Part shown: positions 1 to 64,000 of the stretch, piece by piece
Position numbering within the stretch: the stretch's first letter is position 1
Layout of the letters: each line of letters starts with the position of its first letter
The notes under the pieces: model-generated
Seen by the model: the letters and a program-made list of their open reading frames with translations, nothing else
Database searches by the model: none
Told to the model about the DNA's origin: nothing
Translations under genes and position numbers: made by a program
NCBI RefSeq assembly: GCF_030295405.1
Contig: NZ_AP027080.1
Coordinates: 1-64,000, forward strand
Source: Mesoterricola silvestris
Lineage (GTDB): Bacteria > Acidobacteriota > Holophagae > Holophagales > Holophagaceae
Length of the DNA: 64,000 nucleotides
Direction of reading: 5' to 3'

Positions 1-100
1 CCCGAATCCAGACCGGAGTTCCGGGACCAACCCGACGCCAGGCCCGCTGCGGTTTTTTCCGTACCGGGCGCCGCCGGTTCACCGTCGAAAAGGGCTTCCC

Positions 101-1480
101 ATGCAAACGAACGATCCACATGCCCTCTGGGAAACCCTCCGCAAAGGCCTGTCCTCCCACCTCCCCGAGCGCACCTTCCACGACTGGATCGAGCCGTGCA
201 AGGCGGTGAACTTCGACGGGACGACCCTCCTGATCCAGGTGCCGTCGCCTTCCGCGCGCATCTGGATCGAGCAGCAGCTGGCCGAGGAATTCCACGACGT
301 CCTGGTCCAGTGCGACCTGGCCAACCTGCGCCTGGGCTTCATGGTCGCCGGCGACGCCAAGGCCCCCGCCCAGCCGGCCAAGACGAAGAGCACCCACGCC
401 GCCGTCCAGGAAACCCCCCTGGATTCACCCTTTCCCCAGGGTTTCCACCGCTACACGCTGGACCGGTTCGTGGTGGGTCCCAGCAGCCAGCTGGCCTTCG
501 CCGCCGCCAACGCCGTCGTTGAAAGCCACGGCAAGCCCAATTCCACCCTCAACATGAATCCCCTCTTCATCTATGGAGGATCGGGACTGGGCAAGACCCA
601 CCTGATGATCGGCATCGGCAAGGGCCTCCTGGCCAAGGCGCCCAACCTCAGGGTGGCCTACCTGAAAGTGGACAACTTCTTCAACGAGCTCACCATCGCC
701 ATCCGGGCCAAGAACACCGAGCCCATGCGCAAGAAATACCAGCAGAACGACCTCCTGCTCCTGGACGACGTGCAGACCCTGGGGAAGATGGAACGCACCC
801 AGGAGGAGATCTTCTACATCCTGGAGTACCTCCTCCAGTACGGAAAACAGATCGTCATCACCTCCGACAAGCCCCCCCAGCGCCTGGAAGGCCTCCACGA
901 CCGCCTCATCACCCGGTGCAAGTGGGGTCTCACCGCCGATATCCAGCCCCCCGATTTCGAGACCCGGGTCGCCATCCTGCGCAAGAAGCTCGATGACGAG
1001 GTCTTCAAGGACCTCCCCGAGGTACCGGAGGACGTCATCACCTTCATCGCCCACAAGGCCAAGGGCAGCGTCCGCGACCTGGAGGGGCTCCTGACCCGGG
1101 TGGTGTTCCAGAGCAGCTTCCTGGGCGTTTCCCCGAGCCTGGGCGTGGCCCAGGAGGCCTTCCTGGGCCAGACGGGCTCGGAGGCCACGGCCTCCATCTC
1201 CATGGAGCGCATCTGCCGCATGACGGCGGAAACCTTCAACATCTCCTTCAACGATCTGATGAAGAAGAAGACCCGCCAGCAGGTCATCCTCCTTCCCCGC
1301 CAGGTGGCCATGTACCTCTCGAGGGAGCTCACCGCCGCCTCCTTCACGGAAATCGGAAACAGTTTCAACGGAATGCACCATTCGACAGTCATGAACGCCA
1401 TCGAGTCCGTGAAGAACCGCATGCAGAAGGACGCCGATTTCCACAAGCTGGTGCACTCCCTCCTGAATAGCATCCAGTGA
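101..1480 (+). CDS. dnaA: Chromosomal replication initiator DnaA
   Basis: DnaA binds origin boxes and, as an ATP-bound filament, opens the origin and loads the replicative helicase. The 459-residue protein has the family layout. It has an N-terminal DnaB-interaction domain (about residues 5-70), a Pro/Ala linker, and an AAA+ core with Walker A GGSGLGKTH (about 160) and Walker B LLLLDDVQ (about 220), followed by the C-terminal DNA-binding domain (about 365-459). The box-reading loop, normally GGRDHTTV, reads NGMHHSTV here, so the Arg and Asp of the loop are replaced by Met and His, while the upstream PRQ arginine is kept. The ATG follows an AAAAGGG stretch. It is first in the dnaA-dnaN-gyrB-gyrA cluster, which marks the origin region. 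Confidence 0.98.
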   Translation: MQTNDPHALWETLRKGLSSHLPERTFHDWIEPCKAVNFDGTTLLIQVPSPSARIWIEQQLAEEFHDVLVQCDLANLRLGFMVAGDAKAPAQPAKTKSTHAAVQETPLDSPFPQGFHRYTLDRFVVGPSSQLAFAAANAVVESHGKPNSTLNMNPLFIYGGSGLGKTHLMIGIGKGLLAKAPNLRVAYLKVDNFFNELTIAIRAKNTEPMRKKYQQNDLLLLDDVQTLGKMERTQEEIFYILEYLLQYGKQIVITSDKPPQRLEGLHDRLITRCKWGLTADIQPPDFETRVAILRKKLDDEVFKDLPEVPEDVITFIAHKAKGSVRDLEGLLTRVVFQSSFLGVSPSLGVAQEAFLGQTGSEATASISMERICRMTAETFNISFNDLMKKKTRQQVILLPRQVAMYLSRELTAASFTEIGNSFNGMHHSTVMNAIESVKNRMQKDADFHKLVHSLLNSIQ

Positions 1481-1706
1481 TAAAAGGGGAGTTACTTTAC
1501 TTTTCCACAGCCCGTCCCGGGCCCCCCTGTGGACCCCGTGTGGAGAAGTCGCCCACGGGGCCTCCCACCCCGCCGCTGCCCCCCGCCAATCCGCAGCCCC
1601 GCCTCCGACACCCACACCTGCCCAGAGTCCTCTTTTCTCGATACACTAAGGGTTTGACCGTCATTTCCGCAGGTTGGCCCGCCACTCAGCATAATCAGGG
1701 TGAATC
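1481..1706. other. dnaA-dnaN spacer, candidate oriC segment
   Basis: This 226-bp gap has no convincing gene. It contains DnaA-box-like nonamers: TTTTCCACA at 1501-1509 and, on the opposite strand, TTCTCCACA (read as TGTGGAGAA at 1539-1547). Each is one base from the TTATCCACA consensus. A CTGTGGAC half-match lies at 1528-1535. The dnaA-dnaN spacer is a common oriC location. No long AT-rich unwinding element is obvious, and the origin could instead lie upstream of dnaA, outside the window. The altered box-reading loop of this DnaA makes box prediction less certain. Confidence 0.4.
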
Positions 1707-5377
<3,671 letters not shown>

Positions 5378-5408
5378 CATCCCTTGAAAACAAAGCCTTT
5401 TTCGCCCC

Positions 5409-5424
5409 TGTTCCACGTGGAACG
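5409..5424. promoter_or_regulatory. parS-like ParB binding site, gyrB-gyrA spacer
   Basis: The sequence is TGTTCCACGTGGAACG, a near-perfect palindrome that matches the bacterial parS pattern TGTTYCACGTGRAACA at all but the last base. It lies in the 60-bp gyrB-gyrA spacer. An identical 16-mer occurs at 15557-15572. Clusters of parS close to dnaA are bound by chromosomal ParB and help origin segregation and SMC loading. The assignment rests on the match, the repetition and the position. The parAB genes themselves are not in the window. Confidence 0.8.
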
Positions 5425-5437
5425 AATGGAAGCCTGA

Positions 5438-8050
5438 ATGACCCAGAACCAGCGAATCGAGCCCATCGAGATCGAAAAGGAAATGCGGAAGTCCTACCTT
5501 GATTACGCCATGAGCGTGATCGTGGGCCGGGCCCTCCCCGACGTGCGCGACGGCCTCAAGCCCGTGCACCGGCGCGTGCTCTACGCCATGAAGGAAGGCG
5601 GGAACGACTGGAACCGCGCGTACAAGAAATCCGCCCGCACCGTGGGCGACGTCATGGGCAAGTACCACCCCCACGGGGACTCGGCCATCTACGACACCCT
5701 GGTGCGCATGGCCCAGCCCTTCTCCATGCGCCATGTGCTGGTGGACGGCCAGGGCAACTTCGGTTCCATCGACGGCGACAGCGCGGCGGCCATGCGCTAC
5801 ACGGAGGCCCGCCTGTCCCGGCTGGCCAACGAGATGATGTCGGACCTGGAACAGGACACCGTGGATTGGGGTCCCAACTACGACGACAGCATGGAGGAGC
5901 CCCTGAGCCTCCCCACCCGCTTCCCCAACCTGCTGGTGAACGGCAGCCAGGGCATCGCGGTGGGCATGGCCACCAGCATCCCCCCCCACAACCTGCGGGA
6001 GTGCTGCAACGCCCTGGTGGCCCTGGTGGACGACCCCACCCTGGGCCTGGACGGGATCATGCAGTTCATCAAGGGCCCCGATTTCCCCGGCGGCGGCCTG
6101 ATGCTGGGCACGGAAGGCGTAATGGAGGCCTACCGCACCGGCCGCGGGCGTTGCATCGTGCGGGCCAAATCCCATGTGGAGCAGATCAAGCGGGCCGGAG
6201 ACCGGGAGCAGCTGGTCTTCACCGAACTCCCCTACCAGGTGAACAAGGCCACCCTGCTGGAAAAGATCGCCGAACTGGTGCACGAGAAGAAGATCGACGG
6301 CATCAGCGACCTCCGGGACGAAAGCGACCGGGAAGGCATCCGAATGGTGGTGGAGCTCAAGAAGGGCGAGGCCAGCGATATCGTCCTCAACCAGCTCTAC
6401 CAGCAGACCCAGCTCCAGAACTCCTTCCCCATCACCATGCTGTGCATCGTCAACGGCCAGCCCCGCATCCTCACCATCCGGGAAGTGCTGAAGGAGTTCA
6501 TCGGGTTCCGCCGCGAGGTGGTGACCCGGCGCACCCTCTTCCAGTTGCGCAAGGCGGAGGAACGGCACCACATCGTCATGGGCCTGCAGATCGCCCTGGA
6601 CCACCTGGACGCCGTCATCAAGCTCATCCGGGCGGCGGCCTCCCCCGAGGAGGCCAAGCAGGGCCTCATGGACGGCGCCTTCACCACCGCCGCGGCCATC
6701 AAGAAGAATCCCGGGCTCAAGCTCTCCGAGCGGCAGGCCCAGGCCATCCTGGACATGCGCCTCCAGCGCCTCACGGGCCTGGAGCGGGAGAAGATCCTGG
6801 AGGAGCTGCGGGAGCTGGAGCGGACCATCGCTTCCCTGAAGGCCATCCTCAACGACGACGGCCTCCTCATGCAGGTCATCCGGGAGGAGTTCAAGAGCGT
6901 CGCCGAGCAGTTCGGCGATGACCGGCGCACCGAGATCTCGGCCTTCTCCGGCAATATCCGCATGGAGGACGTGGTACCGGACGAGGAGATGGTGGTCACC
7001 ATGTCCAAGGCCGGCTACATCAAGCGCACCGCCCTGGCCGCCTACCGCCGGCAAAAGCGGGGGGGCAAGGGCAAGCTGGGCATGAAGACCAAGGATGAGG
7101 ATTTCGTCGAAAGGCTCTTCCTCACCAAGGCCCACGACACGCTCCTGGTGTTCACGGACCGCGGTTACGCGTACGCCCTGAAGGTCTACGATCTCCCCGA
7201 GGCGGCCGCCTCCACCCGCGGCAAGCACATCAAGAACCTCATCTCCCTCAAGGACGATGAAAAGGTCGTGACCCTCATGGCCCTGCGGGAATTCCCGGAG
7301 GACAACCACCTGATCTTCGCCACCGCCGACGGCACCGTGAAGAAGACCAGCCTCAGCGCCTACGCCAACATCCGGGCCAACGGCCTCATCGCCCTCAACA
7401 TCGACGAGGGCAACAGCCTGGTCTCGGTGCGGGTGTCCAACGGCAGCCAGCAGATCCTGCTCATCAGCGCCCTGGGCAAGGCCATCCGCTTCCCCGAGGA
7501 GGATGTGCGCGCCATGGGCCGGACCGCCACCGGCGTCCGGGGCATGCGCCTGGGCACGGGTGACGCCATCGTGGATATGGAAGTGACGGATTCCCTGCCC
7601 GATCTGCCGGAAGGGGAGGTCCCGGACGAAAGCACGGCCGCCCACGGCATGCTTCTCACGGTCACCGAAAAGGGTTTCGGCAAGCGGAGCCTCCTGCAGG
7701 ACTACCGGCTCCAGGGCCGGGGCGGCACCGGGGTCATCAACATCCGGGCCGGGGTCCGGAACGGCAAGGTGGTGGGTTCGGTCCTGGTGAAGGAGGGGGA
7801 AGGTTGCCTCCTCATTTCCCAGGAGGGCATGGTCATCCGGTTCAGCATCGATGGGGTGCGGAAAACCGGCCGGGCCGCCATGGGGGTCAAGCTCCTTTCG
7901 CTGCCTTCGGACGCCGATCGCGTGGTTGGCCTGGCCAAGATCGACGCCAGCGCCCAGGCCCTCGATGAGGAGGAAGACGGCGCGGAAGGCGAAAACGGCC
8001 AGCCAGGGCCCGACGAATCGGGCGAGCCCCAGAAGCTGGGCCTGGATTAG
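5438..8050 (+). CDS. gyrA: DNA gyrase subunit A
   Basis: This is the DNA breakage-reunion subunit of gyrase. The 870-residue protein starts with the conserved [20 protein letters not shown] block. The catalytic tyrosine lies in [11 protein letters not shown]. The quinolone-determining region reads [10 protein letters not shown], so Ser and Asp are at the positions that are wild type in susceptible bacteria. The C-terminal beta-pinwheel carries a GyrA box (QKRGGKG), which is needed for DNA wrapping, and the protein ends in an acidic Glu/Asp/Gly-rich tail. It follows gyrB after a short spacer that contains a parS-like site, so the two are probably co-transcribed. Confidence 0.98.
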
Positions 8051-8064
8051 ACAGTTGAACCACC

Positions 8065-8100
8065 GGCGGCGCGGGACCCCCCGGAGGGTTCCGCGCCGCC
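8065..8100 (+). terminator. Strong hairpin after gyrA
   Basis: GGCGGCGCGG (8065-8074) pairs with CCGCGCCGCC (8091-8100), and the inner GACCC pairs with GGGTT, giving a 15-bp stem and a 6-base loop. It begins 14 bases after the gyrA stop. The downstream U-tract is weak (GAATTTT at about 8115), so it may be an imperfect intrinsic terminator or an mRNA 3'-end stabiliser. Confidence 0.6.
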
Positions 8101-8193
8101 CGTGCGTCCTGTTGAATTTTCCCTGGCGGACCCCGGCGGGCCCGGGGAATCGGACCCATTCTTGGGGTGCCATCGGCGGGAAAGGAGGCTCCC

Positions 8194-8322
8194 GTGCATT
8201 TCCATGCCCCGTTCCACCCCTTCCAGCACCACCCCATGATCCCGGCGGCCTACGTGGCGAACCTGGTCCTGATTCTCCTGGGCATCCTGGTGGCCCTGCT
8301 CATGGGCCCCTCGGCTACTTGA
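8194..8322 (+). CDS. Small single-pass membrane peptide (42 aa)
   Basis: This reading frame starts at GTG 8194 behind an excellent AAAGGAGG at 8181-8188. It encodes 42 residues. The first half is His/Pro/Phe-rich (HFHAPFHPFQHH). The second half is one hydrophobic helix of about 17 residues (NLVLILLGILVALLMG), enough to span the membrane, followed by a short tail. It lies between gyrA and the convergent diguanylate cyclase gene and overlaps that gene's 3' end by 8 bp. No family is recognised. The ribosome site and the clean amphipathic split argue for a real gene. Expression is unproven. Confidence 0.5.
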   Translation: MHFHAPFHPFQHHPMIPAAYVANLVLILLGILVALLMGPSAT

Positions 8323-10414
8323 CCCAGGTGATCCGCTGGTCCTTGCGGCTCTCGGCCTTCAGCACGCCCTGGGCCACCAGTTCGGACACGTCCGGATAAC
8401 CCGCCATGATTTCCTGGAGCGGCGTCGGGGTATCCATGGCCTCGTGCACCCCGACCCAGGTGTTCCGGCCCATCGCCTTGGCCGCATAGAGGCACTGATC
8501 GGCCACTTCGGCCACCTTCTCCCAGGCCACCTTGGACGGCTCCCGGCGAAAGAAGGGGTAGGAGGCGAAGCCGATGGAGCAGGTCTTGTGGATCTGCACG
8601 CCATTGCCCAGGTCGAAGGGGAATTCCTCCACCCGGCTGCGGATGCGTTCGGCCACGACGTGGGCGTCCAGGCGGGACGTATGCTTGGCGACCACGAAGA
8701 ATTCCTCCCCGCCCCACCGGACCACGGTGTCCGAGTCCCGCATGGTCTGGGAGAGGATGCCGGCGAACTGCTTCAGGACGTTGTCCCCCGCGACGTGGCC
8801 GAAATTGTCGTTGACCGTCTTGAAGTGATCGATATCGATCATCATGAAAACCACGTCGATATTGGCGACCAGCCGGTCCTTGCCGCCTTCGGTGGTTCCG
8901 ACCCTCCTCATGCGGATGACCTGGGCGAGGTCCTCGGCGATGCGGGTGGTGAGGTAGCGGCGGTTGGCGAGGGAGGTCAGCGGGTCCCGGAGGCTCATGT
9001 CCGCGAGGGCCTTGTTGGCGGATTCCAGACGGCGGCGGCTCAGCACCAGCACCCCCGCGGTGCCGAACCCCAGAACCCCCAGGGCGATCCAAAGGATGCG
9101 CTGCCGGGCCTGATTCCGTCCGTCCCGGTGGAGGGCCTCGATCTGGAGCTGCTGTTTGTCGTTCTCGAAGGCGGCGCTGGAATCGGCGATCTGTTTCAAG
9201 TCCTGGGACTTCATGAGGGAATCGGACAAGTTCTTGAATTCCACCATGGTTTCGTAGGCCCTGCGGTAGTCCCCGGCGAAGGCGTATTCCTCGGCGAGGT
9301 TTCCGGTGATCTCGGCCGTGTCGTTGACGGCCTCGGTCTCCCGGAAATGGGCCAGGCCCTCCTGGATGGCCTTGAGCCCTTCGGCGCTGTTTCCCAGGCG
9401 GTTCAGGGCGATTCCGCGATTGACCTGACAGACGGCGACAGAACCGGCGTCCTGGGCGGCGGTGGCCAATTTCAGGGCCGCGTCGGCATATTTCAGGGTC
9501 GAGCGGTAGTCCTTCTTGCCCAGATAGACATCGGCCATATTGACCGAACAGACGAGCTTAATATTGGACGCATGAACCTTATCCGCAAGATCGACGGCAA
9601 TCTTCATTTCCGCCAGTTGGCGGGTGGAATCTCCGGAGGAGCCCAGGGCGTTGGCCAGGGAGAGATGGAATTCGGCCTGCAGCGCGAGGTCGCCCAGGCT
9701 TTCGGCCATGGCGATGGCAGCCCGGTGGGAGGCCACGGCATCCTCGAAGCGCAGCATGATGACGTACAGATAGCCCATCTGGTCCAGGATCCTGGCATGC
9801 CCGGCGGTGTCACCCACCTCTTCACTTATCCGCTGGGCCTTCTGGAGCACGCCGATGGCCTCGGGCAACCTCCCCAGGTTCCGTTGCGATGTGGCGAGGC
9901 TGCGGTAGGCGCGTTCCAGGAGGCGCCCCATTTCCAGATCCCGCGGGTTGTCCTTCCGGTAGGTTTCCAGGGCAGGAAGGAGGGCCTCCACCGTCTTCTT
10001 GGCCTCGGCGAAGCGTTCCGTCACCGAAAACAGGGAGGCGGCTTCCACCTCGAGGAGGAAGTGATCCCGCGGGTTGCCCGTGGCGCGGATCAGGCGCCGG
10101 GCGCGGTCGGCCAGGTCCCGGGAGGTCGCGAATTCCTTGAGGACGATGCCATCCTGGACCCGCCGGATGAGGAACCAGGTTTCCGCGGCGGGGTCCGGTT
10201 CCTTGGCGATGAGGGCCAGGGCCTCATCCTCCCAGGCCAGGGAGGCCGCGGGGTGGGTACGATTGTCAGCCTCGATCTTCTTCCTGAGTTCGTTCAGTTT
10301 GCGATTGGACCAAGGCGCGGTCTGGGCGCCCAGGCTGGTCGCTGGGAGCAGGCAAACCAGGGCCGGGACCCCAAGACACCAGGTGGCTGCGTTTCTGCGG
10401 AACCGTGAAGGCAT
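8315..10414 (-). CDS. TPR-containing membrane diguanylate cyclase (GGDEF)
   Basis: This is predicted to make cyclic di-GMP from two GTP at the membrane. ATG 10414 is chosen because it gives a proper signal peptide (MPSRFRRNAATWCLGV, then a hydrophobic core ending SLGAQ). An upstream ATG would add 22 unlikely residues. The periplasmic part, about residues 30-430, is a chain of TPR-like helices. One transmembrane helix (ILWIALGVLGFGTAGVLVL) precedes the GGDEF domain. The active motif RWGGEEF is intact, and RDSD lies in front of it, so the RxxD product-inhibition site is present. A tail of about 45 residues follows the cyclase. It is last in a minus-strand run after glyA, a receiver protein and a GGCT-like protein. 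Confidence 0.9.
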   Translation of the reverse strand: MPSRFRRNAATWCLGVPALVCLLPATSLGAQTAPWSNRKLNELRKKIEADNRTHPAASLAWEDEALALIAKEPDPAAETWFLIRRVQDGIVLKEFATSRDLADRARRLIRATGNPRDHFLLEVEAASLFSVTERFAEAKKTVEALLPALETYRKDNPRDLEMGRLLERAYRSLATSQRNLGRLPEAIGVLQKAQRISEEVGDTAGHARILDQMGYLYVIMLRFEDAVASHRAAIAMAESLGDLALQAEFHLSLANALGSSGDSTRQLAEMKIAVDLADKVHASNIKLVCSVNMADVYLGKKDYRSTLKYADAALKLATAAQDAGSVAVCQVNRGIALNRLGNSAEGLKAIQEGLAHFRETEAVNDTAEITGNLAEEYAFAGDYRRAYETMVEFKNLSDSLMKSQDLKQIADSSAAFENDKQQLQIEALHRDGRNQARQRILWIALGVLGFGTAGVLVLSRRRLESANKALADMSLRDPLTSLANRRYLTTRIAEDLAQVIRMRRVGTTEGGKDRLVANIDVVFMMIDIDHFKTVNDNFGHVAGDNVLKQFAGILSQTMRDSDTVVRWGGEEFFVVAKHTSRLDAHVVAERIRSRVEEFPFDLGNGVQIHKTCSIGFASYPFFRREPSKVAWEKVAEVADQCLYAAKAMGRNTWVGVHEAMDTPTPLQEIMAGYPDVSELVAQGVLKAESRKDQRITWVK

Positions 10415-10436
10415 AGATTCAATATACTGGGAACCT

Positions 10437-10874
10437 TCACTCCCCAAGGTATTCTTTCCAGTCCCCGGTGGGCAATTCAACCCCCTCCCGCTCCAGGCGC
10501 GTCAGGCGGTCAGGGGGAAAGACATAGACCCAGGCGCCAAAGCGGTGCCCCGAATCCAGGACCACCGGGATGACCCTCCGCTCGAAAAGGCCCCCCTCCA
10601 CGTCCTCCACCTGATCCAGATCCTCCAGGGCGCTGGCCAGGGATGCCTCGTCCTCGTAGCCGGCGAACTCCCCCGCGACCCAGCCCGGACCGGGGGGGCC
10701 GAGGGGCGGTTCGTCCCCGGGGACCAGGGCCGGGATGCCGTGGGCGGGGAGGTGGAATAGCCGGCCCGGAACATGGGCCCCGGTGAGGCCCTCGGGGTTC
10801 GTGCGCAGGAGCCAGGAATGGGCCCGCCCACCCTCGCGAAGGGCGCCGTAGACGAAGACCCCATCCGCCTCCAT
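10437..10874 (-). CDS. Gamma-glutamylcyclotransferase-like (AIG2/GGCT fold) protein
   Basis: The 145-residue protein opens with VFVYGALREGG, the family's nucleotide/glutamyl-binding YGxLR-like loop, and has the GGCT length. It also has the acidic LDQVEDVEGGLFERRVIPV segment, in which the Glu that normally acts as general acid/base is plausible. Family members cleave gamma-glutamyl peptides or gamma-glutamylamines to 5-oxoproline, but bacterial members are diverse and the substrate cannot be read from sequence. It lies 9 bp after the receiver gene and 22 bp before the diguanylate cyclase start, so it is probably co-transcribed with both. Confidence 0.75.
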   Translation of the reverse strand: MEADGVFVYGALREGGRAHSWLLRTNPEGLTGAHVPGRLFHLPAHGIPALVPGDEPPLGPPGPGWVAGEFAGYEDEASLASALEDLDQVEDVEGGLFERRVIPVVLDSGHRFGAWVYVFPPDRLTRLEREGVELPTGDWKEYLGE

Positions 10875-10883
10875 GGCCCGGAC

Positions 10884-11270
10884 TCACGGCTCCGCGGCCA
10901 GGAGCCGGCTCACCTGCTCCAGGAGGTCGCGGCTGCGGTAGGGCTTGGCGAGGAAGGCCCGGGTGGGGGTCGTGCGGGTCAGTTCGGGCCGGGTGTCCGG
11001 CGAGAAGCCGCTGCTGATGAGAATCCGGGTCCTGGGGCTGGCCTGGAGGATCCGGTCCATGACCTGGAACCCGTGGAGGCGGGGCATCACCAAATCGAGG
11101 ATGACCAGATCAAAGCCCCCCGCTGTTTCCAGGAACAGGTCGAGGCCGGCCTGGCCATCCACGGCTTCCGAAACGGTGTACCCGGAATTCTCCAGGATCT
11201 CCCGCGCCATCTCCCTGATCAGCGGCTCGTCATCCACCACCAGGATCCTGCCTTTGGCTGGGCTTGCCAT
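10884..11270 (-). CDS. Single-domain response regulator (REC)
   Basis: The 128 residues consist of one receiver domain and no output domain. The acidic pair follows ILVVDDEP, the phospho-acceptor Asp is in LVILDLVMPR, and the switch Thr/Ser and Lys are in ILISSGF and FLAKPY. Stand-alone receivers of this kind pass phosphate between proteins or regulate a partner directly. The gene lies between glyA and a GGCT-like gene and upstream of a diguanylate cyclase, so a link to c-di-GMP signalling is possible but unproven. No ribosome site is obvious at the ATG, which suggests translation in the wake of glyA. Confidence 0.9.
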   Translation of the reverse strand: MASPAKGRILVVDDEPLIREMAREILENSGYTVSEAVDGQAGLDLFLETAGGFDLVILDLVMPRLHGFQVMDRILQASPRTRILISSGFSPDTRPELTRTTPTRAFLAKPYRSRDLLEQVSRLLAAEP

Positions 11271-11288
11271 GGGAGGTTCCCTTGGGTC

Positions 11289-12533
11289 CTATTCGGGGAT
11301 GGGGAAGAGCCCGGTCTGCTCGAAGACCTCCTGGCGGATGCGGGCCGTGGAGGCCTCCTCCGCCCGGAAACGCAGGGCCAGGTCGATCCATCCCGCGATG
11401 CGCTCCATCTCGGGCTCCTTCATGCCCCGGGTGGTGATCGCGGGCGATCCGATGCGGATGCCCGAAGGCTTGAGGGGGGGGTTGGGATCGAAGGGGATGC
11501 CGTTCTTGTTCACGGTGATGCCGGCCTTGTCGAGGGTCTGTTCGGCCTCGTTGCCCAGGATGCCCTGCTGGAAGACGTCCACCAGCATCAGGTGGTTGTC
11601 GGTGCCCCCGGAGACCACCCGCCAGCCCTTGGAGGTGAGCGCCTTGGCGAGGGCCGCGGCGTTGCGCACCACCTGCTCCTGGTAGGCCTTGAATTCGGGC
11701 TTGAGGGCCTCGCCCAGGGCCACGGCCTTGGCCGCCACCACGTGCATGAGGGGCCCTCCCTGCACGCCGGGGAAAAGGGCCCGGTCCAGGTCCTTGGCGA
11801 AGCGCTCCTTGCAGAGCACGAGGCCGCCGCGGGGGCCGCGCAGGGTCTTGTGGGTGGTGGTGGTGACGAAGTCGGCGAAGGGGACGGGGCTGGGGTGGTG
11901 CCCGGTGGCCACGAGACCCGCGATGTGGGCCATGTCGACCATCATGAGGGCGCCCACTTCGTCGGCGATGGCCCGGAAGGCGGGGAAATCGAAGGTGCGG
12001 GAGTAGGCGGAGGCGCCCACGACGATGAGCTTGGGCTTGTGCTCCTGGGCCAGGCGGCGGACCTCGTCCATGTCCACCTTCTCGGTCTCCCGGTCCACGT
12101 GGTACCCGACGAACTTGTAGAGGATGCCGGAGCTGTTGAGGGGGTGGCCGTGGGTGAGGTGGCCGCCGTGGGCCAGATCCAGGCCCAGCACGGTGTCGCC
12201 GGGCTTCAGGATGGAGAAGTACACGGCCATGTTGGCCTGGGCTCCGCTGTGGGGCTGGACATTGGCGTGTTCGGCCCCGAAGAGCTGCTTGGCGCGGGTG
12301 CGGGCCAGGTCCTCGACGGTATCGACGTTGACGCAGCCGCCGTAGTACCTGCGGCCGGGATAACCCTCGGCGTACTTGTTGGTGAAATGGCTGCCCATGG
12401 CCTGCATGACCGGCCTGGACGCGTAGTTCTCGGAAGCGATGAGCTCCAGATGATGGCGCTGGCGCTGGACTTCCAGCTCCAGGGCCTGGAAGATGGCCGG
12501 GTCCGCGACTCGCAGGGCTTCGTACATGGGCAT
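11289..12533 (-). CDS. glyA: Serine hydroxymethyltransferase
   Basis: This PLP enzyme interconverts serine and glycine and charges tetrahydrofolate with a one-carbon unit. The 414-residue length is standard. Diagnostic segments are the [14 protein letters not shown] substrate loop, [13 protein letters not shown], and [14 protein letters not shown] with the PLP lysine. ATG 12533 is preceded by GAGGTGA at a good distance. The gene is divergent from purB across 98 bp that must hold both promoters. The pairing is sensible because both act in one-carbon and purine metabolism. Confidence 0.97.
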
Positions 12534-12631
12534 GGTGTCACCTCATAGGTTTCCGACTGAAATCTTCTCACAAGAAGGCCATAAAAGCGCGTTCCCGTCC
12601 GATCTGCCAAAATGAAGGGGAAAGGTGGCCC

Positions 12632-14083
12632 ATGCCCATTCTGCCCCCCAGCGATGCCCGTGAACTGGAAAGTTTTGAACATCCCCTCGCGTCGCGGTAC
12701 GCCTCCAAAGCCATGGTGCGGCTGCTTTCGCCGCTGTACCGCATGCGCGTGTGGCGGCGGCTGTGGATCGCGCTGGCGGAGAGCGAATCCGAGATGGGAC
12801 TTCCCGTGACGGTGGAGCAGATCGCGGAAATGCGGGCCACGCAGGACGCGGTGGACCTGGAGGCCATCGCGCGTTTCGAGGCCTCGCTGCGCCACGATGT
12901 GATGGCGGCCATCCACGCCTGGGGGGAGCAGGCGCCTTCGGCGCGCCCCATCATCCACCTGGGGGCCACCAGCTGCTTCGTCACGGACAACGGGGATCTG
13001 CTCATCGCCGTGGAGGCCCTGCGGCTGATCCGCCGTCGCCTCCAGGACGTCATCGCATGCCTGCGGGATTTCGCCGCCGCATGGCAGGACCAGGCCTGCC
13101 TGGGCTTCACCCATTTCCAGCCGGCCCAGCCCACGACCGTCGGCAAGCGAGCGACCTTGTGGATCCAGGATCTGCTCCTGGACCTGGAGGATCTGGACCA
13201 CCTGCTTCGCACCACGCCGGTGCGGGGGCTCAAGGGCGTCACCGGCACCCAGGCCAGTTTCCTGGAGCTGCTGGACGGCGATGGGGCCAGGGTGGAGGCC
13301 CTGGAGGCGCGGTTCTGCGAAAAGGTGGGTTCCCCCGCCATCCCGGTTTCCGGCCAGACCGCCACGCGCAAGCTGGAGGACCGCATGGGCCAGGTGCTCT
13401 GCGGCATCGCGGCCTCGGCCTCGAAGTTCGGCTGCGATCTGCGCCTTCTCCAGCACCTGAAGGAGGTGGAGGAACCCTTCGAGAAGAACCAGATCGGATC
13501 CAGCGCCATGCCCTACAAGCGAAACCCCATGCGAAGCGAGCGCATCGTGAGCCTGGCCCGCTTCGTCACGGGGCTCCTGCCCAGTTCGTACCAGACCACG
13601 GCCACCCAGTGGATGGAGCGCACCCTCGATGATTCCGCCCATCGCCGCCTCACCCTGAGCCAGGGGCTCCTGGCCGTGGATGCGATCCTGGTGCTGTACC
13701 GCAACGTGGCTTCGGGCCTGGTGGTCTACCCCCGGATGATCGAGGCGCGCCTGGCCTCGGAACTGCCGTTCATGGCGGCGGAACTGCTGCTCATGGAGGG
13801 GGTGAAGCGCGGGGGGGACCGCCAGGACCTCCACGAGCGGTTCCGGGTGGCCTCCATGGAAGCCGGCCGCCGCATCAAGGAGGAGGGGCAACCCAACACC
13901 CTTCTCCGGTTGCTTGCGGAGGATCCTGCGTGGAACATGAATGAAACGGAACTGGCGGGTATCCTGGATGCCCGCCGTTTCACGGGCCGCGCCGGGGAAC
14001 AGGTTCGCGCCTTCCTGGCCCGGGATGTGGCCGCCGCCCTGGCGGATCATCTTCCCGCCGATGCCGCCTCCGTACGTGTCTAG
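12632..14083 (+). CDS. purB: Adenylosuccinate lyase
   Basis: This enzyme catalyses two purine steps: SAICAR to AICAR plus fumarate, and adenylosuccinate to AMP plus fumarate. The 483-residue protein belongs to the fumarase/aspartase superfamily. The signature loop GSSAMPYKRNPMRSE is intact, with the catalytic Ser in it, and the histidine segments HLGATSC and FTHFQPAQPTT are present. The C-terminal ADSL domain (about 370-460) is recognisable. It starts at ATG 12632 behind GGGAAAGG. It is probably co-transcribed with the two genes that follow at 11-bp and 4-bp spacing. Confidence 0.95.
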   Translation: MPILPPSDARELESFEHPLASRYASKAMVRLLSPLYRMRVWRRLWIALAESESEMGLPVTVEQIAEMRATQDAVDLEAIARFEASLRHDVMAAIHAWGEQAPSARPIIHLGATSCFVTDNGDLLIAVEALRLIRRRLQDVIACLRDFAAAWQDQACLGFTHFQPAQPTTVGKRATLWIQDLLLDLEDLDHLLRTTPVRGLKGVTGTQASFLELLDGDGARVEALEARFCEKVGSPAIPVSGQTATRKLEDRMGQVLCGIAASASKFGCDLRLLQHLKEVEEPFEKNQIGSSAMPYKRNPMRSERIVSLARFVTGLLPSSYQTTATQWMERTLDDSAHRRLTLSQGLLAVDAILVLYRNVASGLVVYPRMIEARLASELPFMAAELLLMEGVKRGGDRQDLHERFRVASMEAGRRIKEEGQPNTLLRLLAEDPAWNMNETELAGILDARRFTGRAGEQVRAFLARDVAAALADHLPADAASVRV

Positions 14084-14094
14084 AAAGGTCTTGC

Positions 14095-14913
14095 ATGCTT
14101 AAGCTTGCCGTTATCGGTGCCGGCACCCTCCTCGGGCGGGAGCTGGTGGATGCCCTGGAAACCCGGGAGTGCTCGGTCCTGCCCCTGTCCCACGGTCCCA
14201 CCACGGTGGAGGAGGAACTGGGGGATGTGGTGATCTTCGCCCCCAGCCCCGCCCTGCTGGAGGGGATCGAACTGGTGATCCTGGCGGAAACGCCCGCCAC
14301 CGACGAGATCCTCGCCGGCTTCCAGGGGCGGGTCCTGGATCTCCGGCCCAACGCGGAACCCTCCCTGGACCCCATGCCCGTCACCGGCGGCTGGCCCAAG
14401 GGGAAGATCGCCCTGCGCAACCGTCCGGCCGTGGAGCAGGTGCTGGCCACCCTACCCCGCCTGGTGGGCGGCATCGGCGAGGTGGGAGGCACCCACCTCC
14501 GGTCCGTGGCCTTCCTGGGGGACCAGGGCCTGGACGGGCTCCTGGAACAGACCATCGCCATTCTGAAGGGCGAAGAGCCGGACACTGCCAAGCTGGGTTA
14601 CCGGGCGGCGTTCGAGGTGATCCCCCAGATTCCCCGGGGCCGCATCATCGAGGTGCGGGTCCCCGCCTTCCACGGAGACCTCCTGGTGCTGCACCTGCGG
14701 GCCGCGGACGGCGCCACCCTCGCGAAGCTGGAAGCGCCCCAGGGGGTGACCTGGGCCGAGCATCCGGCCTCCTCCCGGGAGGTGTCCGTCACCCCCGAGC
14801 TGCTGGCGCACCTGAGCCTCGCGGATGAGGGGCGCGCGGGCGTGCTGACCCTGGCCTTCGATCCTATCCTTTGGGGGACGCTCATGCCCGTGCTGCGTCT
14901 CCTCGAGCTCTAG
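14095..14913 (+). CDS. Aspartate-semialdehyde-dehydrogenase-like protein lacking the catalytic Cys (Usg-like)
   Basis: The 272-residue protein has an N-terminal Rossmann segment (LAVIGAGTLLGRELVDAL) and a C-terminal dimerisation half like Asd. The region where Asd has the nucleophile (NPNCST) reads LRNRPAVEQVL, and the only cysteine (ECSVLP) is near residue 24. It therefore cannot act as a dehydrogenase by the Asd mechanism. Shortened, cysteine-less paralogues such as E. coli Usg are known and have no firm role. It sits between purB and a ferredoxin gene. A non-catalytic structural or binding role is the likely reading. Confidence 0.75.
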   Translation: MLKLAVIGAGTLLGRELVDALETRECSVLPLSHGPTTVEEELGDVVIFAPSPALLEGIELVILAETPATDEILAGFQGRVLDLRPNAEPSLDPMPVTGGWPKGKIALRNRPAVEQVLATLPRLVGGIGEVGGTHLRSVAFLGDQGLDGLLEQTIAILKGEEPDTAKLGYRAAFEVIPQIPRGRIIEVRVPAFHGDLLVLHLRAADGATLAKLEAPQGVTWAEHPASSREVSVTPELLAHLSLADEGRAGVLTLAFDPILWGTLMPVLRLLEL

Positions 14914-14917
14914 AACC

Positions 14918-15556
14918 ATGGCCAAGCATCTGGACGAGCCCCATGACCGGGGGGACTTCTTCAAGTCCCTGGGCACCCTCATGGCCGGCTTCGTGGCCAT
15001 GCGCGTGGAGGATGCCGTCACGGGGACCGGGCCTTCCCTGCTGAGGCCCCCGGGGGCCCTGGACGAGTTCGATTTCCTGCTGGCCTGCACCCGGTGCGAC
15101 AAGTGCATCGACGCCTGCCCCCAGGATTCCATCCTGAAGGCCGGGCCCCAGACGGCCCTGGCCACGGGAACCCCTTACATCCTCACCCGGAACATGCCGT
15201 GCTTCCTGTGCACCGCCCTGCCCTGCATCACCGCCTGTCCGGAGGGGGCGCTGGTGTGGCCCAAGCGGAAGGTGGGCGAGCAGGTCCTGGACGGTCCCCC
15301 GGCGGTGAAGATGGGCACGGCCCGGGTCAAGCGGCGCCTTTGCCTGACCTATGAGCGCGAAGGGGAGACGAGCCAGCCCTGCACCACCTGCGTGGACCGC
15401 TGCCCCTACCCCGGGGTGGCCATCCGCATGGCGGAGGCCCGGGAGGGGGAGTTGGCCCATCCGGAGGTCCTGGCGGACTTCTGCACGGGCTGCGGGCTCT
15501 GCTCCTTCGGGTGCCCCACCCCGGAACCCGCCATCGTGGTGGACGCCCGGGAATGA
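14918..15556 (+). CDS. Polyferredoxin with four [4Fe-4S] motifs (NapG/MauM type)
   Basis: The 212-residue cytoplasmic or membrane-associated electron carrier has four cysteine clusters: CTRCDKCIDACP, CFLCTALPCITACP, a looser C...CTTCVDRCP, and CTGCGLCSFGCP. The N-terminal FFKSLGTLMAGFVA stretch could be a remnant signal/anchor of the NapG/MauM type, but no twin-arginine is present. ATG 14918 follows the previous stop by 4 bp. No partner oxidoreductase is next to it, so its redox partner cannot be named. The downstream 16-bp gap to the convergent ubiD gene is filled by a parS-like site. Confidence 0.85.
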   Translation: MAKHLDEPHDRGDFFKSLGTLMAGFVAMRVEDAVTGTGPSLLRPPGALDEFDFLLACTRCDKCIDACPQDSILKAGPQTALATGTPYILTRNMPCFLCTALPCITACPEGALVWPKRKVGEQVLDGPPAVKMGTARVKRRLCLTYEREGETSQPCTTCVDRCPYPGVAIRMAEAREGELAHPEVLADFCTGCGLCSFGCPTPEPAIVVDARE

Positions 15557-15572
15557 TGTTCCACGTGGAACG
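15557..15572. promoter_or_regulatory. parS-like ParB binding site, second copy
   Basis: The sequence is TGTTCCACGTGGAACG, identical over 16 bases to the site at 5409-5424. It exactly fills the gap between two convergent genes (polyferredoxin stop at 15556, ubiD stop at 15573), where little else could select for such a palindrome. Two identical parS-like 16-mers within 16 kb of dnaA fit a centromere-like cluster. Confidence 0.8.
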
Positions 15573-17039
15573 CTAGATACCGTACTCCGCCCAGCGCCGG
15601 GCCACCCGTTCCAGGATGGCGTCGGGGAACACCAGATCGCGGGGCCACTCCCGCTGGAAGTTGTCCAGCTTGGCGCTCTTGCGGGTGGCGTCGATGCCGA
15701 CCTTGCTGCCGAAGGCGAAGCGGTCGCTGCTGTGGTCCAGCACATCCAGGGGACCGTCCGTGAAGAGCAGGTCCCGGCGGGGGTCGACGTTGCTGGTGAC
15801 CCGGAAGAGGACCTCGTTGGCGTCGTGGGGGTCGATGTCGGCGTCCACCACGACGATGCCCTTGGTGAACATCATCTGGCCGGTGCCCCAGATGGCGTTC
15901 ATGACCTTCTGGGCGTGGCCGGGGTAGTCCTTGCGGATGGACACGATGGCGAGGTTGTGGAAGCCGCCGGCCGGCGGGAGGTGCATATCGACCACTTCCG
16001 GGAGAACCATCTTTAACAAAGGCAAGAAGATGCGTTCCGTGGCAAAGCCCAGCCAGGCGTCCTCCTGGGGGGGACGGCCCACGATGGTGGCGGGGTACAC
16101 GGGGTTCTTCCGGTGGGTGATGGCCTCCACGTGGAGGACGGGGTAGTCGTCGGCCAGGGAATAGTAGCCCGTGTGGTCCCCGAAGGGGCCCTCCCGGCGG
16201 AGCTCGGCGGGGTCCACCCAGCCTTCGATGACGATCTCGGAATCCGCGGGCACCTCCATGTCGTTGGTGACGCAGCGCACCATCTCCACGCCCTCGCCCC
16301 GGAGGAACCCGGTGAACATGATCTCCGAGAGGAAGGGAGGCAGGGGCGCGGTGGCGGCGTAGGAGAGGGCGGGATCCCCGCCGAGGCTCACGGCCACGGG
16401 CATGCGCTCGCCGGGGGCGTACCCGTGGCGGGCCCGGGCGCCGTCGTGGTGGAGCTGGGTGTGGAAGCCCAGGGTGTGATCGTCGTACACCTGGAGGCGG
16501 TACATGCCCATGTTCCGGAGGCCGCTCTTGTGGCGGGTGTGGCTCAGGCCCAGGGTGATGAAGGGACCGCCGTCCTCGGGCCAGGTGGTGAGCACCGGGA
16601 GGCGGGAGAGGCGCGCCTCTTCGCCGCGCCACACCACCTCCTGGCACGGGGCCTTGCGCACGGTCTTCGGCATCCAGGCGCCCACCTCGGCCAGGACCGG
16701 GAGCTTGGAGAGCTTGTCCAGGAAGCTGGCGCCGGGCTTGGGCATGGCTTCCTGGATGAGTTTCTCGATGCGCCCGGCCACGGCGTCCAGGCCCCTGGGA
16801 TCCCCGTCCACTCCCAGGGCCATCTCCATGCGCCGCCGGCTGCCGAAGACGTTCATGGCCACGGGCATGGTGGCGCCCTTGACGTTCTCGAAGAGGAGCC
16901 CCTTCCCTCCCCCGGGGGCCTTGCTGACGCGGTCGGCGATGGCGCCGGCCTCCAGGTGGGGATCGACTTCCGCGCGGATGCGCGCGAGTTCGCCGCGCGC
17001 ATCCAGCCGGGTCAGGAAGCTCTGGAAGTCCTGGGACAT
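15573..17039 (-). CDS. ubiD: UbiD-family decarboxylase (prenylated-FMN dependent)
   Basis: The 488-residue protein is of standard UbiD length. UbiD enzymes use prenylated FMN to decarboxylate aromatic acids, classically 4-hydroxy-3-polyprenylbenzoate in ubiquinone synthesis. In bacteria that make menaquinone through futalosine, relatives act in that pathway. Recognisable blocks are LLFENVKGATMPVAMNVFG near residue 50, NMGMYRLQVYDDHTLGFH near 180 (cofactor and metal region) and EGWVDPAELRREGPFGDHTGYYS near 270-290, with the acidic/Arg active-site residues. Quinone biosynthesis is the likely job. The partner flavin prenyltransferase (UbiX) is not in the window. Confidence 0.9.
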   Translation of the reverse strand: MSQDFQSFLTRLDARGELARIRAEVDPHLEAGAIADRVSKAPGGGKGLLFENVKGATMPVAMNVFGSRRRMEMALGVDGDPRGLDAVAGRIEKLIQEAMPKPGASFLDKLSKLPVLAEVGAWMPKTVRKAPCQEVVWRGEEARLSRLPVLTTWPEDGGPFITLGLSHTRHKSGLRNMGMYRLQVYDDHTLGFHTQLHHDGARARHGYAPGERMPVAVSLGGDPALSYAATAPLPPFLSEIMFTGFLRGEGVEMVRCVTNDMEVPADSEIVIEGWVDPAELRREGPFGDHTGYYSLADDYPVLHVEAITHRKNPVYPATIVGRPPQEDAWLGFATERIFLPLLKMVLPEVVDMHLPPAGGFHNLAIVSIRKDYPGHAQKVMNAIWGTGQMMFTKGIVVVDADIDPHDANEVLFRVTSNVDPRRDLLFTDGPLDVLDHSSDRFAFGSKVGIDATRKSAKLDNFQREWPRDLVFPDAILERVARRWAEYGI

Positions 17040-17054
17040 GATGCACCTCGTCCA

Positions 17055-17074
17055 CGCGTTTCCATGGAAACGCG
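17055..17074. repeat. 20-bp perfect palindrome between ubiD and pdp
   Basis: CGCGTTTCCATGGAAACGCG is its own reverse complement over 20 bases. It lies in the 40-bp gap between the pdp stop (17080) and the ubiD start (17039), just upstream of ubiD on the minus strand. It resembles parS in outline, but the centre is CCATGG instead of CACGTG. It could be an operator for ubiD or a hairpin ending the pdp transcript. No U-tract follows. Confidence 0.55.
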
Positions 17075-17079
17075 CAGGG

Positions 17080-18372
17080 TTAGATGGTTTCCAGCAGCCA
17101 GGGGGCCTTGGGCAGGGGGGTGGGCCGGATATCGATCCAGTCCGCGGGAAGGGGGTTGCCCGTCTTCCCGTTGTGGTGCAGGGTGAGGATCTTCATGCCC
17201 TTCTCGACCTTGTCGCCCACGTTGGCGTGCACCTCGATGCCGATGCCCAGGTCGAGGATGTCGTCCTTGGAGGAGCGGCCCCCGCCCATCTCCATGGCCT
17301 TGATGCCCAGGCTGCGGCTGTCCAGGGCATGGATGTAGCCGCTGGCCTCGGACAGGATGTCCACGCTGTGGGCGCTGCCGGGGAGCAGGCTGAAGTCGTC
17401 CAGGGCCTTGGGGTTCCCGCCGTTGGCGGCCACCCAGGTGCGGTACGTCTCCATGGCCCTGCCGGAGGCGATGCTGTCGGCCACGAGGGCCTCGGCCGTG
17501 GCCAGGTCCTTGGCGGCGCCGCCCAGGATCAGCATTTCGGCCGCCAGACGGAAGCTCATCCTGGCCAGATCGGAATCGGCGTGCATCCCCTTCAGGATCT
17601 CCACGGATTCGATGACCTCCATGGCATTGCCGATGGCGCGGCCCAGGGGCTCCTCCATGCGGGTGATGAGGGCCTTGATCTTCATGCCGTGGGCCTGGCC
17701 CACGGCCACCATGCTCTTGGCGAGGGTGCGGGCGTCGTCGAGGGTCTTCATGAAGGCGCCTCCGCCGCACTTCACGTCCAGGACCAGGGCATCGGACCCG
17801 CCCGCGAGCTTCTTGGACATGATGCTGGCGGTGATGAGGGGGATGGATTCCACGGTGGCCGTGACGTCGCGCAGGGAATAGAGCTTGCGGTCCGCGGGGG
17901 TGATGTCGCCGGTCTGGGCGCTGTTGGCGAAGCCCGTGTCGCGCAGGCTCCGGCGGAACTCATCCTGGGTCAATTCGACCTTGAGGCCAGGGATGGCGGC
18001 GTACTTGTCCACGGTGCCGCCGGTGTGCCCCAGGCCGCGGCCGCTGAACATGGCGCAGGGTATGCCGCAGGAGGCGACGATGGGGCCGAGGATCAGGGTG
18101 GTCTTGTCGCCCACGCCGCCCGTGGAGTGCTTGTCCACCTTCACCCCGGGGATCGAGGAGAGGTTCACCTTGTCGCCCGAATCCCGCATGCCCAGGGTCA
18201 GGGCCAGGGTCTCCTCCACGTCCATCCCGTGCCAGCAGATGGCCATCAGGAGGGCCGCGCTCTGCTCGTCGGGAACGGTGCCGCGGGCGGCGCCTTCGAC
18301 CCAGAAGGCGATCTGCTCGGGACTGAGCTTTCCGCCGGTCTTCTTCGTGTAGATGAGATCGTACATTCTCAT
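17080..18372 (-). CDS. pdp: Pyrimidine-nucleoside/thymidine phosphorylase
   Basis: This enzyme cleaves thymidine, deoxyuridine or uridine with phosphate to free base and (deoxy)ribose-1-phosphate in nucleoside salvage. The 430-residue protein matches the family closely. It has the phosphate-binding signature DKHSTGGVGDK, the SGRGLGHTGGTVDK block, the TGDITPADRKLYSLRDVTATV block with its substrate-binding arginine, and SIMSKKLAGGSDALVLDVK. It resembles the Bacillus Pdp type (broad pyrimidine specificity) more than DeoA by eye, but specificity cannot be fixed from sequence. It lies in a minus-strand series with a YfgM-like gene upstream and ubiD downstream. Confidence 0.93.
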   Translation of the reverse strand: MRMYDLIYTKKTGGKLSPEQIAFWVEGAARGTVPDEQSAALLMAICWHGMDVEETLALTLGMRDSGDKVNLSSIPGVKVDKHSTGGVGDKTTLILGPIVASCGIPCAMFSGRGLGHTGGTVDKYAAIPGLKVELTQDEFRRSLRDTGFANSAQTGDITPADRKLYSLRDVTATVESIPLITASIMSKKLAGGSDALVLDVKCGGGAFMKTLDDARTLAKSMVAVGQAHGMKIKALITRMEEPLGRAIGNAMEVIESVEILKGMHADSDLARMSFRLAAEMLILGGAAKDLATAEALVADSIASGRAMETYRTWVAANGGNPKALDDFSLLPGSAHSVDILSEASGYIHALDSRSLGIKAMEMGGGRSSKDDILDLGIGIEVHANVGDKVEKGMKILTLHHNGKTGNPLPADWIDIRPTPLPKAPWLLETI

Positions 18373-18438
18373 GGCTGCTGCCTCCGCGCGGGCACGGGAA
18401 TCCGGTCCGCCGGATCCCGGCCCTCGATTCGAATAGGC

Positions 18439-19116
18439 CTAGACCCCCTGGAGCATGCGCTCCACGGCGGGGTCGGCCTGGGTCTTGAAACGGGCCTTGT
18501 AGTCCGCGAAATCCTTCAGGGCCTGGGTGCGGTCGCCCTTGAGGCGATCGGCGTCCAGGAGGGTGGTCCAGAACACGGGGGCCCAGGCCTGGTCCGGGTC
18601 GGCGTTCTTCCGGAGGGAACCCAGGGTGGCCAGGGCCTCGGCGCCCTGCCCCATGGCGACCTGCTTCTGGGCCAGCCGCAGCTTGCCCCAGGCGTCCCCG
18701 GTGGCGGCGGGAATGGCGCCCTTGCCGTCCAGCTGGAGCTTCCAGGAGGCCAGGATGCCTTCGGTGGTGGTCTTCTCGGAGCCCGGCGCGTTGCGGGCCA
18801 GGGCCTCCAGCTGCGGCAGCTTCTCCCGCATGCGCTTCTCCACCTCGGCGGCGGGAAGGGGTTCCGTGCTGTCGCCGGCGACCTCCAGCTGCAGATTGGC
18901 GAGATCGCTCTCGTGCTTCTCGATGCCCGCGGCGCGCCAGTACCGGAACCCGAACACGACGACCCCGAGTCCGAGGACGACGCCGGCCGTGATGAGCATC
19001 GGCTTGAGGAGACCGGCCTGGATGTCTTCGCCCGAGGCGACCTTCTTCTGGAAGGCCTGAAGGCTCTGGGCAGGCTTCTGGACCTGGATGACCTTGTTTT
19101 TGCTGGTGGCAGCCAT
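18439..19116 (-). CDS. Membrane-anchored TPR-like protein (YfgM type)
   Basis: This protein has about 225 residues. ATG 19116 is preferred over an ATG six codons upstream because GGAG lies 8 bases in front of it. A Lys-rich cytoplasmic N-terminus of about 40 residues is followed by one transmembrane helix (MLITAGVVLGLGVVVFGF). The remaining soluble domain is built of Ala/Leu-rich helical pairs (for example AWGKLRLAQKQVAMGQGAEAL) like TPRs. This is the architecture of YfgM, an accessory protein of the SecYEG translocon and of periplasmic chaperones. The resemblance is in layout only, so the function is tentative. Confidence 0.6.
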   Translation of the reverse strand: MAATSKNKVIQVQKPAQSLQAFQKKVASGEDIQAGLLKPMLITAGVVLGLGVVVFGFRYWRAAGIEKHESDLANLQLEVAGDSTEPLPAAEVEKRMREKLPQLEALARNAPGSEKTTTEGILASWKLQLDGKGAIPAATGDAWGKLRLAQKQVAMGQGAEALATLGSLRKNADPDQAWAPVFWTTLLDADRLKGDRTQALKDFADYKARFKTQADPAVERMLQGV

Positions 19117-19166
19117 GGAAGACACTCCGAACATTCAAGCATGCCCGACCAGCGCAGGTTTCGCAC

Positions 19167-19194
19167 TTGAAAACTGGGGGACCTCTGATACGAT
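19167..19194 (+). promoter_or_regulatory. Possible promoter of tRNA-Phe
   Basis: TTGAAA (19167-19172) and TACGAT (19189-19194) are separated by 16 bases, which places a start near 19201, just before the tRNA. Each hexamer has one or two mismatches to the sigma-70 consensus. The spacing and position fit. Confidence 0.4.
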
Positions 19195-19204
19195 GGAACG
19201 CTAG

Positions 19205-19280
19205 GCCCGGATAGCTCAGTTGGTAGAGCAATGGACTGAAAATCCATGTGTCGGCGGTTCAAATCCGTCTCCGGGCACCA
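19205..19280 (+). tRNA. tRNA-Phe (GAA)
   Basis: This is a 76-nt cloverleaf. The acceptor stem GCCCGGA pairs with TCCGGGC, the D-arm is GCTCAGTTGGTAGAGC, and the anticodon stem-loop is ATGGACTGAAAATCCAT with anticodon GAA. The T-arm contains GGTTCAAATCC. The discriminator is A, and CCA is encoded (19278-19280). It is followed at once by an intrinsic terminator. Confidence 0.98.
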
Positions 19281-19287
19281 GAATCGC

Positions 19288-19321
19288 AAGGCTCCGAAAT
19301 CTTCGGAGCCTTCGTTTTTTT
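19288..19321 (+). terminator. Intrinsic terminator of tRNA-Phe
   Basis: AAGGCTCCGAA (19288-19298), loop ATC, and TTCGGAGCCTT (19302-19312) form an 11-bp perfect stem. It is followed by CG and seven T residues (19315-19321). It lies 7 bases after the tRNA CCA end. Confidence 0.92.
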
Positions 19322-19383
19322 GAGATTCGCACCCCCGGGCGGATCTGGGAGACTGGGGGGCGAACCCATCAACCGAGGCCCCG

Positions 19384-21375
19384 ATGAAACTGGCTGGCTT
19401 AGTGCTATCGACTCTCCTTGTCCTGCCGCTGGCGGGGGCCAAATGGGCGCCGATCCCCAAAGAGGTCTGGGCCATGAAGGGGGATCCGGGCCTGGTGGCG
19501 GGGGGTGCGGTCATCCTGGAGCGCAAGCTCGATTTCCAGCCCAACTATTTCGAGCAGACGCTGCGGGTGCGGATCCTCAGCCAGGCGGGGATGGCGGCGG
19601 TGGAAATCACCGATCTGCCGCCCAATCTGTTGTCGCTGGAGGGACAGGTGACCCAGCCGGATGGCAAGGTGCAGGTCATCGGGCGCAGGGAGGATTTCCT
19701 GGTGCGGAAGGTCGTCTCCACCGCGGACGGATCGGTGCAGGAAGGGGTGCTGATCCCGCCCGGGGTGACGGCGGACTGCGTGGTGGAAGTCCGGTGGCGG
19801 GAGGCCACGGAACGCGGAAGGGCGGAAGCCAGCCGCATGTCCTTCGAGGACAAGGGGCACCTGCCGGAGCGATGCGGGGATTTCTATTTCTGGAGCCTCG
19901 GCTCGGCCTACCCCACCCAGGTGGCCCTGGTGCAGCGCTCGAGGGAAATGGCCTGGCCCTTCCTGTTCTTCTCCACCAACGGCTACGCCATGGCGGAGGG
20001 GTCGGGATCCATGGGGTCGACCTACCTGTTCCGGAACCTGCCTGCCTTGCCTTCGGCTCCCTTTTCCCTGGACGTGCAACGGCCGGTGCCCAAGGTTCTG
20101 TTCTACCGGCCCATCGATGGCCTGTCCTACCTGGCTAAGGGTCCGGCCATGGACTACTGGCAAAAGGTCGTGGATCTCGCCTACAAGAACTGGTTCCTGG
20201 TGAAGGTGGCCAAGGGTGAAGCCTACCGGACCTTCTCGGCCGAACTGCGCAAGGATCTGGCGGGCGGGCCCCGGGAGCGGGCCCGGACCCTCGCGGAGCG
20301 CCTGGCGAAGCGCACCGTGAACCTGGACCAGCTGCTCTACGACGAGAAGCCCGACCTCCTGGCCCGGCACGCGGTGGACGAGGACGGGGTCTCGAACCTC
20401 AACTACGCCGCCAAGACCGGGTTCGTGGACAACAACGGCGTGGAAAAGCTCCTGTTCCACCTCCTCCTGGACGAGGGGCTCAAGCCCAAGGTGGCGCTGG
20501 TCGCGGACCGGCGGCAGTGGGTGGTGAATCCCGAAGTGCGCACCCCCTTCCAGTTCACCCACCAGTTGTTGGGGGTGGAGGAACCGGGGCAGCCGATCCT
20601 CTGGCTGGATCCCCTGGGGCGGATGGTGCCGGCCGGGGAGGTGCCCTATTACTACCAGGGCACCAAGGCCCTGACCTTCGACGGCGTGAACTGGAAGGCC
20701 GGGTTCCAGGAGATCCGGTTCTCCCCCGCTGCGGACAACGGACGTGAGTTCGCGTTCCAGGTCGATCTCACGGAGGAGGTGGGCAAGGTCCGCGTGGAGG
20801 CCTCCTTCAAGGGTGCTCCGGCCTTCCAGGCCCGCCGGTCCCTGGGCAAGCAGTCGCCCACCCAGCGGGAAGCCTGGTTCAAGGGCACGCTGGAAAAGGG
20901 CGGACTTACGGTCACCCGGACGGAAGTCGCCCATGCCCTGGATCTGTCCAAACCCCTGGTTTGCACCGCCGAAGCCACCCTGCCCGTGGAGCCGGGGCGG
21001 ATCCTCAAGGTCAACCCCTTTCCGGGCATGGACGCGGCCCTGTTCCTTCCCGCTTCGCTGGCGCAGGAGCGGCTGGATCCCATCATCCTGCCCTTCATGG
21101 GCATCCAGGAGGCCCGGAGCACCGTGAAGGTGCCCCGGGGGTACGTGCTTCCGGCCCCCGTGGTGCGGGTCAAATCGACGCAGTGGGGCACGGTGCTTCT
21201 GGAAGTGCGGCAGGACCCGGCAAGTGGCGACCTGACGGCGCGCATGAAGGCGAGCACCCTTTCGGCCTACAACCTTCCGGCGGCCTATGGGTCGCTCAAG
21301 GACTACCTGCAGGCGGTGCGTGCGGTGGTCTTCCCGGAAGTCACGCTGGAGAAATCGGCGGAACCCGTCAAATGA
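19384..21375 (+). CDS. Secreted DUF3857-type protein with degenerate transglutaminase-like core
   Basis: The 663-residue protein has a clear signal peptide (MKLAGLVLSTLLVLPLAGA). The N-terminal beta-rich domain (about 45-260), with the ADGSVQEGVLIPPG and VEVRW segments, resembles DUF3857. The middle segment (about 340-420) aligns in outline with the transglutaminase-like core of the next gene. Here there is no Cys nucleophile, and only fragments such as FTHQLLG and LDPLGRMVPAGEVPYYYQG remain. The C-terminal third is beta-rich. Its stop overlaps the start of the neighbour by ATGA, so the two are probably a translated pair working together in the envelope. Function is unknown. Confidence 0.75.
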   Translation: MKLAGLVLSTLLVLPLAGAKWAPIPKEVWAMKGDPGLVAGGAVILERKLDFQPNYFEQTLRVRILSQAGMAAVEITDLPPNLLSLEGQVTQPDGKVQVIGRREDFLVRKVVSTADGSVQEGVLIPPGVTADCVVEVRWREATERGRAEASRMSFEDKGHLPERCGDFYFWSLGSAYPTQVALVQRSREMAWPFLFFSTNGYAMAEGSGSMGSTYLFRNLPALPSAPFSLDVQRPVPKVLFYRPIDGLSYLAKGPAMDYWQKVVDLAYKNWFLVKVAKGEAYRTFSAELRKDLAGGPRERARTLAERLAKRTVNLDQLLYDEKPDLLARHAVDEDGVSNLNYAAKTGFVDNNGVEKLLFHLLLDEGLKPKVALVADRRQWVVNPEVRTPFQFTHQLLGVEEPGQPILWLDPLGRMVPAGEVPYYYQGTKALTFDGVNWKAGFQEIRFSPAADNGREFAFQVDLTEEVGKVRVEASFKGAPAFQARRSLGKQSPTQREAWFKGTLEKGGLTVTRTEVAHALDLSKPLVCTAEATLPVEPGRILKVNPFPGMDAALFLPASLAQERLDPIILPFMGIQEARSTVKVPRGYVLPAPVVRVKSTQWGTVLLEVRQDPASGDLTARMKASTLSAYNLPAAYGSLKDYLQAVRAVVFPEVTLEKSAEPVK

Positions 21376-23330
21376 AGGCGCGATGGGCAGCGGGAATCCT
21401 GGCCGGGCTCTGCCTGGTCCACCCGGCGCGGGCCGCGGTCCCGGATCTGGGGAAGCTGCCGGCCTGGGCCCAGGGGCCGGCGCGGGAGGCCGCCCTGGAG
21501 GCGCCGCCGGCGGGGGCCGAGGCGTGGGTGCTTCTGTCCCGCCGGGAGCTTGCCTACGAGGGGGACGGGTCCCTGCGCATCCGGCATCTGCGCCTCGTGA
21601 AGCTTCTCCGGGGACGGGGGCTGGAGGAGGCGGGTTTCGTGCGCCGGGGACTCCTGGACGGCCTGGTCCGGATCCGGAAGCTGAAGGGCTGGAACCTCAG
21701 GCCGGACGGGGAACTGGTGAAACTGGAAGGCGGGGACAAGGCCACCTTCGGGAACACCACGGAGGCCACCTTCGACCGCACCACCGCCCAGGTGGCCCAG
21801 TTGCGGCGGGCCGTGGAGGGCAGCCTGGTGGCCTTTGAGGTGGAGGAGGCCCTCACCTCCATGAAGGATCCGTGGATCTGCGCGGTGATGGAGACGCATC
21901 CCGTGCGGCGGTGGGAGCTGGACGTTTCCCCCCCGGAAAAGGGAACGACCTTCCAGGTGCGAAGACTCCGCTTCCAGCCCTGGCTTGGCGCCGCGGAGGG
22001 GGACCCCGGGGTGCGGGTGGGCCCCGTGCCGCCCATGCCCCTGGCGGAGCCTGCCTGTCCCTTCCCGTACCTGAACCTGCCGGCGGTGGAAGTGCGCTTC
22101 CTGGACCCCCGGTGGAGCGGAACCGGGATCCTCGCCAGCTGGGAGAACCTCGGGGGGTGGTACCACGGCCTCTTCGCGCCCAAGGTGCTGGAGGTTCCCG
22201 GGGAAGGCCAGGGCCTGCCCGGGCTCCAGGCCCTCTGGAGGCGCCTCGGCCGGGACCTGGTGTACAAGCAGGTGTACCTGTCGCCGGAAAGGTCCAATGT
22301 TCCGGAGACTTCGGTGGAGGTGGCACGGAAGGGATACGGGGACTGCAAGGACCTGGCCTGCCTGTTCCTGGCCAAGGCCCGGGCGGCGGGCTTCCAGGGC
22401 TTCCCCGTGCTGGCGCGCATGCAGGTGGGGCCCGTGGGCGACGCGGAAATCGCGGGACCCCCCAGGGACACGTTCGACCATGTGGTGGCGGCCTTGCGCC
22501 TGGAGGCCTCCCTGGGGCTACCGGCGGAGGTGGAAACCCCCAAGGGGCGGTTCCTGCTGGTGGATCCCACGGATCCCTTCACGCCCCTGGGACGCCTGGG
22601 GGCGGCGCACCGGGACGGGAGACTGCTCATTTGCCTGCCAGGAGGGGGGCAGTGGGTCGCGGTTCCGCCGGGGGCCGTGCTGTCCGGGGTCGTGGATATC
22701 GAGCTGAAGGGCGCCGTGAACGGCTCGGGCGCCTTGGAGGGCGAGGCCACCCTCCGGGAGACCGGAGGGCTTTGGGGACTGCGGAGCCGGGCCCAGGCCC
22801 TGACCCGGGCGGAATTCCGGGCCTACGTGGAAGCGGAGGTGCTGGACCAGGCCCTCAACGGAAAGGTCGAGGTCCTGCGGGTGGGGGACCCCCTGGATCT
22901 GGAACGGCCCTTCACCGTCACCCTGAAGCTTGCGGACCCCGGGGCGCTGGGGCGGCAGGGCTCCGCCTGGGTGCTGCGTTCGCCCCTGGGCCTTCCGGGG
23001 TTGCCGCCGGCCTTCGCGCCGGCGGGGCGGAAGCGCCAGCTCCCGCTGGTGTCCCGGCGGGCGGGAACGGTCCGGCTGGACGCGACCCTGGAACTGCCGG
23101 CCCCGGCTCGCCCCCTCCTGGCGGAGGGGAACGGGGAAACCGTGTTCCGCGCCCTTTCCTGGAAGGCGTCCCTGGAACCGGAAACCCGCGTCCTGCGGCT
23201 CAAGGTGGAGGAACGGCGCAAGGACGCCGCCTTCGACCTGAAGGCCCTGGGGGAGGCCGAGGCGGCCTGGCGGAAAGACCGTGCGCTGGTGCGCTCCCTC
23301 CTGGAGGACGGCATGGCCTTCCGGCCCTGA
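21372..23330 (+). CDS. Secreted DUF3857/transglutaminase-like protein
   Basis: ATG 21372 overlaps the previous stop (ATGA) and begins a signal peptide (MKARWAAGILAGLCLVHPARA), giving 652 residues. The N-terminal DUF3857 domain (about 35-230) is followed by a transglutaminase-like core. The Cys lies in KGYGDCKDLACLFLAKA (about 325), the His in TFDHVVAALRLE (about 370), and the Asp in LLVDPTD (about 397), so the catalytic triad is complete. The C-terminal region is beta-rich. Such proteins may cross-link or cleave peptide bonds at the cell surface, and the exact reaction is unknown. This is the likely active member of the pair. Confidence 0.8.
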   Translation: MKARWAAGILAGLCLVHPARAAVPDLGKLPAWAQGPAREAALEAPPAGAEAWVLLSRRELAYEGDGSLRIRHLRLVKLLRGRGLEEAGFVRRGLLDGLVRIRKLKGWNLRPDGELVKLEGGDKATFGNTTEATFDRTTAQVAQLRRAVEGSLVAFEVEEALTSMKDPWICAVMETHPVRRWELDVSPPEKGTTFQVRRLRFQPWLGAAEGDPGVRVGPVPPMPLAEPACPFPYLNLPAVEVRFLDPRWSGTGILASWENLGGWYHGLFAPKVLEVPGEGQGLPGLQALWRRLGRDLVYKQVYLSPERSNVPETSVEVARKGYGDCKDLACLFLAKARAAGFQGFPVLARMQVGPVGDAEIAGPPRDTFDHVVAALRLEASLGLPAEVETPKGRFLLVDPTDPFTPLGRLGAAHRDGRLLICLPGGGQWVAVPPGAVLSGVVDIELKGAVNGSGALEGEATLRETGGLWGLRSRAQALTRAEFRAYVEAEVLDQALNGKVEVLRVGDPLDLERPFTVTLKLADPGALGRQGSAWVLRSPLGLPGLPPAFAPAGRKRQLPLVSRRAGTVRLDATLELPAPARPLLAEGNGETVFRALSWKASLEPETRVLRLKVEERRKDAAFDLKALGEAEAAWRKDRALVRSLLEDGMAFRP

Positions 23331-23366
23331 ATGGTAGGATGAACCCATCCTGGCCTGGGGGATCCG

Positions 23367-24629
23367 ATGACGTTCGCGATGCTGGTGAATGATCCCTTCG
23401 CGGGAACCCTGGCGCTTCTGGCGCTCGTCTGGGTGGCGGCCAAGCTGGGCGGCGAGGTGGCGGTGCGCCTGGGGCTGCCTTCGGTGGCGGGGGAACTGTC
23501 GGCGGGGTTGCTGCTGGCGGGGCTCCACCAGGGGATGCCGGGCTTCCCGGACGTGGCGGGGTCGCCAGGGGCGGAGGTGCTGGCGAACCTGGGGGTGATC
23601 CTGCTCATGTTCGCGGTGGGACTGGAGTCCACGGTGCCGCAGATGCTCCAGGTGGGGGTGGCCTCGCTGCGGGTGGCCTCCCTGGGGGTGGTGCTGCCCA
23701 TGGCGGCGGGGCTGCTGGGGGCGAAGGTCCTGCTGCCGGCGGGATCGCCCCTGGTGGTGGATGTGTTCATCGGCGCCTGCCTGTGCGCCACCAGCATCGG
23801 CATCAGCGCGCAGGTGCTGCGGGAGCGGGGGGCGGCCCAGTCGGCGGAGGGCCGGGTCATCGTGGGGGCGGCGGTCATCGATGATGTGCTGGGCCTCATG
23901 GTCCTGGTGGCGGTGAGCGGGCTGGTGGCGGCGGCGGACGGGGGGGGGGCCCTGCCCTGGGGGCGCCTGGGGCGGACGCTGGGGCTGGCCACGGGCTTCC
24001 TGGGGGTGGCGCTCACCCTGGGGCGCCTGGCGACGCCCCACCTGTTCCGGCTGGCCAGCCGGCTTCGGGGCGAACAGGTGCTGCTGCCCCTGGGGCTCGC
24101 CTTCGCCTTCTTCCTGGCCTGGCTCAGCGGGGTGGCGGGGCTGGCGCCCATCGTGGGGGCCTACGCGGCGGGGCTGATCCTGGAGCCCGCCCACGTGGAG
24201 CTTCTGGAGGAGCGGGAGGCCCACACCCTCATGGCCCTGCTCCAGCCCCTGGTCATGGTCATGGCGCCCATCTTCTTCGTGCTCATGGGGGCGAGGGTGG
24301 ACGTGCGGGCCCTGGTGGCGCCGTCCACGCTCCTGTTGGCGGGGGTGCTGGGGGCCCTGGGCGTCGCGGGGAAATTCGCTGCGGGGTTCGGGGGAGGCCG
24401 CGGGCTGCGGGCGTCGGTGGTGGGCTGGGGGATGGTTCCCCGGGGGGAGGTGGGGCTGATCTTCGTGGCGGTGGGGGCCCAGAGCCGGTTCCAGGGCGGA
24501 CCCCTGCTCTCCCCGGAGGTGCAGGCGGGGATCGTGGGGGCCATCCTCCTGACCACGGTGGCGGGTCCCCTGGGACTGGGGCGGGTGCTCAGGCGAGTAG
24601 TTCCCGGAGGCAGTCCGGACACACCGTGA
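23367..24629 (+). CDS. CPA2-family cation:proton antiporter
   Basis: The 420-residue integral membrane protein has about 12-13 hydrophobic helices. Family features are the N-terminal RLGLPSVAGELSAGLLLAG segment and FAVGLEST. The ion-binding helix AAVIDDVLGLMVL carries the Asp pair, and IVGAYAAGLILE and GWGMVPRGEVGLIF follow. There is no C-terminal TrkA-N domain, so it is a stripped-down KefB/GerN-type exchanger. The transported ion (Na+ or K+) cannot be told from sequence. Its 3' end overlaps the convergent response-regulator gene by 41 bp. Confidence 0.9.
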   Translation: MTFAMLVNDPFAGTLALLALVWVAAKLGGEVAVRLGLPSVAGELSAGLLLAGLHQGMPGFPDVAGSPGAEVLANLGVILLMFAVGLESTVPQMLQVGVASLRVASLGVVLPMAAGLLGAKVLLPAGSPLVVDVFIGACLCATSIGISAQVLRERGAAQSAEGRVIVGAAVIDDVLGLMVLVAVSGLVAAADGGGALPWGRLGRTLGLATGFLGVALTLGRLATPHLFRLASRLRGEQVLLPLGLAFAFFLAWLSGVAGLAPIVGAYAAGLILEPAHVELLEEREAHTLMALLQPLVMVMAPIFFVLMGARVDVRALVAPSTLLLAGVLGALGVAGKFAAGFGGGRGLRASVVGWGMVPRGEVGLIFVAVGAQSRFQGGPLLSPEVQAGIVGAILLTTVAGPLGLGRVLRRVVPGGSPDTP

Positions 24630-25158
24630 AGGCGGCGTTCGGGGGGATGAGCATCGCCTCCCAGGCGCCCCGGTCCGTGGCGACGCGGCGGCACCAGGCG
24701 CACTGGGACGCCTGGCGGGCCTTGGTCTGGGCCCCCAGGGCCGCCCGGAGTTCGGCCACCAGGGCGCATTGCTGTTCATAAAGGGCCTTGGCGCGCAGGT
24801 GGTTGCGCACCCTGGCTTCCACCAGGGCGGGGGGGGTGGGCTTGGCCAGGTAGTCCACGGCGCCCAGCCGGAGGCCGGCGTATTCCTCCCCTTCGCCCAT
24901 CTGGACGGTGAGGAAGATGACGGGGATGGGGGCGAGGCGGGGGTCGGCCTTGAGGCTGCGGCACACCTCCAGGCCGTCCAGGCCGGGCATGACCACGTCC
25001 AGGATCACCAGGTCGGGCAGGCAGCGCCGGGCCAGTTCAAGGCCCTCCACCCCGCTGGTGGCGAAGAGCACCTCGCACAGGGGGGCGAGCACCTCGCCGA
25101 GGACCACCACCTCGCTGGGCACATCGTCGACGATCAGGACCGTGGGCCGCCGGGGCAT
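24589..25158 (-). CDS. Response regulator with C-terminal zinc-knuckle-like tail
   Basis: The 189-residue protein starts with a receiver domain. Acidic residues follow [10 protein letters not shown], the phospho-acceptor Asp is in LVILDVVMPG, and the lysine is in YLAKPTPP. A helical linker (about 118-150) leads to a tail with two CxxC pairs, QCAWCRRV and FTVCPDCLREL, spaced 26-28 residues apart. This suggests a small zinc-binding module. The gene overlaps the upstream hybrid kinase gene by 25 bp, so it is most likely that kinase's partner. No DNA-binding domain is recognisable. Confidence 0.85.
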   Translation of the reverse strand: MPRRPTVLIVDDVPSEVVVLGEVLAPLCEVLFATSGVEGLELARRCLPDLVILDVVMPGLDGLEVCRSLKADPRLAPIPVIFLTVQMGEGEEYAGLRLGAVDYLAKPTPPALVEARVRNHLRAKALYEQQCALVAELRAALGAQTKARQASQCAWCRRVATDRGAWEAMLIPPNAAFTVCPDCLRELLA

Positions 25159-27212
25159 GGGTTCCTCCTGGGTTCGGAGAGGGTGTCGAGGAGGGCCAGG
25201 GCCCGGGGGAAATCCAGGCCTTCCACGGCCTCCTCCAGTTCGCCCAGTTCCCGGTCCAGGCCCCCGATGCGGAAGGCCTCCCGGAGGCGGGGGAGGTGCC
25301 CGAGGGCATCGAGGCTGTTGCGTTCCAGAAGGTCCCGGATGAGGGGGAGCTCCTCCGGGGTGGGGGGCGGAGAGCCGGGTTCCGCGGGCCGGGCGCTGAG
25401 GTCGGAGGCGGCCAGTTCGGTTTCCAGGCGCTCCAGGGCCTGTTCCAGGATGGCGAGGTTGGTGCCGGAGGGGCTGCGCTGGAGCCGGCGGGAGGCCTGG
25501 CTCACCGAGTCCGCCCCGATGTTTCCCGCGGCGCCGGCGAGGGTGTGGGCGAGGGCCGCCATGGCCGCCACGTCGCCCCGTTCCATGGCTTCGTGCATGG
25601 AGCGCCGGAAGGAGGCCGCTTCCCGGCGGAATTGGCTCAGGACCCGGTTGAGGAGGTCACGGTTGCCCTGGAGGCGCTCCAGCAGGAAGCGCCACTGGAT
25701 GGAGGGGGGAGGCGCCGAGGGGGGCTGGGGCGGGGCCTGGGGCCGGAAGACCGACGGGAGGTGGCGTTCCAGGGTCCGGTAGAGCAGGTCCGGGTCCACG
25801 GGCTTGGCCAGGAAACCGTCCATGCCGGCCAGCATGCACTGGTGGCGCTCGTCCTGGAGGAGATTGGCGGTGAGGGCGAGGATGGGAATGTGGGGGCCGT
25901 GCAGGGCCCGGATGCGCCGGGTGGCTTCCAGGCCGCCCATGCCGGGGAGCTCCAGGTCCATGAGGATGCACGCGGGGGGTTCGCCGGGGGCCAGGACCGC
26001 CCTAAGGGCTTCCAGGCCGCCGGTCGCCTCGGCCACCCGGAGGCCGACCCTCTCCAGCAACTCCCGGGTGACCATGCGATTGACTTCGTTGTCCTCCACC
26101 AGGAGCACGCGGGGGTGCTCGCGGAAGGGGGCGGGGCTTGGCTCCTGGGGATCGGGGGTGGCGGCCTGGAGCAGGTCCAGGATCCGGGCGCTGTCCGTGG
26201 GCACCAGGAGGAAATCGTGGATCCAGCCCAGGTCCACGGCCTTCTGGGCCCGGCGCACGGAGGCGGGCCGCACCCGGTACACCAGGCACCGGGTGGGAAG
26301 GCCGAACCGGCGCTGGATGCGGGGGGCCCCGTGGGGCAGCAGGAGCAGGTCCGGCGGGGCCGCCAGGGCCAGGTGCGTTTCGGCCTCCGCCAGGGTCCGC
26401 AGCACCGCCACGTCGCGCACGAAGGGGCGCAGGCTCGCCGCGAAGGATTGGCCGATGGCCGAATCGCCCTCCACCACCACGGCGGAGGAAAGGAGCACGT
26501 CGGGGCCTTCGGCGGCGGGGGCCGGGAGGGTGAAGCGGAAGGTGGAGCCCTCCCCGGGATGGCTGTCCACCTGCAGTTCGCCGCCCATGAGGCCCACGAG
26601 CCGGCGGGCCAGGGAAAGGCCGAGGCCCGAGCCGTCCCCCTGGGGGAGGGGCCGGGAGAAGGGCTTGAACAGGGCCGAGCGCTGGTGGGCGTCCAGGCCG
26701 GGGCCGGTGTCCCGCACCCGGAACTCGGTGCCCGCGGAGCCGGGATCGACGAAGAGGCGCACCTCCCCCTTGGGGGTGAACTTGATGGCATTGTCCACGA
26801 GGTTCACGAGGACCTGCTTGAGGCGGTCCGCGTCGCCCAGCAGGTGGCGGGGCACGCCGGCGCCCCACTGGATGCGGAAGAAGATGCCCTTCTCGTCGGC
26901 GCGTCGGCGCACCCGGTGGACCAGTTCCTGGCACAGGGCGCCCAGGTCCAGGGGCTCCCGCACCACCGTGAGGGCGCCGGCCTCCAGCTTGGAGAGGTCC
27001 AGGTTGTCCTCCACCAGCTGCAGGAGGGTGTGGGCGGCGCCCAGGATCTGGTCCAGGTAGCCGCGCTGCTGGGTGGACAGGGGCGGGGTGCGGGCGGCGA
27101 GGTGGCAGAGGCTCAGGATCACGTTGAGCGGGTTGCGGATCTCGTGGCTGAGTTCCGCCAGGAACAGGGGGGGGGCGCCCTGGGTCCGTCCACCTTCCGC
27201 GCGCTCGGCCAT
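25134..27212 (-). CDS. Hybrid histidine kinase (HisKA-HATPase-pseudoREC-REC-HPt)
   Basis: ATG 27212 behind GGGAG is chosen. The open frame continues upstream, but that part is antisense to the next gene. The 692 residues show a kinase core that begins almost at the N-terminus (His23 in [11 protein letters not shown]) and a HATPase with an N-box ([11 protein letters not shown]) and [15 protein letters not shown] degenerate receiver-like segment without a clear acceptor Asp follows (about 255-365). A full receiver comes next (Asp about 418 in ILMDLELPG), and an HPt domain (His about 555 in [11 protein letters not shown]) completes the protein. No sensor domain or membrane helix is present, so it is a cytoplasmic phosphorelay hub. 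The downstream receiver gene overlaps its end. Confidence 0.9.
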
Positions 27213-27279
27213 GGTCCCATCTCCCGTTAGAATCTGGGTGCCGCTCCGGTGGAAAGGTTCCGGGGGGCGCGGAGAACCC

Positions 27280-27900
27280 ATGGATGCGGATGTGGAGCGG
27301 TACCGGGACCAGCACAAGCTCAGGCTGTCCTGGATGCCGTGGTTGTACTTCGCGCTGAAGGACCGGCACCGGGCCTGGGCCCTGGCCTGGCAGGAGGAGG
27401 TGCAGGGCCGGTTGCGGGACCAGGAGACGGTGGAGATCGGGCCGGGCTGCTTCGTGGCGCCGGAGGCGCGGATCTTCGGGGAGCCGGGGCGGGCGGTGGT
27501 GCTGGGGGCGGGCTGCTCCGTGGCGGCGGAGGTCTTCCTGCACGGGCCCATCACCCTGGGGCCGGACGTCTCCATCAACGCCCGGGCCTCCCTGGACGGG
27601 GGGGCCCGGGGGATCACCCTGGGGGAGGGGACCCGCATCGCCAGCGGGGCGGCGCTCTACGCCTTCGACCACGGCCTGGACCCCGCCCGGCCCGTGAAGG
27701 ACCAGCCGGTGCGGTCCCGGGGCATCACGGTGGGCCGGGATGTGTGGATCGGCGCCAATGCGGGGGTCACGGACGGGGTCGTCATCGGGGACCACGCGGT
27801 GGTGGCCATGGGGGCGGTGGTGACGCGGGACGTGCCGCCCTGGGCCATGGTGGGCGGGGTGCCGGCCCGGGTCATTGGGGATCGGAGAAATAATCGGTAA
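27280..27900 (+). CDS. Left-handed beta-helix (hexapeptide) acyltransferase
   Basis: The 206-residue protein starts at ATG 27280, 5 bases after GGAG. From about residue 50 on it shows hexapeptide repeats ([LIV]-G-x-x-x-x), with a loop AFDHGLD carrying the catalytic-type His near 125. The C-terminal blocks [33 protein letters not shown] and [15 protein letters not shown] are typical of maltose/serine/sugar O-acetyltransferases that use acetyl-CoA as trimers. The acceptor is unknown. It is divergent from the hybrid kinase gene and upstream of another sensor protein. No sugar cluster is nearby. Confidence 0.85.
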
Positions 27901-27957
27901 TATTTCCAAGCGGCCCTATTTATACTGCCTCAGCCACCCAGGTGACCGAGGGGAGTG

Positions 27958-30294
27958 ATGACCGAACGGAAGGACGCCAAGCCGGGATCGCAGGTGGGGG
28001 GGGGCCTCCGGGATGTGATGGAGAGCCTCCCGAACCCGGTCTTCTACAAGGATCTGGCGGGCGTCTACGTGGGGTGCAACCGGGCCATGGAGCTCTTCGT
28101 GGGAAAGGGCCGGGAGGAGATCCTGGGACGGACGGTGCGGGATCTGGTGCCGCCGGAGGAGGCCCGGGTCCTGGAGGCGCGGGACGAGGAGCTGCTGCGC
28201 ACCGGGGGGCGGCAGGTGTTCACGGCGGATGTGCGCCGGCAGGACGGGGAGGTCCGGCACATCCTCTTCAGCAAGGCCCTGTGGATCGGGGCGGAGGGGG
28301 AGGTGGCGGGGTCGGTGTGCCAGTGCCAGGACATCACCGACTACCAGCGCCTGGAAACGGCGCACCGGGAGAGCGAGGCCCGCCTGCGGGCCCTGCTGGA
28401 CGGGCTCCAGGAACGGGAAGCGCAGTTCCGGGCGCTGTTCCTGGCCGACAACGGCATCAAGCTGCTGCTGGCGCCCGAGGGGGGGTGGATCCTGGACGCC
28501 AACCCGGCCGCCGAGGCCTTCCTGGGCTACGACCTGGCCACCCTGCGCACCATGAACATCGCCCAGCTCAACGGCATGGCCGAACCCCAGCTCACCGAGG
28601 CCATGACCCGCATCGTCCTGGTGGGGGGGGAGAAGGTCCAGCGCACCTACCGGCTGGCTTCCGGGGAGACCCGGGAGGTGGAGGTGTACGCCGCGCCGGT
28701 GGAGGTGAAGGGCAAGACCTACCTCTGGGCGACCCTGCACGATATCACCGAGGGGGTGGCGGCGGAGGCGGGCCTGCGCACCACGGAGGGGCGCCTGGCG
28801 TCCCTGGCGGAATCCGTGGAGGCCATCGTCTTCCGCTTCGGCCTGGACGGGGCCTGCATGTACGTCAACAGCCACTACGGGCGCATCACGGGCCTGCCCG
28901 AGGCCCTGGTGCTCAACGGCAAGTGGGCCAAGGTCATCCACCCGGAGGACCGGGCGCGGATCCTGGAGGGCTGGAAGGCGGCGCGCAAGCTCCAGCAGGT
29001 GCACGAAACCGAATTCCGGCTGCTGAACGCCCCCGGGCAGGAGCTCTGGGTGCTGGGCAGGACGTCCCCGGAGCGGGACGCCGGGGGGAAGGTGGTGAGC
29101 TTCCTCACCACCTGCACCGACATCAGCCGGTTCCGCCGGGCCGAGGAGGCCCTGAGGCAGGCCTCCAAGCAGGAGAGCCTCGGGCTGTTGGCGGGAAGCA
29201 TCGCCAATGATTTCAATAATATTCTTCAGGGGGTCTGGACCAGCCTGGATCTGCTGGAATCCTCCGCCGGGGACCCGGCCAGGACGGCCCAGGCCCTGGA
29301 ATGGGCCCGGGGCTCCCTGGTGAAGGCCAAGCGCATCACCCAGTTCATCCAGCAGTACAGCGGCCAGGGCACCAGCGTGCCGGTGCCGGTGGATCTGGGG
29401 GCGCGGGTCCTGGAAATCTCGGCGGACCTGGCCACGGCGGGGATCCGGGTGGAGGCCGCCGCCGCCCCGGGGCTGCCCCGGGTGGTGCTGGACCCCGAGC
29501 AGCTGGCCCACGGCGTGAAGGCCATGGTGGTCAACGCGGTGGAGGCCATGGGGGACCACCCGGGCACCATCCGGGTCCTGGCGAGGCGGCCGGGGAGCTT
29601 CAACGCCGCCCAGGGGGTCTGGATCCTCCACCCGCAGCCGGGGGAGGCGGTGGAGCTGGTGGTGGAGAACGATGGGCCGGCCATTCCCCGGGAAGAGCTG
29701 CACCGCATCTTCGATCCCTACTTCACCACCAAGGAGGCGGGCCGGGGCCTGGGGCTCTCCTCGGTGCTGGGCATCGCCCGGGCCCACCGGGCCGGGCTCT
29801 GGGTGGAAAGCACGCCCGGATCCGGGGTGCGCATCCGGATCCTGTGGACGGTGGGGGGCCGGGTGGCGGTGGACCTGGCGCCCATCCAGGGGGGGCCGGG
29901 GGCCATCCTGGTGGTGGACGACGATCCGGAGGTGCTGCGGGTGGTTTCCCGGCTCCTGGAGGAGATGACGGGGCGCACCGTGCTGGTGGCCTCGGGCGGG
30001 GAGGAGGCGGTGGAGGTCTTCCGGGGCGCCGGGGCGGGGGTGAGCGTGGTCCTCATGGACGCCAACATGCCCGGCATGGACGGGACGACGGCCTTCCGGA
30101 TGATCCGGGAGCTGCGTCCGGACATGCCGGGGCTGCTGTTTTCGGGCTGCGACACGGAGCAGGGCGAGGAACTGGCCCGCACCTACGGCTTCTCGGGGTT
30201 CATCAAGAAGCCCTTCGACGCGGAGGACCTGCGGCGGAGCTTCGAGGCGCTGCTACCTGCGGGCGCGAGAGGCGGAGGGACGGCCTCCGCCTGA
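27958..30294 (+). CDS. PAS-containing hybrid kinase-like protein with His-to-Asn at the phospho-acceptor
   Basis: The protein has about 778 residues. ATG 27958 is preferred over the GTG one codon earlier, which lies inside the GAGGGGAG ribosome site. It has three PAS-like segments (about 18-130, 150-270 and 280-400), then a dimerisation helix, HATPase and a C-terminal receiver (Asp in [13 protein letters not shown]). The dimerisation helix reads [13 protein letters not shown] where relatives have LAGGIAHDFNNIL. Asn417 therefore replaces the autophosphorylated His (codon AAT at 29206-29208). The ATPase domain looks intact ([23 protein letters not shown]). It may be a pseudokinase that senses through PAS and acts on others. 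Its 3' end overlaps the convergent helicase gene by 42 bp. Confidence 0.88.
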
Positions 30295-31524
30295 GCCGGG
30301 GCGCCGGGCGCCGCCGGGGCGGGGTCCGCCCTGGCGCTGGCCGCCGCGGCCCTGGACGATGGGCTCGGCCTTGATGGTGGGGTCGGGCACGAAACCGGGC
30401 ACCACCTCGGAGGGGAGGTCCCGCTTCAGGAGCTTCTCGATGTCCTTGAGGAGCCGGGCCTCGTCCACGCACACGAGGCTGAGCGCCTTGCCTTCGGTGC
30501 CGGCGCGGCCGGTGCGGCCGATGCGGTGCACGTAGTCCTCGGGCACGTGGGGGAGCTCGTAGTTGACCACGTGGGGCAGCTGGTCGATGTCCAGGCCCCG
30601 GGCGGCGATGTCGGTGGCCACCAGGACGGTGATGCGCCCGGCCTTGAAGTCCTCCAGGGCCTTGATGCGCTGGGGCTGGCTCTTGTTGCCGTGGATGGCC
30701 ATGGAGGCGATGCCGTCGGTCTCCAGCTGCTCGGAAAGGCGGTTGGCGCCGTGCTTGGTGCGGCAGAAGACCAGCACCTGCTGGAGGCGCTGGCTGCGGA
30801 TGAGGTGGGACAGGAGGGCGCGCTTGCGGTCCCGGTCCACGGGGTGGACGATCTGCTCCACCAGGTCGGTGGGGGCGTTGCGCCGGGCCACGTCGATGAA
30901 GACGGGGTTCTTCAGGAAGGCGCCGGCCAGGTCCCGGATCTCGTCGCTGAAGGTGGCGGAGAAGAGCAGGTTCTGGCGCTTGGTGGGCAGCAGGGCGAGG
31001 ATCTTGCGGATATCGCGGATGAAGCCCATGTCCAGCATGCGGTCCGCTTCGTCCAGCACCAGGAAGTCCAGGTGGGAGAAGTTCAGGTTGTTCTGGCCGT
31101 AGTGGTCCAGGAGGCGCCCGGGGGTGGCCACCAGGATCTCCACGCCCGAGCGCAGGGCCTTCACCTGGGGGTTGATGTTCACGCCGCCGTAGACGCTGGT
31201 GGAGCGCAGGGGGAGGTGGCGGCCGTAGGTGCGCACGCTCTCCTCGATCTGCATGCACAGTTCCCGGGTGGGGGTGAGGATGAGGCAGCGGATGGGGTGG
31301 CGGGCCGGGGAGGCGCTGGAATTGGCGCTGGGGGCCAGCAGCTGCAGGATGGGCAGCACGAAGCCGGCGGTCTTTCCGGTGCCGGTCTGGGCGCCGGCCA
31401 GCAGGTCGCGGCCCTCGAGGATGGCGGGGATGGCCTGTTCCTGGACGGGGGTGGGGTGTTCGTAGCCTTCGTCGCGCACAGCGCGCAGCAGCTCCGGCAT
31501 GAGGCCGAGATTCTCGAATGACAT
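30253..31524 (-). CDS. rhlE: DEAD-box RNA helicase, RhlE type
   Basis: This ATP-dependent RNA helicase probably acts in ribosome assembly or RNA turnover. It starts at ATG 31524 behind AGGAG. All motifs are visible in the 423 residues: Q-motif ([13 protein letters not shown]), Walker [14 protein letters not shown] in [16 protein letters not shown] in LFSATFSDE, and [10 protein letters not shown] near 340. The C-terminus is a basic Arg/Gly-rich tail ([14 protein letters not shown]...) of the kind that contacts RNA. A neighbouring longer frame upstream lacks a ribosome site and is not used. Confidence 0.93.
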
Positions 31525-31810
31525 TGATGCTCCTGGTTGGGCCCTCCCGCGTTTTCGTGTGCGCGGGCCCCGGTCAGGGCAGGAATGGGATTTCGCAGCA
31601 GGAACCCGGCTCCGGCCGGGTGAAGGACGCAGACCGGAGCGCCTTCCAGAACGAATCGACAGAATAGCGAGAATTGGTCGCAAAATCCACGAAATTCGAT
31701 AAGCAGCGCGGAATCAGGGGCATTTCCCCCTGCGATGGTTGTCACAAGCGGCTTGGCCCCGGGTGCGCCCCAGGGCATCTTGGAATGAACGATTTTTCGC
31801 GAGGCACACG

Positions 31811-33649
31811 ATGGCTCACCAGGTGGTGGAATGCGTTCCCAATTTCTCCGAAGGGCGCGACCCGGCGAAGATCCGCCAGATCACGGACGCCATCGCGGCC
31901 GTGGCCGGGGTGAGCCTCCTGGACGTGGATCCCGGGGCCGACACCAACCGCACGGTGGTCACCTTCGTGGGGAGCCCCTCGGCGGTGGTGGAGGCCGCCT
32001 TCCAGGCGGTGAAGACCGCCGCCAGGGTGCTGGACATGGCCTCCCATTCCGGGGCCCACCCCCGCATGGGTGCCACGGATGTGTGCCCCTTCGTCCCCGT
32101 GGAGGGGGTGACCCTGGAGGACTGCGCCGCCCTGGCCCGGGCCCTGGGCGAGCGGGTGGGGCGGGAGCTGGAGCTGCCGGTGTACCTGTACGAGCACGCC
32201 GCGAGCCGTCCCGAGCGCCGGAACCTGGCGGTGGTGCGCAAGGGCGAGTACGAGGGCCTGGAGGAGAAGCTCAAGGATCCCCAGTGGGCCCCCGATTTCG
32301 GGCCGGCGCGCTTCGACGCCCGGGCCGGGGCCCTCATCACGGGCGCCCGGGAATTCCTGGTGGCCTACAACGTCACCCTCAACAGCCGCGACAAGAACCA
32401 CGCCACGGACATCGCCTTCGAGCTGCGCGAGAAGGGCCGCGTGGCCCGCCGGGGCCAGAAGGACGCCTTCTACAGTTCCGGGGAGATCCTCTTCTACCGG
32501 GAGGGGTGTTTCCCCTGCGGCAACTGCGATCACGATTTCTCCACCTTCGAGGCGGTGGAGGCCCACTGCCGGGCCGACCACGGCTACGAGCTGCGCCACC
32601 TCCTCAAGCTCAACGACATCGACGCGTCCAAGGGGGTCGTGGGGAGGAAGGTGCACCGGGCGGGGCGCTTCACCCACTGCAAGGCCATCGGGTGGTACGT
32701 GGACCAGTACAAGCGCGCCCAGCTCTCCATCAATCTCACGGACTACAAGGTGACCAGCCCCGTGGACGTGCTGGAGGCCACCCGGCGCATGGCGGTGGAG
32801 CGGGGCCTGGTGGTCACGGGCAGCGAGATCGTGGGGCTGGTGCCCTTCCAGGCGCTGTACAAGGCCGGGCAGCACTACCTGGGGCTCCAGGGGAAGAGCC
32901 CCTTCATCCCCGTGGGCGACGTGCTGGAGAACGCGGTGTTCTCCATGGGGCTGGCCGACGTGTCGCCCTTCGACATCGAGAAGAAGGTCATCGGGCTCCC
33001 CCGGACGTACCCCAAGGGGCTCATGGCCATGACGGGCACGGCCTTCGTGGACGAGGTCTCCCGGGACACGCCGGCCCCCGGCGGCGGGTCCATCGCGGCC
33101 CTGGCGGGGGCCCTGGGCGCGGCCCTGGCTTCCATGGTGGCCAACCTCACCCAGGGGGGCGCGCCGGAACTGCGCCAGGCCGCGGAGAAGGCCCAGAAGG
33201 CCAAGGACGCCCTGGTGCTGGCGGTGGACGAGGACACCGACGCCTTCACGGCCTACATGGAGGCCCGCCGCCTTCCGGCGGGCACCCCCGCGGAGAAGGC
33301 CCTGCGGGAGCAGGCCATGCAGGACGGGCTTAAGCTGGCGGTGGAAGTGCCCCTGGGCACGGCCCGCACCTGTCTTGCCGCGATGGAGGCCGCCGAGGTG
33401 GCCATGCACCACGGGAACCCGGCTTCCATCACCGACACCATGGTGGGCTTCACCATCGCCTTCGCCGGGGTCCGGGGCGGCATCTGGAATGTGCTGATCA
33501 ACCTGAAGGACATCAAGGACGGCGCCTACAACGGAGCCATGAAGGCCACCTGCGCGGCCCTGCTGGCCGAGGCCCAGGGGCTGCTGGACCGGGCCACGGC
33601 CCACGGGGACGCCAAGCTGGAGGCGATGCTCGAAAAGGCCGGGGCCTAG
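31811..33649 (+). CDS. ftcD: Bifunctional glutamate formimidoyltransferase / formimidoyl-THF cyclodeaminase with a C2H2 zinc-finger insertion
   Basis: The enzyme moves the formimino group of formiminoglutamate (from histidine breakdown) to tetrahydrofolate and then deaminates it. The 612 residues start at ATG 31811 after GAGG. The N-terminal transferase begins HQVVECVPNFSEGRD, with SHSGAHPRMGATDVCPFVPV near 85. The cyclodeaminase half starts near 405 (AFVDEVSRDTPAPGGGSIAAL). Between IAFELREKGRVARRG and CKAIGWYVDQYKRAQ there is an insert. Residues C236, C239, F243, V249, H252 and H257 match the C2H2 zinc-finger spacing exactly, with extra Cys at 233 and 253. No other histidine-utilisation genes are adjacent. 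Confidence 0.92.
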   Translation: MAHQVVECVPNFSEGRDPAKIRQITDAIAAVAGVSLLDVDPGADTNRTVVTFVGSPSAVVEAAFQAVKTAARVLDMASHSGAHPRMGATDVCPFVPVEGVTLEDCAALARALGERVGRELELPVYLYEHAASRPERRNLAVVRKGEYEGLEEKLKDPQWAPDFGPARFDARAGALITGAREFLVAYNVTLNSRDKNHATDIAFELREKGRVARRGQKDAFYSSGEILFYREGCFPCGNCDHDFSTFEAVEAHCRADHGYELRHLLKLNDIDASKGVVGRKVHRAGRFTHCKAIGWYVDQYKRAQLSINLTDYKVTSPVDVLEATRRMAVERGLVVTGSEIVGLVPFQALYKAGQHYLGLQGKSPFIPVGDVLENAVFSMGLADVSPFDIEKKVIGLPRTYPKGLMAMTGTAFVDEVSRDTPAPGGGSIAALAGALGAALASMVANLTQGGAPELRQAAEKAQKAKDALVLAVDEDTDAFTAYMEARRLPAGTPAEKALREQAMQDGLKLAVEVPLGTARTCLAAMEAAEVAMHHGNPASITDTMVGFTIAFAGVRGGIWNVLINLKDIKDGAYNGAMKATCAALLAEAQGLLDRATAHGDAKLEAMLEKAGA

Positions 33650-34070
33650 GAGCCGACCGCGAGACCTGGGCAGCTGATCCATTCCTGGTCGCGACGGGTG
33701 AGCAGGGATGGATCTGGGCTTGCGGATCCACGAAGCGCCGCCCCACCGCATCGCTGGCCCTGCGGGAACAGGGATGAAGCCGGATGAACAGGATGCAGGG
33801 GATGAAAGAAGGCAGCATCGGCGCCCGCCGGCACCGGTATGCCTCACGCGAAGCGACCTCATCCAGCCCTGGGAGCCGCGCACCGTCCAGGGCCCTCCAG
33901 GGGAGCCCTTCCGCCCCGGACCCCCATCCGCTCAGCGAAGCGAATGCGCGCAGCCCAGCCCCCGCGTCCCCGCCGCCATCTCCGTCATCGCCGGCTTGTC
34001 CGGCGATGACGAACCGGGGCGAAGGTCCGGGACACGTACGAATACGGAGCCCCCCCCCCTGGGTTCCAGG
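33650..34070. other. Backbone spacer without a supported gene
   Basis: These 421 bp between ftcD and the displaced yjbQ tail hold short frames in several phases, none with a ribosome site or family features. A perfect 12-bp inverted repeat is at 33983-34011. Composition is high-GC like the backbone, so this is the host side of the island boundary. Confidence 0.6.
33983..34011. repeat. 12-bp perfect inverted repeat
   Basis: CGTCATCGCCGG, loop CTTGT, CCGGCGATGACG. It is followed by GC-rich sequence and not by T residues, so it is not a normal intrinsic terminator. It may be an extragenic palindrome or an RNA hairpin at the end of the ftcD transcript. Confidence 0.6.
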
Positions 34071-34130
34071 CTATTCGCCGATGATCTTGATGAGTACCCG
34101 CTTGTCGCGGCGGCCGTCGAATTCGCCGTA
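34071..34130 (-). pseudogene. yjbQ: Displaced 3' end of resident yjbQ
   Basis: Read on the minus strand, this segment encodes [19 protein letters not shown] plus TAG. That is the last 19 residues of YjbQ and is identical in protein sequence to the C-terminus of the intact copy at 50780-51214. Its GC-rich codons match the backbone. It continues exactly where the resident gene breaks off at 60078, so joining 60078 to 34130 restores a 144-codon gene. It marks the left boundary of the island. Confidence 0.93.
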
Positions 34131-34165
34131 AAACACTTTTATGTACCAAATGATTGTCAACCGTG

Positions 34166-34176
34166 TGTGTGGGTGA
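34166..34176 (+). repeat. Element-end signature, left copy
   Basis: TGTGTGGGTGA lies about 36 bp inside the left boundary, preceded by GTCAAC and by an ACTTTTAT stretch next to the yjbQ tail. The same 11 bases occur at 46772-46782 at nearly the same distance from the second yjbQ tail. It is probably part of the recombinase-recognised end. Confidence 0.6.
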
Positions 34177-34575
34177 CTGATTCTATTTGGCTTAGCATGA
34201 CAAAAACCGTCCTTTGGCTTGAATTATGTTAACCAACCATGGGTTTGGCGCCTTCGGGGCTGAGAGTTCTTAACAGGCAGTCGGGAGAATCATCATCCAG
34301 CAAGGATGGTTCTTCTCGTCTTCTTCCAGGGCTGGGGCAACTTCAATCAACCGGGAAATAAGACTTCATTGACCCTTCAGACCTTCTGGACTGCTCCATC
34401 GTCCAGGGAGTTCCTTTCGCGGAATATTTCAAGCATGCCCTTGCCAAGCGCGGAAGCAGAAAGATCCCCCCGACCTTTGGTGTCGAAAGGCGATAATGAC
34501 CTGCTGGTTTCATCCGTCAATTGCCTGGGGGGCGCCTGGATCGGTCACGCATTAACATAGGTCTGGAGGTGACCC
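34177..34575. other. Island left flank without a supported gene
   Basis: This stretch of about 400 bp is of lower GC and holds no convincing gene. An 84-codon frame at 34306-34560 has no ribosome site and no family features. The ribosome site of the next gene (GGAGGTG, 34563-34569) closes the stretch. Confidence 0.5.
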
Positions 34576-36162
34576 ATGGCCTGGGGACATCGCACCGTGT
34601 ATGTCCAGCAGCCCGCTAAGTCTCCCGAGACGCCCCAGGATCAATACCTGAGGATCCTGGAGGCCGCCCCCTTTTCTGAGCGAGCGGGTGCCATTGGTTA
34701 TTTCCTCGGGGAGCATGAGGACAAGGCGCAGGCTATGCAATGCGCTCAACGCCTAGCGGCGGACCCGGAGGCCGCCCTGCGCTTCGCCGGGGCAGCAGCT
34801 CTGGTCCGCTTGCACCTAGGTGGTTCGCGTGAGGCGGAGAAGACCCTCTGGACGCTAATCAGAGACGAAAGCCCAAAGGTCAGGGCCAAGGTCGCCGACG
34901 GCCTGAAGTGGGATAACCTGCCAGAGACGGGTCGGCTGAAGCAGGCGCTGGCGGAAGACGCAGATCCGACGGTTCGCGCCCACGCCGCGATGGGCTTGTA
35001 TTTGCTCGGCGATGAAGCTTCCCGTGCCTCCCTGCTAGCCCTCACCTGGGACCCTGTCGCCGAAGTCCGTGCTGAGGCCATATATGCCCTGCAGAACATC
35101 GAGGAGCAGAACAATCCGCCACCGCCCACAGAATTCTTGGGGTTCGTCGAGGACCCCTCGCCCCTGGTGCGGAGCAGCCTTGCAGCCTGGCTGCATTGGG
35201 AGAACCCCGCAATTTCGTTCCCTTACCTCCATCGGCTTGTCCGGGATCCGGATGCTTCCGTCCGGTTCCAGGCCCTTGCCTCTCTGGGGGCGAACCCGGC
35301 TTCCGAGGTCACCACTATCGTGCGATCGGCCACAGCGGACCCCGACCCATCCATCCGGGCCGAGGCCCTGAGTTTGCTCCAGAGCCGGGCATGCGCCGAC
35401 CTTCGCCAAGTCCTTCTCGCCAATGCTGCGGATTCCTCCTCGGTGGTGCGGAAGCAGGTCGCATACGGGCTAGAGCGGGATCCGACTCCCGACCTCTTGC
35501 CGACGCTTGAGAAGTTCAGCGAGGACGAGGCCAATATGAACATCCGCCGTTCTGCGCTTAGGAGCCTGGAACAACTCCCCGGTGTTGAGGCCGAGGCATT
35601 GATTGTCCGGATGTTGAGGGATCCCGCCAAACCGATCGCCAAAGCCGCAGAGAAGGTTCTCAAACAACGCGCCAAAATTCAGGGCGTCTCCCTGGAGAGC
35701 GCAAACATCGTCCAGTTCGGCCTTCAAGATGCTGTTGCGACCCGACTGGCCTTCCATGGCCTCTCAAAGGTGCCTCTGAAGGCCTGGGAGGATTTCCTGT
35801 CGCAAATCATCCGGCTGGATGGCCGGCCCAAGGCCGACTCGGCCTCCTCTCCAGCCGTGCAAGTCGAGGCCCAAGATGGAACCCTGCACTGCATTCTGCC
35901 CTTCGGTCCAGCCCAATGGATCCGCCTTGATACGGTTTTCCAGCCTGGCCACCCCACGCTTATGGGCTTCGCCATCCAAACGACAAAAGAAGTTGCCATT
36001 TGGTTCCAGACTCAGCAGCCTAGGCATTTTAACCACGGCCTCCGGTTGGCAAAGCGCCTTGGCTGGGTAGAGGGGAGTTCACCGACTTCCGATAATCCGG
36101 TCCAAACGGCCCGAGCCATCCATTGCAGGGCGCGACCATCCCGTGGCGCCCTGCTTTCCTAA
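34576..36162 (+). CDS. HEAT-repeat protein
   Basis: The 528-residue protein is dominated (about residues 30-370) by HEAT-like helical repeats. These have recurring D-P/S-x-x-x-V/I-R-x-x-A phrases such as DESPKVRAKVADGL, DADPTVRAHAAMGL, DPVAEVRAEAIYAL, DPSPLVRSSLAAWL, DPDASVRFQALASL and DPDPSIRAEALSLL. Such arrays are protein- or DNA-binding scaffolds. The C-terminal third (about 380-528) is not repetitive and is not recognised. ATG 34576 follows GGAGGTG. As first cargo gene, convergent with the GHKL ATPase gene, it may be an adaptor of the neighbouring system, but that is inferred only from position. Confidence 0.8.
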   Translation: MAWGHRTVYVQQPAKSPETPQDQYLRILEAAPFSERAGAIGYFLGEHEDKAQAMQCAQRLAADPEAALRFAGAAALVRLHLGGSREAEKTLWTLIRDESPKVRAKVADGLKWDNLPETGRLKQALAEDADPTVRAHAAMGLYLLGDEASRASLLALTWDPVAEVRAEAIYALQNIEEQNNPPPPTEFLGFVEDPSPLVRSSLAAWLHWENPAISFPYLHRLVRDPDASVRFQALASLGANPASEVTTIVRSATADPDPSIRAEALSLLQSRACADLRQVLLANAADSSSVVRKQVAYGLERDPTPDLLPTLEKFSEDEANMNIRRSALRSLEQLPGVEAEALIVRMLRDPAKPIAKAAEKVLKQRAKIQGVSLESANIVQFGLQDAVATRLAFHGLSKVPLKAWEDFLSQIIRLDGRPKADSASSPAVQVEAQDGTLHCILPFGPAQWIRLDTVFQPGHPTLMGFAIQTTKEVAIWFQTQQPRHFNHGLRLAKRLGWVEGSSPTSDNPVQTARAIHCRARPSRGALLS

Positions 36163-36283
36163 GTCTTGGGCGCATGGCAGGGCATGCCCTCCGTTGGTAA
36201 TGGTGAAGCCGGAATGGATGCGCTAGATCACTTTTGGAATCTTGACCTAACTCTCCAAGTAGCCGTTCCGGTGCATACCATAG

Positions 36284-37810
36284 CTAAATCCGCGCCATGA
36301 TTCGATCAACCAGCGTTTTTGCTGCTACTCGATTAACCGAGCACTCGTAAATCAGACTGATCATCCGCTGAATGGTCTCCCGCTCCTTTTTAGGCAGCTC
36401 TGCCAGCGGCCCAGCTTCCGAGGTCACCTTCTTGGCCTTTTTCAACCTGGACTCCAGCTCCTGATGCCTCTCTGCCAATAGGCTGCGGTCCTCTTCACAT
36501 AGGACCTGCGCATCAGCGACCTTCCTGATCTCATGCATTTCGCCTTGGATTTCTTGGACGATCGCATCTGCCTCGTTCTTGCGAAGCACTCCTTGTTCCA
36601 GGATATTCAACCGCTCCTCGATCTTCAGGACTCCGATATCAAAAGCTTTGATCCGATTGCGGACAATGGAATTGCTCCGGCAGAGGCGGGCAACGTGGTC
36701 CCCGATCTCAGTTAATTGATGGATGACTTGGGTATAGTGGGCATTCTGTTCAAAATCATCCCGGCGTCCGTTTGGAACAACCCTGTCATCCAGCAGGTGG
36801 ACTTCGCCCACGATCCAACTCGCAAACCGGGCTTCCGGGAAGATGGACGTAAAGATCCGGTGGTCGCCGACCTGAATGTTTCCTTTCCTGGCTTTGAGGC
36901 CCTTCACACCAGAGGCACTGGGAATTGCGCCGAGGTAGCTGTGGTTCACCATCCAGGCGACGGCAGAAACGCCGCCATTCATGCCGGGGAGGACCCGAAA
37001 CTCTGGGTCAGTGAATTCATCGGTCTTCGCATCCCCGACCGAAAATTCATTCAGGTAGGGTCGGTAAAGGGGAGTCTTCTTCTTACCCAGAAGGATCTGG
37101 ATCTCATCCAGGGCCGTATGCTCCCGGAGGAAGGCCGCTATCTTCTTGCCATATTTGAACTTGGGATTGAAAGGAACGGGCGCGACCTGGGATAGGTAGC
37201 GTCCGATTTCATCCTCGTTCAGAAGCAGGTCGTTCTTGATCCTGATGGGCTTCACCAACTCGACTTCGTAGAAGTGCTCAGGCCATCCGTCCGACTCAAG
37301 GACGGAGACCGTGGCGACCGCCTTGATGAGTTCCCCCACGCCACCGTCAAAATGGCTGTCCGTAACCAGTTTCTTGAAGGCTTTGCAGTCCCAGACCAAC
37401 TCCTGGACGTTGGCGTCCCCCTTCGACCGGGACCTGAAGATCAAAGACTGGCAATACCCCAGGCCAGCCAGCCGACCCACCCCGCGAAAGCCCCTGGCTG
37501 CGGTCCCTCGCTTCCGGCTGGCACCGAGGGAAGTAAGACGCTTGGCGAACTCACCGTTGGGAACACCCGTGCCGTTGTCACGGATTCGGACATTTCGGTT
37601 CTCGGCGTCGATATGAATCTCCACCTGCCCTATTTCATTGCCATAAAGGTTTAAGGCACGGGCCTCATCAATCGAATCGGCGGCATTCTGCACGTATTCC
37701 CTATAGATGGTCAGGGGATCGACGTACATGGCGGAGGTCACTAGCTCAAGAATGTCCTTACCGATCAAGATGTCGTTGGGGAGAGAAATGCTCGTGTGTT
37801 TGGTCACCAT
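36284..37810 (-). CDS. Hsp90-like GHKL ATPase
   Basis: The 508-residue protein has an N-terminal GHKL ATP-binding fold. The N-box is REYVQNAADSIDEA (residues 37-50), the Asp-Gly motif is IRDNGTGVP (near 78), and the lid Gly motif is GFRGVGRLAGLG (near 107). The middle region resembles the Hsp90/MORC-type transducer domain. The C-terminus (about 370-480) is a long coiled-coil stretch rich in Glu/Lys/Arg. ATG 37810 follows AAAGGA, 8 bp after the radical SAM stop, so the two are surely co-transcribed. GHKL ATPases of this kind recur in bacterial defence islands, but the job here is not known. Confidence 0.82.
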   Translation of the reverse strand: MVTKHTSISLPNDILIGKDILELVTSAMYVDPLTIYREYVQNAADSIDEARALNLYGNEIGQVEIHIDAENRNVRIRDNGTGVPNGEFAKRLTSLGASRKRGTAARGFRGVGRLAGLGYCQSLIFRSRSKGDANVQELVWDCKAFKKLVTDSHFDGGVGELIKAVATVSVLESDGWPEHFYEVELVKPIRIKNDLLLNEDEIGRYLSQVAPVPFNPKFKYGKKIAAFLREHTALDEIQILLGKKKTPLYRPYLNEFSVGDAKTDEFTDPEFRVLPGMNGGVSAVAWMVNHSYLGAIPSASGVKGLKARKGNIQVGDHRIFTSIFPEARFASWIVGEVHLLDDRVVPNGRRDDFEQNAHYTQVIHQLTEIGDHVARLCRSNSIVRNRIKAFDIGVLKIEERLNILEQGVLRKNEADAIVQEIQGEMHEIRKVADAQVLCEEDRSLLAERHQELESRLKKAKKVTSEAGPLAELPKKERETIQRMISLIYECSVNRVAAKTLVDRIMARI

Positions 37811-37818
37811 GATTCCTT

Positions 37819-39465
37819 TTACCGTGCCAGCGCCGCAGGCCGAGGGCTAGGCTCGGTCGAGTCCCCATCGTCCATGAGGCCAGCGTCTTCGACGACCTCG
37901 TCTTCGGGGAGATTGAAGGCGGGTTCCGGGGCTTCCAGCTTTCGCAGTTCCTTCTGCTTGTCCCAGATCACCCGCTCCACGTCCTTCTCAAGGGGGATGT
38001 AGAAGCTGAGAATGGCCTGGAGCTTGGGGTTGGCGACACCTTCCACCTTGCTCCTGATCTCAGCCCTGGTGAGGCGGTCGCCATCATTCTCGAATAGCCA
38101 GGTGCAAAGATACCCCGCCAGTTCGGAACGTTCTTCATCGGAAAGCCGGGCATCCTGAGCCAGGAACTCGTCGTACTCGGATCGTCCGTCCCCTTTGAAA
38201 TACCACATCCGGTTGAAGATGAAGTGGTGGGGCAGCGAGAGGAGCTTGAGGAAGTGGACGGAGGACTCGCCAAAGGCTTCCCGGAAGAAGTCCGGGCTGC
38301 CGCTGACAATGCCGTGGGTGGCCTGGAGGATGACTTGCATGGAACGGATCTGGTAGCGGTTCCAATGTTTGCCAACGAAGGACCGGTCCTTTTGGTCAAC
38401 GGGGTGATACCGCATTGGGAAGGAGAAGATGCGGATATTCAGTTCCTCGTTCAGTTGGACGTTCAGGTGCATGCGGTCGTAGAGGTCCGCAGGGTCGTCG
38501 TTGTAGTTGTAGAGCATGTAGTTGGACAGGCCCTTGATGCCATTATCCGCCGCCATGCGGATGGAGGTTTCGTACTGCTTGCGCAGCCCCAAGTGATCGA
38601 AGGCGATGCGCAGGGGGCTAATGCAGGTTCGGGCAATCTGCTTCATCAGTTCGCCGTTCTTGGCGAGTTCCCGGGCATCTACGCCTTGGTTGAAATCGAC
38701 CCTTCGCATGATTTGGATACCGCGTTTGCGGATGGTCGCGCCCCGGCCAAACCCCAGGTCCACCACCTCGGAGATGATGTCGGCAAACTTCTCCGAGGCC
38801 ACGATGTTGTTGTCCATGAAGATCAGGTCTTTCTTCTGACCGTACCGGGCCTCAATGCCGTTCACCAGCTTGGTGATGGACGGCGTGTCACGCTGGCCAC
38901 CTTCAAGCTTCGGAACCCCACAGAAGCTGCATGTCCGAATGCAGCCGCGCGAAGCATAAAGGAAGTAGGCGTCATGGACGGGGTAGCGATAGCTGATCTG
39001 TCCGAGGATGGAATAGTCCGGCAGCATCTCCTCAATAGGGCCGCTATGCCGGTCCTCCGAATAGAGTTCTTCGTCAAATTCATCCAGTTGCAGGGACTCC
39101 GCTGGGGAATCGACCAGCAGCCCTTGAATGAAGCGGATGCCTCGCCATCTGGGTTCTTCCAGGAACTTGTCATGCATGAGGGAGGCTGCAATCCCGCCTA
39201 CAAAGACGAGGTCCGCCCTGCCGTGGGCGACCTCCAGGGCGAAGTCGATGGACCTAGCCGTGCGGGTCCACTCAAACGAAAATAGGGTCGTGATGTAGAT
39301 ACGATCCCAGGCCGTGCCAATGACGGAACGGTCCTCGCCCTTTATGAATCTCACGTTGTCGCCCTTACCCTGGGGGCCATGGTACTGGGCAAGTTTCATC
39401 AAGCCGAGGGGAGGGTATTTGTTCCTATAGCCAGGTTCTATCAAAAGAATGTTCTTGTTTGCCAT
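37819..39465 (-). CDS. B12-binding-type radical SAM protein
   Basis: This protein has 548 residues from ATG 39465 (GGAG 5 bases upstream). The N-terminal part (NILLIEPGYRNKYPPLGLMKLAQYH...) has the layout of a cobalamin-binding Rossmann domain, though the DxHxxG cobalamin motif is not evident. The radical SAM core carries the cluster motif CIRTCSFC (Cys175, Cys179, Cys182), followed by IFMDNNIV and an extended C-terminal domain with an acidic tail. Such enzymes make a 5'-deoxyadenosyl radical to modify RNA, peptides or small molecules. The partner is the GHKL ATPase gene directly downstream. This composition is unusual for a defence-type cassette. Confidence 0.82.
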   Translation of the reverse strand: MANKNILLIEPGYRNKYPPLGLMKLAQYHGPQGKGDNVRFIKGEDRSVIGTAWDRIYITTLFSFEWTRTARSIDFALEVAHGRADLVFVGGIAASLMHDKFLEEPRWRGIRFIQGLLVDSPAESLQLDEFDEELYSEDRHSGPIEEMLPDYSILGQISYRYPVHDAYFLYASRGCIRTCSFCGVPKLEGGQRDTPSITKLVNGIEARYGQKKDLIFMDNNIVASEKFADIISEVVDLGFGRGATIRKRGIQIMRRVDFNQGVDARELAKNGELMKQIARTCISPLRIAFDHLGLRKQYETSIRMAADNGIKGLSNYMLYNYNDDPADLYDRMHLNVQLNEELNIRIFSFPMRYHPVDQKDRSFVGKHWNRYQIRSMQVILQATHGIVSGSPDFFREAFGESSVHFLKLLSLPHHFIFNRMWYFKGDGRSEYDEFLAQDARLSDEERSELAGYLCTWLFENDGDRLTRAEIRSKVEGVANPKLQAILSFYIPLEKDVERVIWDKQKELRKLEAPEPAFNLPEDEVVEDAGLMDDGDSTEPSPRPAALAR

Positions 39466-39866
39466 TAAGGCTCCAGAAGGCTCCCGTCGGGTCCTGAAGG
39501 AAATGATAGCGAGAACGGCCCACAAGTCGATCCCTAAGGCGCTGTCTGCATCCGCCTCGGCCAACTTCTGAAAAGAGAGGGGACCATCCTTTTTGCAACT
39601 CCATAATAATTTCATTCCGCATCACCCTTGAGTGCCGACGAGTTGTATAGGGATTGCTGGGGAATCTGCTTGCCACCCAAAAATAAATGCTGGCAGCGTC
39701 ATTGGCTGTCCATTGTCGTGGTGCAAAATCACGAAAGCAAAATGAGGGAAACGATTCATTCGTCTTGCTACTATTGGGGATTGCTCTCATTCAGTGCGGC
39801 CTTCCGTTTGGTTTTCATCTATCAGGTAGCGGCCGTAAACCTTAATAATCCAAGGAGGAATGGCTA
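39466..39866. other. Divergent regulatory region of the cargo
   Basis: This is a 401-bp spacer between the divergent radical SAM/GHKL operon and the ParB-nuclease-helicase operon. It is AT-richer than the neighbouring genes and should hold both promoters. No clear coding frame is seen. It ends with a strong AAGGAGG (39852-39858) serving the plus-strand operon. Confidence 0.55.
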
Positions 39867-40892
39867 ATGCCGCTTGTCATCCAGTACTTGGAGGTCAAAG
39901 ACATCGTCCTGGACTGCCGCAACCCTCGGGTGGCACCTGCACTGGAATCCCTGGAGGGAGACCCTGCGCAGGACTTCATCGAGATGGCGCTTGGCCAGTA
40001 CGCACCGGATGATTCGGAAAAGCCCAATTCCACGACTTTCTCCAGCCTCAAGGCGTCCATCCGGGCCTACCAGGGACTGATCAACCCAATCGTGGTGACC
40101 CAGAGGGAGGACGGTAAGTTCCTGGTCATCGAGGGCAACACTCGGGTTTCCATCTTCCGCCAGCTTGCCAAGGAAGGTGCGCTCGGCGATTGGTCCAAAA
40201 TCCCCGCGATGGTCCGCACCGAGTTGGAGGAGGAGGGAGAACATGCCATCCGCCTCCAGTCGCACCTAGTCGGCCCCCGCGACTGGCGTCCCTACGCCAA
40301 GGCCAAGTACCTCCACATGCTGTACACGGAGAAGAAGATCTCGATTACCCAGATTCTCGATTACTGTGGTGGCAGCGCCAGGAAGCGGGAAATCGAAGAA
40401 TTCATATACGCCTACGTGGACATGCAGGATCATTACATGGAGGTCATCGGCGACAACCCGCCGGACTACACCCGCTTCAGCGCCTTCGTTGAGCTTCAGA
40501 AGCCCGGCATCAAGGAGGCCATCACCAAGGCCAAGTTCACGCTGACGGACTTCGCCAAGTGGGTGCATGAGTCCAAGATTCACCCCTTGAGTACGGTTCG
40601 GCAGATTCCCAGGATTCTCGCCCACCCCGAAGCGCGGAAGAAGTTTCTGTCCTACAACGCCAGGGAAGCCATGAAGGTGCTGGAACAGCCCAGCGCCAAC
40701 GCGGCGCTGAAAGAGGCGACCATCGACCAGTTGGCGCAGGCCATCACAAGCAAGATTCGTACTCTCAACTACTCCGACATCCAGGGACTCAAGGAGGCCA
40801 ATACCTCCCTTCCCGCCCAGACGCTGCTCGAATGCTACGAAGAGCTTCGTGACCTATGCAAAATGACAGGCATGGTTACGGAAAATGAGTGA
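39867..40892 (+). CDS. ParB-like protein 1 (EGNTR type)
   Basis: The 341-residue protein contains a ParB N-terminal/sulfiredoxin-like domain with LINPIVV (residues 71-77) and EGNTRVSIF (89-97), the loop that binds nucleotide in ParB/Srx folds. The following helical region (about 125-200, ISITQILDYCGGSARKREIEEF) looks like the ParB helix-turn-helix. The rest is helical. Translation starts at ATG 39867, 8 bases after AAGGAGG. It is first of four overlapping genes. ParB-like NTPases with an EGN(T/S)R loop also occur in DNA-modification and defence systems (compare DndB/DpdB), but no further members of those systems are present. Confidence 0.8.
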   Translation: MPLVIQYLEVKDIVLDCRNPRVAPALESLEGDPAQDFIEMALGQYAPDDSEKPNSTTFSSLKASIRAYQGLINPIVVTQREDGKFLVIEGNTRVSIFRQLAKEGALGDWSKIPAMVRTELEEEGEHAIRLQSHLVGPRDWRPYAKAKYLHMLYTEKKISITQILDYCGGSARKREIEEFIYAYVDMQDHYMEVIGDNPPDYTRFSAFVELQKPGIKEAITKAKFTLTDFAKWVHESKIHPLSTVRQIPRILAHPEARKKFLSYNAREAMKVLEQPSANAALKEATIDQLAQAITSKIRTLNYSDIQGLKEANTSLPAQTLLECYEELRDLCKMTGMVTENE

Positions 40893-41328
40893 AGGGCTTC
40901 ATCACAAGCTGCTCGTCCAGGCCCTGCTTGGGGAGATCCGGAATCCCGCAGAATGGGACCGCCACCCCTTCGTCTACTGGGACCTTGAAGACGAGAACGG
41001 CGTGAATGTGCCCCCTCCCACCATTCAAGGAAGCCGCCCCGATATCCTGGCGCGGGACCCGGGTGACCGTCGCGTCATCATTGCTGAGGCGAAAACGTCC
41101 AGGGACATCGACAACCGCCACACGGAGACCCAGTTGGAAGCCTACTTCTATTTCCTGTCCGCTTTCGAAAAGGCAGAGCTTTGGCTAGGCGTCCCCTGGT
41201 CCTGTGGTGGCACTGCCAGGAGGGTTGCGATGAACGTCAGGTCCACCGTCGGAACCAACCATATTCCTATGCGGATCATGGATTTCCTGGTGGGCGAACC
41301 CATGTACAAGAGGGTCTGGAATGGGTGA
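40885..41328 (+). CDS. PD-(D/E)XK nuclease-like protein
   Basis: The 147-residue protein has the core of the restriction-endonuclease fold: Asp53 in RPDILAR and Glu68-x-Lys70 in VIIAEAKT, followed by an amphipathic helix with Gln (TETQLEAYFYFL). The N-terminal helix HHKLLVQALLGEI fits the first helix of the fold. It overlaps the ParB-like gene before it and the helicase gene after it by 8 bp each, so production is coupled. The nuclease probably works with the helicase as a split restriction-type enzyme, an inference from motif and order. Confidence 0.75.
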   Translation: MSEGLHHKLLVQALLGEIRNPAEWDRHPFVYWDLEDENGVNVPPPTIQGSRPDILARDPGDRRVIIAEAKTSRDIDNRHTETQLEAYFYFLSAFEKAELWLGVPWSCGGTARRVAMNVRSTVGTNHIPMRIMDFLVGEPMYKRVWNG

Positions 41329-42811
41329 ATTTACGTTCCGTCTTCGCTCGGAACCGAGCCTGGAGGCGCGGCACAAGGCGTTTCCCTTCCAGGGGGAGGC
41401 TGTCGAGTTCGTAACCTCTAGGGACTACGCGGCGATTTTCCATGAGCAGGGTCTTGGCAAGACCAAGATCGCCATCGATGCCATGCTCATGTGGCTCCAG
41501 CGGAAGGAAGTGGACACCATCCTGATCTTCACCAAGAAAGGGCTGATCGCCAACTGGCAGCGGGAGTTCAAGAGCCACACCAGCATCAACCCGCTGGTCG
41601 TCACGGAGAACACGGCCAAGAATTACTACGTGTTCACCACCCCTTGCCGGGTCATCCTGAGCCATTTCGAAGCGGCCAAGAAGGAACTGTCGCGGTTCAA
41701 GGCATGGGCCAAGTCGCGCCGGGTGGCCGTCATCATCGATGAGTCCGCCAAGATCAAGAATCCCGAAAGCGACCTGACAAAGGCGTTCTTCGAGTTGGGA
41801 CCGTACTTCGCCAAGCGGCTCATCATGACAGGGACCCCTGTGGCCAACCGGCCCTACGATGTCTGGGCACAGATCTTCTTCCTGGACCAGGGAGCGGCGC
41901 TCGGCACCGACTTCAAGGCGTTCAAGAAGGCCACAGACTTCACCAGTGAACTGGCCGACCACCCGGAGGCCTTCCAGGCCTTCACCGAGGCCCTCAGCGA
42001 GGTGAACCGGAAGCTTGCCCCGATTTCCTTGCGGGAAACCAAGGACAGCGGCCGGATCATCCTGCCTTCCAAGGAGTTCATCCGGGTGGACTGCGACTGG
42101 GAGCCTGCGCAATTCGAGCTGTATCGTCAGGTCCGGGAGGATTTGCGGCTGCTGATCATGCGGGACGGCCAGCTTATCGAGGACGATCAGGAATCCATCC
42201 TCAAGCGGCTCCTGCGCCTGATCCAGATCGCGTCCAATCCCTCCATAATCGACGGCGCCTATTCGTTGCTGCCAGGGAAGTTCAACTATCTCTACGACCT
42301 TCTCACGGACATCACCCGCCAGGGTGAGAAGGCCATCGTCTGGACCAATTTCAACGAGAACTGCGAATGGCTGAACAAGCAGCTTGCGCCCTTTGGGGCC
42401 TTGCCGATGAACGGCAGGATGAACATGGAGCGGCGGAACGCTTCAATCAACTGGTTCCTGGAAAGGCCGGAGAACCAAGTCCTGGTCGCCACACCAGGGA
42501 CGGCCAAAGAGGGTTTGACCCTCACGAACGCCAACCACGTCATTTTCTATGACCGCACCTACAGCCTGGATGACTACTTGCAATCCCAGGACCGGATCCA
42601 CCGGGTGTCCCAGACCCGGACCTGCTACGTATACAACCTGATCATGCTGAATTCGGTAGATGAGTGGGTTGATGCGCTGCTGGAAGAGAAGCGGTTGGCT
42701 GCACAGATCACCCAGGGCGACATCACTGCCGCCGCATACGCTGAGCAAGCTTCGCTTCAGTTCTTTGACATTCTCAAGCAGATTCTAGGTAGGGAGGATA
42801 GTCACTCATGA
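41321..42811 (+). CDS. SNF2-family DNA translocase/helicase
   Basis: The 496-residue protein has both RecA-like lobes. Walker A is HEQGLGKTKIA (44-48), and motif II is VIIDESAKIKN (about 138-148, a DES variant typical of SNF2). Motif III is IMTGTPV, motif V is TPGTAKEGLTL, and motif VI is QSQDRIHRVSQ near 425. SNF2 enzymes move along duplex DNA and remodel or unload bound proteins. No additional DNA-recognition domain is attached, so the ParB-like or nuclease partners may supply targeting. It overlaps its neighbours by 8 bp (5') and 4 bp (ATGA, 3'). Confidence 0.9.
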   Translation: MGEFTFRLRSEPSLEARHKAFPFQGEAVEFVTSRDYAAIFHEQGLGKTKIAIDAMLMWLQRKEVDTILIFTKKGLIANWQREFKSHTSINPLVVTENTAKNYYVFTTPCRVILSHFEAAKKELSRFKAWAKSRRVAVIIDESAKIKNPESDLTKAFFELGPYFAKRLIMTGTPVANRPYDVWAQIFFLDQGAALGTDFKAFKKATDFTSELADHPEAFQAFTEALSEVNRKLAPISLRETKDSGRIILPSKEFIRVDCDWEPAQFELYRQVREDLRLLIMRDGQLIEDDQESILKRLLRLIQIASNPSIIDGAYSLLPGKFNYLYDLLTDITRQGEKAIVWTNFNENCEWLNKQLAPFGALPMNGRMNMERRNASINWFLERPENQVLVATPGTAKEGLTLTNANHVIFYDRTYSLDDYLQSQDRIHRVSQTRTCYVYNLIMLNSVDEWVDALLEEKRLAAQITQGDITAAAYAEQASLQFFDILKQILGREDSHS

Positions 42812-43812
42812 CCTTCCAGGAAGATACGATCACGATCCGGAAGAAGGAAATCAAAGTCAAAACGGGCTACATGCCCCAGCTGGACTTGCGGTTCTTCCCC
42901 GAGAACCCCCGCATCTACTCCATGGTTTGGGCCGAGGACGGTGAAGTGCCGACCCAGGAGGAGATCTTTAATGCCCTGTCCAAAAGTGAGCATGTCCGCG
43001 AGACCTTGGTCCCCAGCATCAAAGCCAATGGAGGCCTGATCGAGCCAGTTCTGGTTCGGAAAAATGTGGTTCTGGAAGGTAATAGCCGCCTTGCCGCCTT
43101 TCGATTGCTTTACCAAGTCGATCCGAAGGCCTGGGTCAACATCCGCGTCAAGATTCTGCCGGATGGCATCACTGACAGCGAGGTGTTCTCTCTTCTGGGC
43201 GAATTCCATATCGTCGGCAAAAAGGACTGGGCGCCTTTCGAGCAGGCTGGGTACCTCTACAGAAGATTCAAGCTCCACGGCGTCCCCGAGGATCAATTGC
43301 ACCAGGAGGTGGGCATTGGCAAAGCCAAAATTCAGCACCTCATCCGGGTCTACCAATACATGCTGGACAAGGGCGACAAGAACCCTGACCGCTGGAGCTA
43401 CTACGATGAGCTTTTGAAGGGACGCAAGTTCGACAAGGCCCGCGCGTTATACCCTGGCTTTGACGAACGCATCACCGGGATGATCCAGGACGGCTCAATC
43501 TCCAGGGCCGTCGATGTCCGTGACAACCTTTCCATGGTGGTCAAGGTCGGCGGAAATACCCTTAAGAAGTTCATGAACGGTGGATTGACCTTCGATGGCG
43601 CGGTAGAAGATGCTCGGTTACGTGGAGCAGGTAGTTATTACGTCACCAAATTTTCTGATTTCCGAAAATGGTTGGCTGACGACCATTTGGATGCCGAAAT
43701 CAGTTCCGTTTCCGAAAAGGAAAAGGGTGTGTTGGAATATGAGCTTTCTCGAATCGAAAAGCGAATCAAGCAGATTGCACACAAATTGAAGCCTTCTACT
43801 TCTTCCAACTAA
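42808..43812 (+). CDS. ParB-like protein 2 (EGNSR type)
   Basis: The 334-residue protein is a second ParB/Srx-fold protein in the same operon. It has GLIEPVLVRKNVVLEGNSRLAAFRLL (loop Gly91-Asn92-Ser93-Arg94 within its second half). A helix-turn-helix-like segment follows (about 150-175, HGVPEDQLHQEVGIGKAKIQHLI). It differs clearly from the first ParB-like protein in sequence, so it is not a recent duplicate. The pair may form a heteromeric clamp or a DNA-binding complex. The start overlaps the helicase stop (ATGA). The 3' end becomes AT-rich and faces the convergent Rossmann-like gene. Confidence 0.78.
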   Translation: MTFQEDTITIRKKEIKVKTGYMPQLDLRFFPENPRIYSMVWAEDGEVPTQEEIFNALSKSEHVRETLVPSIKANGGLIEPVLVRKNVVLEGNSRLAAFRLLYQVDPKAWVNIRVKILPDGITDSEVFSLLGEFHIVGKKDWAPFEQAGYLYRRFKLHGVPEDQLHQEVGIGKAKIQHLIRVYQYMLDKGDKNPDRWSYYDELLKGRKFDKARALYPGFDERITGMIQDGSISRAVDVRDNLSMVVKVGGNTLKKFMNGGLTFDGAVEDARLRGAGSYYVTKFSDFRKWLADDHLDAEISSVSEKEKGVLEYELSRIEKRIKQIAHKLKPSTSSN

Positions 43813-43845
43813 TAGCAATGTCAGAATTGGCGGATAGGCTAAGGG

Positions 43846-44694
43846 CTATAGGTCTGGAAATAAATTAAGGGGTAAAGTCTCTTCGGCTTCGGGCGCGGGG
43901 ATCCAGGGGAATTCATCAAAAGGATGGTCATTTAGGCCTGTAATTTCTCTCTCAACTTTTTGAACGGCGAAGGCCCAAAGGCCCATCGGAACGTTTGTGT
44001 CCCGATATTTATACTTTTCAATTAGCGCTGGTGACAATTTCTCTGACGCATGGACTCCGCCTGTATTCCGTAGGAAGGCCTGTCCAACAAGTAAATCGAC
44101 GTGATTTCGCACCTTGAATTGAGTGTCAATATCGCCTTCGTCAACATGGAAATAATCCGAAAATAGATTCAGCTTATCTTCCATAAATGTAGGTTGATGC
44201 ATAACCCGCGGCACAAGGCATGACGTGATAATTAGGAAATCGCCGGCACGCAATAGATTAAATTTTAAAAGTGACTCAATCGCCCCTTGGTGCCTCTGTG
44301 CAAAACATTCGGTATAATCTAAAAAGAATATGAAATTCTGTCCTGCTTGACGTTCTCCAAGCTTCCCGAAATCAATTGCAAAGTCTCCTTGAATCACGGA
44401 AATATGAACACGCTTAGTCAGTCGCAAGGCTTTTGCCACAACGCAGTTGTTTGCCTTTTGCGCCAAGTCCTCCTCGAGCTCGAAAGAGAAGGCTAAGAAT
44501 TTTCTTTTTCGGAGGTCAAATACGGCAAGTAAGTCCATTAAATCATAAAGCTCTGCTCCGCCAAATGTCACATAGGAGATCAAATCCGCCCCAGGCTTGA
44601 GTTGCTTTTTTACAGATCTAAAGCACTGGTTTAGCACTAGTCTTTTCTGGATGCGGTATGGAGGCTGGAGGGTATCGTGGTATTGGTTGCTCAT
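43846..44694 (-). CDS. Rossmann-like protein of unknown function (possible methyltransferase fold)
   Basis: The 282-residue protein is AT-rich. I do not recognise a family. The order of strands resembles a class I methyltransferase. LISYVTFGGAELYDL stands in for motif I, FLAFSFELEED for motif II with an acidic end, VIQGDF for motif III, FIFFLDYTECF for motif IV, and LLRAGDFLIITSCL for motif V. The usual GxGxG is missing, so this is weak. It is the second gene after the GHKL ATPase on the minus strand, 25 bp downstream, and is probably its partner. Confidence 0.5.
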   Translation of the reverse strand: MSNQYHDTLQPPYRIQKRLVLNQCFRSVKKQLKPGADLISYVTFGGAELYDLMDLLAVFDLRKRKFLAFSFELEEDLAQKANNCVVAKALRLTKRVHISVIQGDFAIDFGKLGERQAGQNFIFFLDYTECFAQRHQGAIESLLKFNLLRAGDFLIITSCLVPRVMHQPTFMEDKLNLFSDYFHVDEGDIDTQFKVRNHVDLLVGQAFLRNTGGVHASEKLSPALIEKYKYRDTNVPMGLWAFAVQKVEREITGLNDHPFDEFPWIPAPEAEETLPLNLFPDL

Positions 44695-44719
44695 TTATCT
44701 TATCGATTCGCGCGAGGCA

Positions 44720-46423
44720 TTATTTGGAGGTTGGGGTAGAACGAACAATCAGTGCCACGAGATAATTTTTGACAGCTTCAGATAGTTTTGTTGAATCTGA
44801 AACTTTAAAAATTCTTAAACAGTTTGAAAATTCATTCGCATTTAACGGGAACACTATGCCGGCCGTTAAGCAATCGTAAACAATAACTCCTAAGGAGTCT
44901 TCATCCTGTGCCCCGAGGGTCGCGCATAAATTTTCAAAGTCTGCTGGTGCTAATGAAATTGTAATCTGCCGATCTGCCGGTGGTTCCATTTCGCTTGTGG
45001 TACCCTCTCCGGAGGTGTCCTCGCTTTCGTTGGTTGGCGATGTGGCTGTGGTGCTTGGATCGGCGGCGCTTGGTTTTTTTGATTTCACGGCTCGCCTATC
45101 AAACTTAAAGGCTGGCCTGTGTTCCTCGGGAATAATCGGGGAATAGGGACTCACTGGCACAGTGGCTGGTATTCCTGTGAAAGCCTTAACTAATTCTGTA
45201 TTTCTATGCTCTGTCTCTGTTGCGAAAGTTCCAGAAACTTGGCCATATTGGACAAGGAAAGGCCTAATTACTGTCCGAAGCCAAATGCTAACTTCGTGAT
45301 CTTTGAAATATTCGCGCTTATGCGTATCCCATGGAATTCCAAGGCTGTGACCAGAGATGTGTAACTCGCCCCTAACAAACCGGCTGCCTACGGTATTTTT
45401 ACCAAGGCCGGTTGTTCCAAATCCGAATTCATCCTTGAGATATTTTTGAATCAATCTGCCATTCGCATAAACATCAATTCCGAAATCCTTTTCTCGATTG
45501 GTGCCTTCGCCAGGTTGATGAGTTAGCAGCCCAACTGTGAGCTCAAATTTCAATTCAACATCCTGCCCACTGTTCACCAAATTCTTAAAGGTATTTTGGA
45601 AGATGTATGTTCGAGGTTCAACTCCATCTGCGCCTGAATATACAATCTGGGGAACAGCGACAACCGGGGATTTGTTGACTGAAATTTGTACTTTCTTTCC
45701 ACCCTCATTGCCTCGGAGAATAGGGGCATATATTTCGCCAATCCTTGCTCTCAATACGCTAATATCATCAAGGTTAGGGGGTAGTATCAGCCGGAGAAAG
45801 TAAAACCGCGTTAGCCCAACACCAATTGCATCAGTGCGCCCATCCAGGGTTTTCCAGGTAGGGTCTTTCTCCCACCCTTCGGGCACTTCGCTAAAAGACG
45901 AAAAATCGGCCGACTTACAGGAGACGACCCGAACCCCATCCGAAAGCCTAAATATTGCTTTCTTTGCACCCATGCCAAAGGATCCGATCATGGGCTTTGA
46001 AAGGTCATCATTGGTGGATTCGCCTGGGATAAAGACTTTGTACACTGTTTCGTCGTCCATCCCGCCAGCGTTATCCTCAAATTCTCCAACGCCAAGGGTG
46101 ATGTCATAGTTTATTTTTATCTTGAGATCTGCTATCTTTCCACCGCGTCGCCATTCATCAATGGAATTATCTATCAATTCGTAGTTGGCTTCAAAAAATG
46201 AAAGATCTCTTCGAGCATTTAGGACAAGGGCTTTCGGTGGAGCGTGGTCCTTAGCTTCAGCTCCCGCTGATGGCTGTATATTCGCAAAAAAGGTTCGGAG
46301 GCCGAGAAAGAAGCTGATGTCTTTATTGTATGTTTTTGCAAGGGTGGGAAAATCGTGCTCGTTGAGGATAGCTCGCTGCTCTGACGTTGTTAACGATTCC
46401 CAAGTCGTAGTCTCAGAATCCAA
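44720..46423 (-). CDS. GHKL ATPase (MORC/Hsp90-like), second copy in island
   Basis: The 567-residue protein uses a TTG start at 46423 behind GGAGG. The GHKL fold shows the N-box ANYELIDNSIDEW (79-91), FEDNAGGMDD (near 115) and the lid GSFGMGAKKAIF (near 147). The middle (about 200-400) is a predicted transducer domain. A Ser/Thr/Pro/Glu-rich linker (about 440-490) precedes a small helical C-terminal domain. It is not closely similar to the GHKL protein at 36284-37810. It is markedly AT-rich compared with the backbone, so it has a different source. It is paired with the Rossmann-like gene downstream. Confidence 0.8.
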   Translation of the reverse strand: MDSETTTWESLTTSEQRAILNEHDFPTLAKTYNKDISFFLGLRTFFANIQPSAGAEAKDHAPPKALVLNARRDLSFFEANYELIDNSIDEWRRGGKIADLKIKINYDITLGVGEFEDNAGGMDDETVYKVFIPGESTNDDLSKPMIGSFGMGAKKAIFRLSDGVRVVSCKSADFSSFSEVPEGWEKDPTWKTLDGRTDAIGVGLTRFYFLRLILPPNLDDISVLRARIGEIYAPILRGNEGGKKVQISVNKSPVVAVPQIVYSGADGVEPRTYIFQNTFKNLVNSGQDVELKFELTVGLLTHQPGEGTNREKDFGIDVYANGRLIQKYLKDEFGFGTTGLGKNTVGSRFVRGELHISGHSLGIPWDTHKREYFKDHEVSIWLRTVIRPFLVQYGQVSGTFATETEHRNTELVKAFTGIPATVPVSPYSPIIPEEHRPAFKFDRRAVKSKKPSAADPSTTATSPTNESEDTSGEGTTSEMEPPADRQITISLAPADFENLCATLGAQDEDSLGVIVYDCLTAGIVFPLNANEFSNCLRIFKVSDSTKLSEAVKNYLVALIVRSTPTSK

Positions 46424-46682
46424 GGAGACCTCCGTGTGAAATTGGATTGTAACGCAAGGAGCGGTTCATTGGTCCTCGGTATCTGCGCCCATTACCTCGG
46501 AACCTTGAGCCTCTCTGCATGACTCTGTCGGAAATTAGATTAGTCATTTCATTGTGGCACACGGCCATCATTGATGGAAGGGTGTTTGATGGGATTTGAA
46601 ATTTGCAAAGATAGCTAAACATCTACCACGGACCATCCAAGGCTCAGTCGGGTGAAATGTGAATGCGATGGGGATTGTGCTT

Positions 46683-46752
46683 TTCCCTACTTATTTTTAC
46701 CAGGACCTTCTTATCCCGCCTTCCAACAAATTCTCCATAGTAAACTTCTATA
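46683..46752 (-). pseudogene. Foreign yjbQ 3' fragment inside the island
   Basis: On the minus strand this encodes IEVYYGEFVGRRDKKVLVKI and then SRE, the YjbQ C-terminus in a diverged, AT-rich version that runs on into unrelated codons until 46644. It lies next to the second copy of the TGTGTGGGTGA end signature, in the same relative position as at the left boundary. It is best read as an old attachment-site half carried in from another host or left by an earlier insertion. Confidence 0.8.
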
Positions 46753-46771
46753 CATTTAAGGGATGTTAACT

Positions 46772-46782
46772 GTGTGGGTGAG
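46772..46782 (+). repeat. Element-end signature, internal copy
   Basis: TGTGTGGGTGA, identical to 34166-34176, with GTTAAC just before it where the left copy has GTCAAC. It lies about 30 bp to the right of the internal yjbQ fragment and is likely the left end of the second (recombinase-bearing) element. Confidence 0.6.
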
Positions 46783-46802
46783 TGCCTGAACCGGAGGGGT
46801 AA

Positions 46803-47510
46803 TTGGCCAAGAAACCTAAGCCCCTTAGGCGGTACCTGAAGGCCCTGCGGCGATCCACGATTGCTTTCGGAGCGGTGGGGCGAGAACTGTTTCCCCAGGA
46901 CGAAGTGGGGCGCGAAATCCTCGAACCATACAGGAGCGTGATCAAGGAGTTTTTCCCTCGGGAACCTAACGTTGACACAAGGCTGAGGGTCGAGGGCGAA
47001 ACGCCGATGCACACCTTGCCCCAGGGGCAGAAGTGCAGCCACGGCCATGAAGAAGGGTCCCCCGAACTCACCCCCCAGGATAACCCGAAGGAGTTGGAGA
47101 GCCTCTTGCGGGACCTTGTGATCGCTGAGGTGGCCAACCAGACGCCGGAGGGCCCGCAAGAGCCATTGGGATTGCAGTGCGAGGTCGCAGACCTCTTGCC
47201 GTCCTGGATGTTCGGCGGCGGTTGGGATGATGGTCCCTTCACCCACCATCCGGGGGCCCGCATCTACCTGGACTACCTTGTCGGTGGGCGTGTCTACTAC
47301 CAAGGAGGGGTGCGTCAGGGCATCCTCGGCTGGTTTCGTGTGGGCGAGTTTCGGAAGCTCCGACTCCTGGCGGTTGAGGACTACCGCGCGGCCCTGGCAC
47401 GACTGGAGGGGATTTCCGCCTGGGCCAAGCCCGGAACCTCGGAAAGGGATGAGTTCGAGGGCTTGGCCTTCCTGATCGACGAGTGGGAGCGGAGCGCAGG
47501 TCCACTCTGA
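46803..47510 (+). CDS. Unknown protein with a GGGW...HPGARI region
   Basis: The 235-residue protein has a TTG start with GGAGG 4 bases upstream. I do not recognise a family. A basic N-terminus (MAKKPKPLRRYLKALRRS) is followed by a region with FGGGWDDGPFTHHPGARIYLDYL and VYY. The same arrangement recurs in the broken gene at 48773-49625 (YGGGWADGDLPLHPGARIRL), so the two are paralogues. It is the first gene inside the presumed left end of the second element. Confidence 0.6.
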   Translation: MAKKPKPLRRYLKALRRSTIAFGAVGRELFPQDEVGREILEPYRSVIKEFFPREPNVDTRLRVEGETPMHTLPQGQKCSHGHEEGSPELTPQDNPKELESLLRDLVIAEVANQTPEGPQEPLGLQCEVADLLPSWMFGGGWDDGPFTHHPGARIYLDYLVGGRVYYQGGVRQGILGWFRVGEFRKLRLLAVEDYRAALARLEGISAWAKPGTSERDEFEGLAFLIDEWERSAGPL

Positions 47511-47651
47511 GACTTGGTTCTACTTGCTATAACGCAACCTGGGCAACAACCGGCGCGTGACGCGGGCAGTCGCTGGAGTTGAATTGTCGACCAGTTCAGG
47601 CGGGATCCTCGTTGTCGGTCCCCGGGCAGCTACTGCATTCCGCGTTCGCGG

Positions 47652-47864
47652 CTAGAGAGGATGCTGGTCGTCCACCTGGTGTCGGAATTGCCCAACCATC
47701 CGGCCGTAGCGGTCACCTTGCTCTCGATCTAAGATGGCCTCCCCGCATGCGGGGCAGAACTCGCACGTCACCGCCGAGATGATGGCACTTACACCACGGT
47801 AGTCGGTGGGAATATCGTGGGTGGTATGTATCAGATCCGCTGCCCCGCAAGCTGGGCATCGCAT
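47652..47864 (-). CDS. MqsA/YgiT-type zinc-finger protein, lacking the HTH half
   Basis: The 70-residue product starts at ATG 47864 with AAAGGAG upstream. The two CxxC pairs MRCPACG and CPACGEAIL, with DIPTDYRGV between them, match the N-terminal zinc domain of MqsA antitoxins. MqsA normally continues with a helix-turn-helix domain, which is absent here because a stop follows QVDDQHPL. Short YgiT-type proteins exist on their own, so it could be complete. No MqsR-like toxin lies upstream. Confidence 0.65.
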   Translation of the reverse strand: MRCPACGAADLIHTTHDIPTDYRGVSAIISAVTCEFCPACGEAILDREQGDRYGRMVGQFRHQVDDQHPL

Positions 47865-48315
47865 GGGGTTGGTCTCCTTTCCACTAGGATAGACACGTTT
47901 GGAGGAAGACCACGGGGAGTCGGACCTGACCTCAAGGGGCCTTGCTTCTATAGGATGGGTCATTGGTGTTCTCCAGCAACCCAAGGACCCAGCCTTTAGC
48001 CAATAGCAAAACTGGTGGTATGGAATGTCCAGGCGGCGCGCAGCCTTTGCCGAAGTCCACTCCCTAATCCTTAATCCCTTAACAAGGTATTTTCCCCCCC
48101 CCGACGAAGCCGATCAGATAGCTGTTGATGACAAACCGAGGTGGGACATATGGAGAGCGTGCAGCGGCCTTCATGAGCCCGCCCGGATTCACGATCGACA
48201 TTTGGGGGCTACCGCGCAATACCTGAGAGTTGGACACAACTCCCCTCGTCGAAAAAGTGCGGACACTCACTTGTGGGAAATCCCACCAGGCATATACAGT
48301 GAACGGGAAGGCAAA
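47865..48315. other. Stretch without a supported gene
   Basis: A plus-strand frame runs from 48025 into the antitoxin gene, but its first 97 codons have no ribosome site or domain features, so it is not treated as coding. The minus strand also shows nothing convincing. Confidence 0.45.
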
Positions 48316-48522
48316 ATGTCCATGGCGGAACCCCGAAAAACAATTCGTCCGGACAGCAAGGGCCGGAACATACTTGAACCAGAGGTTGAGGTTCCAGGCG
48401 CCGAAGCATGGCTCTGGCAAAACCCTTCCGCCATAAAGTCGGTACAGCAAGGGCTGAAGGACTCATTCGAAGGCAAGTTGTTGAATCCCGGCAGCTTCGT
48501 GGCCAATACGAAGGGGGAATGA
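48316..48522 (+). CDS. Putative type II antitoxin
   Basis: The 68-residue protein (ATG 48316, GGGAAGG upstream) resembles small RelB-type antitoxins in its second half: VPGAEAWLWQNPSAIKSVQQGLKDSFEGKLLNPGSF. That phrase (aromatic residue, NP, QQGL) is typical of antitoxins paired with ParE/RelE toxins. The N-terminal half (KTIRPDSKGRNILEPEVE) would be the DNA-binding or linker part. The toxin that should follow is present only as a stump, so this is probably an orphaned antitoxin. Confidence 0.6.
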   Translation: MSMAEPRKTIRPDSKGRNILEPEVEVPGAEAWLWQNPSAIKSVQQGLKDSFEGKLLNPGSFVANTKGE

Positions 48523-48600
48523 GGCGTACAAACCCTGAAGTTCACAGCTGAAGCGGATCGCAACCTTGGGGGTCTTGAGGCAAACAATCGTTTAGCCTAG
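48523..48600 (+). pseudogene. Remnant of a ParE/RelE-type toxin gene
   Basis: Directly after the antitoxin stop, the frame reads VQTLKFTAEADRNLGGLEAN and then hits TAG at 48598-48600. The phrase LxFTAEADRNLxxLE is a characteristic N-terminus of ParE/RelE-fold toxins, which are about 90-100 residues long. No start codon is left in frame, and the remaining three quarters are not found downstream. Confidence 0.55.
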
Positions 48601-48772
48601 GTTCAACTCCGGATTTCACGCGGCCAAGTTATGCTGCCGCAAGGTCCGGCCGAAAGCGGCCGTCCGAAATCCTCATTAATGGTAGGCAGTTGCGGATCGG
48701 CGCTCAGGTCGCTCTCGCGTCACCCAATTCCCTCGGTCAGCGCGGGGAATCAGACGCCTCCGGCCCAGGCTG

Positions 48773-49625
48773 TCAAGGCACAGGCGGCTCTGGGGCCTGG
48801 TCGGTGGTCAACAGTGCCTCAAACCCCGGGCGAGGCACCAGGTGCACGTTCTGGAACCCCTGGGCATCCTCCAGGCATAGATGTTGGCCGCCCCCGTGGT
48901 GGGTGTCCCAGACGGGGCGATGGACTGGGCATTGGCTGACGTACACTCTCTGGCCGACCTCGGCGGCCTCTTGGTTATCGACCATGGGGCAGTAGCACCC
49001 ACGACGGTGGGCCTCAGGGGGTTCCGGGCGGAGAGCATCGGGATGCGGCCCTTGCGTGCCGCAGTTCCCCAACCAACCTTCGATTCGATGCCGTACCGGA
49101 ACGCCAAGGAGCAAGCCCGGGAGGCCAGGGCGTGCACCGGCGACGCCGTCGCCCAAGTCGTGCAGAATGTCCTGGGCCTGGACTCGCAACACGATCTGAC
49201 TCGGGGAGTCATCCTCAAGCTCAGCATGGACTTCGAACCGGACCTCCATGGCGTCCAGCGCAGCCATGGCTGCATCACTGATTGGGCCCGGAATTTTCAG
49301 GATTTGCTTTCCATCCAGCCGCCGAACCTTGGTCGGGTCGTGCGCGGGGAAATTGACGCCGCCGACCTCGAACCACGGTGGGACCCGTGGGAATACGTAG
49401 AAGACCCGCCATTCGTGAAAGGTGCGTCAAGCGGATGCGGGCTCCGGGGTGCAAAGGCAGATCTCCATCGGCCCACCCGCCCCCATAGGCGTAGGTCAGC
49501 AGCGGCGCGGTCACCTCCACCATGTAGCCGAGGCGTTTCCCAGGCAGCGGACGGGGCCAAGGCCGCCCCAGAAGGCACTGGGTTAGGGCAACCCAGTGGC
49601 GGAAGGGTTCGGGGTTGGTGGCCAC
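48773..49625 (-). pseudogene. Frameshifted paralogue of the 46803-47510 gene
   Basis: On the minus strand the frame starting at 49625 encodes YGGGWADGDLPLHPGARIRL and then diverges. A different frame picks up near 49425 with TFHEWRVFYVFPRVPPWF and continues through VRRLDGKQILKIPGPISDA and FEVHAELEDD to the stop at 48773. Together they parallel the protein at 46803-47510 (HPGARIYLDYL...RVYY). A single-base change near 49415-49427 would explain it. It is either a decayed gene or, less likely, a programmed frameshift. Confidence 0.6.
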
Positions 49626-49816
49626 GACATTTCCTGCCTCTGCTAGGTTGAATACATTCTTAGGGACAGGCTAACCGCTGCGCTTACCTATTTTGCGGCG
49701 GAATCCCGCTTGCCGACCCGCCTTCAGGCCACTTCTCCGTTGGACAAACCAAGAACCTATGGCCTCTCACCATGTAGCCAACCTCTCTCTCGTCCGCAAA
49801 AGCTCATGTTTCCGGG

Positions 49817-50266
49817 TTACCGACTTGTTTGATCGAAGAGAGGTGCCTGGGAGGATGAGCTTTCCGCCCTCACGAACAGATAGGTCGTAGCCTCGAGTAC
49901 CGCGGATGCGCTCAACTCGGCCTGATGTGCGATCCTGCCTAATTCTTCCAACTGGCTCTTGAGCATCAAGACCTGAATTCCATGCTTCCCCTTGCGCTGC
50001 CGAAGTGCAATCACAGCTTGGGACGCCCTGTGGAGATCGGTTGGCTGAAGAAAGTCCTTCACCTGGGCAAAGCCCTCCATCACGCCGTGGGAATACTTCC
50101 TTCTCGGAAACATCGACGAGAGCATCCCGAAAGTGTCCTGGTCGAGGCGGCATTGAGGGCCAGAGACCCGCGGGCCCTGAGCTGCCAGTTCCCCCGCCGA
50201 AAGTTCGAGGTCCGTCAAAAGGGCAGTAAGGCGGGCCTGAAAATCGCCTCTGGCTTTGTCTCCCAT
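49817..50266 (-). CDS. Helical protein of unknown function
   Basis: The 149-residue protein starts at ATG 50266 behind AGGAGG. No family is recognised. It looks mostly helical (ARLTALLTDLELSAGELAAQ and QVLMLKSQLEELGRIAHQAEL). It is divergent from the XRE-type regulator gene with a 107-bp shared spacer, so the regulator may control it. Confidence 0.55.
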   Translation of the reverse strand: MGDKARGDFQARLTALLTDLELSAGELAAQGPRVSGPQCRLDQDTFGMLSSMFPRRKYSHGVMEGFAQVKDFLQPTDLHRASQAVIALRQRKGKHGIQVLMLKSQLEELGRIAHQAELSASAVLEATTYLFVRAESSSSQAPLFDQTSR

Positions 50267-50373
50267 GGTTCCCTCCTGTGCTCGGTTCTGGTCTTCGAGG
50301 AAATGACTCCGGCATCAGAAATGCCACTTATAGTCTGTAGACGTATAGTCCTCATTTCAAGAGTATCGCCCTT

Positions 50374-50604
50374 GTGGCTACCAAGGGCGCAAAACACATA
50401 CCAGCACGCCTCAGGTTCGCAAGGAACCTGAGATCGATCCGCAAGGAGATGAATCTTTCCCAAGAAGGCTTGGCCGACCTCGCAAACCTCCATCGGACCT
50501 ATGTAGGCGACGTTGAAAGGGGCGAACGAAACATATCCATCGACAATATGGAAGCCTTGGCGGAGGCCCTGGGTGTGCCCCTCTGGGAACTGCTGCGCAT
50601 GTAA
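50374..50604 (+). CDS. XRE-family transcriptional regulator
   Basis: The 76-residue protein uses a GTG start at 50374. It is a single Cro/C1-type helix-turn-helix: FARNLRSIRKEMNLSQEGLADLANLHRTYVGDVERGERNIS, then NMEALAEALGVPLWELL. Stand-alone proteins of this form are often control proteins of restriction-modification or phage/island modules. No modification genes are next to it. It probably regulates itself and the divergent gene at 49817-50266. Confidence 0.85.
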   Translation: MATKGAKHIPARLRFARNLRSIRKEMNLSQEGLADLANLHRTYVGDVERGERNISIDNMEALAEALGVPLWELLRM

Positions 50605-50779
50605 AGGGATTCCAAATCTTAACGGACGCCTCTTGGCATAATGCCTGGGCTGCCCATCTCGCCTAGGATATGGCCGGGACAGAATTCCTCCTGCGGGAAT
50701 TGCACGATAGGGAACTACGGCCAAAGGGCTTAGTGTTTCTCTTAGCATGGCTCATGGCCTGTGAAATTGGAGGATCGTA

Positions 50780-51214
50780 ATGAAATCCCACCGTGCCACC
50801 ATCACCCTGCATCTTCCCGAGCGAACCGGTTTTGTGAATATCACCCCGGACATTGAGGAGGTTGTTGAGGAGAGTTCCATCCAGGAGGGCCTATGCCTGG
50901 TGAACGCCATGCATATAACCGCCAGTGTGTTCATAAATGATGACGAGCCAGGGCTACACGAGGACTACATACGCTGGTTGGAGCGGTTGGCCCCATTCAA
51001 CGCTGGCACGGACCCGGCCAAGGGGGGCTACCTGCACAACCGGTCAGGTGAGGAAAATGGCGATGCTCATCACAAACGCCAGATTATGGGGCGAGAAGTA
51101 GTACTAGCGATCACGCATGGTCAATTGGATTTTGGGCCATGGGAACAAGTATTTTACGGCGAATTTGATGGCAGACGGGATAAGCGCGTTTTAATCAAAA
51201 TAATTGGCGAATAA
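50780..51214 (+). CDS. yjbQ: Complete YjbQ (UPF0047) carried by the island
   Basis: The 144-residue full-length member of the YjbQ family starts at ATG 50780 after TTGGAGG. It keeps the C-terminus [24 protein letters not shown] that the resident gene has lost. Over the first 125 residues it differs from the resident copy at about 23 positions by eye, and it uses AT-richer codons, so it is a transferred homologue and not a recent duplicate. It is in the opposite direction to the resident gene. YjbQ proteins have been reported to have weak thiamin phosphate synthase activity. Carrying an intact copy would offset the damage done by insertion. Confidence 0.92.
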
Positions 51215-51958
51215 GACTTTGGATGTATCGTTTGTTTCCGGCGGACAAGCTTCTCGAAACACACGGTACTCTCACATGTTTTCGGAGGGGCTAATTGATT
51301 GAGAAAAATGTTCCGAATCAAACACTAGCCGATACGGTCCCGGCCAGCGCCTTCAAAGAATGCAATAAAGCCGTCAGATGCCAATAAAGGCTTCTTCTGG
51401 TAGGCATTTCTTGATTTAACATCCATAACCCTGGCCCCACCAGCCTTCCCACAGCTGTATTGCCTACCCCACTCAATGTATTAATTAGTCGGCCGTGAAA
51501 AACCATCAAGTTGAAATCCTTCAAACGTTTGAGGGAACTTTTCAAGTAACTGGTACAAGCGAACGGTAGGGGCGAACCCACTTATTGGGGTGTACGGATG
51601 AAGCCGAAAGCCAAGCCCAGGAATCACGAGCAGCCCCTGAGTTGTGCGATAGCAATGCTTGCACGGATCCGTGTGTGGACAGCTGCGGCCCGCCCCGCCA
51701 GGACCGCGCCGGGAACTGCACCCGGCACGGCGAGCCCTTCGGGTCCTGGCCCACGGTGCGTCCGTGGAAGACCCCGACTCATCACGGGCTTCAAGGACCA
51801 CATCGAGCCGGTGTCTCGCTCGCGTCCACCGCCCAAGCCCCATCCCCTGCGGGGGGCTCGGGCGATGGAACGAACGGCGGGCAGGGCTAAAGGGGGGGAT
51901 TCCCCCTGAAAAGCCGCCAAAAGAGGGAGAGGTCTGGGTTCGGAACCCCGGCTGGCAA
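51215..51958. other. Island spacer without a supported gene
   Basis: This 744-bp stretch lies between the island yjbQ and the 3' end of the RecD2-like gene. Short frames exist on both strands, but none has a ribosome site together with family features. A small hairpin AGGGGGGGATTCCCCCT lies near 51890-51907 and could end the long minus-strand operon or the yjbQ transcript. Confidence 0.5.
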
Positions 51959-54070
51959 TCAAGGGCAGGCATCATCATGCGACCACCCCATACCGGTGCG
52001 CCGTCGGTTTGGGGCAGGCGGGGCTGTCACTGCGGCTTCCAGGGCGTCTCGATTCCCCACTAGCACCACCTGCTCTTGGGCCCTGGTCAGGGCCGTGTAG
52101 ATCAGGGTCCGATCCAGGAGTCGGCTGGGGAAGACGGGGATGACGACCCGCCTGAACTGGCTGCCCTGGGCTTTATGTACGGAGACCGCGTAAGCGAGGT
52201 CCAGGCTTTCAAGATCAGCCCGTTCCATTATCATCGGCTTGCTGTGACCATCCCAACTTACCGAGAACGAGTTGGAGTATGCGCCATCAACGATGCCCAG
52301 AGTGCCGTTCCAAATCCGCCGCTCATAGTCGTTCTCCAGAAAAATTACGGGGTCACCAACGGCGAACCCTTCCCAGGCCTCATGGCCTACAGATCGAAGG
52401 TTATGGAGTGATCGGTTGATGGCCTGAATCCCCGCTTGGCCACGCTTGATGGCTGAGAGAATCTGAGTCACACCCGGACCACCCAGCTCTGACAGCATCT
52501 CAATCACTAGGCCTTGGGCGTCGGCCTCAGTACAAGGCGTGAAAGACACGCCCTTGCCGACGCCACAAAATCTAGACAACTCGGGCATACGGCCAAGGCG
52601 TATTTCCTGAGCACACTTCGGAATCCCTGTCTCTGCAGCCTGCCGATGCACCACCGTCAGTTCGACTTTGGGGGCTCGGTCATCCTCGGCGTACACACTG
52701 AAAACCAGTCCCATGCCGATGGGTGGGAGTTGATAAGGATCGCCGACCAGCAGCACCCGAGTGCCCTCGGGGATCTCACGCAGTAAGGTATACATCAGTG
52801 GGAGATCGATCATGCTGGCCTCGTCGATGACGATCAGGTCTCCCCCTCCGAGGGCCAAATCCCCTCGATCTAAGGCCCCCAGGAACCCTGCGATAGTGCG
52901 GGCCTGATGACCCGTGGCCTCCTGTATTCGGATGGCCGCACGGCCAGCCAGCGCGAGGAAGTGGACGGTGCCCTCGCAACGCGACACGGTCCATTGGACA
53001 GCCTTCAGCACGGTAGTCTTACCAGTACCGGCTCCACCTAAGAGCAGGGCAAACCGCTGAGTTAAAGCCAGCCACACCGCCTGTTTTTGTTCGTCCGTGA
53101 GTTTAAAATCGTTCCCAGCCTGGAACTCCCCGATCAAGGCGTTCACCTCGGCATCGGTGGGGACCTGCCAGAACAGATGCCCAGAGGGAGCGAACTCTGC
53201 GGCCACCAACGATGAAATTCTGTCCTGGACGTAGGACTCCATCACATGGGGACCCAGAGCCTGCCAACGGCCCATGCTCAACTGGACCACCGCCTGGTCC
53301 TCGCATGCCAGTTTTAGGGCCGATTCCGCTCCGTTCCGGACTTCTCCGAGGAGTTGAGCCACACCGCGCAACAACTCGTCCTCCCCTATGGTCGTGTGCT
53401 TTTCGCTAATGGTTCGATAGCAAGTGGCCTCAACAGCGGCGACCCGACGAGTGTCAGCGTCACTCGGAACTCCCATTAGGCGGGCAGCCGTGTCTACCTC
53501 ACTCCAGCCGGCAACAGCCAGCATCCGGTACGGGTTCTCTTCTACCTTCTCTGGAGCCAGCGGCCCCCAGAGCTTGATGACTTTACCGGCCAGCCGCACT
53601 GGAAACCCGTGCATGTCCAACCACTCCACTACCCGAGCCTCGGCGCGTGTCTCCTCCCAGGCTGCGGCCAGCGTTTCGGCGATCTCCGCCCCTACTACTT
53701 CAGCCAGGGATTTCGTGTCCTTGGCGTCCAGGAGGTCGACAAGGCCATTTCGGAATTTCTCCCACAGCTTGCCTGCCCGGATCTCTCCAACCCCCTGGAA
53801 GGCACGATTACGGGCCAGGAATCGCCTAAGATGCTCACCCTCAGGGACCACGGGGACGGCAAGGGAAGCTACGATTTGGAGACCCCATATCGGGTGAGTT
53901 TCAGTTTCCCCTTGTACGCGCCAGGATTCTTCGGGCCTCGGCGGCCTCGAAAGTACTTTCTCGCTGGCGACAACTTTGTGGAAGTCGCCCTTTGGGTCCT
54001 TGCCCAGAAACACCGCGCCGCCTTTGGGACCACGCCACACCCGCGAGATGGTCAAGGCAAGTTCTGTCAT
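51959..54070 (-). CDS. RecD2-like DNA helicase
   Basis: The 703-residue superfamily 1B helicase is predicted to unwind DNA 5'-3'. The N-terminal OB-like/helix-hairpin region (about 1-320) includes FQGVGEIRAGKLWEKF. Walker A is LLGGAGTGKTTVLK (about 345), Walker B is LIVIDEASMIDLPL, and motif III is LLVGDPYQLPPIG. The C-terminal motif AVSVHKAQGSQFRRVVIP with YTALTRAQEQVVLVG is that of the RecD/TraA group. It is the last of six overlapping genes (ATGA with the gene before), so it is a functional part of the recombinase module and not random cargo. It may process the element's DNA during excision or integration. Confidence 0.9.
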   Translation of the reverse strand: MTELALTISRVWRGPKGGAVFLGKDPKGDFHKVVASEKVLSRPPRPEESWRVQGETETHPIWGLQIVASLAVPVVPEGEHLRRFLARNRAFQGVGEIRAGKLWEKFRNGLVDLLDAKDTKSLAEVVGAEIAETLAAAWEETRAEARVVEWLDMHGFPVRLAGKVIKLWGPLAPEKVEENPYRMLAVAGWSEVDTAARLMGVPSDADTRRVAAVEATCYRTISEKHTTIGEDELLRGVAQLLGEVRNGAESALKLACEDQAVVQLSMGRWQALGPHVMESYVQDRISSLVAAEFAPSGHLFWQVPTDAEVNALIGEFQAGNDFKLTDEQKQAVWLALTQRFALLLGGAGTGKTTVLKAVQWTVSRCEGTVHFLALAGRAAIRIQEATGHQARTIAGFLGALDRGDLALGGGDLIVIDEASMIDLPLMYTLLREIPEGTRVLLVGDPYQLPPIGMGLVFSVYAEDDRAPKVELTVVHRQAAETGIPKCAQEIRLGRMPELSRFCGVGKGVSFTPCTEADAQGLVIEMLSELGGPGVTQILSAIKRGQAGIQAINRSLHNLRSVGHEAWEGFAVGDPVIFLENDYERRIWNGTLGIVDGAYSNSFSVSWDGHSKPMIMERADLESLDLAYAVSVHKAQGSQFRRVVIPVFPSRLLDRTLIYTALTRAQEQVVLVGNRDALEAAVTAPPAPNRRRTGMGWSHDDACP

Positions 54071-54465
54071 GGAATCACCCGCCTCCCCGTGGAAACCATG
54101 TGTTCCTCAATATGGGCGTACCGCCGGAGCTTCTGACGCAGACCCTCAACCTCGGCCTGGAGGACAGCATTCCTCGCCTCCAACGTCTGGATGCGGCGGT
54201 CCTTGGCGTCATCCTTGGATGGGCCCGCCTCACGTGTCTCCATCGGCGCGAGGCCCAGCTCTTGGGCGGCGGCTTCGAGCATGGCCCGACACTTCACATT
54301 TTTATAAAGCGACTGGGTTTCGATGCCTGACGCCAGGGCAACGCCCTTGGCTGAGACCTTTCCGGCTCGGGAGGGGAGCGCTTTCCCTTCCTTTCGCAAG
54401 GCTTCCAAATACTGGGCAAGGGTCTCCGAATACTCATCCCCGATTTGTTTACCGCTTTTGGTCAC
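54067..54465 (-). CDS. Small coiled-coil accessory protein B of the recombinase module
   Basis: The 132-residue protein uses a GTG start at 54465 that overlaps the previous stop. The N-terminal half (YSETLAQYLEALRKEGKALP, then KGVALASGIETQSLYKNVKCR) looks like a small DNA-binding helical domain. The C-terminal half is a leucine-rich coiled coil (IQTLEARNAVLQAEVEGLRQ). It is similar in build to the protein encoded just upstream. TnpC-like helical proteins accompany the recombinases of Tn554-like elements, and this is probably such a factor. Confidence 0.65.
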   Translation of the reverse strand: MTKSGKQIGDEYSETLAQYLEALRKEGKALPSRAGKVSAKGVALASGIETQSLYKNVKCRAMLEAAAQELGLAPMETREAGPSKDDAKDRRIQTLEARNAVLQAEVEGLRQKLRRYAHIEEHMVSTGRRVIP

Positions 54466-54923
54466 ATCCGTCTCCTCCCTTTACCGACAAGGCCGATCTT
54501 GCTCTTCTCTCGATCAATGGCAGGCAGGGGCTGATTCAGGAAGTCCTCATCCAGGCCTCGCTTATGAGCGTTATGGGCCCATCTGATGAATTGAACCTTG
54601 AGCCGTTCGTTCGCTTCCTCCAGGCGGGCCACTTTCGCTTGGAGTGTGGCGATCCTCTCATGGGCGGCAATCAGACCCAGGGAACCGCGAGGCTGCGCCT
54701 TCGCCTGTTTTACCGAGATTGACTGGCGGACCCCGAAGGCCAGGCGGATGCTTTCGTGGTTCCACAGAGCCTGGCGCGTGAAACGATGCCCAAGCAAAAC
54801 AGCTACGACGTCCAGCAGAAGGTTCCATGTCAATGGGCCTCGCCAGGAATCTAGCGTTTCCAGGATTCGGGTGATGCTCTTGTCGGACAACCGATTCTGG
54901 ATGGCTGGTTGCTTGTTCGGCAT
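54462..54923 (-). CDS. Small coiled-coil accessory protein A (TnpC-like) of the recombinase module
   Basis: The 153-residue protein starts at ATG 54923, 10 bp after the third recombinase. It has an N-terminal helical domain (SDKSITRILETLDSWRG, LGHRFTRQALWNHESI), then a coiled coil (HERIATLQAKVARLEEANER) and a basic tail. The order (three recombinases, then short helical proteins) matches Tn554-type elements, where TnpC modulates transposition frequency and orientation. The assignment is by position and architecture. Confidence 0.65.
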   Translation of the reverse strand: MPNKQPAIQNRLSDKSITRILETLDSWRGPLTWNLLLDVVAVLLGHRFTRQALWNHESIRLAFGVRQSISVKQAKAQPRGSLGLIAAHERIATLQAKVARLEEANERLKVQFIRWAHNAHKRGLDEDFLNQPLPAIDREKSKIGLVGKGRRRM

Positions 54924-54933
54924 AAACCGTCCC

Positions 54934-57069
54934 TTATAAATCCACAGGAGACCCGAGGTCGAATTCGAGCGCCTGAGCCCGGGAGGCGAGCATGGATTCT
55001 TCCATTGCGGTGTTGAGGCCCTGTGCTTTGCGTGTCTCGATGCGGAACTGGGTTGCCTTGGTGATGGGGTGACCATCGGGGCCGTGAGCGAGCAGGATCT
55101 GTGTGCCGAGTGGGAACCTTGGATCGTCCAGGACCTGGACGATGGCACGCAGGCGCTGAACGTTGGGTTCGAGGGTCTGTCGGATATGGTCCTCCACTCC
55201 ATAGTCGCCATTCTCCAGCGCGATCCGGGCCCCCGCTAAAGCCTTCTCCTGAAGTTCGAGCCGCTTGCGGATGTTCTCTGTGCGAGCCGGGAGACCCTTC
55301 ACACAGTCATGGTTGCCGCAATTCAGGCAATCGTTATGGTATTCGCATGGAGACTGCACGAAGTCGTTGATGCAAATGCCAAAGGGCGTCAGAACGATGG
55401 CTTTGAGCATTCCCAGTTCTTCGATCTGGCGCTCCACTTCATGCGCGTACAGGGGCTCCTTGGGTGTGAAGGCCAGAATCTCGCCGAACAGGCGTCCACC
55501 TTCTGGGAGGAGTTCGGCCCTAACCTTGTGAACATGGTCCGCAGTCATATGGTCATAGGCGTCGGCCTGGGAGATCTTCAGGCGGCCTGACATGGCGTTG
55601 TTGAACCATCGCCAGATTCCCGCCTCCTCTGCGGCCGTACACCAGCGGTGGCGGAACTTATGGGTGCTAATTCGGAGTAGCCCGCCGTCCATGTTGGTAC
55701 GGCCGAGGTCGTCAAATGCTTGATCCAGAGCGCGTTTAAAGCGCTGATAAGAAGGGGCTTGAATCATGACATTTGATGGGCTGGTGTCGAATCGGCGAGT
55801 ACCCTTGAATTCCTGAACTCGTAATAAACACAGAGCTTCGCTGTATTTCAATCCGGAGGCACGGTTCATGACCGGGAACCCTGGTGGTAGATCTGCCAAC
55901 ACCGAACGCTCAAGATCTTCAAACCTGACCTTGCGCATCCCCCCTTTTTCACCGTAAAGAGGCATTTTTCGAGAAAACAAGTACTTGTGTTCAAAGCGAG
56001 AGACAAATTTTGGAGGATTGACCTGCAGGATGTCAGCTACCTCCTTTAATTCCAGCCATTCCTTGGTTCGCAGATACTCCAGGCGCTCGGGAAGGTGAAT
56101 TTTTCCTGGGTTGTCCTCATACCATTTGGCCATCTTGCGGGCTGGTTCAGAGATCTCAGTGAGCCAGGCGATAGCTTTCTTGAAATTGGGAATCCACGGA
56201 TTGGTGGCGTATACAAATTCCTTCTGCATTGGCTTCCCACCCTTCTCTGGCCGCCAACGCATGACGAACAGCTTTTCGCCGCCCTTCTCATCATCGAAAG
56301 CACAGTCAACGGGTAAGTCCAGCAGTTCACCGATCCGGGACGGTTGCCCAGCCAGAATTGCCGCAATGGCCATGGGATAGCGGTGCTGAGGCAACTCGGC
56401 CTGGGAAAACCCATAACCAACGGACGCCATTTCATGGTCGGTCAGGAGCATTTTATTCCGCTTTAGATCGAACTCATCGCCCACTCTGTTGAAATTGCTC
56501 TCCGGCTTGACCGTCATGCCTTTCCAGTTGAACCGTGTTCGGACTAGGCCGCTCTCCTGCAACCCGTCCACCAAACGGTTGAGCAATAGGCACAGTTCGT
56601 ACTTCCTCGAATCGTTCGTGCGGTCCGCCATTCGGATCGCTAGGTTCACCTCGTCGAGCACGTCCGGCGTTATGAATTCAGGCGATGACGTCAGTCCGCG
56701 ATCCAGCAGGCCGACTTCCAGACGCCGCCAAACTTCTAATAAATTCCTCGGGGAGCCGATGTTTTTCGGGCGGTCTTCCGCCAGGTGCTTTAGGGTCCAT
56801 GCCTTGGCAATATCCCTCAAGGGTTGATCGAGCACCCGGCGTTCCATGCGCCGGTTATCTGGGGTGAACTTTGTGAAAGGTAATCCTAGGCGATGAGAGG
56901 GCCTAGCCCTATCTTGGATTTCACCCGCCAGCCGGAGATCCCAGTTATCAGAATCGAAGGACTCCGTGCACGGCAATTCCGCAGTTAAGGGCCGCCATTG
57001 CGCGATAAATGCCTCGATGTTCCTCGCGGCATCTGAGGCAAGTGGTAAGAACGGCACATATTGGATCAC
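54934..57069 (-). CDS. Tyrosine recombinase 3 (large, TnpB-like)
   Basis: The 711-residue protein uses a GTG start at 57069 that overlaps the preceding stop. The catalytic domain shows Arg in GQPSRIGELLDL, HKFRH (the His-x-x-Arg box, THKFRHRWC) and the tyrosine in QADAYDHMT. The second His/Trp position is not obvious. A C-terminal Cys-rich segment (CEYHNDCLNCGNHDC) suggests zinc binding, as in TnpB-type integrases. The length and tail distinguish it from the other two. The three proteins presumably act together on the ends, each being a different size and sequence. Confidence 0.85.
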   Translation of the reverse strand: MIQYVPFLPLASDAARNIEAFIAQWRPLTAELPCTESFDSDNWDLRLAGEIQDRARPSHRLGLPFTKFTPDNRRMERRVLDQPLRDIAKAWTLKHLAEDRPKNIGSPRNLLEVWRRLEVGLLDRGLTSSPEFITPDVLDEVNLAIRMADRTNDSRKYELCLLLNRLVDGLQESGLVRTRFNWKGMTVKPESNFNRVGDEFDLKRNKMLLTDHEMASVGYGFSQAELPQHRYPMAIAAILAGQPSRIGELLDLPVDCAFDDEKGGEKLFVMRWRPEKGGKPMQKEFVYATNPWIPNFKKAIAWLTEISEPARKMAKWYEDNPGKIHLPERLEYLRTKEWLELKEVADILQVNPPKFVSRFEHKYLFSRKMPLYGEKGGMRKVRFEDLERSVLADLPPGFPVMNRASGLKYSEALCLLRVQEFKGTRRFDTSPSNVMIQAPSYQRFKRALDQAFDDLGRTNMDGGLLRISTHKFRHRWCTAAEEAGIWRWFNNAMSGRLKISQADAYDHMTADHVHKVRAELLPEGGRLFGEILAFTPKEPLYAHEVERQIEELGMLKAIVLTPFGICINDFVQSPCEYHNDCLNCGNHDCVKGLPARTENIRKRLELQEKALAGARIALENGDYGVEDHIRQTLEPNVQRLRAIVQVLDDPRFPLGTQILLAHGPDGHPITKATQFRIETRKAQGLNTAMEESMLASRAQALEFDLGSPVDL

Positions 57070-58598
57070 ATGCCCTCCTGTTCGAGTAGTAATTCCAAGG
57101 AAAGGCCATCCCGGCGCAACTTATTGTCCCTCATGGCTATGACCTGCTTTACTGCCTGAATACTCATGTCATGCGTGTCGGCCTGGGAAGTGCCGCCGCA
57201 TACCAGAACCTGATCTCGCTCGGCTTCCAATTCCTTCAATACCTGCTCGTGGGGGCCTGCCATGAGGGCTTGGAATTTAAGGCATGTGTAACAAGCGTAT
57301 GGCTTTCGCTGTGCGCAGAGGTTCTTACATTGGCCGATTGCTCTTCCTTGGAACGATTCTGGGTAGAGGGCGGATCCCTGGCCCGAATAGCATAATTCGC
57401 CTTTAAAATATCCGGCCGTACGCACTTCGGAAGCTGCCATTTTGCGGTCGGCATCCATCAGCACTTTTACATCAATGCCCCCATAGCATTCCAATGCTGA
57501 GGAAACAGTTGTATGCCCTAGGATCCGAGCCACCTGTATGAGCGTTGCACCTCGCAGCAGCGCCCAGGTGGCGAGAGACATTCGGAAACGTTTCATGCTG
57601 ATTTTGAAGTAATCGCCGGTCCTTGGCGACCGGAGCCTGACCAACGTTCGGGTGGTCGAGTCGAAAACCATCAGGCCGCCGAGAACGCGCGGCAAGCCGG
57701 CTACGAGGCTTTCTCCGACGTAGTGGTAGGTACGAATGGGGTCCTGGTTCTCCGGGTGAACGAACAGAGGGAGGTCATCCCCCATGCCCAAATGTGCCCA
57801 TTTGGCCTTCTGGTCAGCGATCCATCCAGCCAATAAAGCTCCCACTTCGGGATGCAAGGCCCAGGACTCGAACGACTCGCGCCATCCCTCACCGGGCCTC
57901 TTGACCTGGGGGAAGGCCAGTGTGTATACCCCGTCCTTCTGGTTCAGGTCCTTGCACTTGAGGTCTGCAACCTGGGCCCGGCGCATTCCTGAGAGACGGA
58001 ACAGTAGAATTTTGAGATAGGCGTGGGCGGGAATGAGATTCGTTTCCCACGAATCGTGCAGAGCCCGCATGAGAATCCGGTCCTCGCTCAACAGCAGCGG
58101 CCCCTTGGTGGGGTGCATGGTCAAGGTGGCCTCGCCCTTGATGGTTTCGAGATGTCTCAGCTTGGCAACCCATTTCTGGGCTTCTGGCGAGAATCTATGT
58201 CCAGGATCACCATGAAGTGCCAAGGCCTTGGCGAACATCTTGACAAATGCTAATTGGTTTCTGTGGCGTTCATCTAATGACAGCGCAAATGCCTGGATCA
58301 TGTCGAGGGTTAAGGAATCTACTCGTTTTCCTCGGCGAGAATAGGCGTGCTTTAGCAAGGGTCCGACAGCCTTCTCCATCAATGTCGCGGAGGAAGAGCA
58401 AGCGAATGCTCGGAGTACCCCAACCATCGCCGCCTTGATGCTGGCCACCATTTCGTCAGTTGCCCATGCACGGAGAGGGGCAAACTTGAGCCTGATTGTT
58501 TTGCTGGAAGTTTGGAACTCCCACACGTCCATCAAGGGATCGAACAGCACTCCGGCTTTCGTGTGCGTCAATGAAGGTCGGAGTATGACATTACTCAT
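57066..58598 (-). CDS. Tyrosine recombinase 2 (Cys-rich C-terminus)
   Basis: The 510-residue protein has the catalytic features Arg206 in LSGMRRAQV, Lys336-Arg337-Phe338-Arg339 at the His-x-x-Arg box (so the His is replaced by Lys), His362 in ILGHTTVS and Tyr372 in LECYGG. The C-terminal about 100 residues contain several Cys (CKNLCAQ and CYTCLKF), possibly a zinc site. It overlaps the first recombinase by 8 bp and the third by 4 bp. The changed box residue occurs in active members too, so loss of activity is not implied. Confidence 0.85.
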   Translation of the reverse strand: MSNVILRPSLTHTKAGVLFDPLMDVWEFQTSSKTIRLKFAPLRAWATDEMVASIKAAMVGVLRAFACSSSATLMEKAVGPLLKHAYSRRGKRVDSLTLDMIQAFALSLDERHRNQLAFVKMFAKALALHGDPGHRFSPEAQKWVAKLRHLETIKGEATLTMHPTKGPLLLSEDRILMRALHDSWETNLIPAHAYLKILLFRLSGMRRAQVADLKCKDLNQKDGVYTLAFPQVKRPGEGWRESFESWALHPEVGALLAGWIADQKAKWAHLGMGDDLPLFVHPENQDPIRTYHYVGESLVAGLPRVLGGLMVFDSTTRTLVRLRSPRTGDYFKISMKRFRMSLATWALLRGATLIQVARILGHTTVSSALECYGGIDVKVLMDADRKMAASEVRTAGYFKGELCYSGQGSALYPESFQGRAIGQCKNLCAQRKPYACYTCLKFQALMAGPHEQVLKELEAERDQVLVCGGTSQADTHDMSIQAVKQVIAMRDNKLRRDGLSLELLLEQEGM

Positions 58599-59973
58599 GG
58601 TCGTCGCCTCGCGGGTGCATCATGTCCTCCTGCATTTCGAGAAGGAACTTTTGGGCCTTCCTTTTTGTGTGGCGGCGAAGGTAGATCGCAGCCGTAGATC
58701 GCGGTGAATTGGGGTTCCATCCCATCAACTCAGCCCTGTGCTGGACTTCACGAGCCTCGTCCAATCCATGCTCGTCTGCCAATCTGGAGAACTCATCGTT
58801 CCAAGCGTGCCGCAGCTTGTGCGGCGAGAGGTTCTTCGGCACACCTGCCACTGCCCGCAGATCCTTGAAAATTTTTGCCAGTCCGGAAAAGGACAGTGGC
58901 AGGCCGTCCCGGTGATTGACGATCAGTAGTGGATGCTTCCGAGCCATCGGAAACTTGCCCCGAACCAACGATACATAGTCCAACCACATCGCCTGGAGGC
59001 CAGAATTCACCGGTAGATCCCGGTCTCGCGTCTTGGTGTTCGGCTCATATTTTCGCGGATCCTCCGGGTCATCAGGACGCCGCAGCACGAACACTTTTGC
59101 GCCTTTCAGATCCCGTGCCTTGAGTCCCAGGAGTTCACCACGGCGAATCCCCAGGCAATATAGAAGATTGACGATCAAGCGATTCCGCACACGAATAGCG
59201 AGCCTCCCAAGGAGCCTGTCCCGGATCCTCTTGACTTCCTTTTGGTCCCCAGCATTCTCTGCAGCCGTCCAAGCCTGAACCAAATCCGGCGGGTCCGCCC
59301 ATGGGTTGTCGGGGTGGTCTACTCCGATCAAGTTTAGTATTCGCTCGATGACTTCAGGCTCTGGGGCCATGGGGAGTAAGAAGGCGTTGCGGCCTTTGGC
59401 TCGTTCCCGGTGTCCGAGGATGTTCTTCACCATATCGTCCCGAACGGTCTGGGCAGCCGCACTTTCGTCCCGGCGGCCTGAGTTGGCCATCCAGTTGCAG
59501 GCGACGGTAGCCAACCAATGGAGGTAGTCCGCTGCAACGTCGAGACGGTAGTTGCCCACCCGCGAGGTGACTACATCCAGCATCCGTGGCTCACGCATGG
59601 GTTCCCCGGGCCGAAAGGGAAACACGTTTTTGTGTGGGTCCCTCTGTTGCGAACGAGTCACGATTCGCAAACACGCGACCAAGTCTGACATCTCTGCATG
59701 AGAGAGGAATTTCCCATTGCCAAAGCGACCATCCAGATCGATGCCCCGGACATTCGCCCAGTCGTAGATGGCTGCGACAGTCACGGCATTATTGGCGAGG
59801 GTCCCGCCCGCAACCCCTGTTACTCGGCGATGGGAAGTCAGCCACACCGACGGGGCGAACAGCGGGAGGCCGGTCGTAACGTCCACCACCAGGGGGTGGC
59901 GCTCCCCATAATCCGATACCACGGTCTCGACTCGGTAGCCCGATTCTTTACAGATTGAGGAGGTCGCTTTCAT
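58591..59973 (-). CDS. Tyrosine recombinase 1 (TnpA-like)
   Basis: This is the first gene of the module, 104 bp from the right boundary of the island. The 460-residue protein has a complete tyrosine-recombinase set: Arg in CLGIRRGELLGL (277/278), a lysine-bearing beta-hairpin segment, His385-x-x-Arg388 in HKLRHAW, a Trp/His position near 412-419, and Tyr431 in AAIYLRRH. ATG 59971-59973 has no strong ribosome site. It is probably the recombinase that first attacks the yjbQ target, by analogy with TnpA. Confidence 0.88.
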   Translation of the reverse strand: MKATSSICKESGYRVETVVSDYGERHPLVVDVTTGLPLFAPSVWLTSHRRVTGVAGGTLANNAVTVAAIYDWANVRGIDLDGRFGNGKFLSHAEMSDLVACLRIVTRSQQRDPHKNVFPFRPGEPMREPRMLDVVTSRVGNYRLDVAADYLHWLATVACNWMANSGRRDESAAAQTVRDDMVKNILGHRERAKGRNAFLLPMAPEPEVIERILNLIGVDHPDNPWADPPDLVQAWTAAENAGDQKEVKRIRDRLLGRLAIRVRNRLIVNLLYCLGIRRGELLGLKARDLKGAKVFVLRRPDDPEDPRKYEPNTKTRDRDLPVNSGLQAMWLDYVSLVRGKFPMARKHPLLIVNHRDGLPLSFSGLAKIFKDLRAVAGVPKNLSPHKLRHAWNDEFSRLADEHGLDEAREVQHRAELMGWNPNSPRSTAAIYLRRHTKRKAQKFLLEMQEDMMHPRGDDHE

Positions 59974-60077
59974 GACGGGGACAGACTACCCCCCCGTTTC
60001 CCCGGTGTAAAGAGCTAACTTCAATCATATCAATTTCTGGTCAGTAGTCAATGACAAACTAGATCTGGTGAATGAAG
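59974..60077. other. Right end of the island
   Basis: 104 bp between recombinase 1 and the yjbQ junction. It must hold the promoter of the recombinase operon and the right recombination end. The last bases, read on the minus strand from the junction, are CTTCATTCACCAGATC and supply the new end of the truncated yjbQ frame (LHSPDLVCH, stop at 60048-60050). A TTGTCA motif near 60050 mirrors TTGTCA near the left end. Confidence 0.55.
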
Positions 60078-60452
60078 GAAGATCTGCTCCCAGGGGCCGA
60101 AATCCAGGCGGCCCTTGGTGATGGCGACAACCACCTCCCGGCCCATGATCTGGCGCTTCTGGTGGGCGTCGCCGTTGTCCTCGCCGGAGCGGTTGTGCAG
60201 GTAGCCGCCCCGGGCGGGGTCGGCGCCTTCGTTGAAGGGGGCGAGCTTTTCCAGCCAGCGCTTGTAGTCCTCGTGGAGGCCGGGCTCGTCGTCGTTGATG
60301 AAGACGCTGGCGGTGATGTGCATGGCGTTGACGAGGCAGAAGCCCTCCTGGACGCCGCTGGCGTCCAGGGCCTCCTCCACGTCGGGGGTGATGTTCACGA
60401 AGCCCACCCGCTCGGGCTCGTGGAGGGTCAGGGTCACGCGGTGGGATTTCAT
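60048..60452 (-). pseudogene. yjbQ: Resident yjbQ, 3'-truncated by the island
   Basis: Codons 1-125 of yjbQ (ATG 60452; [15 protein letters not shown]... through WEQIF) are native, and the last 9 codons (LHSPDLVCH) come from the island end. The normal C-terminus [19 protein letters not shown] is missing and lies at 34071-34130. The truncated 134-residue product lacks a conserved C-terminal strand and is probably inactive or unstable. The gene is divergent from thiG with 52 bp between them, which fits the reported thiamin-phosphate-synthase-like activity of this family. Confidence 0.93.
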
Positions 60453-60504
60453 GGGCGGCCTCTTCCCTACAGTAGACTGGTACCCGAACTTTTTGGAGTC
60501 GCCC

Positions 60505-61281
60505 ATGCTCACCATCGCCGGCCGCACCTTCCAGAACCGCCTCATCCTCGGGACCGGCAAGTACAAGGACTTCGCCACCATGAAGGCGTGCTACGAGGCC
60601 GGCTCGGTGGAGATGGTGACCCTGGCGGTGCGGCGCTTCGATCTCTCGGCCAAGGGCGATGACAACATCCTCAACTGGATCCCCAAGGGCATGGCGCTGC
60701 TGCCCAACACCGCGGGCTGCTACACCCGGGAGGACGCCCTGCGGGTGTGCCGCCTGGCCCGGGAGGCCCTGGAGACGGACTGGGTGAAGCTGGAGGTCAT
60801 CGGGGATCCCCTCAGCCTGTACCCCGACGGGGAGGAGACGCTGCGGGCGGCGGAAATCCTCGTGAAGGAGGGGTTCGTGGTGCTCCCCTACATCAACGCG
60901 GACCCCATCCTGGCCAAGAAGCTCTGCGAGGCGGGCTGCGCGGCGGTGATGCCCCTGGGATCGGCCATCGGTTCGGGGCTGGGGGTGCAGAACCCCTACG
61001 TGATCCAGATCCTCCGGGACGTGGTGGGGGGCTTCGGCCTGCCGCTCATCGTGGACGCGGGGGTGGGCACCGCCAGCGACGCGGCGGTGGCCATGGAGCT
61101 GGGGGCGGACGCGGTGCTCATGAACACCGCCGTGGCCGAGGCCGCGGACCCGGTGAAGATGGCCCGGGCCATGGATTTCGCCGTGAAGGCGGGGCGGCTG
61201 GCCTTCGAGGCCGGCCGTATGCCCCGCCGGTTGTACGCCAGCGCCTCCAGCCCCGTGGGGGGGGTGGTGGGGAAAGGCTGA
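60505..61281 (+). CDS. thiG: Thiazole synthase ThiG
   Basis: ThiG makes the thiazole phosphate moiety of thiamin from deoxyxylulose phosphate, dehydroglycine and ThiS-thiocarboxylate. The 258 residues start at ATG 60505 behind GGAG. The family blocks are [35 protein letters not shown] with the Schiff-base lysine, [18 protein letters not shown] and [27 protein letters not shown]. No thiS or thiH is adjacent in the window. The 52-bp spacer to yjbQ is too short for a TPP riboswitch. It is first of a thiG-lipA-rlmN run. Confidence 0.96.
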
Positions 61282-61317
61282 CGCCGGGTTATCCTGGAGG
61301 GGCAAGGGAGCCCGTTC

Positions 61318-62244
61318 ATGCCTCGATTCTCAAGACGTTCCGGCCGCGAAGTCCTGGAGGGCCACCCGCGCCTGCCGGACTGGATCGTCCAGGAGAAGGT
61401 GAAGCTTTCGGACCTCCACGCCATGAAGGCGCGCATGCGGGAATCCGCCCTGCACACGGTGTGCGAGGAGGCCCGGTGCCCGAACCGCAACCACTGCTTC
61501 ACCCACGGCACGGCAACCTTCCTGCTCATGGGGGACACCTGCACCCGGGCCTGCGGGTTCTGTTCCATCCGGAGCGGCAGGCCCCTGCCCCTGGATCCCC
61601 GGGAACCGGAGGAGACCGCCCAGCGCGTGGCCTCCCTGGGGCTGAAGTTCGCCGTGCTCACCTCCGTGAACCGGGATGATCTCCCCGACGGGGGCGCGGC
61701 GCATTTCGCGGGCACCATCCGCGCCATCCGGCGCCTGAACCCGGGCACGGGGGTGGAGGTGCTCACGCCGGATTTCATGGGGGACCTGGATGCCGTGGCG
61801 GAGGTGGTGGCCGCGGGACCGGCGGTGTTCAACCACAACACGGAGACCGTGCCCAGCCTCTACGCCGAAGTGCGCCCCGCGGGGCGCTTCCAGCGGTCCC
61901 TGGACGTGCTGGCCCACGCCAAGCGCCTGGGCACGGCGCTCTTCGGGGACGAGTTCCGCACCAAGTCGGGGCTGATGCTGGGCCTGGGGGAGACGGAGGC
62001 GGAGCTCATGGAGGTCTTCGGGAAGCTGGTGGAGGCGGGGGTCGATATCCTCACGCTCGGGCAGTACCTGCGGCCCACCCGGCACCAGCTGCCGGTGAAG
62101 GCGTACGTCCACCCCGACGCCTTCGCGGAACTGGGCCGCAAGGCCAAGGCCCTGGGGTTCCGCACCGTGTACGCGGGCCCGCTGGTGCGTTCCAGCTTCA
62201 ACGCCCACGAGGTGAGCGCCATGGAAGGGATCTCCATCGCATGA
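61318..62244 (+). CDS. lipA: Lipoyl synthase
   Basis: This radical SAM enzyme inserts two sulfurs into octanoyl groups on lipoyl-dependent proteins. Both clusters are readable in the 308 residues. The auxiliary cluster motif is [12 protein letters not shown] (near residue 49), with the distal serine in VRSSFNAHE near the C-terminus. The radical SAM motif is CTRACGFC (near 78). ATG 61318 follows GGGAG. The stop overlaps the rlmN start (ATGA), so the two iron-sulfur enzymes are made together. Confidence 0.97.
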
Positions 62245-63305
62245 CCGGGACCGCCGCCAACCCCTGGGACGCCCCGGCCCCGGAGGCCGCGGGGCTCCCC
62301 TCCGTCTTCGGGCTGCTGCCCGAGGAGCTGGAGGCCGCCCCGGGCCGCGCGGAGCACGTCTTCAACCGCCTGCACCGGCCCTGGACCTACCGGCCCGAAG
62401 GGCTCTTCCTCAACCGGGAGGCGCGGGAATGGATCGCGGCCTCGTACGACGTGTCGCTGCCGGAGATCATCGAGCGCCACCCCAGCGAGGACGGCGCCAC
62501 CAAGGTGGTGCTGCGCCTGCGGGACGGGGAGCGCATCGAGGCCGTGCACATGCCCCGGGACGTGCGCAATCCCCGGGTGACCCTCTGCATCAGCAGCCAG
62601 GTGGGATGCGCCATGGGGTGCACCTTCTGCGCCACGGGCGCCATGGGGATCCGGCGCAACCTTTCGGCGGGGGAGATCGTGGGCCAGGTGCTGAGCCTCA
62701 TCCGGACCCTGGGGCCCGCCCAGCCCCACGCCATCACCCTGGTGTTCATGGGCATGGGGGAGCCGCTGCACAACCTGGACAACGTCCACCGGGCCATCCG
62801 CATCCTGAACCACCCCTGGGGGCTGAACATCTCCACCCGGCGCATCACGGTGTCCACCTCCGGCCTGGTGCCCGCCATCGAGCGGCTTTCCCGCCTGCGG
62901 CCGCGGCCCTGGCTGGCCTTGAGCCTCAACGCCACCACGGACGAGGCCCGGAGCCGGGTCATGCCCGTGAACCGCGTGTGGGGCCTGGGGCGCCTGCGGG
63001 AGGCCCTGGGGGCCTGGGGACTGGCCCCCGGGGAGAAATTCCTCCTGGAATACGTGCTGCTGGCCGGGGAGAACGACACGGTGGAGGATGCCGACCGCCT
63101 TGCGGATTGGCTGGGCGAACTGCGCCATGGACACAACATCAACCTCATCCGCATGAACGAGCACGCGGCGTCCGCCTTCAAGCAGCCGGAGGAGGACCGG
63201 CTCCAGGCCTTCCTGGACCGGCTCAAGGCCCGGGGCTGCTTCGTGACGGTGCGCAAGAGCCGGGGCCGGGATGTGCAAGGGGCCTGCGGCCAGCTGCTTA
63301 AATAA
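62241..63305 (+). CDS. rlmN: 23S rRNA / tRNA (adenine-C2)-methyltransferase RlmN
   Basis: This radical SAM methyltransferase modifies A2503 of 23S rRNA and A37 of some tRNAs. The 354-residue protein has LCISSQVGCAMGCTFCATG, where the CxxxCxxC motif holds the cluster and the upstream Cys is conserved. It also has FMGMGEPLHNLDN and the C-terminal methyl-carrying Cys in GRDVQGACGQL. The start overlaps lipA by 4 bp. An rlmN-type and not a Cfr-type assignment is favoured by the length and the FATG/SAM context, though the two are close relatives. Confidence 0.94.
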   Translation: MTGTAANPWDAPAPEAAGLPSVFGLLPEELEAAPGRAEHVFNRLHRPWTYRPEGLFLNREAREWIAASYDVSLPEIIERHPSEDGATKVVLRLRDGERIEAVHMPRDVRNPRVTLCISSQVGCAMGCTFCATGAMGIRRNLSAGEIVGQVLSLIRTLGPAQPHAITLVFMGMGEPLHNLDNVHRAIRILNHPWGLNISTRRITVSTSGLVPAIERLSRLRPRPWLALSLNATTDEARSRVMPVNRVWGLGRLREALGAWGLAPGEKFLLEYVLLAGENDTVEDADRLADWLGELRHGHNINLIRMNEHAASAFKQPEEDRLQAFLDRLKARGCFVTVRKSRGRDVQGACGQLLK

Positions 63306-63420
63306 ACCTGGGCCGGGGGATCCGGATGAATTAAATATTAATGTCGCGGTGTGACCCCGGTCCGTTGGAGAACGGGGGCAACCGTGATAGCTTTCATCTC
63401 GTTCTCCTCAGAGGTCCCGA

Positions 63421-63552
63421 ATGCATCAGCCGGATGACGTCTCACAAACCTGGGTCCCCCCCGCGGAGGCCTGGACGCCGCAGGGGCAGCCGCCCACCCT
63501 GGACCCCTACTACGAGGACCCCTACAACCCCGATCCCTATTCCAAGATGTAG
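63421..63552 (+). CDS. Small Pro/Tyr-rich peptide (43 aa)
   Basis: ATG 63421 with GAGG 6 bases upstream opens a 43-codon frame whose TAG abuts the ATG of the rdgB-like gene (63553). The product is acidic and repetitive in style (LDPYYEDPYNPDPYSKM) and has no hydrophobic segment. No family is recognised. The position and zero spacing suggest that it is translated together with the next gene. It could also be only an upstream leader that tunes that gene's expression. Confidence 0.5.
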   Translation: MHQPDDVSQTWVPPAEAWTPQGQPPTLDPYYEDPYNPDPYSKM

Positions 63553-64000
63553 ATGAAGATCCTCCTCGCCTCCCGGAACGCGGGAAAACTTCGCGAATTC
63601 AAGGACCTCCTCCAGGGCGCGGACCTGGTTCCCTGGCCGGAGGATGCCCCGGAAATCCCCGAGGAGGGGGCCTTCTTCCAGGACAACGCCCTGCAGAAGG
63701 CCACCTTCGCCAAGGATTGGTGGGAGCGGAAGGGTGAATGTCCGGTCGATGGGGTGCTTGCCGATGATTCCGGTCTGTGCGTGGACGCCCTGTGGGGTGG
63801 GCCTGGAGTGCTGAGCGCCCGGTTTGCCCGGGGCCTGGGCCAGGATGCCAAGAACCGAAGGCTCCTGGGAATGATTCCGCCGGGTGCTCAACGGTCGGCC
63901 CGGTTTGTGTGTGTGCTTGCCTGGGCGCCCATGGCCGGGGAAGCGGTGACGTTCGGCGGCTCGGTTGAAGGACAGCTGGCCCTGGAACCCCGGGGCGGCC
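63553..64000 (+). CDS. rdgB: Non-canonical purine NTP pyrophosphatase (Ham1/RdgB), 3' end outside window
   Basis: This enzyme hydrolyses dITP, XTP and related NTPs to keep them out of DNA and RNA. The visible 149 codons begin MKILLASRNAGKLREFKDLL (the SxNxxK phosphate-binding loop). They include PEEGAFFQDNALQKA, DDSGLCVDALWGGPGVLSARFA and FVCVLAW, all family hallmarks. The usual length is about 195-205 residues, so about a quarter lies beyond the window. Translation begins directly after the stop of the 43-codon frame. Confidence 0.93.
   Translation, partial: MKILLASRNAGKLREFKDLLQGADLVPWPEDAPEIPEEGAFFQDNALQKATFAKDWWERKGECPVDGVLADDSGLCVDALWGGPGVLSARFARGLGQDAKNRRLLGMIPPGAQRSARFVCVLAWAPMAGEAVTFGGSVEGQLALEPRGG

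Follow-up and report, generated by a model that had tools for sequence, protein, structure and literature searches.

PMC2292703 describes restriction-modification operons in which GHKL ATPases of the MORC and paraMORC type have SNF2 helicases, nucleases and methyltransferases as neighbours, and the same kind of GHKL neighbourhood is found in the 64,000-nucleotide stretch of Mesoterricola silvestris DNA analyzed here (the window). The first ATPase of this locus (GHKL1) is, however, Hsp90/HtpG-like instead, the MORC motif GhXhhpXXRhl given in that paper is absent by pattern from GHKL1, from the second ATPase (GHKL2) and from GHKLp, and the paper mentions neither "radical" nor "ParB". Dnd and Dpd systems resemble the locus in placing a modifying enzyme next to a restriction-type module. 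The SNF2 protein of the window matches DpdE at 2.8e-33, and a DndB-family (DGQHR) partner is encoded at 25 of 59 dereplicated relatives' loci (from the best 80 of 425 relatives of the window's radical SAM enzyme, rSAM); the window cassette lacks this gene and its genome gave no match to it. Here rSAM and the Hsp90-like GHKL ATPase stand in place of the Dnd/Dpd components, no DndA, DndC, DndD, DndE or DpdA occurs among the nine proteins, and the likeness is confined to a DpdE-type helicase. Among PADLOC models the SNF2 protein is closest to ZorD of Zorya (1.2e-45), with a weak match to DrmD of DISARM, but here the nuclease stands alone as a 147-aa protein and PADLOC revealed no second component of either system (ZorA-ZorB, DrmA-DrmB-DrmC), leaving similarity in the SNF2 helicase alone. 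Assignment to MORC, Dnd/Dpd, Zorya or DISARM was rejected on these grounds. For rSAM, GHKL1 and GHKL2 PADLOC has no matching model, and in NCBIfam the rSAM and GHKL1 core matches weak general models only, none of them specific. Among the papers listed in full-text searches of open-licence PMC, none was seen to describe an operon of this kind that combines a radical SAM enzyme and a GHKL/Hsp90-like ATPase.

All nine genes are carried on a 26-kb genomic island (34134..60077) whose insertion point lies in the 3' end of yjbQ. The site is empty in two relatives, G001 and the same-genus G004, in both of which sequences matching window positions 34078-34133 and 60078-61271 abut within an intact yjbQ. 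Plasmid and integrase genes lie near the system. At 46670..46754 (minus strand) the C-terminal end of yjbQ recurs in diverged form (14 of 19 residues matching by eye), and the cassette may have an inner junction here; the case for a second att site at this position, 46.7 kb, is suggestive only, since the DNA match is not above that of shuffled sequences. The initial annotation had given an eight-gene layout, of which the ORF positions and order agree with ours, but the count was in error and the genes number nine. Family searches bore out its names for the HEAT protein, both GHKL proteins (HATPase_c_3), the first ParB-like protein (ParB_N, just below the Pfam cut-off) and the SNF2 protein. The divergent intergenic region of 401 bp that it placed between rSAM and ParB1 is present at 39466..39866, as read directly, and promoter-like sites in it were no more numerous than in shuffles; the terminator scan likewise gave nothing above shuffles. 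A gene-by-gene comparison of composition likewise agreed that the last pair is more AT-rich, with GC/GC3 of 0.44/0.45 and 0.46/0.42 for P0008 and GHKL2, respectively, against 0.52-0.59/0.68-0.81 for the six genes between, 0.62/0.70 for HEAT and ~0.70/0.94 for host genes.

The plus-strand operon begins with ParB1 (39867..40892, 341 aa), which has a ParB/Srx-type N-domain (ParB_N 4.3e-5, under the gathering score) with invariant NPR and GNTR residues (alignment A6). The following 147-aa protein (40885..41328, plus strand) gives weak Cas4-like matches; residues H7, P52-D53, E68-A69-K70 and Q83 are invariant in 15 sequences and the PD-x-E[AV]K motif is kept in 44 of 46 relatives, by which we assign it as a predicted PD-(D/E)XK nuclease. 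In the SNF2-family protein (41321..42811, plus strand, 496 aa; SNF2-rel_dom 3.2e-25, Helicase_C 6e-18) the helicase motifs are invariant (alignment A4), with QxxDRxHR in 52 of 52 relatives and GxGKT in 46 of 52, and from its Walker A/B motifs and motif VI it is predicted to be a DNA translocase. ParB2 (42808..43812, plus strand, 334 aa) has no Pfam match; it aligns with ParB1, and its NPR and GN-R residues are invariant (alignment A2). The ParB_N-type domain and the NPR and GNTR residues are held in common with the ParB/Noc partition and nucleoid-occlusion proteins, whereas here the genes of two distinct ParB-like proteins enclose those of a nuclease and an SNF2 motor, and a ParABS assignment was rejected on family searches that found no ParA among the cassette proteins. 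On the opposite strand lies GHKL1 (36284..37810, minus strand, 508 aa; HATPase_c_3 2.4e-10, HtpG profile 3.2e-13), with ExxQNxxD in 102 of 102 relatives and DNGxG in 75 of 102. The N box and the DxGxG box are the hallmarks of GHKL (Bergerat) ATPases, to which both GHKL1 and GHKL2 belong by their sequences.

The second minus-strand enzyme, rSAM (37819..39465, 548 aa, its start codon set from homologues), has only a weak Pfam match, below cut-off. CxxxCxxC is the cluster motif of the radical SAM superfamily, and it is kept in 104 of 104 relatives; with the confident fold of the AF2 model (mean pLDDT 88.6), which has a B12-domain-like Rossmann fold at its N terminus, this places the protein, as a prediction, among radical SAM enzymes. 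Its fold neighbours in the PDB are AprD4, MgmA, MtaB, TsrM and MiaB, and the two-domain fold is common to these B12-domain-type enzymes (Z 14-17 over 325-362 residues), although identity is 12-16%. The cobalamin motif is DxHxxG, and three extra N-terminal cysteines form the second cluster of the methylthiotransferases MiaB, RimO and MtaB. The former occurs in none of the 104 relatives in the first 170 residues, although cobalamin may be bound independently of the motif, and the only invariant cysteines in 35 sequences are C175, C179 and C182, so a second cluster of the methylthiotransferase type is absent and that identity was rejected. Viperin-like enzymes are marked by the viperin fold and convert a nucleotide triphosphate; viperin-like chains match the model at Z ~9, among many radical SAM folds. 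The substrates of the fold neighbours are small molecules, proteins or RNA, and family searches gave no recognised DNA-binding domain in rSAM. Phage radical SAM proteins (phrog_9298) match the window rSAM by profile at 4e-37, but these are ~300 aa long in comparison with 548 and mostly lack GHKL1 or the ParB module. In the phage loci, RecA, DnaB, PAPS-reductase, cytosine methylase or terminase genes lie near rSAM.

Whether the cassette is one system or two had been posed by the initial annotation, with co-retention across genomes as the means of deciding. GHKL1, rSAM, ParB1, the nuclease, SNF2 and ParB2 are one conserved linked system, whereas HEAT and the P0008-GHKL2 pair are not co-conserved with it in the loci scanned. 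The genome loci examined were the best 80 of the 425 rSAM relatives, ranked by similarity to the window rSAM, which biases module frequencies. GHKL1 is immediately downstream of rSAM in 79 of these 80, the sole exception being L079, where the contig stops at rSAM, and the ParB/SNF2 module is present at 30 of the 59 loci left after dereplication of the 80. In reverse searches, ParB1, SNF2 and rSAM were found together in the same seven plasmid records (7 of 7 ParB1 records with rSAM), and rSAM adjoins ParB1 in 8 of 8 viral contigs, seven being of the same family and one very diverged. The six-gene set is also carried on alphaproteobacterial plasmids and across many phyla, and because of this conservation across phyla the association is beyond chance. 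L188 has the ParB module with a very diverged rSAM only and without GHKL1; weak ParB1-profile matches in G101 and G285 are solitary, with neither rSAM nor SNF2 beside them. Two unrelated systems are rejected for the core halves by their linkage across loci, plasmids and viral contigs, and one fixed system of all genes is rejected by the behaviour of HEAT and the last pair in the scanned loci. Four relative arrangements occur. On the rSAM tree the arrangement changes 15 times over 52 tips and the presence of the module 16 times over 79 tips, which means that the modules have re-associated repeatedly. For the window copy, the nearest relatives of rSAM are those at L010/L011 and of SNF2 those at L078/L043. 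Distribution within Acidobacteriota is sparse (4 of 396 genomes), and a search with the SNF2 profile through 289 genomes from the class to which a Magnetospirillum genome belongs gave 0 matches, an empty answer that is uninformative there.

Other partners of rSAM-GHKL1 in relatives are PIN-GHKL (the PIN module being PIN_8), NurA-like/HerA-GHKL, Mrr-DndB, AIPR and MTase-like-GHKL-HerA. A second GHKL ATPase, with a differing partner, occurs at 25 of the 59 dereplicated loci from the best 80 of 425, and the two-GHKL arrangement remarked on in the window is therefore a recurrent theme. In the window this second pair is P0008 (43846..44694, minus strand), an accessory methyltransferase-like (Rossmann-type) protein without a family match, and GHKL2 (P0009; 44720..46423, minus strand, 567 aa, TTG start; HATPase_c_3 3.3e-6), also accessory. 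The earlier description of P0008 as Rossmann-like agrees with its motifs, the sole basis for it, but draws no support from a poor structure model (mean pLDDT 40.5). Among the loci scanned, P0008-GHKL2 homologues occur at just one other, L039, where they are immediate neighbours of the same rSAM-GHKL1; the P0008 homologue there is 30% identical, with YVTxGGxEL and IQxD motifs common to both. Among 396 Acidobacteriota genomes GHKL2 was detected only in the one it comes from, and remote matches lie on two haloarchaeal plasmids and one Rhizobium plasmid; P0008 gave no homologue in plasmids, and GHKL2 none in phages or viral contigs. Both haloarchaeal matches adjoin a Dam-family methyltransferase, and one also DptF/DptG. 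P0008-GHKL2 is neither a fixed part of the core nor clearly independent of it, and we regard it as optional, one example of the second GHKL-partner pairs that many relatives have. The HEAT-repeat protein (34576..36162, plus strand, 528 aa; Pfam HEAT_2 6.5e-30) has no homologue in any other locus scanned, and a 39% identical homologue in G004 lies within a fetched 19 kb that holds no other system gene; it is probably a passenger gene of the island. Comparison of P0008, GHKL2 and HEAT with the other neighbour families by hhalign gave no match.

On balance, we take the six core genes for a mobile, modular, DNA-targeting defence system in which rSAM-GHKL1 would mark or sense and an exchangeable half would attack. 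The core is linked, modular and mobile, with its catalytic motifs intact. A defence role is likely. By PADLOC, 104 ORFs flanking the system match 152 models and 74 control ORFs match 11; the comparison is weak, since redundant models are counted and the control is small. The flanking matches include Lamassu, Gabija, PARIS and PD-T7-1 proteins. We infer the division of labour between the halves as follows. The constant half, rSAM and GHKL1, would act on a nucleic acid or protein, either by marking it chemically or by loading and sensing it, and from this substrate the system would recognise self or an infection. The two ParB-type clamps and the SNF2 translocase would travel along DNA and bring the PD-(D/E)XK nuclease to it, and in relatives this attacking half is swapped for, or joined by, other nuclease or ATPase modules. 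Chemical modification by rSAM alongside a nuclease and a motor is plausible; DNA as its substrate is speculative. Only tentatively do we suggest that rSAM-GHKL1 puts a new chemical mark on DNA, or on a protein bound to DNA, by which interchangeable nuclease-motor modules would tell self from non-self. The core would then act as a radical-chemistry "licence" driven by the Hsp90-like ATPase, with SNF2-ParB-PD-(D/E)XK, HerA-NurA, Mrr-DndB, PIN and AIPR as plug-in effectors.

It is conceivable, if doubtful, that rSAM instead makes a diffusible small molecule, such as a modified nucleotide acting, in a viperin-like manner, as a poison of phage polymerases or as a signal to the nuclease. AprD4 and TsrM, B12-domain-type enzymes among the nearest folds, act, by their entry titles, on small molecules, and exchangeable effector modules would suit a common signal. 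Yet those modules showed no recognisable domain dedicated to sensing small molecules, viperin-like enzymes appear only at Z ~9 among many radical SAM folds, and the DndB-like partner at 25 of the 59 loci (best 80 of 425) comes from a family named for DNA-sulfur modification. That the genes serve a mobile element, in segregation, transfer, stabilisation or protection of its own DNA, ParB having a partition role, is improbable: the island and plasmid locations, the ParB-like proteins and the plasmid and integrase genes nearby speak for it, but the cassette lacks ParA, the system is found also on chromosomes and in many types of element, and neither a nuclease nor an SNF2 motor is known as a part of ParABS partition. 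We consider it very improbable that a cargo island simply carries nine independent genes side by side, their apparent linkage being due to shared hitch-hiking. HEAT, which is not co-conserved, and the AT-rich last pair, seen at L039 alone besides the window, fit such an account; for the core six it is largely refuted by linkage across phyla and in reverse searches and by repeated re-association in four orientations, and even P0008-GHKL2 adjoins the same rSAM in L039.

The reading of the core as a modular defence system concerns an unnamed, widespread gene system, with 425 rSAM relatives in one genome collection. Its core is found with DNA- or RNA-attacking modules of at least five kinds, suggesting that one upstream chemistry is common to them. 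Should rSAM turn out to mark DNA, the mark would be an epigenetic self-label of a new kind; should its product be a signal molecule, it would represent a new signalling branch.

Reading the open reading frames supported the order and strands that the initial annotation had given for the cassette, but the count came to nine genes rather than the eight claimed. The HEAT-repeat protein gene lies on the plus strand; the GHKL ATPase GHKL1 and the radical SAM enzyme (rSAM) follow on the minus strand; and beyond a 401-bp gap, ParB1, a PD-(D/E)XK nuclease, SNF2 and ParB2 lie on the plus strand as an operon whose genes overlap at their ends. The last pair, a methyltransferase-like protein (P0008) and a second ATPase, GHKL2, is again on the minus strand. 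Pfam backs the HEAT protein, GHKL1, GHKL2 and SNF2; ParB1 and rSAM score under the curated thresholds, and for ParB2 and P0008 there is no Pfam match. The distinct composition noted for the last pair held up gene by gene, with three blocks of GC3 at 0.70 for HEAT, 0.68–0.81 for the six core genes and 0.42–0.45 for the last pair, against ∼0.94 for host genes.

The cassette lies in a 26-kb genomic island (window 34134–60077) inserted in the 3′ end of yjbQ (UPF0047). This gene is unbroken in two genomes of the same genus, in both of which sequences matching window 34078–34133 and 60078–61271 abut. The island has an intact yjbQ copy of its own (50780–51214), and also contains an MqsA-antitoxin-like gene (47652–47984) and a RecD2-like helicase (51959–54070). 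Its right end holds tyrosine-recombinase-type genes. Three large adjoining genes and a DUF6262-like gene occupy 54067–59973; two of the three match Phage_integrase, and the third (54934–57069) has no Pfam match. The genes at 54067–59973 are an integration unit of the recombinase-trio type.

Linkage of the core was examined with searches from ParB2 and rSAM. ParB2 matched 8 of 72,556 plasmid records, six of which were examined in detail; all six carry ParB-type genes, SNF2, rSAM (57–59% identical) and GHKL1, five have a PIN-like gene, and a DndB-family DGQHR gene is annotated in five and found by profile match in the sixth (NZ_CP016287, a record without annotation). The seventh record is near-identical to one of the six, and the eighth, from Persicobacter, matches at 48% coverage. 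The Bradyrhizobium copy has a diverged nuclease and three ParB-like genes. A genome-wide scan with an rSAM alignment gave 425 relatives, and among the best 80 by similarity, which by record title span Pseudomonadota, Acidobacteriota, Verrucomicrobiota, Nitrospirota, Gemmatimonadota, Chloroflexota and others, GHKL1 lies directly downstream of rSAM in 79, the remaining contig (L079) ending there. Grouped at 85% rSAM identity, these 80 loci form 59 clusters, many on truncated contigs, of which 30 have the ParB1-nuclease-SNF2-ParB2 (ParB/SNF2) module, 25 DGQHR, 13 PIN, 25 at least two GHKL genes and one P0008-GHKL2; restricting the count to the 36 flanked by 9 kb or more on each side gives 19, 18, 10, 18 and 0.

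In the reverse direction, plasmid searches with ParB1 and with SNF2 returned the same seven records, all in the rSAM list; full-length rSAM occurs in 12 plasmid records, so five are without the ParB module. In viral contigs, seven of eight ParB1 loci have rSAM and GHKL1, and 14 of 16 GHKL1 loci have rSAM within the stretch. At the eighth ParB1 locus (L188:8622–13877) the module directly follows a very diverged rSAM-like gene, which abuts ParB1, and the contig has no GHKL1; this may be an older or minimal form. Across 396 Acidobacteriota genomes, rSAM and the ParB1 profile each gave four matches. Both strong ParB1 matches, the window and G271, sit in full systems, G271 sharing the divergent layout and adding DGQHR; the weak matches in G101 and G285 stand alone. 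The rSAM match in G230 was seen within a 3.6-kb locus.

Active-site motifs are conserved: CxxxCxxC in 104/104 rSAM, ExxQNxxD in 102/102 GHKL1, PD-x-E[AV]K in 44/46 nuclease, and QxxDRxHR and GxGKT in 52/52 and 46/52 SNF2 sequences, respectively. By profile, GHKL1 is Hsp90/HtpG-like. The predicted rSAM structure (mean pLDDT 88.6) combines a Rossmann-type domain with an rSAM barrel and is closest in fold to AprD4 (Z 17.1, r.m.s.d. 3.8 over 362 residues), followed by MgmA (Z 16.4), MtaB, TsrM and MiaB; a cobalamin motif and conserved extra cysteines are absent from rSAM. Distant rSAM relatives also occur on phage contigs (L100, L104, L110 and L134), beside genes for RecA, DnaB, a PAPS-reductase-like protein, cytosine methylase, glycosyltransferase or terminase.

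The ParB/SNF2 module stands on either side of rSAM and in both orientations: among 52 loci including the window, it is upstream in the same direction in 31, upstream opposite in 11, downstream opposite in seven and downstream in the same direction in three. On the rSAM tree, module presence among 79 tips requires at least 16 changes, compared with a mean of 22.6 and a minimum of 17 when labels are shuffled; arrangement requires 15 among 52 tips, against a shuffled mean of 19.5 and minimum of 16. Some joint inheritance is thus seen, yet exchange is frequent. The tree is a quick one: support is poor at 20 of its 90 inner branches, and L099 forms one long row. The window rSAM is closest to L010 and L011, where AIPR or NurA-like/HerA genes adjoin rSAM-GHKL1 and, on these short contigs, no ParB module lies beside the pair; the window SNF2 is closest to L078 and L043. 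Alternative modules at rSAM-GHKL1 pair a PIN_8 protein with an additional GHKL, or group a GHKL with a HerA-like ATPase, for which the Pfam match is weak, and a NurA-like protein, so named from motifs by eye with no Pfam match. Others consist of AIPR, or of DndB fused to an N terminus that appears nuclease-like by eye. A further module, in which GHKL, HerA-type ATPase and DUF5131 genes accompany a protein judged methyltransferase-like by eye, recurs in L047, L051 and L077 (at ∼13–18 kb in L051 and L077).

P0008 and GHKL2 homologues occur together in one other locus, an acidobacterial contig (L039), where they directly adjoin rSAM-GHKL1; this is a single case, yet the position is the same. Two haloarchaeal plasmids carry remote GHKL2 relatives that adjoin Dam-family methyltransferases, in one lying between two such genes beside DptF/DptG (L178:8856–12784), which is consistent with a GHKL-methyltransferase pairing. 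Scanning the other loci gave no homologue of HEAT.

From the nuclease and motor modules, patchy distribution, mobility and neighbours, we infer a role in defence. With PADLOC at 1e-10, 104 flanking ORFs match 152 models, including Lamassu, Gabija, PARIS and PD-T7-1 proteins, whereas a control set of 74 ORFs, drawn from arbitrary stretches in nine system-carrying genomes, matches 11. This contrast is supporting rather than decisive, since there is much redundancy among the models and the control set is both small and unmatched. By analogy with DndB-containing modification systems, rSAM-GHKL1 may make a mark that the nuclease module would read, a proposal that is the least certain step of all.

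Follow-up and report, generated by a model that had tools for sequence, protein, structure and literature searches.

Four overlapping genes on the plus strand of a 64,000-nucleotide stretch of the Mesoterricola silvestris genome (the window) encode two ParB-like proteins, a small nuclease and an SNF2 motor, and raise the question of whether they form a system of their own or belong to something larger. A preliminary description had presented them as an undescribed, self-contained operon, and its coordinates for the four reading frames, which overlap successively by 8, 8 and 4 bp, were exactly reproduced:

39867..40892, plus strand: ParB1, 341 aa, ParB/Srx-type N domain with [ED]GNTR (Pfam ParB_N, E 4e-5, slightly under the curated cut-off)
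40885..41328, plus strand: Nuc, 147 aa, small PD-(D/E)XK nuclease by invariant motif residues and predicted fold
41321..42811, plus strand: SNF2-family translocase, 496 aa, by Pfam and PADLOC matches, motifs kept
42808..43812, plus strand: ParB2, 334 aa, diverged ParB/Srx-type protein with EGNSR, aligned to ParB1 by hhalign

The recurrence of this cassette is not chance, because the same order, ParB1-Nuc-SNF2-ParB2, is kept across loci in dozens of genomes. The block, which the preliminary description had proposed to search for elsewhere and which might have proved to be found only here with no co-conservation, is conserved in at least seven phyla, taken from record titles (Pseudomonadota, Acidobacteriota, Verrucomicrobiota, Nitrospirota, Latescibacterota, Chloroflexota and Gemmatimonadota). 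In loci L019, L047, L065 and L091, the two ParB-like proteins are replaced by three or more.

The domain calls made earlier for the four proteins held up in Pfam matches, homologue alignments and fold comparison. The ParB1 family profile gave weak matches to SbnI and Noc, and ParB2, for which Pfam returned no match, is a homologue of ParB1 by phmmer (E 1e-9) and by hhalign (99.8% across 238 columns) and matched PDC-M38A in PADLOC at 8.6e-11. The EGNTR and EGNSR motifs first read from this sequence are conserved as [ED]GNTR in 26 of 26 ParB1 and as EGN[SR]R in 25 of 25 ParB2 proteins. Partition ParB CTPase clamps carry GERR, and DndB/SerK-type ParB/Srx proteins carry [DE]GxxR. From their residues, the two proteins here do not appear to be clamps of the partition kind, as [DE]GN[TS]R resembles the DndB/SerK type and stands in place of GERR, and neighbour clustering revealed no ParA-like family recurring beside the cassette. 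The sliding-clamp idea put forward earlier is unsupported by this motif and was therefore not adopted. The ParB2-like proteins of genomes G026, G203 and G233, which have neither further cassette genes nor the radical-SAM gene described below beside them, were rejected as relatives of the system.

In Nuc, P52-D53, E68-A69-K70 and Q83 are invariant in 30 of 30 homologues, amongst them the Asp53, Glu68 and Lys70 singled out previously. Its AF2 model (pLDDT 93) is closest in the PDB to SdaI (Z 8.5), the BspD6I small subunit (8.2) and PaqCI (8.2), and is also close to EndoMS and FokI, likewise PD-(D/E)XK enzymes. By its active-site motif and modelled REase fold, Nuc is a PD-(D/E)XK nuclease; the fold comparison gave this answer where a PDB sequence search with the nuclease and ParB2 profiles had given nothing useful. 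The SNF2 protein matched Pfam SNF2-rel_dom (3e-25) and Helicase_C (6e-18), its GLGKT, DE and R-I-H-R motifs are kept across 40 homologues, and these helicase motifs with the C-terminal lobe place it, at the level of sequence, in the SNF2 family.

The preliminary description had missed an rSAM/HSP90-like pair (36284-39465) and a second GHKL pair (43846-46423), both on the minus strand:

37819..39465, minus strand: rSAM, class-B-like radical-SAM enzyme by predicted fold, core gene 1, divergent from the cassette
36284..37810, minus strand: HSPa, GHKL/HSP90-like ATPase, core gene 2 (HATPase_c_3, 2.4e-10)
43846..44694, minus strand: protein of unknown family, paired with HSPb (weak homologue only)
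44720..46423, minus strand: HSPb, second GHKL ATPase, accessory module (HATPase_c_3, 3.3e-6)

The rSAM reading frame runs to 39615; its homologues all begin at Met51, that is at 39465, which is probably the real start. C175-x3-C179-x2-C182 is invariant in 29 of 29 sequences without any further invariant cysteine, and the N-terminal domain (KYPPLGL...GG) appears to be a B12-type Rossmann domain. The folds nearest to its AF2 model are MgmA (Z 17.8), AprD4 (17.5), MiaB (16.6) and RimO (16.1), followed by CysS, TsrM (Z 15.3) and OxsB (14.7), after which scores drop to 12 or less. Motif and model agree on a CxxxCxxC radical-SAM barrel, and because of these nearest folds rSAM is, as modelled, a class-B/MTTase-type enzyme, for which cobalamin binding is predicted only. 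The B12 protein AerR scored Z 9.8. Foldseek alone was weak, with no E < 0.001 for either AF2 model; the alignments used for folding were without plasmid rows. The HSPa family profile matched HtpG (2ior, 1e-11), and its N-box E38/N42, D78-x-G80 and G107-x-x-G110-x-G112 are invariant; catalytic motifs are intact in core and cassette alike. A homologue of HSPb adjoins rSAM and HSPa in an Acidobacteria MAG (L055), where it stands beside the sole relative of the 43846..44694 protein, a weak, cut-off homologue (17 bits); Pfam, PADLOC, NCBIfam and PHROGs gave no match to that protein.

The rSAM alignment was scanned against 84,980 species genomes, yielding 193 relatives, and the best 80 of these 193 were kept with their flanks. 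Together with the window and nine others they made up 90 loci, 68 of them flanked by no less than 5.5 kb on each side; selection was blind to the cassette, and the 68-locus set includes near duplicates (e.g., L048/L049 and L057/L058/L066). The rSAM and GHKL ATPase genes are adjacent in all 68 full loci, always on the same strand and usually overlapping. Around this constant core the modules are exchangeable: of the 68 full loci, 39 carry the ParB/SNF2 cassette, 36 a DGQHR gene, 27 PIN_8 with a second GHKL and 15 a long REase-DGQHR-HEPN protein. Rarer modules are HerA with GHKL (matching 7f6d, 6e-26) and, in one variant, a DndH-like HerA domain (3e-47) with GHKL. The alternative modules include PIN_8 and a Swt1-type HEPN domain in which R736-x4-H741 is kept. 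The long DGQHR protein in L018 is possibly Saro_3948. De novo neighbour clustering revealed only these module and core families recurring in at least 30 loci, the next commonest being a tyrosine integrase (7 loci). A NurA identity for the gene beside HerA in L027, L100, L101 and L104 is tentative, being assigned by eye only, with no match in Pfam or PADLOC. A CBASS-type gene pair lies close by in L016, a single case.

The cassette and the REase-DGQHR-HEPN protein occurred together in one of the 68 loci, there as a 63-bit partial match. This mutual exclusion (Fisher p=7e-6, not corrected for phylogeny) is what alternative effectors would be expected to show. Locus L010, from a genome of the same phylum and another family (G217), has the same six genes in the same divergent layout and, additionally, a 340-aa gene upstream of rSAM; the plasmid relatives, most of which have it, identify this gene as coding for a DGQHR protein of the DndB/DpdB kind (DndB PF14072, 1.4e-9; DpdB, 6e-15), and it overlaps rSAM by ~8 bp. 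The DndB and DpdB families are associated with phosphorothioate and 7-deazaguanine modification of DNA. No DGQHR gene was found anywhere in the Mesoterricola silvestris genome, and a copy hidden elsewhere in it was rejected at a best E of 0.38.

A single core serving many effectors also describes signalling systems, and we considered a system without self-marking, in which the core either senses infection or, in principle much as viperin does, produces a toxic nucleotide or a small-molecule signal, the cassettes being effectors that it switches on. PIN and HEPN effectors are typical of abortive infection and GHKL ATPases can gate protein complexes, as this would have it. We nevertheless hold it unlikely, as the DndB/DpdB-type partners and the closeness to class-B enzymes and MiaB point to modification of a macromolecule, and viperin scored far lower against the rSAM model (Z 9.1) than the class-B set (14-18), in which the matches to MgmA, AprD4, TsrM and OxsB span Z 14.5-17.8. 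The core might instead modify RNA (e.g., tRNA, in a MiaB-like manner), with effectors responding to the loss of or attack on that RNA. This would suit the presence of MiaB and RimO amongst the closest folds and of RNase families, PIN_8 and HEPN_Swt1 with its conserved R-x4-H, amongst the modules; it is distinctly unlikely given that the SNF2, PD-(D/E)XK and ParB cassette, like the HerA module, consists of machinery for DNA, and that no second MiaB-type cluster is visible in rSAM because it has only three invariant cysteines.

Because the locus scan had been anchored on rSAM, cassette-anchored searches were also run. Searches of plasmids with ParB1 and with SNF2 (E up to 1e-60) each found seven records, all seven of which are also rSAM records. 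Amongst 396 genomes of the host phylum, full-length rSAM was present only in this genome and G217, as was true ParB1. In the Rhizobiaceae, ParB1 was found in 3 of 298 genomes, in each case with rSAM 4-6 kb away, and seven of eight cassette loci on viral contigs had core genes by HMM. In the eighth (L211), a very different CxxxCxxC radical SAM overlaps parB1 (hhalign 96%, E 2e-9). No true cassette without a radical-SAM neighbour was found in plasmids, the host phylum, Rhizobiaceae or viral contigs, and the remote radical SAM beside parB1 in L211 argues strongly that the radical SAM is the functional partner of the cassette.

The block is thus part of a larger system, since the rSAM and ATPase pair is present in 68/68 full loci and the cassette in 39/68, and cassettes found independently of the rSAM query all adjoin a radical-SAM gene. 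The operon described earlier is real; its standing as a four-gene system by itself did not survive the reverse tests, in which every cassette lay beside a radical SAM, and it is better described as an exchangeable cassette of an rSAM and HSP90/GHKL system. We give hardly any credence to the earlier model of ParB clamps, an SNF2 motor and a nuclease acting alone: tight inheritance of the cassette as one unit is in line with that model, but the cassette was never found without a radical-SAM neighbour and has no clamp-type GERR motif.

Distance-matrix correlations over 34 loci were 0.84 for the core, 0.61-0.82 within the cassette and 0.35-0.60 for core versus cassette, and show the two to be inherited as separate units. 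Median identity was 62% for rSAM and 22-53% for the faster-diverging modules. The system is also mobile, as indicated by an empty site, plasmid copies and integrases near loci. In the window it is carried by an integrated island:

34134..60077 (approximate ends), no strand assigned: island of 25.9 kb carrying the system, with an empty site in G097
57066-58598 and 58591-59973, minus strand: pair of genes for tyrosine recombinases, located at the island's right end (Phage_integrase matches at 6.7e-5, under the cut-off, and at 3.4e-11)

In G097, a genome of the same genus without the island, window position 34133 is joined to 60078 with a 3-base overlap. Island GC is 0.45-0.60, down from ~0.70, and the insertion point is the end of a YjbQ-type gene, of which a full copy lies inside the island.

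Residence on plasmids and integrative islands, together with ParB domains, would fit a module for plasmid or island maintenance, DNA repair or partition instead of defence. In a comparison for enrichment beside known defence genes, with PADLOC at 1e-15, 117 neighbours and 113 same-genome controls both gave matches, one control holding a CRISPR locus. We regard such a role as very unlikely, as no ParA is linked, the distribution is very patchy (full-length rSAM in 2/396 genomes of the phylum) and also chromosomal, and interchangeable nucleases typify conflict systems.

Altogether, we put at about even the chance that the four genes serve as the DNA-attacking cassette within a defence system that is restriction-like, modular and horizontally mobile and is built on an rSAM and HSP90/GHKL core. 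This constant core joins a cobalamin-type rSAM and an HSP90/GHKL ATPase in one transcription unit, to which a DGQHR protein of the DndB/DpdB type is often added. Guided by a ParB/DGQHR protein, it would put an unusual modification on nucleic acid, with host DNA as the most likely target. ParB1 and ParB2 together would read the modification state through a nucleotide-dependent ParB/Srx domain; where DNA is unmarked, the SNF2 motor would translocate and the PD-(D/E)XK subunit would cut. In other loci the cassette is swapped for the REase-DGQHR-HEPN protein, PIN with GHKL or HerA with GHKL. The modification chemistry, the target and the antiphage activity of this system are inferred. Modification of nucleic acid is favored because the DGQHR partners are of the DndB/DpdB families, tied to DNA modification, and because rSAM has C-methylases and the RNA-acting MiaB as fold neighbours; the restriction-like reading is supported because nucleases and DNA motors (HerA, PIN_8, HEPN) make up the alternative effectors. 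Against these points stand the many other substrates used by radical SAM enzymes and the lack of DGQHR in this entire genome and in about half of the loci; the RNase-type PIN/HEPN effectors would suit abortive infection or an RNA target as well. That the cobalamin-type rSAM and HSP90/GHKL ATPase put a chemically new mark on host DNA, such as a C-methyl group or another product of radical chemistry, and that plug-in cassettes destroy DNA lacking it, we consider possible, with the balance tilted somewhat against it.

If true, bacteria would tell self from non-self by marks placed on DNA (or RNA) through radical chemistry, a strategy that we did not find described in PADLOC or the open-access papers searched. 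Swappable nuclease cassettes around one fixed core amount to a natural experiment, in which pairing with at least four effectors lets one ask what the core signals. A testable role would also be given to a large unannotated rSAM/GHKL pair (193 relatives among the genomes scanned) and to the small phage relatives of rSAM (phrog_9298), often beside DNA methyltransferases; in 71 phage loci, with families assigned by eye, methyltransferase families were adjacent in 10, 6 and 5 and PAPS-reductase-like genes in 13.

The preliminary description had called the block undescribed and distinct from Dnd, Dpd, BREX, DISARM and Wadjet, and rightly so: PADLOC, NCBIfam, Pfam and PHROGs gave single-domain matches only and no complete known system, and no description was found in PADLOC or the open-access papers searched. 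BREX (PglZ and BrxC), DISARM (DrmA-DrmB) and Zorya (ZorA-ZorB) share only the motor, with a homologous SNF2 core (ZorD, 1.2e-45); only this generic core scored, and no PglZ, DrmA/B/C or ZorA/B/C recurred. GmrSD/DUF262 and HEPN-ParB fusions likewise couple a ParB/Srx-type domain to a nuclease, and a HEPN fused to ParB is listed in 'Saro_3948'; the available part of that source describes no radical-SAM system (PMC3710099).

Dnd/Ssp, defined by DndA/IscS, DndC, DndD and DndE (or SspB-D), resembles the present system in the DndB-family DGQHR protein (PF14072) of about half of the loci and the DndH-like HerA domain of one module variant; no DndA/C/D/E or DndF/G was found amongst recurring neighbours. 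With Dpd, defined by the TGT-like transglycosylase DpdA and most of DpdB-DpdK, it shares the DpdB-like DGQHR protein of most plasmid relatives, an SNF2 motor related to DpdE (2.8e-33; PADLOC) and, putatively, the logic of a modification enzyme with a nuclease, whereas DpdA and the remaining Dpd genes were not seen and an rSAM and GHKL core is present instead; amongst nine locus genes searched by PADLOC/NCBIfam only SNF2 matched (DpdE, weakly), and no Dpd neighbours recurred. MORC/paraMORC operons (Iyer et al. 2008, PMC2292703) likewise combine a GHKL ATPase with a SWI2/SNF2 or other SF2 helicase and a REase-fold nuclease; in the available part of that study they carry DNA methylases, with neither a radical SAM nor a pair of ParB proteins, and the ATPase here is closest to HtpG. 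Dpd, Dnd and GHKL/MORC operons are the closest known systems, yet none of them matches by its defining genes, and if the radical-SAM mark is real there is a fair chance that the system is categorically new.

The system is carried by a 25.9-kb integrated island (34134-60077 of the window), for which a same-genus genome (G097) provides the precise empty site at C1:42992-42994. The island interrupts a YjbQ/UPF0047-type gene near its C-terminal end, and the following genes lie within it:

47652-47984, (-), MqsA-type antitoxin (match at 5e-20)
50780-51214, (+), full-length copy of the YjbQ/UPF0047-type gene (144 aa)
51959-54070, (-), RecD2-like helicase (AAA_30, 4e-41; HHH_RecD2, 1e-10)
54934-59973, (-), three genes overlapping each other at the right end

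Two of the three right-end genes matched Phage_integrase and the 711-aa product of the third matched nothing; together they may constitute a recombinase trio. Separately, an interspersed repeat of ~70 bp lies at about 33700-33810; G097 contains over 20 partial matches to it, many of them arranged as inverted pairs.

In a viral contig (L211:8622-13877) the ParB1-nuclease-SNF2-ParB2 cassette is accompanied by a very diverged radical-SAM protein (motif GCIRQCAFC), whose gene overlaps parB1, and no GHKL gene was detected with the cassette at this locus. An ORF resembling, by eye, a reverse transcriptase lies immediately upstream. A cassette variant composed of SNF2-nuclease and three consecutive ParB2-like proteins was observed at L019, L047, L065 and L091.

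Amongst the relatives, an Acidobacteriales genome (G305) carries the radical-SAM gene in duplicate, 60 kb apart (C40:54496-56046 and 114811-116364). The Mesorhizobium plasmid pMSNZP2077A encodes a CBASS-type pair, a patatin-like phospholipase and a DncV-like cyclase (L016:23686-25629), ~5 kb from the radical-SAM system.

At four loci (L027, L100, L101 and L104), the ParB cassette is replaced by a module of NurA-like (by eye), HerA and GHKL genes preceding the radical-SAM/HSP90-type core, and a partial module occurs at L075. Four others (L063, L067, L081 and L082) carry, near the core, an ATPase of the HerA type that closely resembles the C-terminal domain of DndH (3e-47), adjoined in all except L081 by a diverged GHKL gene.

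Follow-up and report, generated by a model that had tools for sequence, protein, structure and literature searches.

A GInt-type island in yjbQ of Mesoterricola silvestris with a complete, inverted and recoded copy of the interrupted gene

Introduction

GInts, which are also named Tn6571-family elements (PMC10121019), are described as elements that need four genes of their own for excision and integration, that have a cargo region and an AT-rich 3′ end, and that prefer the end of ssb (Bardaji 2017, PMC5385486). According to the accessible text of the same report, they probably leave their targets not fully inactivated. The usual view of site-specific islands is that they spare their targets, either by restoring the end of the gene or by landing beside it. 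Here we describe an island of Mesoterricola silvestris that lies inside yjbQ. The window, by which we mean the whole stretch of DNA that was analysed, comprises 64,000 nucleotides (positions 1 to 64,000 of contig NZ_AP027080.1, assembly GCF_030295405.1), and its features are listed in Table 1.

Table 1. Positions of the yjbQ parts, the two units and their genes in the window
Feature	Coordinates	Strand	Remarks
Native yjbQ 3′ tail including stop	34071..34133	-	stranded at left island end
Left unit	34134..46682		HEAT-repeat, two HATPase, SNF2-helicase and ParB-like genes
Left-unit 3′-end signature	34155..34180	-	TCAGTCACCCACACACACGGTTGACA
Internal diverged AT-rich yjbQ 3′ tail	46683..46748	-	junction of the two units; protein-level homology
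Right-unit (GInt) 3′-end signature	46764..46789	-	TCAGGCACTCACCCACACAGTTAACA
Spare yjbQ, complete, recoded, 144 aa	50780..51214	+	inverted relative to native yjbQ
RecD-like helicase	51959..54070	-	adjoins ginE
ginE (name used here), DUF6262 / VPA1267-like small protein	54067..54465	-	kept in several Holophagaceae GInts
ginD-like protein, ~150 aa	54462..54917	-	start picked within longer ORF 54462-55211
ginC-like protein, 711 aa	54934..57069	-	
ginB, tyrosine recombinase, 510 aa	57066..58598	-	
ginA, tyrosine recombinase, 460 aa	58591..59973	-	
Native yjbQ body, codons 1-125	60078..60452	-	cut by the island; G001 and G004 have an uncut homologue at this place

Results

An island separates yjbQ from its last codons

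In G001, a genome of the same genus, window positions 34078-34133 and 60078-61271 directly adjoin, overlapping by 3 bp, and positions 34073-34133 and 60078-63995 are joined in the same way, again with a 3-bp overlap, in the congeneric genome G004. Because the tail and body of yjbQ are contiguous in both genomes, we infer that about 26 kb (34134-60077) entered the gene after codon 125, an insertion point 19 codons before the stop. Synteny beyond this site is seen for the right flank in G001 and G004 and for the left flank in G001. The native tail at the left island end reads as 22 residues at 34074-34139 on the minus strand, with its stop at 34071-34073, and the frame of the truncated native gene continues after codon 125 into LHSPDLVCH and then stops.

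Solved relatives of YjbQ retain the tail that was lost here, with nine of nine alignments extending to residues 141–144 of 144; the truncated native YjbQ could retain function. YjbQ need not be essential for the host, and ThiE-like proteins are present: TMP-TENI (ThiE-like) matches were found in all six genomes of the genus, including that of the window. A role of YjbQ as the sole thiamine-phosphate synthase, considered as a candidate function, is unsupported in view of these matches. Across the same six genomes, yjbQ is intact, single and beside thiG in four, and broken with an additional intact, inverted yjbQ in two.

The right unit has the genes and layout of a GInt

The operon at the right of the island follows the ginABCD order, with three genes of tyrosine-recombinase type and then a small fourth one, and the unit shows a tripartite layout in which the gin operon lies at the target side and is accompanied by cargo and an AT-rich 3′ end. 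Homologues of GinA-D (54462-59973) occur in the same order in five other elements (pTROUS1, a Citrobacter plasmid and three Holophagaceae genomes), residues R277, H385, R388 and Y431 of GinA are invariant in five sequences, and the ginE protein matches VPA1267_fam, below the cut-off of that family. GInts are typically inserted between imperfect direct repeats of 10–17 nt; at the site in yjbQ, the comparison with the exact empty site in G001 and G004 showed an overlap of 3 bp. Judged by its gene content and order, the right unit of the island is a GInt; the first-pass annotation of this DNA had missed this, as well as the fact that the island holds a complete inverted yjbQ.

For the comparison of targets we used 75 of 80 loci, namely those with at least 300 bp of upstream DNA. 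In 48 of these 75 the GInt relative lies by ssb, in none at yjbQ and in 27 at neither, and the survey of recombinase-trio elements in yjbQ that had been suggested from the sequence thus turned up no other case. No relative of the ginC protein was found in viral contigs, and a scan at E 0.01 against NCBIfam, a library that may not include such models, returned no family named Gamma-Mobile-Trio, a system that consists of the GmtY, GmtX and GmtZ proteins.

The cargo of the GInt includes an MqsA-like antitoxin gene (47652-47984), for which no partner toxin was identified. Elsewhere in the genome of the window (G000:C1:729976-735555; L240, L241), a second ginE-recD module lies beside ORFs of 459, 1003 and 219 aa, which no gin query matched; the 459-aa ORF looks recombinase-like by eye.

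The island carries a complete yjbQ with a rewritten DNA sequence

A family search of the window genome returned two yjbQ matches, the cut native gene and a complete copy inside the island, which encodes a complete UPF0047 protein (E 2e-34). This spare has a GC3 of 0.59 compared with 0.96 for the native gene, is identical to the native part at 279 of 375 nucleotides, and has no common word with it longer than 17 nt. Over the first 125 codons, dN between the spare and the yjbQ of G001 is 0.10 and dS is 2.4 (saturated), and so the protein has been kept while the DNA has been rewritten. The recoding spans the whole length of the gene, including the cut point. In a YjbQ protein tree of 125 columns, in which most forks are open, the spare falls inside the clade of the genus (97/98) on a long branch, and it is not a supported sister of the inverted yjbQ of another congeneric genome, G003.

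A second target gene, DUF2203, and the generality of spares

On contig C35 of G437, the 3′-end motif described below (with two mismatches) is followed by codons 84-120 of DUF2203, and a complete, inverted DUF2203 copy is found 146 bp off on the element side. On contig C130 of this genome, codons 1-85 of DUF2203 run into an element end with the gin operon, ginE and the start of recD; since the two halves of DUF2203 are on separate contigs, their joining is our reconstruction. The ginE of G437 is 68% identical to that of the window. The DUF2203 spare differs from the native part with a dN of 0.063 and a dS of 0.94, and at the cut point it reads GGGGACGGATTT, where relatives mostly have GGCGAYGGCTAC. 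DUF2203 is cut at the identical place in G433 and G435, of which G435 shows the gin operon and G433 has a contig holding the junction sequence of G437; neither the tail nor a spare of DUF2203 was seen in these two partial assemblies. In G437 the related island repeats the design with a different gene, an indication that islands of this kind sometimes supply a spare for the gene they break. Towards its 3′ end, the G437 element has a serine resolvase gene next to the spare (L187:347-952), and resolvase-like letters precede the 3′ end of the element in G030, by eye.

The neighbouring target gene did not recur in the cargo of any of 74 other GInts, as far as that cargo was seen, which is at most about 9 kb for most of them; the set comprised L037, L046 and those 72 of the 80 loci that have 300 bp or more of upstream DNA. 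Same-locus matches in this set were weak ones (best E 0.001, in L073) or, in plasmids L037 and L046, strong short ones that do not concern the ssb target. There was likewise no spare within about 33 kb downstream in G319 (inserted in a radical-SAM-like gene), within about 13 kb in G257 (radC-like gene) or in the element of about 28 kb in G030 (recombinase gene). The mscL element of G435, with a single mscL match and no spare, seems from its sequence to give the gene a new start instead. A spare of the cut gene is not a general GInt trait. Further GInts in G435 (L244 and L253), G437 (L243) and G030 (L237) have ATAATTCGCAC in common at their 5′ junction; one of them sits in mscL, at codon 11, and we take the others to target a recombinase gene and a ferrochelatase-like gene, the latter at its end. 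According to the accessible text of Bardaji 2017 (PMC5385486), insertions at ssb keep the ssb product, so that GInts inserted there need no spare. Our literature search on yjbQ as an integration site found none, and that on elements carrying a copy of their target found no target-carrying GInt; the unreported status of such an element rests on that search.

A candidate scar in a congeneric genome

In G003, codons 1-21 of native yjbQ are followed by an inverted, complete yjbQ and then by the last 11 native codons; as in the window, thiG and a DEAD-box helicase gene flank the locus on opposite sides. The inverted gene has a GC3 of 0.66, in flanks of 0.67–0.70 GC. By its arrangement this locus looks like an island that has been lost except for its spare yjbQ. 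Neither GinB nor GinE has a match in G003, which leaves the candidate scar untied to any GInt; no GInt end motif was found at the locus. An inverted foreign yjbQ could instead have replaced the native middle by some other recombination, with no island involved, or the contig could be misassembled, and both the lack of an end motif or gin gene there and the nature of the assembly, a draft of about 270 contigs with 8% contamination, would fit such an origin. It is harder to reconcile with the two native remnants and the two neighbouring genes standing in order on one contig, and with an orientation and AT-shift that agree with those of the spare in the window, and we regard it as possible but doubtful.

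These data also bear on whether the spare in the window might be incidental cargo, that is, a horizontally gained paralogue unrelated to the insertion in yjbQ. Most GInts do without a spare, as seen in the 74 elements above and in G319, G257 and G030, and the accessible part of the published description has GInts transporting assorted host genes (Bardaji 2017, PMC5385486). Yet the duplicated gene is the cut gene in the case of two different genes, yjbQ and DUF2203, with both copies inverted, and a third genome, G003, kept only the spare between native remnants; as a rough judgement, the chance capture of one particular host gene among thousands, twice, is improbable. We consider incidental cargo unlikely.

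The two units have homologous 3′ ends

The 11-mer TGTGTGGGTGA, reported in the first-pass annotation at both unit ends, is present at 34166-34176 and 46771-46781, the second position being one base off the one originally given. By itself this 11-mer is weak evidence: two occurrences with at most one mismatch compare with 0.96 expected, and 24 of 100 shuffles reach two. The element-side ends, on the other hand, align without gaps over 26 bp, 21 of them identical, a score reached in 0.08% of 5000 shuffles and in none of 2024 island windows; this alignment places the two 11-mers 4 bp out of register. The 26-bp pattern TCASNCACNCACMCACACNGTTRACA, which was derived from the two window copies themselves, has exact matches only at these two sites in 77 Holophagaceae genomes, with one further match at two mismatches (G437), and in this form the signature is rare rather than common in unrelated sequence. 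The variants GTCAAC and GTTAAC and the tail-side words ACTTTTAT and ACTTCTAT are both present as described. Ahead of the gene tail, four GInt 3′ ends (the two of the window and those of G437 and G030) share a CAC-CACACA stretch and two words, one TTRACA-like and the other TATAA-like. Because Bardaji et al. 2017 (PMC5385486), in the accessible text, report no common recognition feature at the GInt 3′ end, these words may be a lead to such a feature, on the basis of four sequences.

No recombinase was found among the nine main ORFs of the left unit that were scanned, and gin queries match only the right unit in the window, in agreement with the earlier proposal that the left unit has no recombinase of its own. 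It thus has a GInt-type 3′ end and no ginABCD operon. The homologous 3′ ends, together with recombinase genes in the right unit only, bear out the proposal of two units stacked at one site. Left-unit genes (34576-46423) include an SNF2 helicase with ZorD/DpdE-like matches, and some match a defence library; the unit is possibly an undescribed defence cluster. A search of plasmids with its 567-aa protein returned three records, covering less than 60% of the query.

A diverged yjbQ tail marks the junction of the units

The yjbQ 3′ fragment noted earlier in mid-island is genuine homology: the minus-strand sequence EVYYGEFVGRRDKKVLVKI, within 46683-46748, matches the YjbQ C-terminus (32 residues) with a local score of 80, compared with 34 for the rest of the island and a maximum of 48 in 60 first-order Markov shuffles of the island (mean 35.5, sd 3.3). 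Both tails, at the left end and in mid-island, are on the minus strand, as had been stated. From FYGEF to KI, 13 of 17 residues of the native tail are kept (by eye), with 36 of 60 nucleotides identical; the frame continues for about 15 codons past KI before a stop, and in this window the tail belongs to no longer, intact gene. In agreement with the first-pass annotation, it is unlike each of the 28 relatives' tails compared. GC shifts from about 0.47–0.50 immediately left of the tail to 0.65 immediately right of it. With this shift, and with the right-unit 3′ end abutting it just as the left-unit end abuts the native tail, the internal tail marks the junction of the two units.

Its origin can be read in two main ways. 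The left unit could have carried it as a repair tail, restoring yjbQ before the GInt arrived, much as WHO elements do at FBA1 of yeasts (PMC7282813), and we lean slightly to this origin. The GInt could alternatively have sat in the yjbQ of another bacterium, with the composite leaving that host together with its tail and adjoining DNA, so that the tail of an earlier host would have been carried along, which comes near to the proposal in the first-pass annotation. This would suit a sequence that is Holophagaceae-like (GRRDK) and still differs at 4 of 17 residues, with a GC of 0.397, and a single 5′ end could then serve both 3′ ends. It requires, however, that flanking DNA was captured and that a second end of GInt type lay on the far side of this DNA, and no donor locus was found: in 396 genomes of the phylum the 567-aa protein of the left unit has, besides itself, three weak matches (E 4e-4 to 1e-3). 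We hold an earlier host to be a serious contender, if one that falls short of an even chance.

A third origin, as by-product of a small palindromic repeat, appears very improbable. Duplicate tails do occur downstream of yjbQ beside short palindromic DNA in 3 of 77 genomes of the family (G009, G017 and G191), whose repeated yjbQ tails may have arisen in this way, and the G009 piece recurs in that genome with eight self-matches. The tested G009 repeat, searched in five genomes, has no match in the window genome, on which ground this origin was rejected for that repeat, and the internal tail instead adjoins the GInt 3′ end that is common to the left end. The duplicate tails lie just downstream of yjbQ at L157:8344-8613 (G009), L156:8400-8700 (G017) and L158:14050-14250 (G191), and the palindromic DNA between them recurs in G009 and, in parts, in G017 and G191.

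Discussion

We consider it probable that the island is a tandem composite of two units at one yjbQ site, in which the spare carried by the right-unit GInt rescues the broken target. GinA-D would have integrated the right unit inside yjbQ, breaking the gene, with the action of these enzymes taken from published work on GInts, and the spare would most likely rescue YjbQ function. With the spare inverted and rewritten, homologous recombination should not loop out the recombinase genes, and the spare should not become a target itself. Gin proteins probably mobilized the left unit, which has a 3′ end of this type as well. Where the rest of an island is lost, the spare would remain as the working gene, as the candidate scar in G003 suggests.

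More tentatively, there may be a GInt lineage that combines gene hostage-taking with a built-in rescue, inserting into conserved host genes, inactivating them, and carrying an intact, synonymously rewritten and inverted copy of the gene concerned. If so, the host would rely on the element for that function, selection would act against deletions of the cargo, and decayed islands would leave the element-borne gene as the sole copy. By supplying a complete rewritten substitute for a gene that it interrupts far from either end, a GInt would have more safe targets open to it and would make the host dependent, and such elements would explain odd, AT-rich conserved genes in GC-rich genomes, G003 being an example. 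In bacteria they would form a natural parallel to cleave-and-rescue, and through them foreign-codon versions could replace conserved genes. Designed cleave-and-rescue gene drives, which are man-made, nuclease-based and made for sexual eukaryotes, disrupt a gene and at once provide a recoded copy for its rescue; the break and the recoded copy are alike in the window, and the parallel is one of analogy only.

Among natural systems, GInts as described in the accessible text of PMC5385486 share with the window the ginABCD order at the 5′ end, diverse cargo, the AT-rich 3′ end and site-specific insertion at a gene. The window differs from them in its yjbQ target (0 of 75 relatives), in the inverted, recoded copy of the cut gene, in a further unit that has this type of 3′ end but no recombinase, and in the extra ginE-recD module. 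A case that might be related is mentioned for P. aeruginosa, in which a duplicated ribonucleotide reductase gene has two GInts (PMC5385486). WHO elements at yeast FBA1 (PMC7282813), as far as the available description goes, resemble the window in repeated insertion at one gene, in element-borne replacement 3′ ends and in old 3′ fragments stranded in tandem arrays; they differ in being yeast homing endonuclease genes that carry a 3′ part and not a whole inverted gene, and their mechanism is unrelated. In strand-biased circularizing elements (SE), Tn554 and RIT elements (PMC10214605), as in the window, more than one tyrosine recombinase works together with a small accessory protein, and there is target specificity. 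In the accessible part of that source, SE and GInt proteins are separated by sequence; the operon of the window matches GInt genes.
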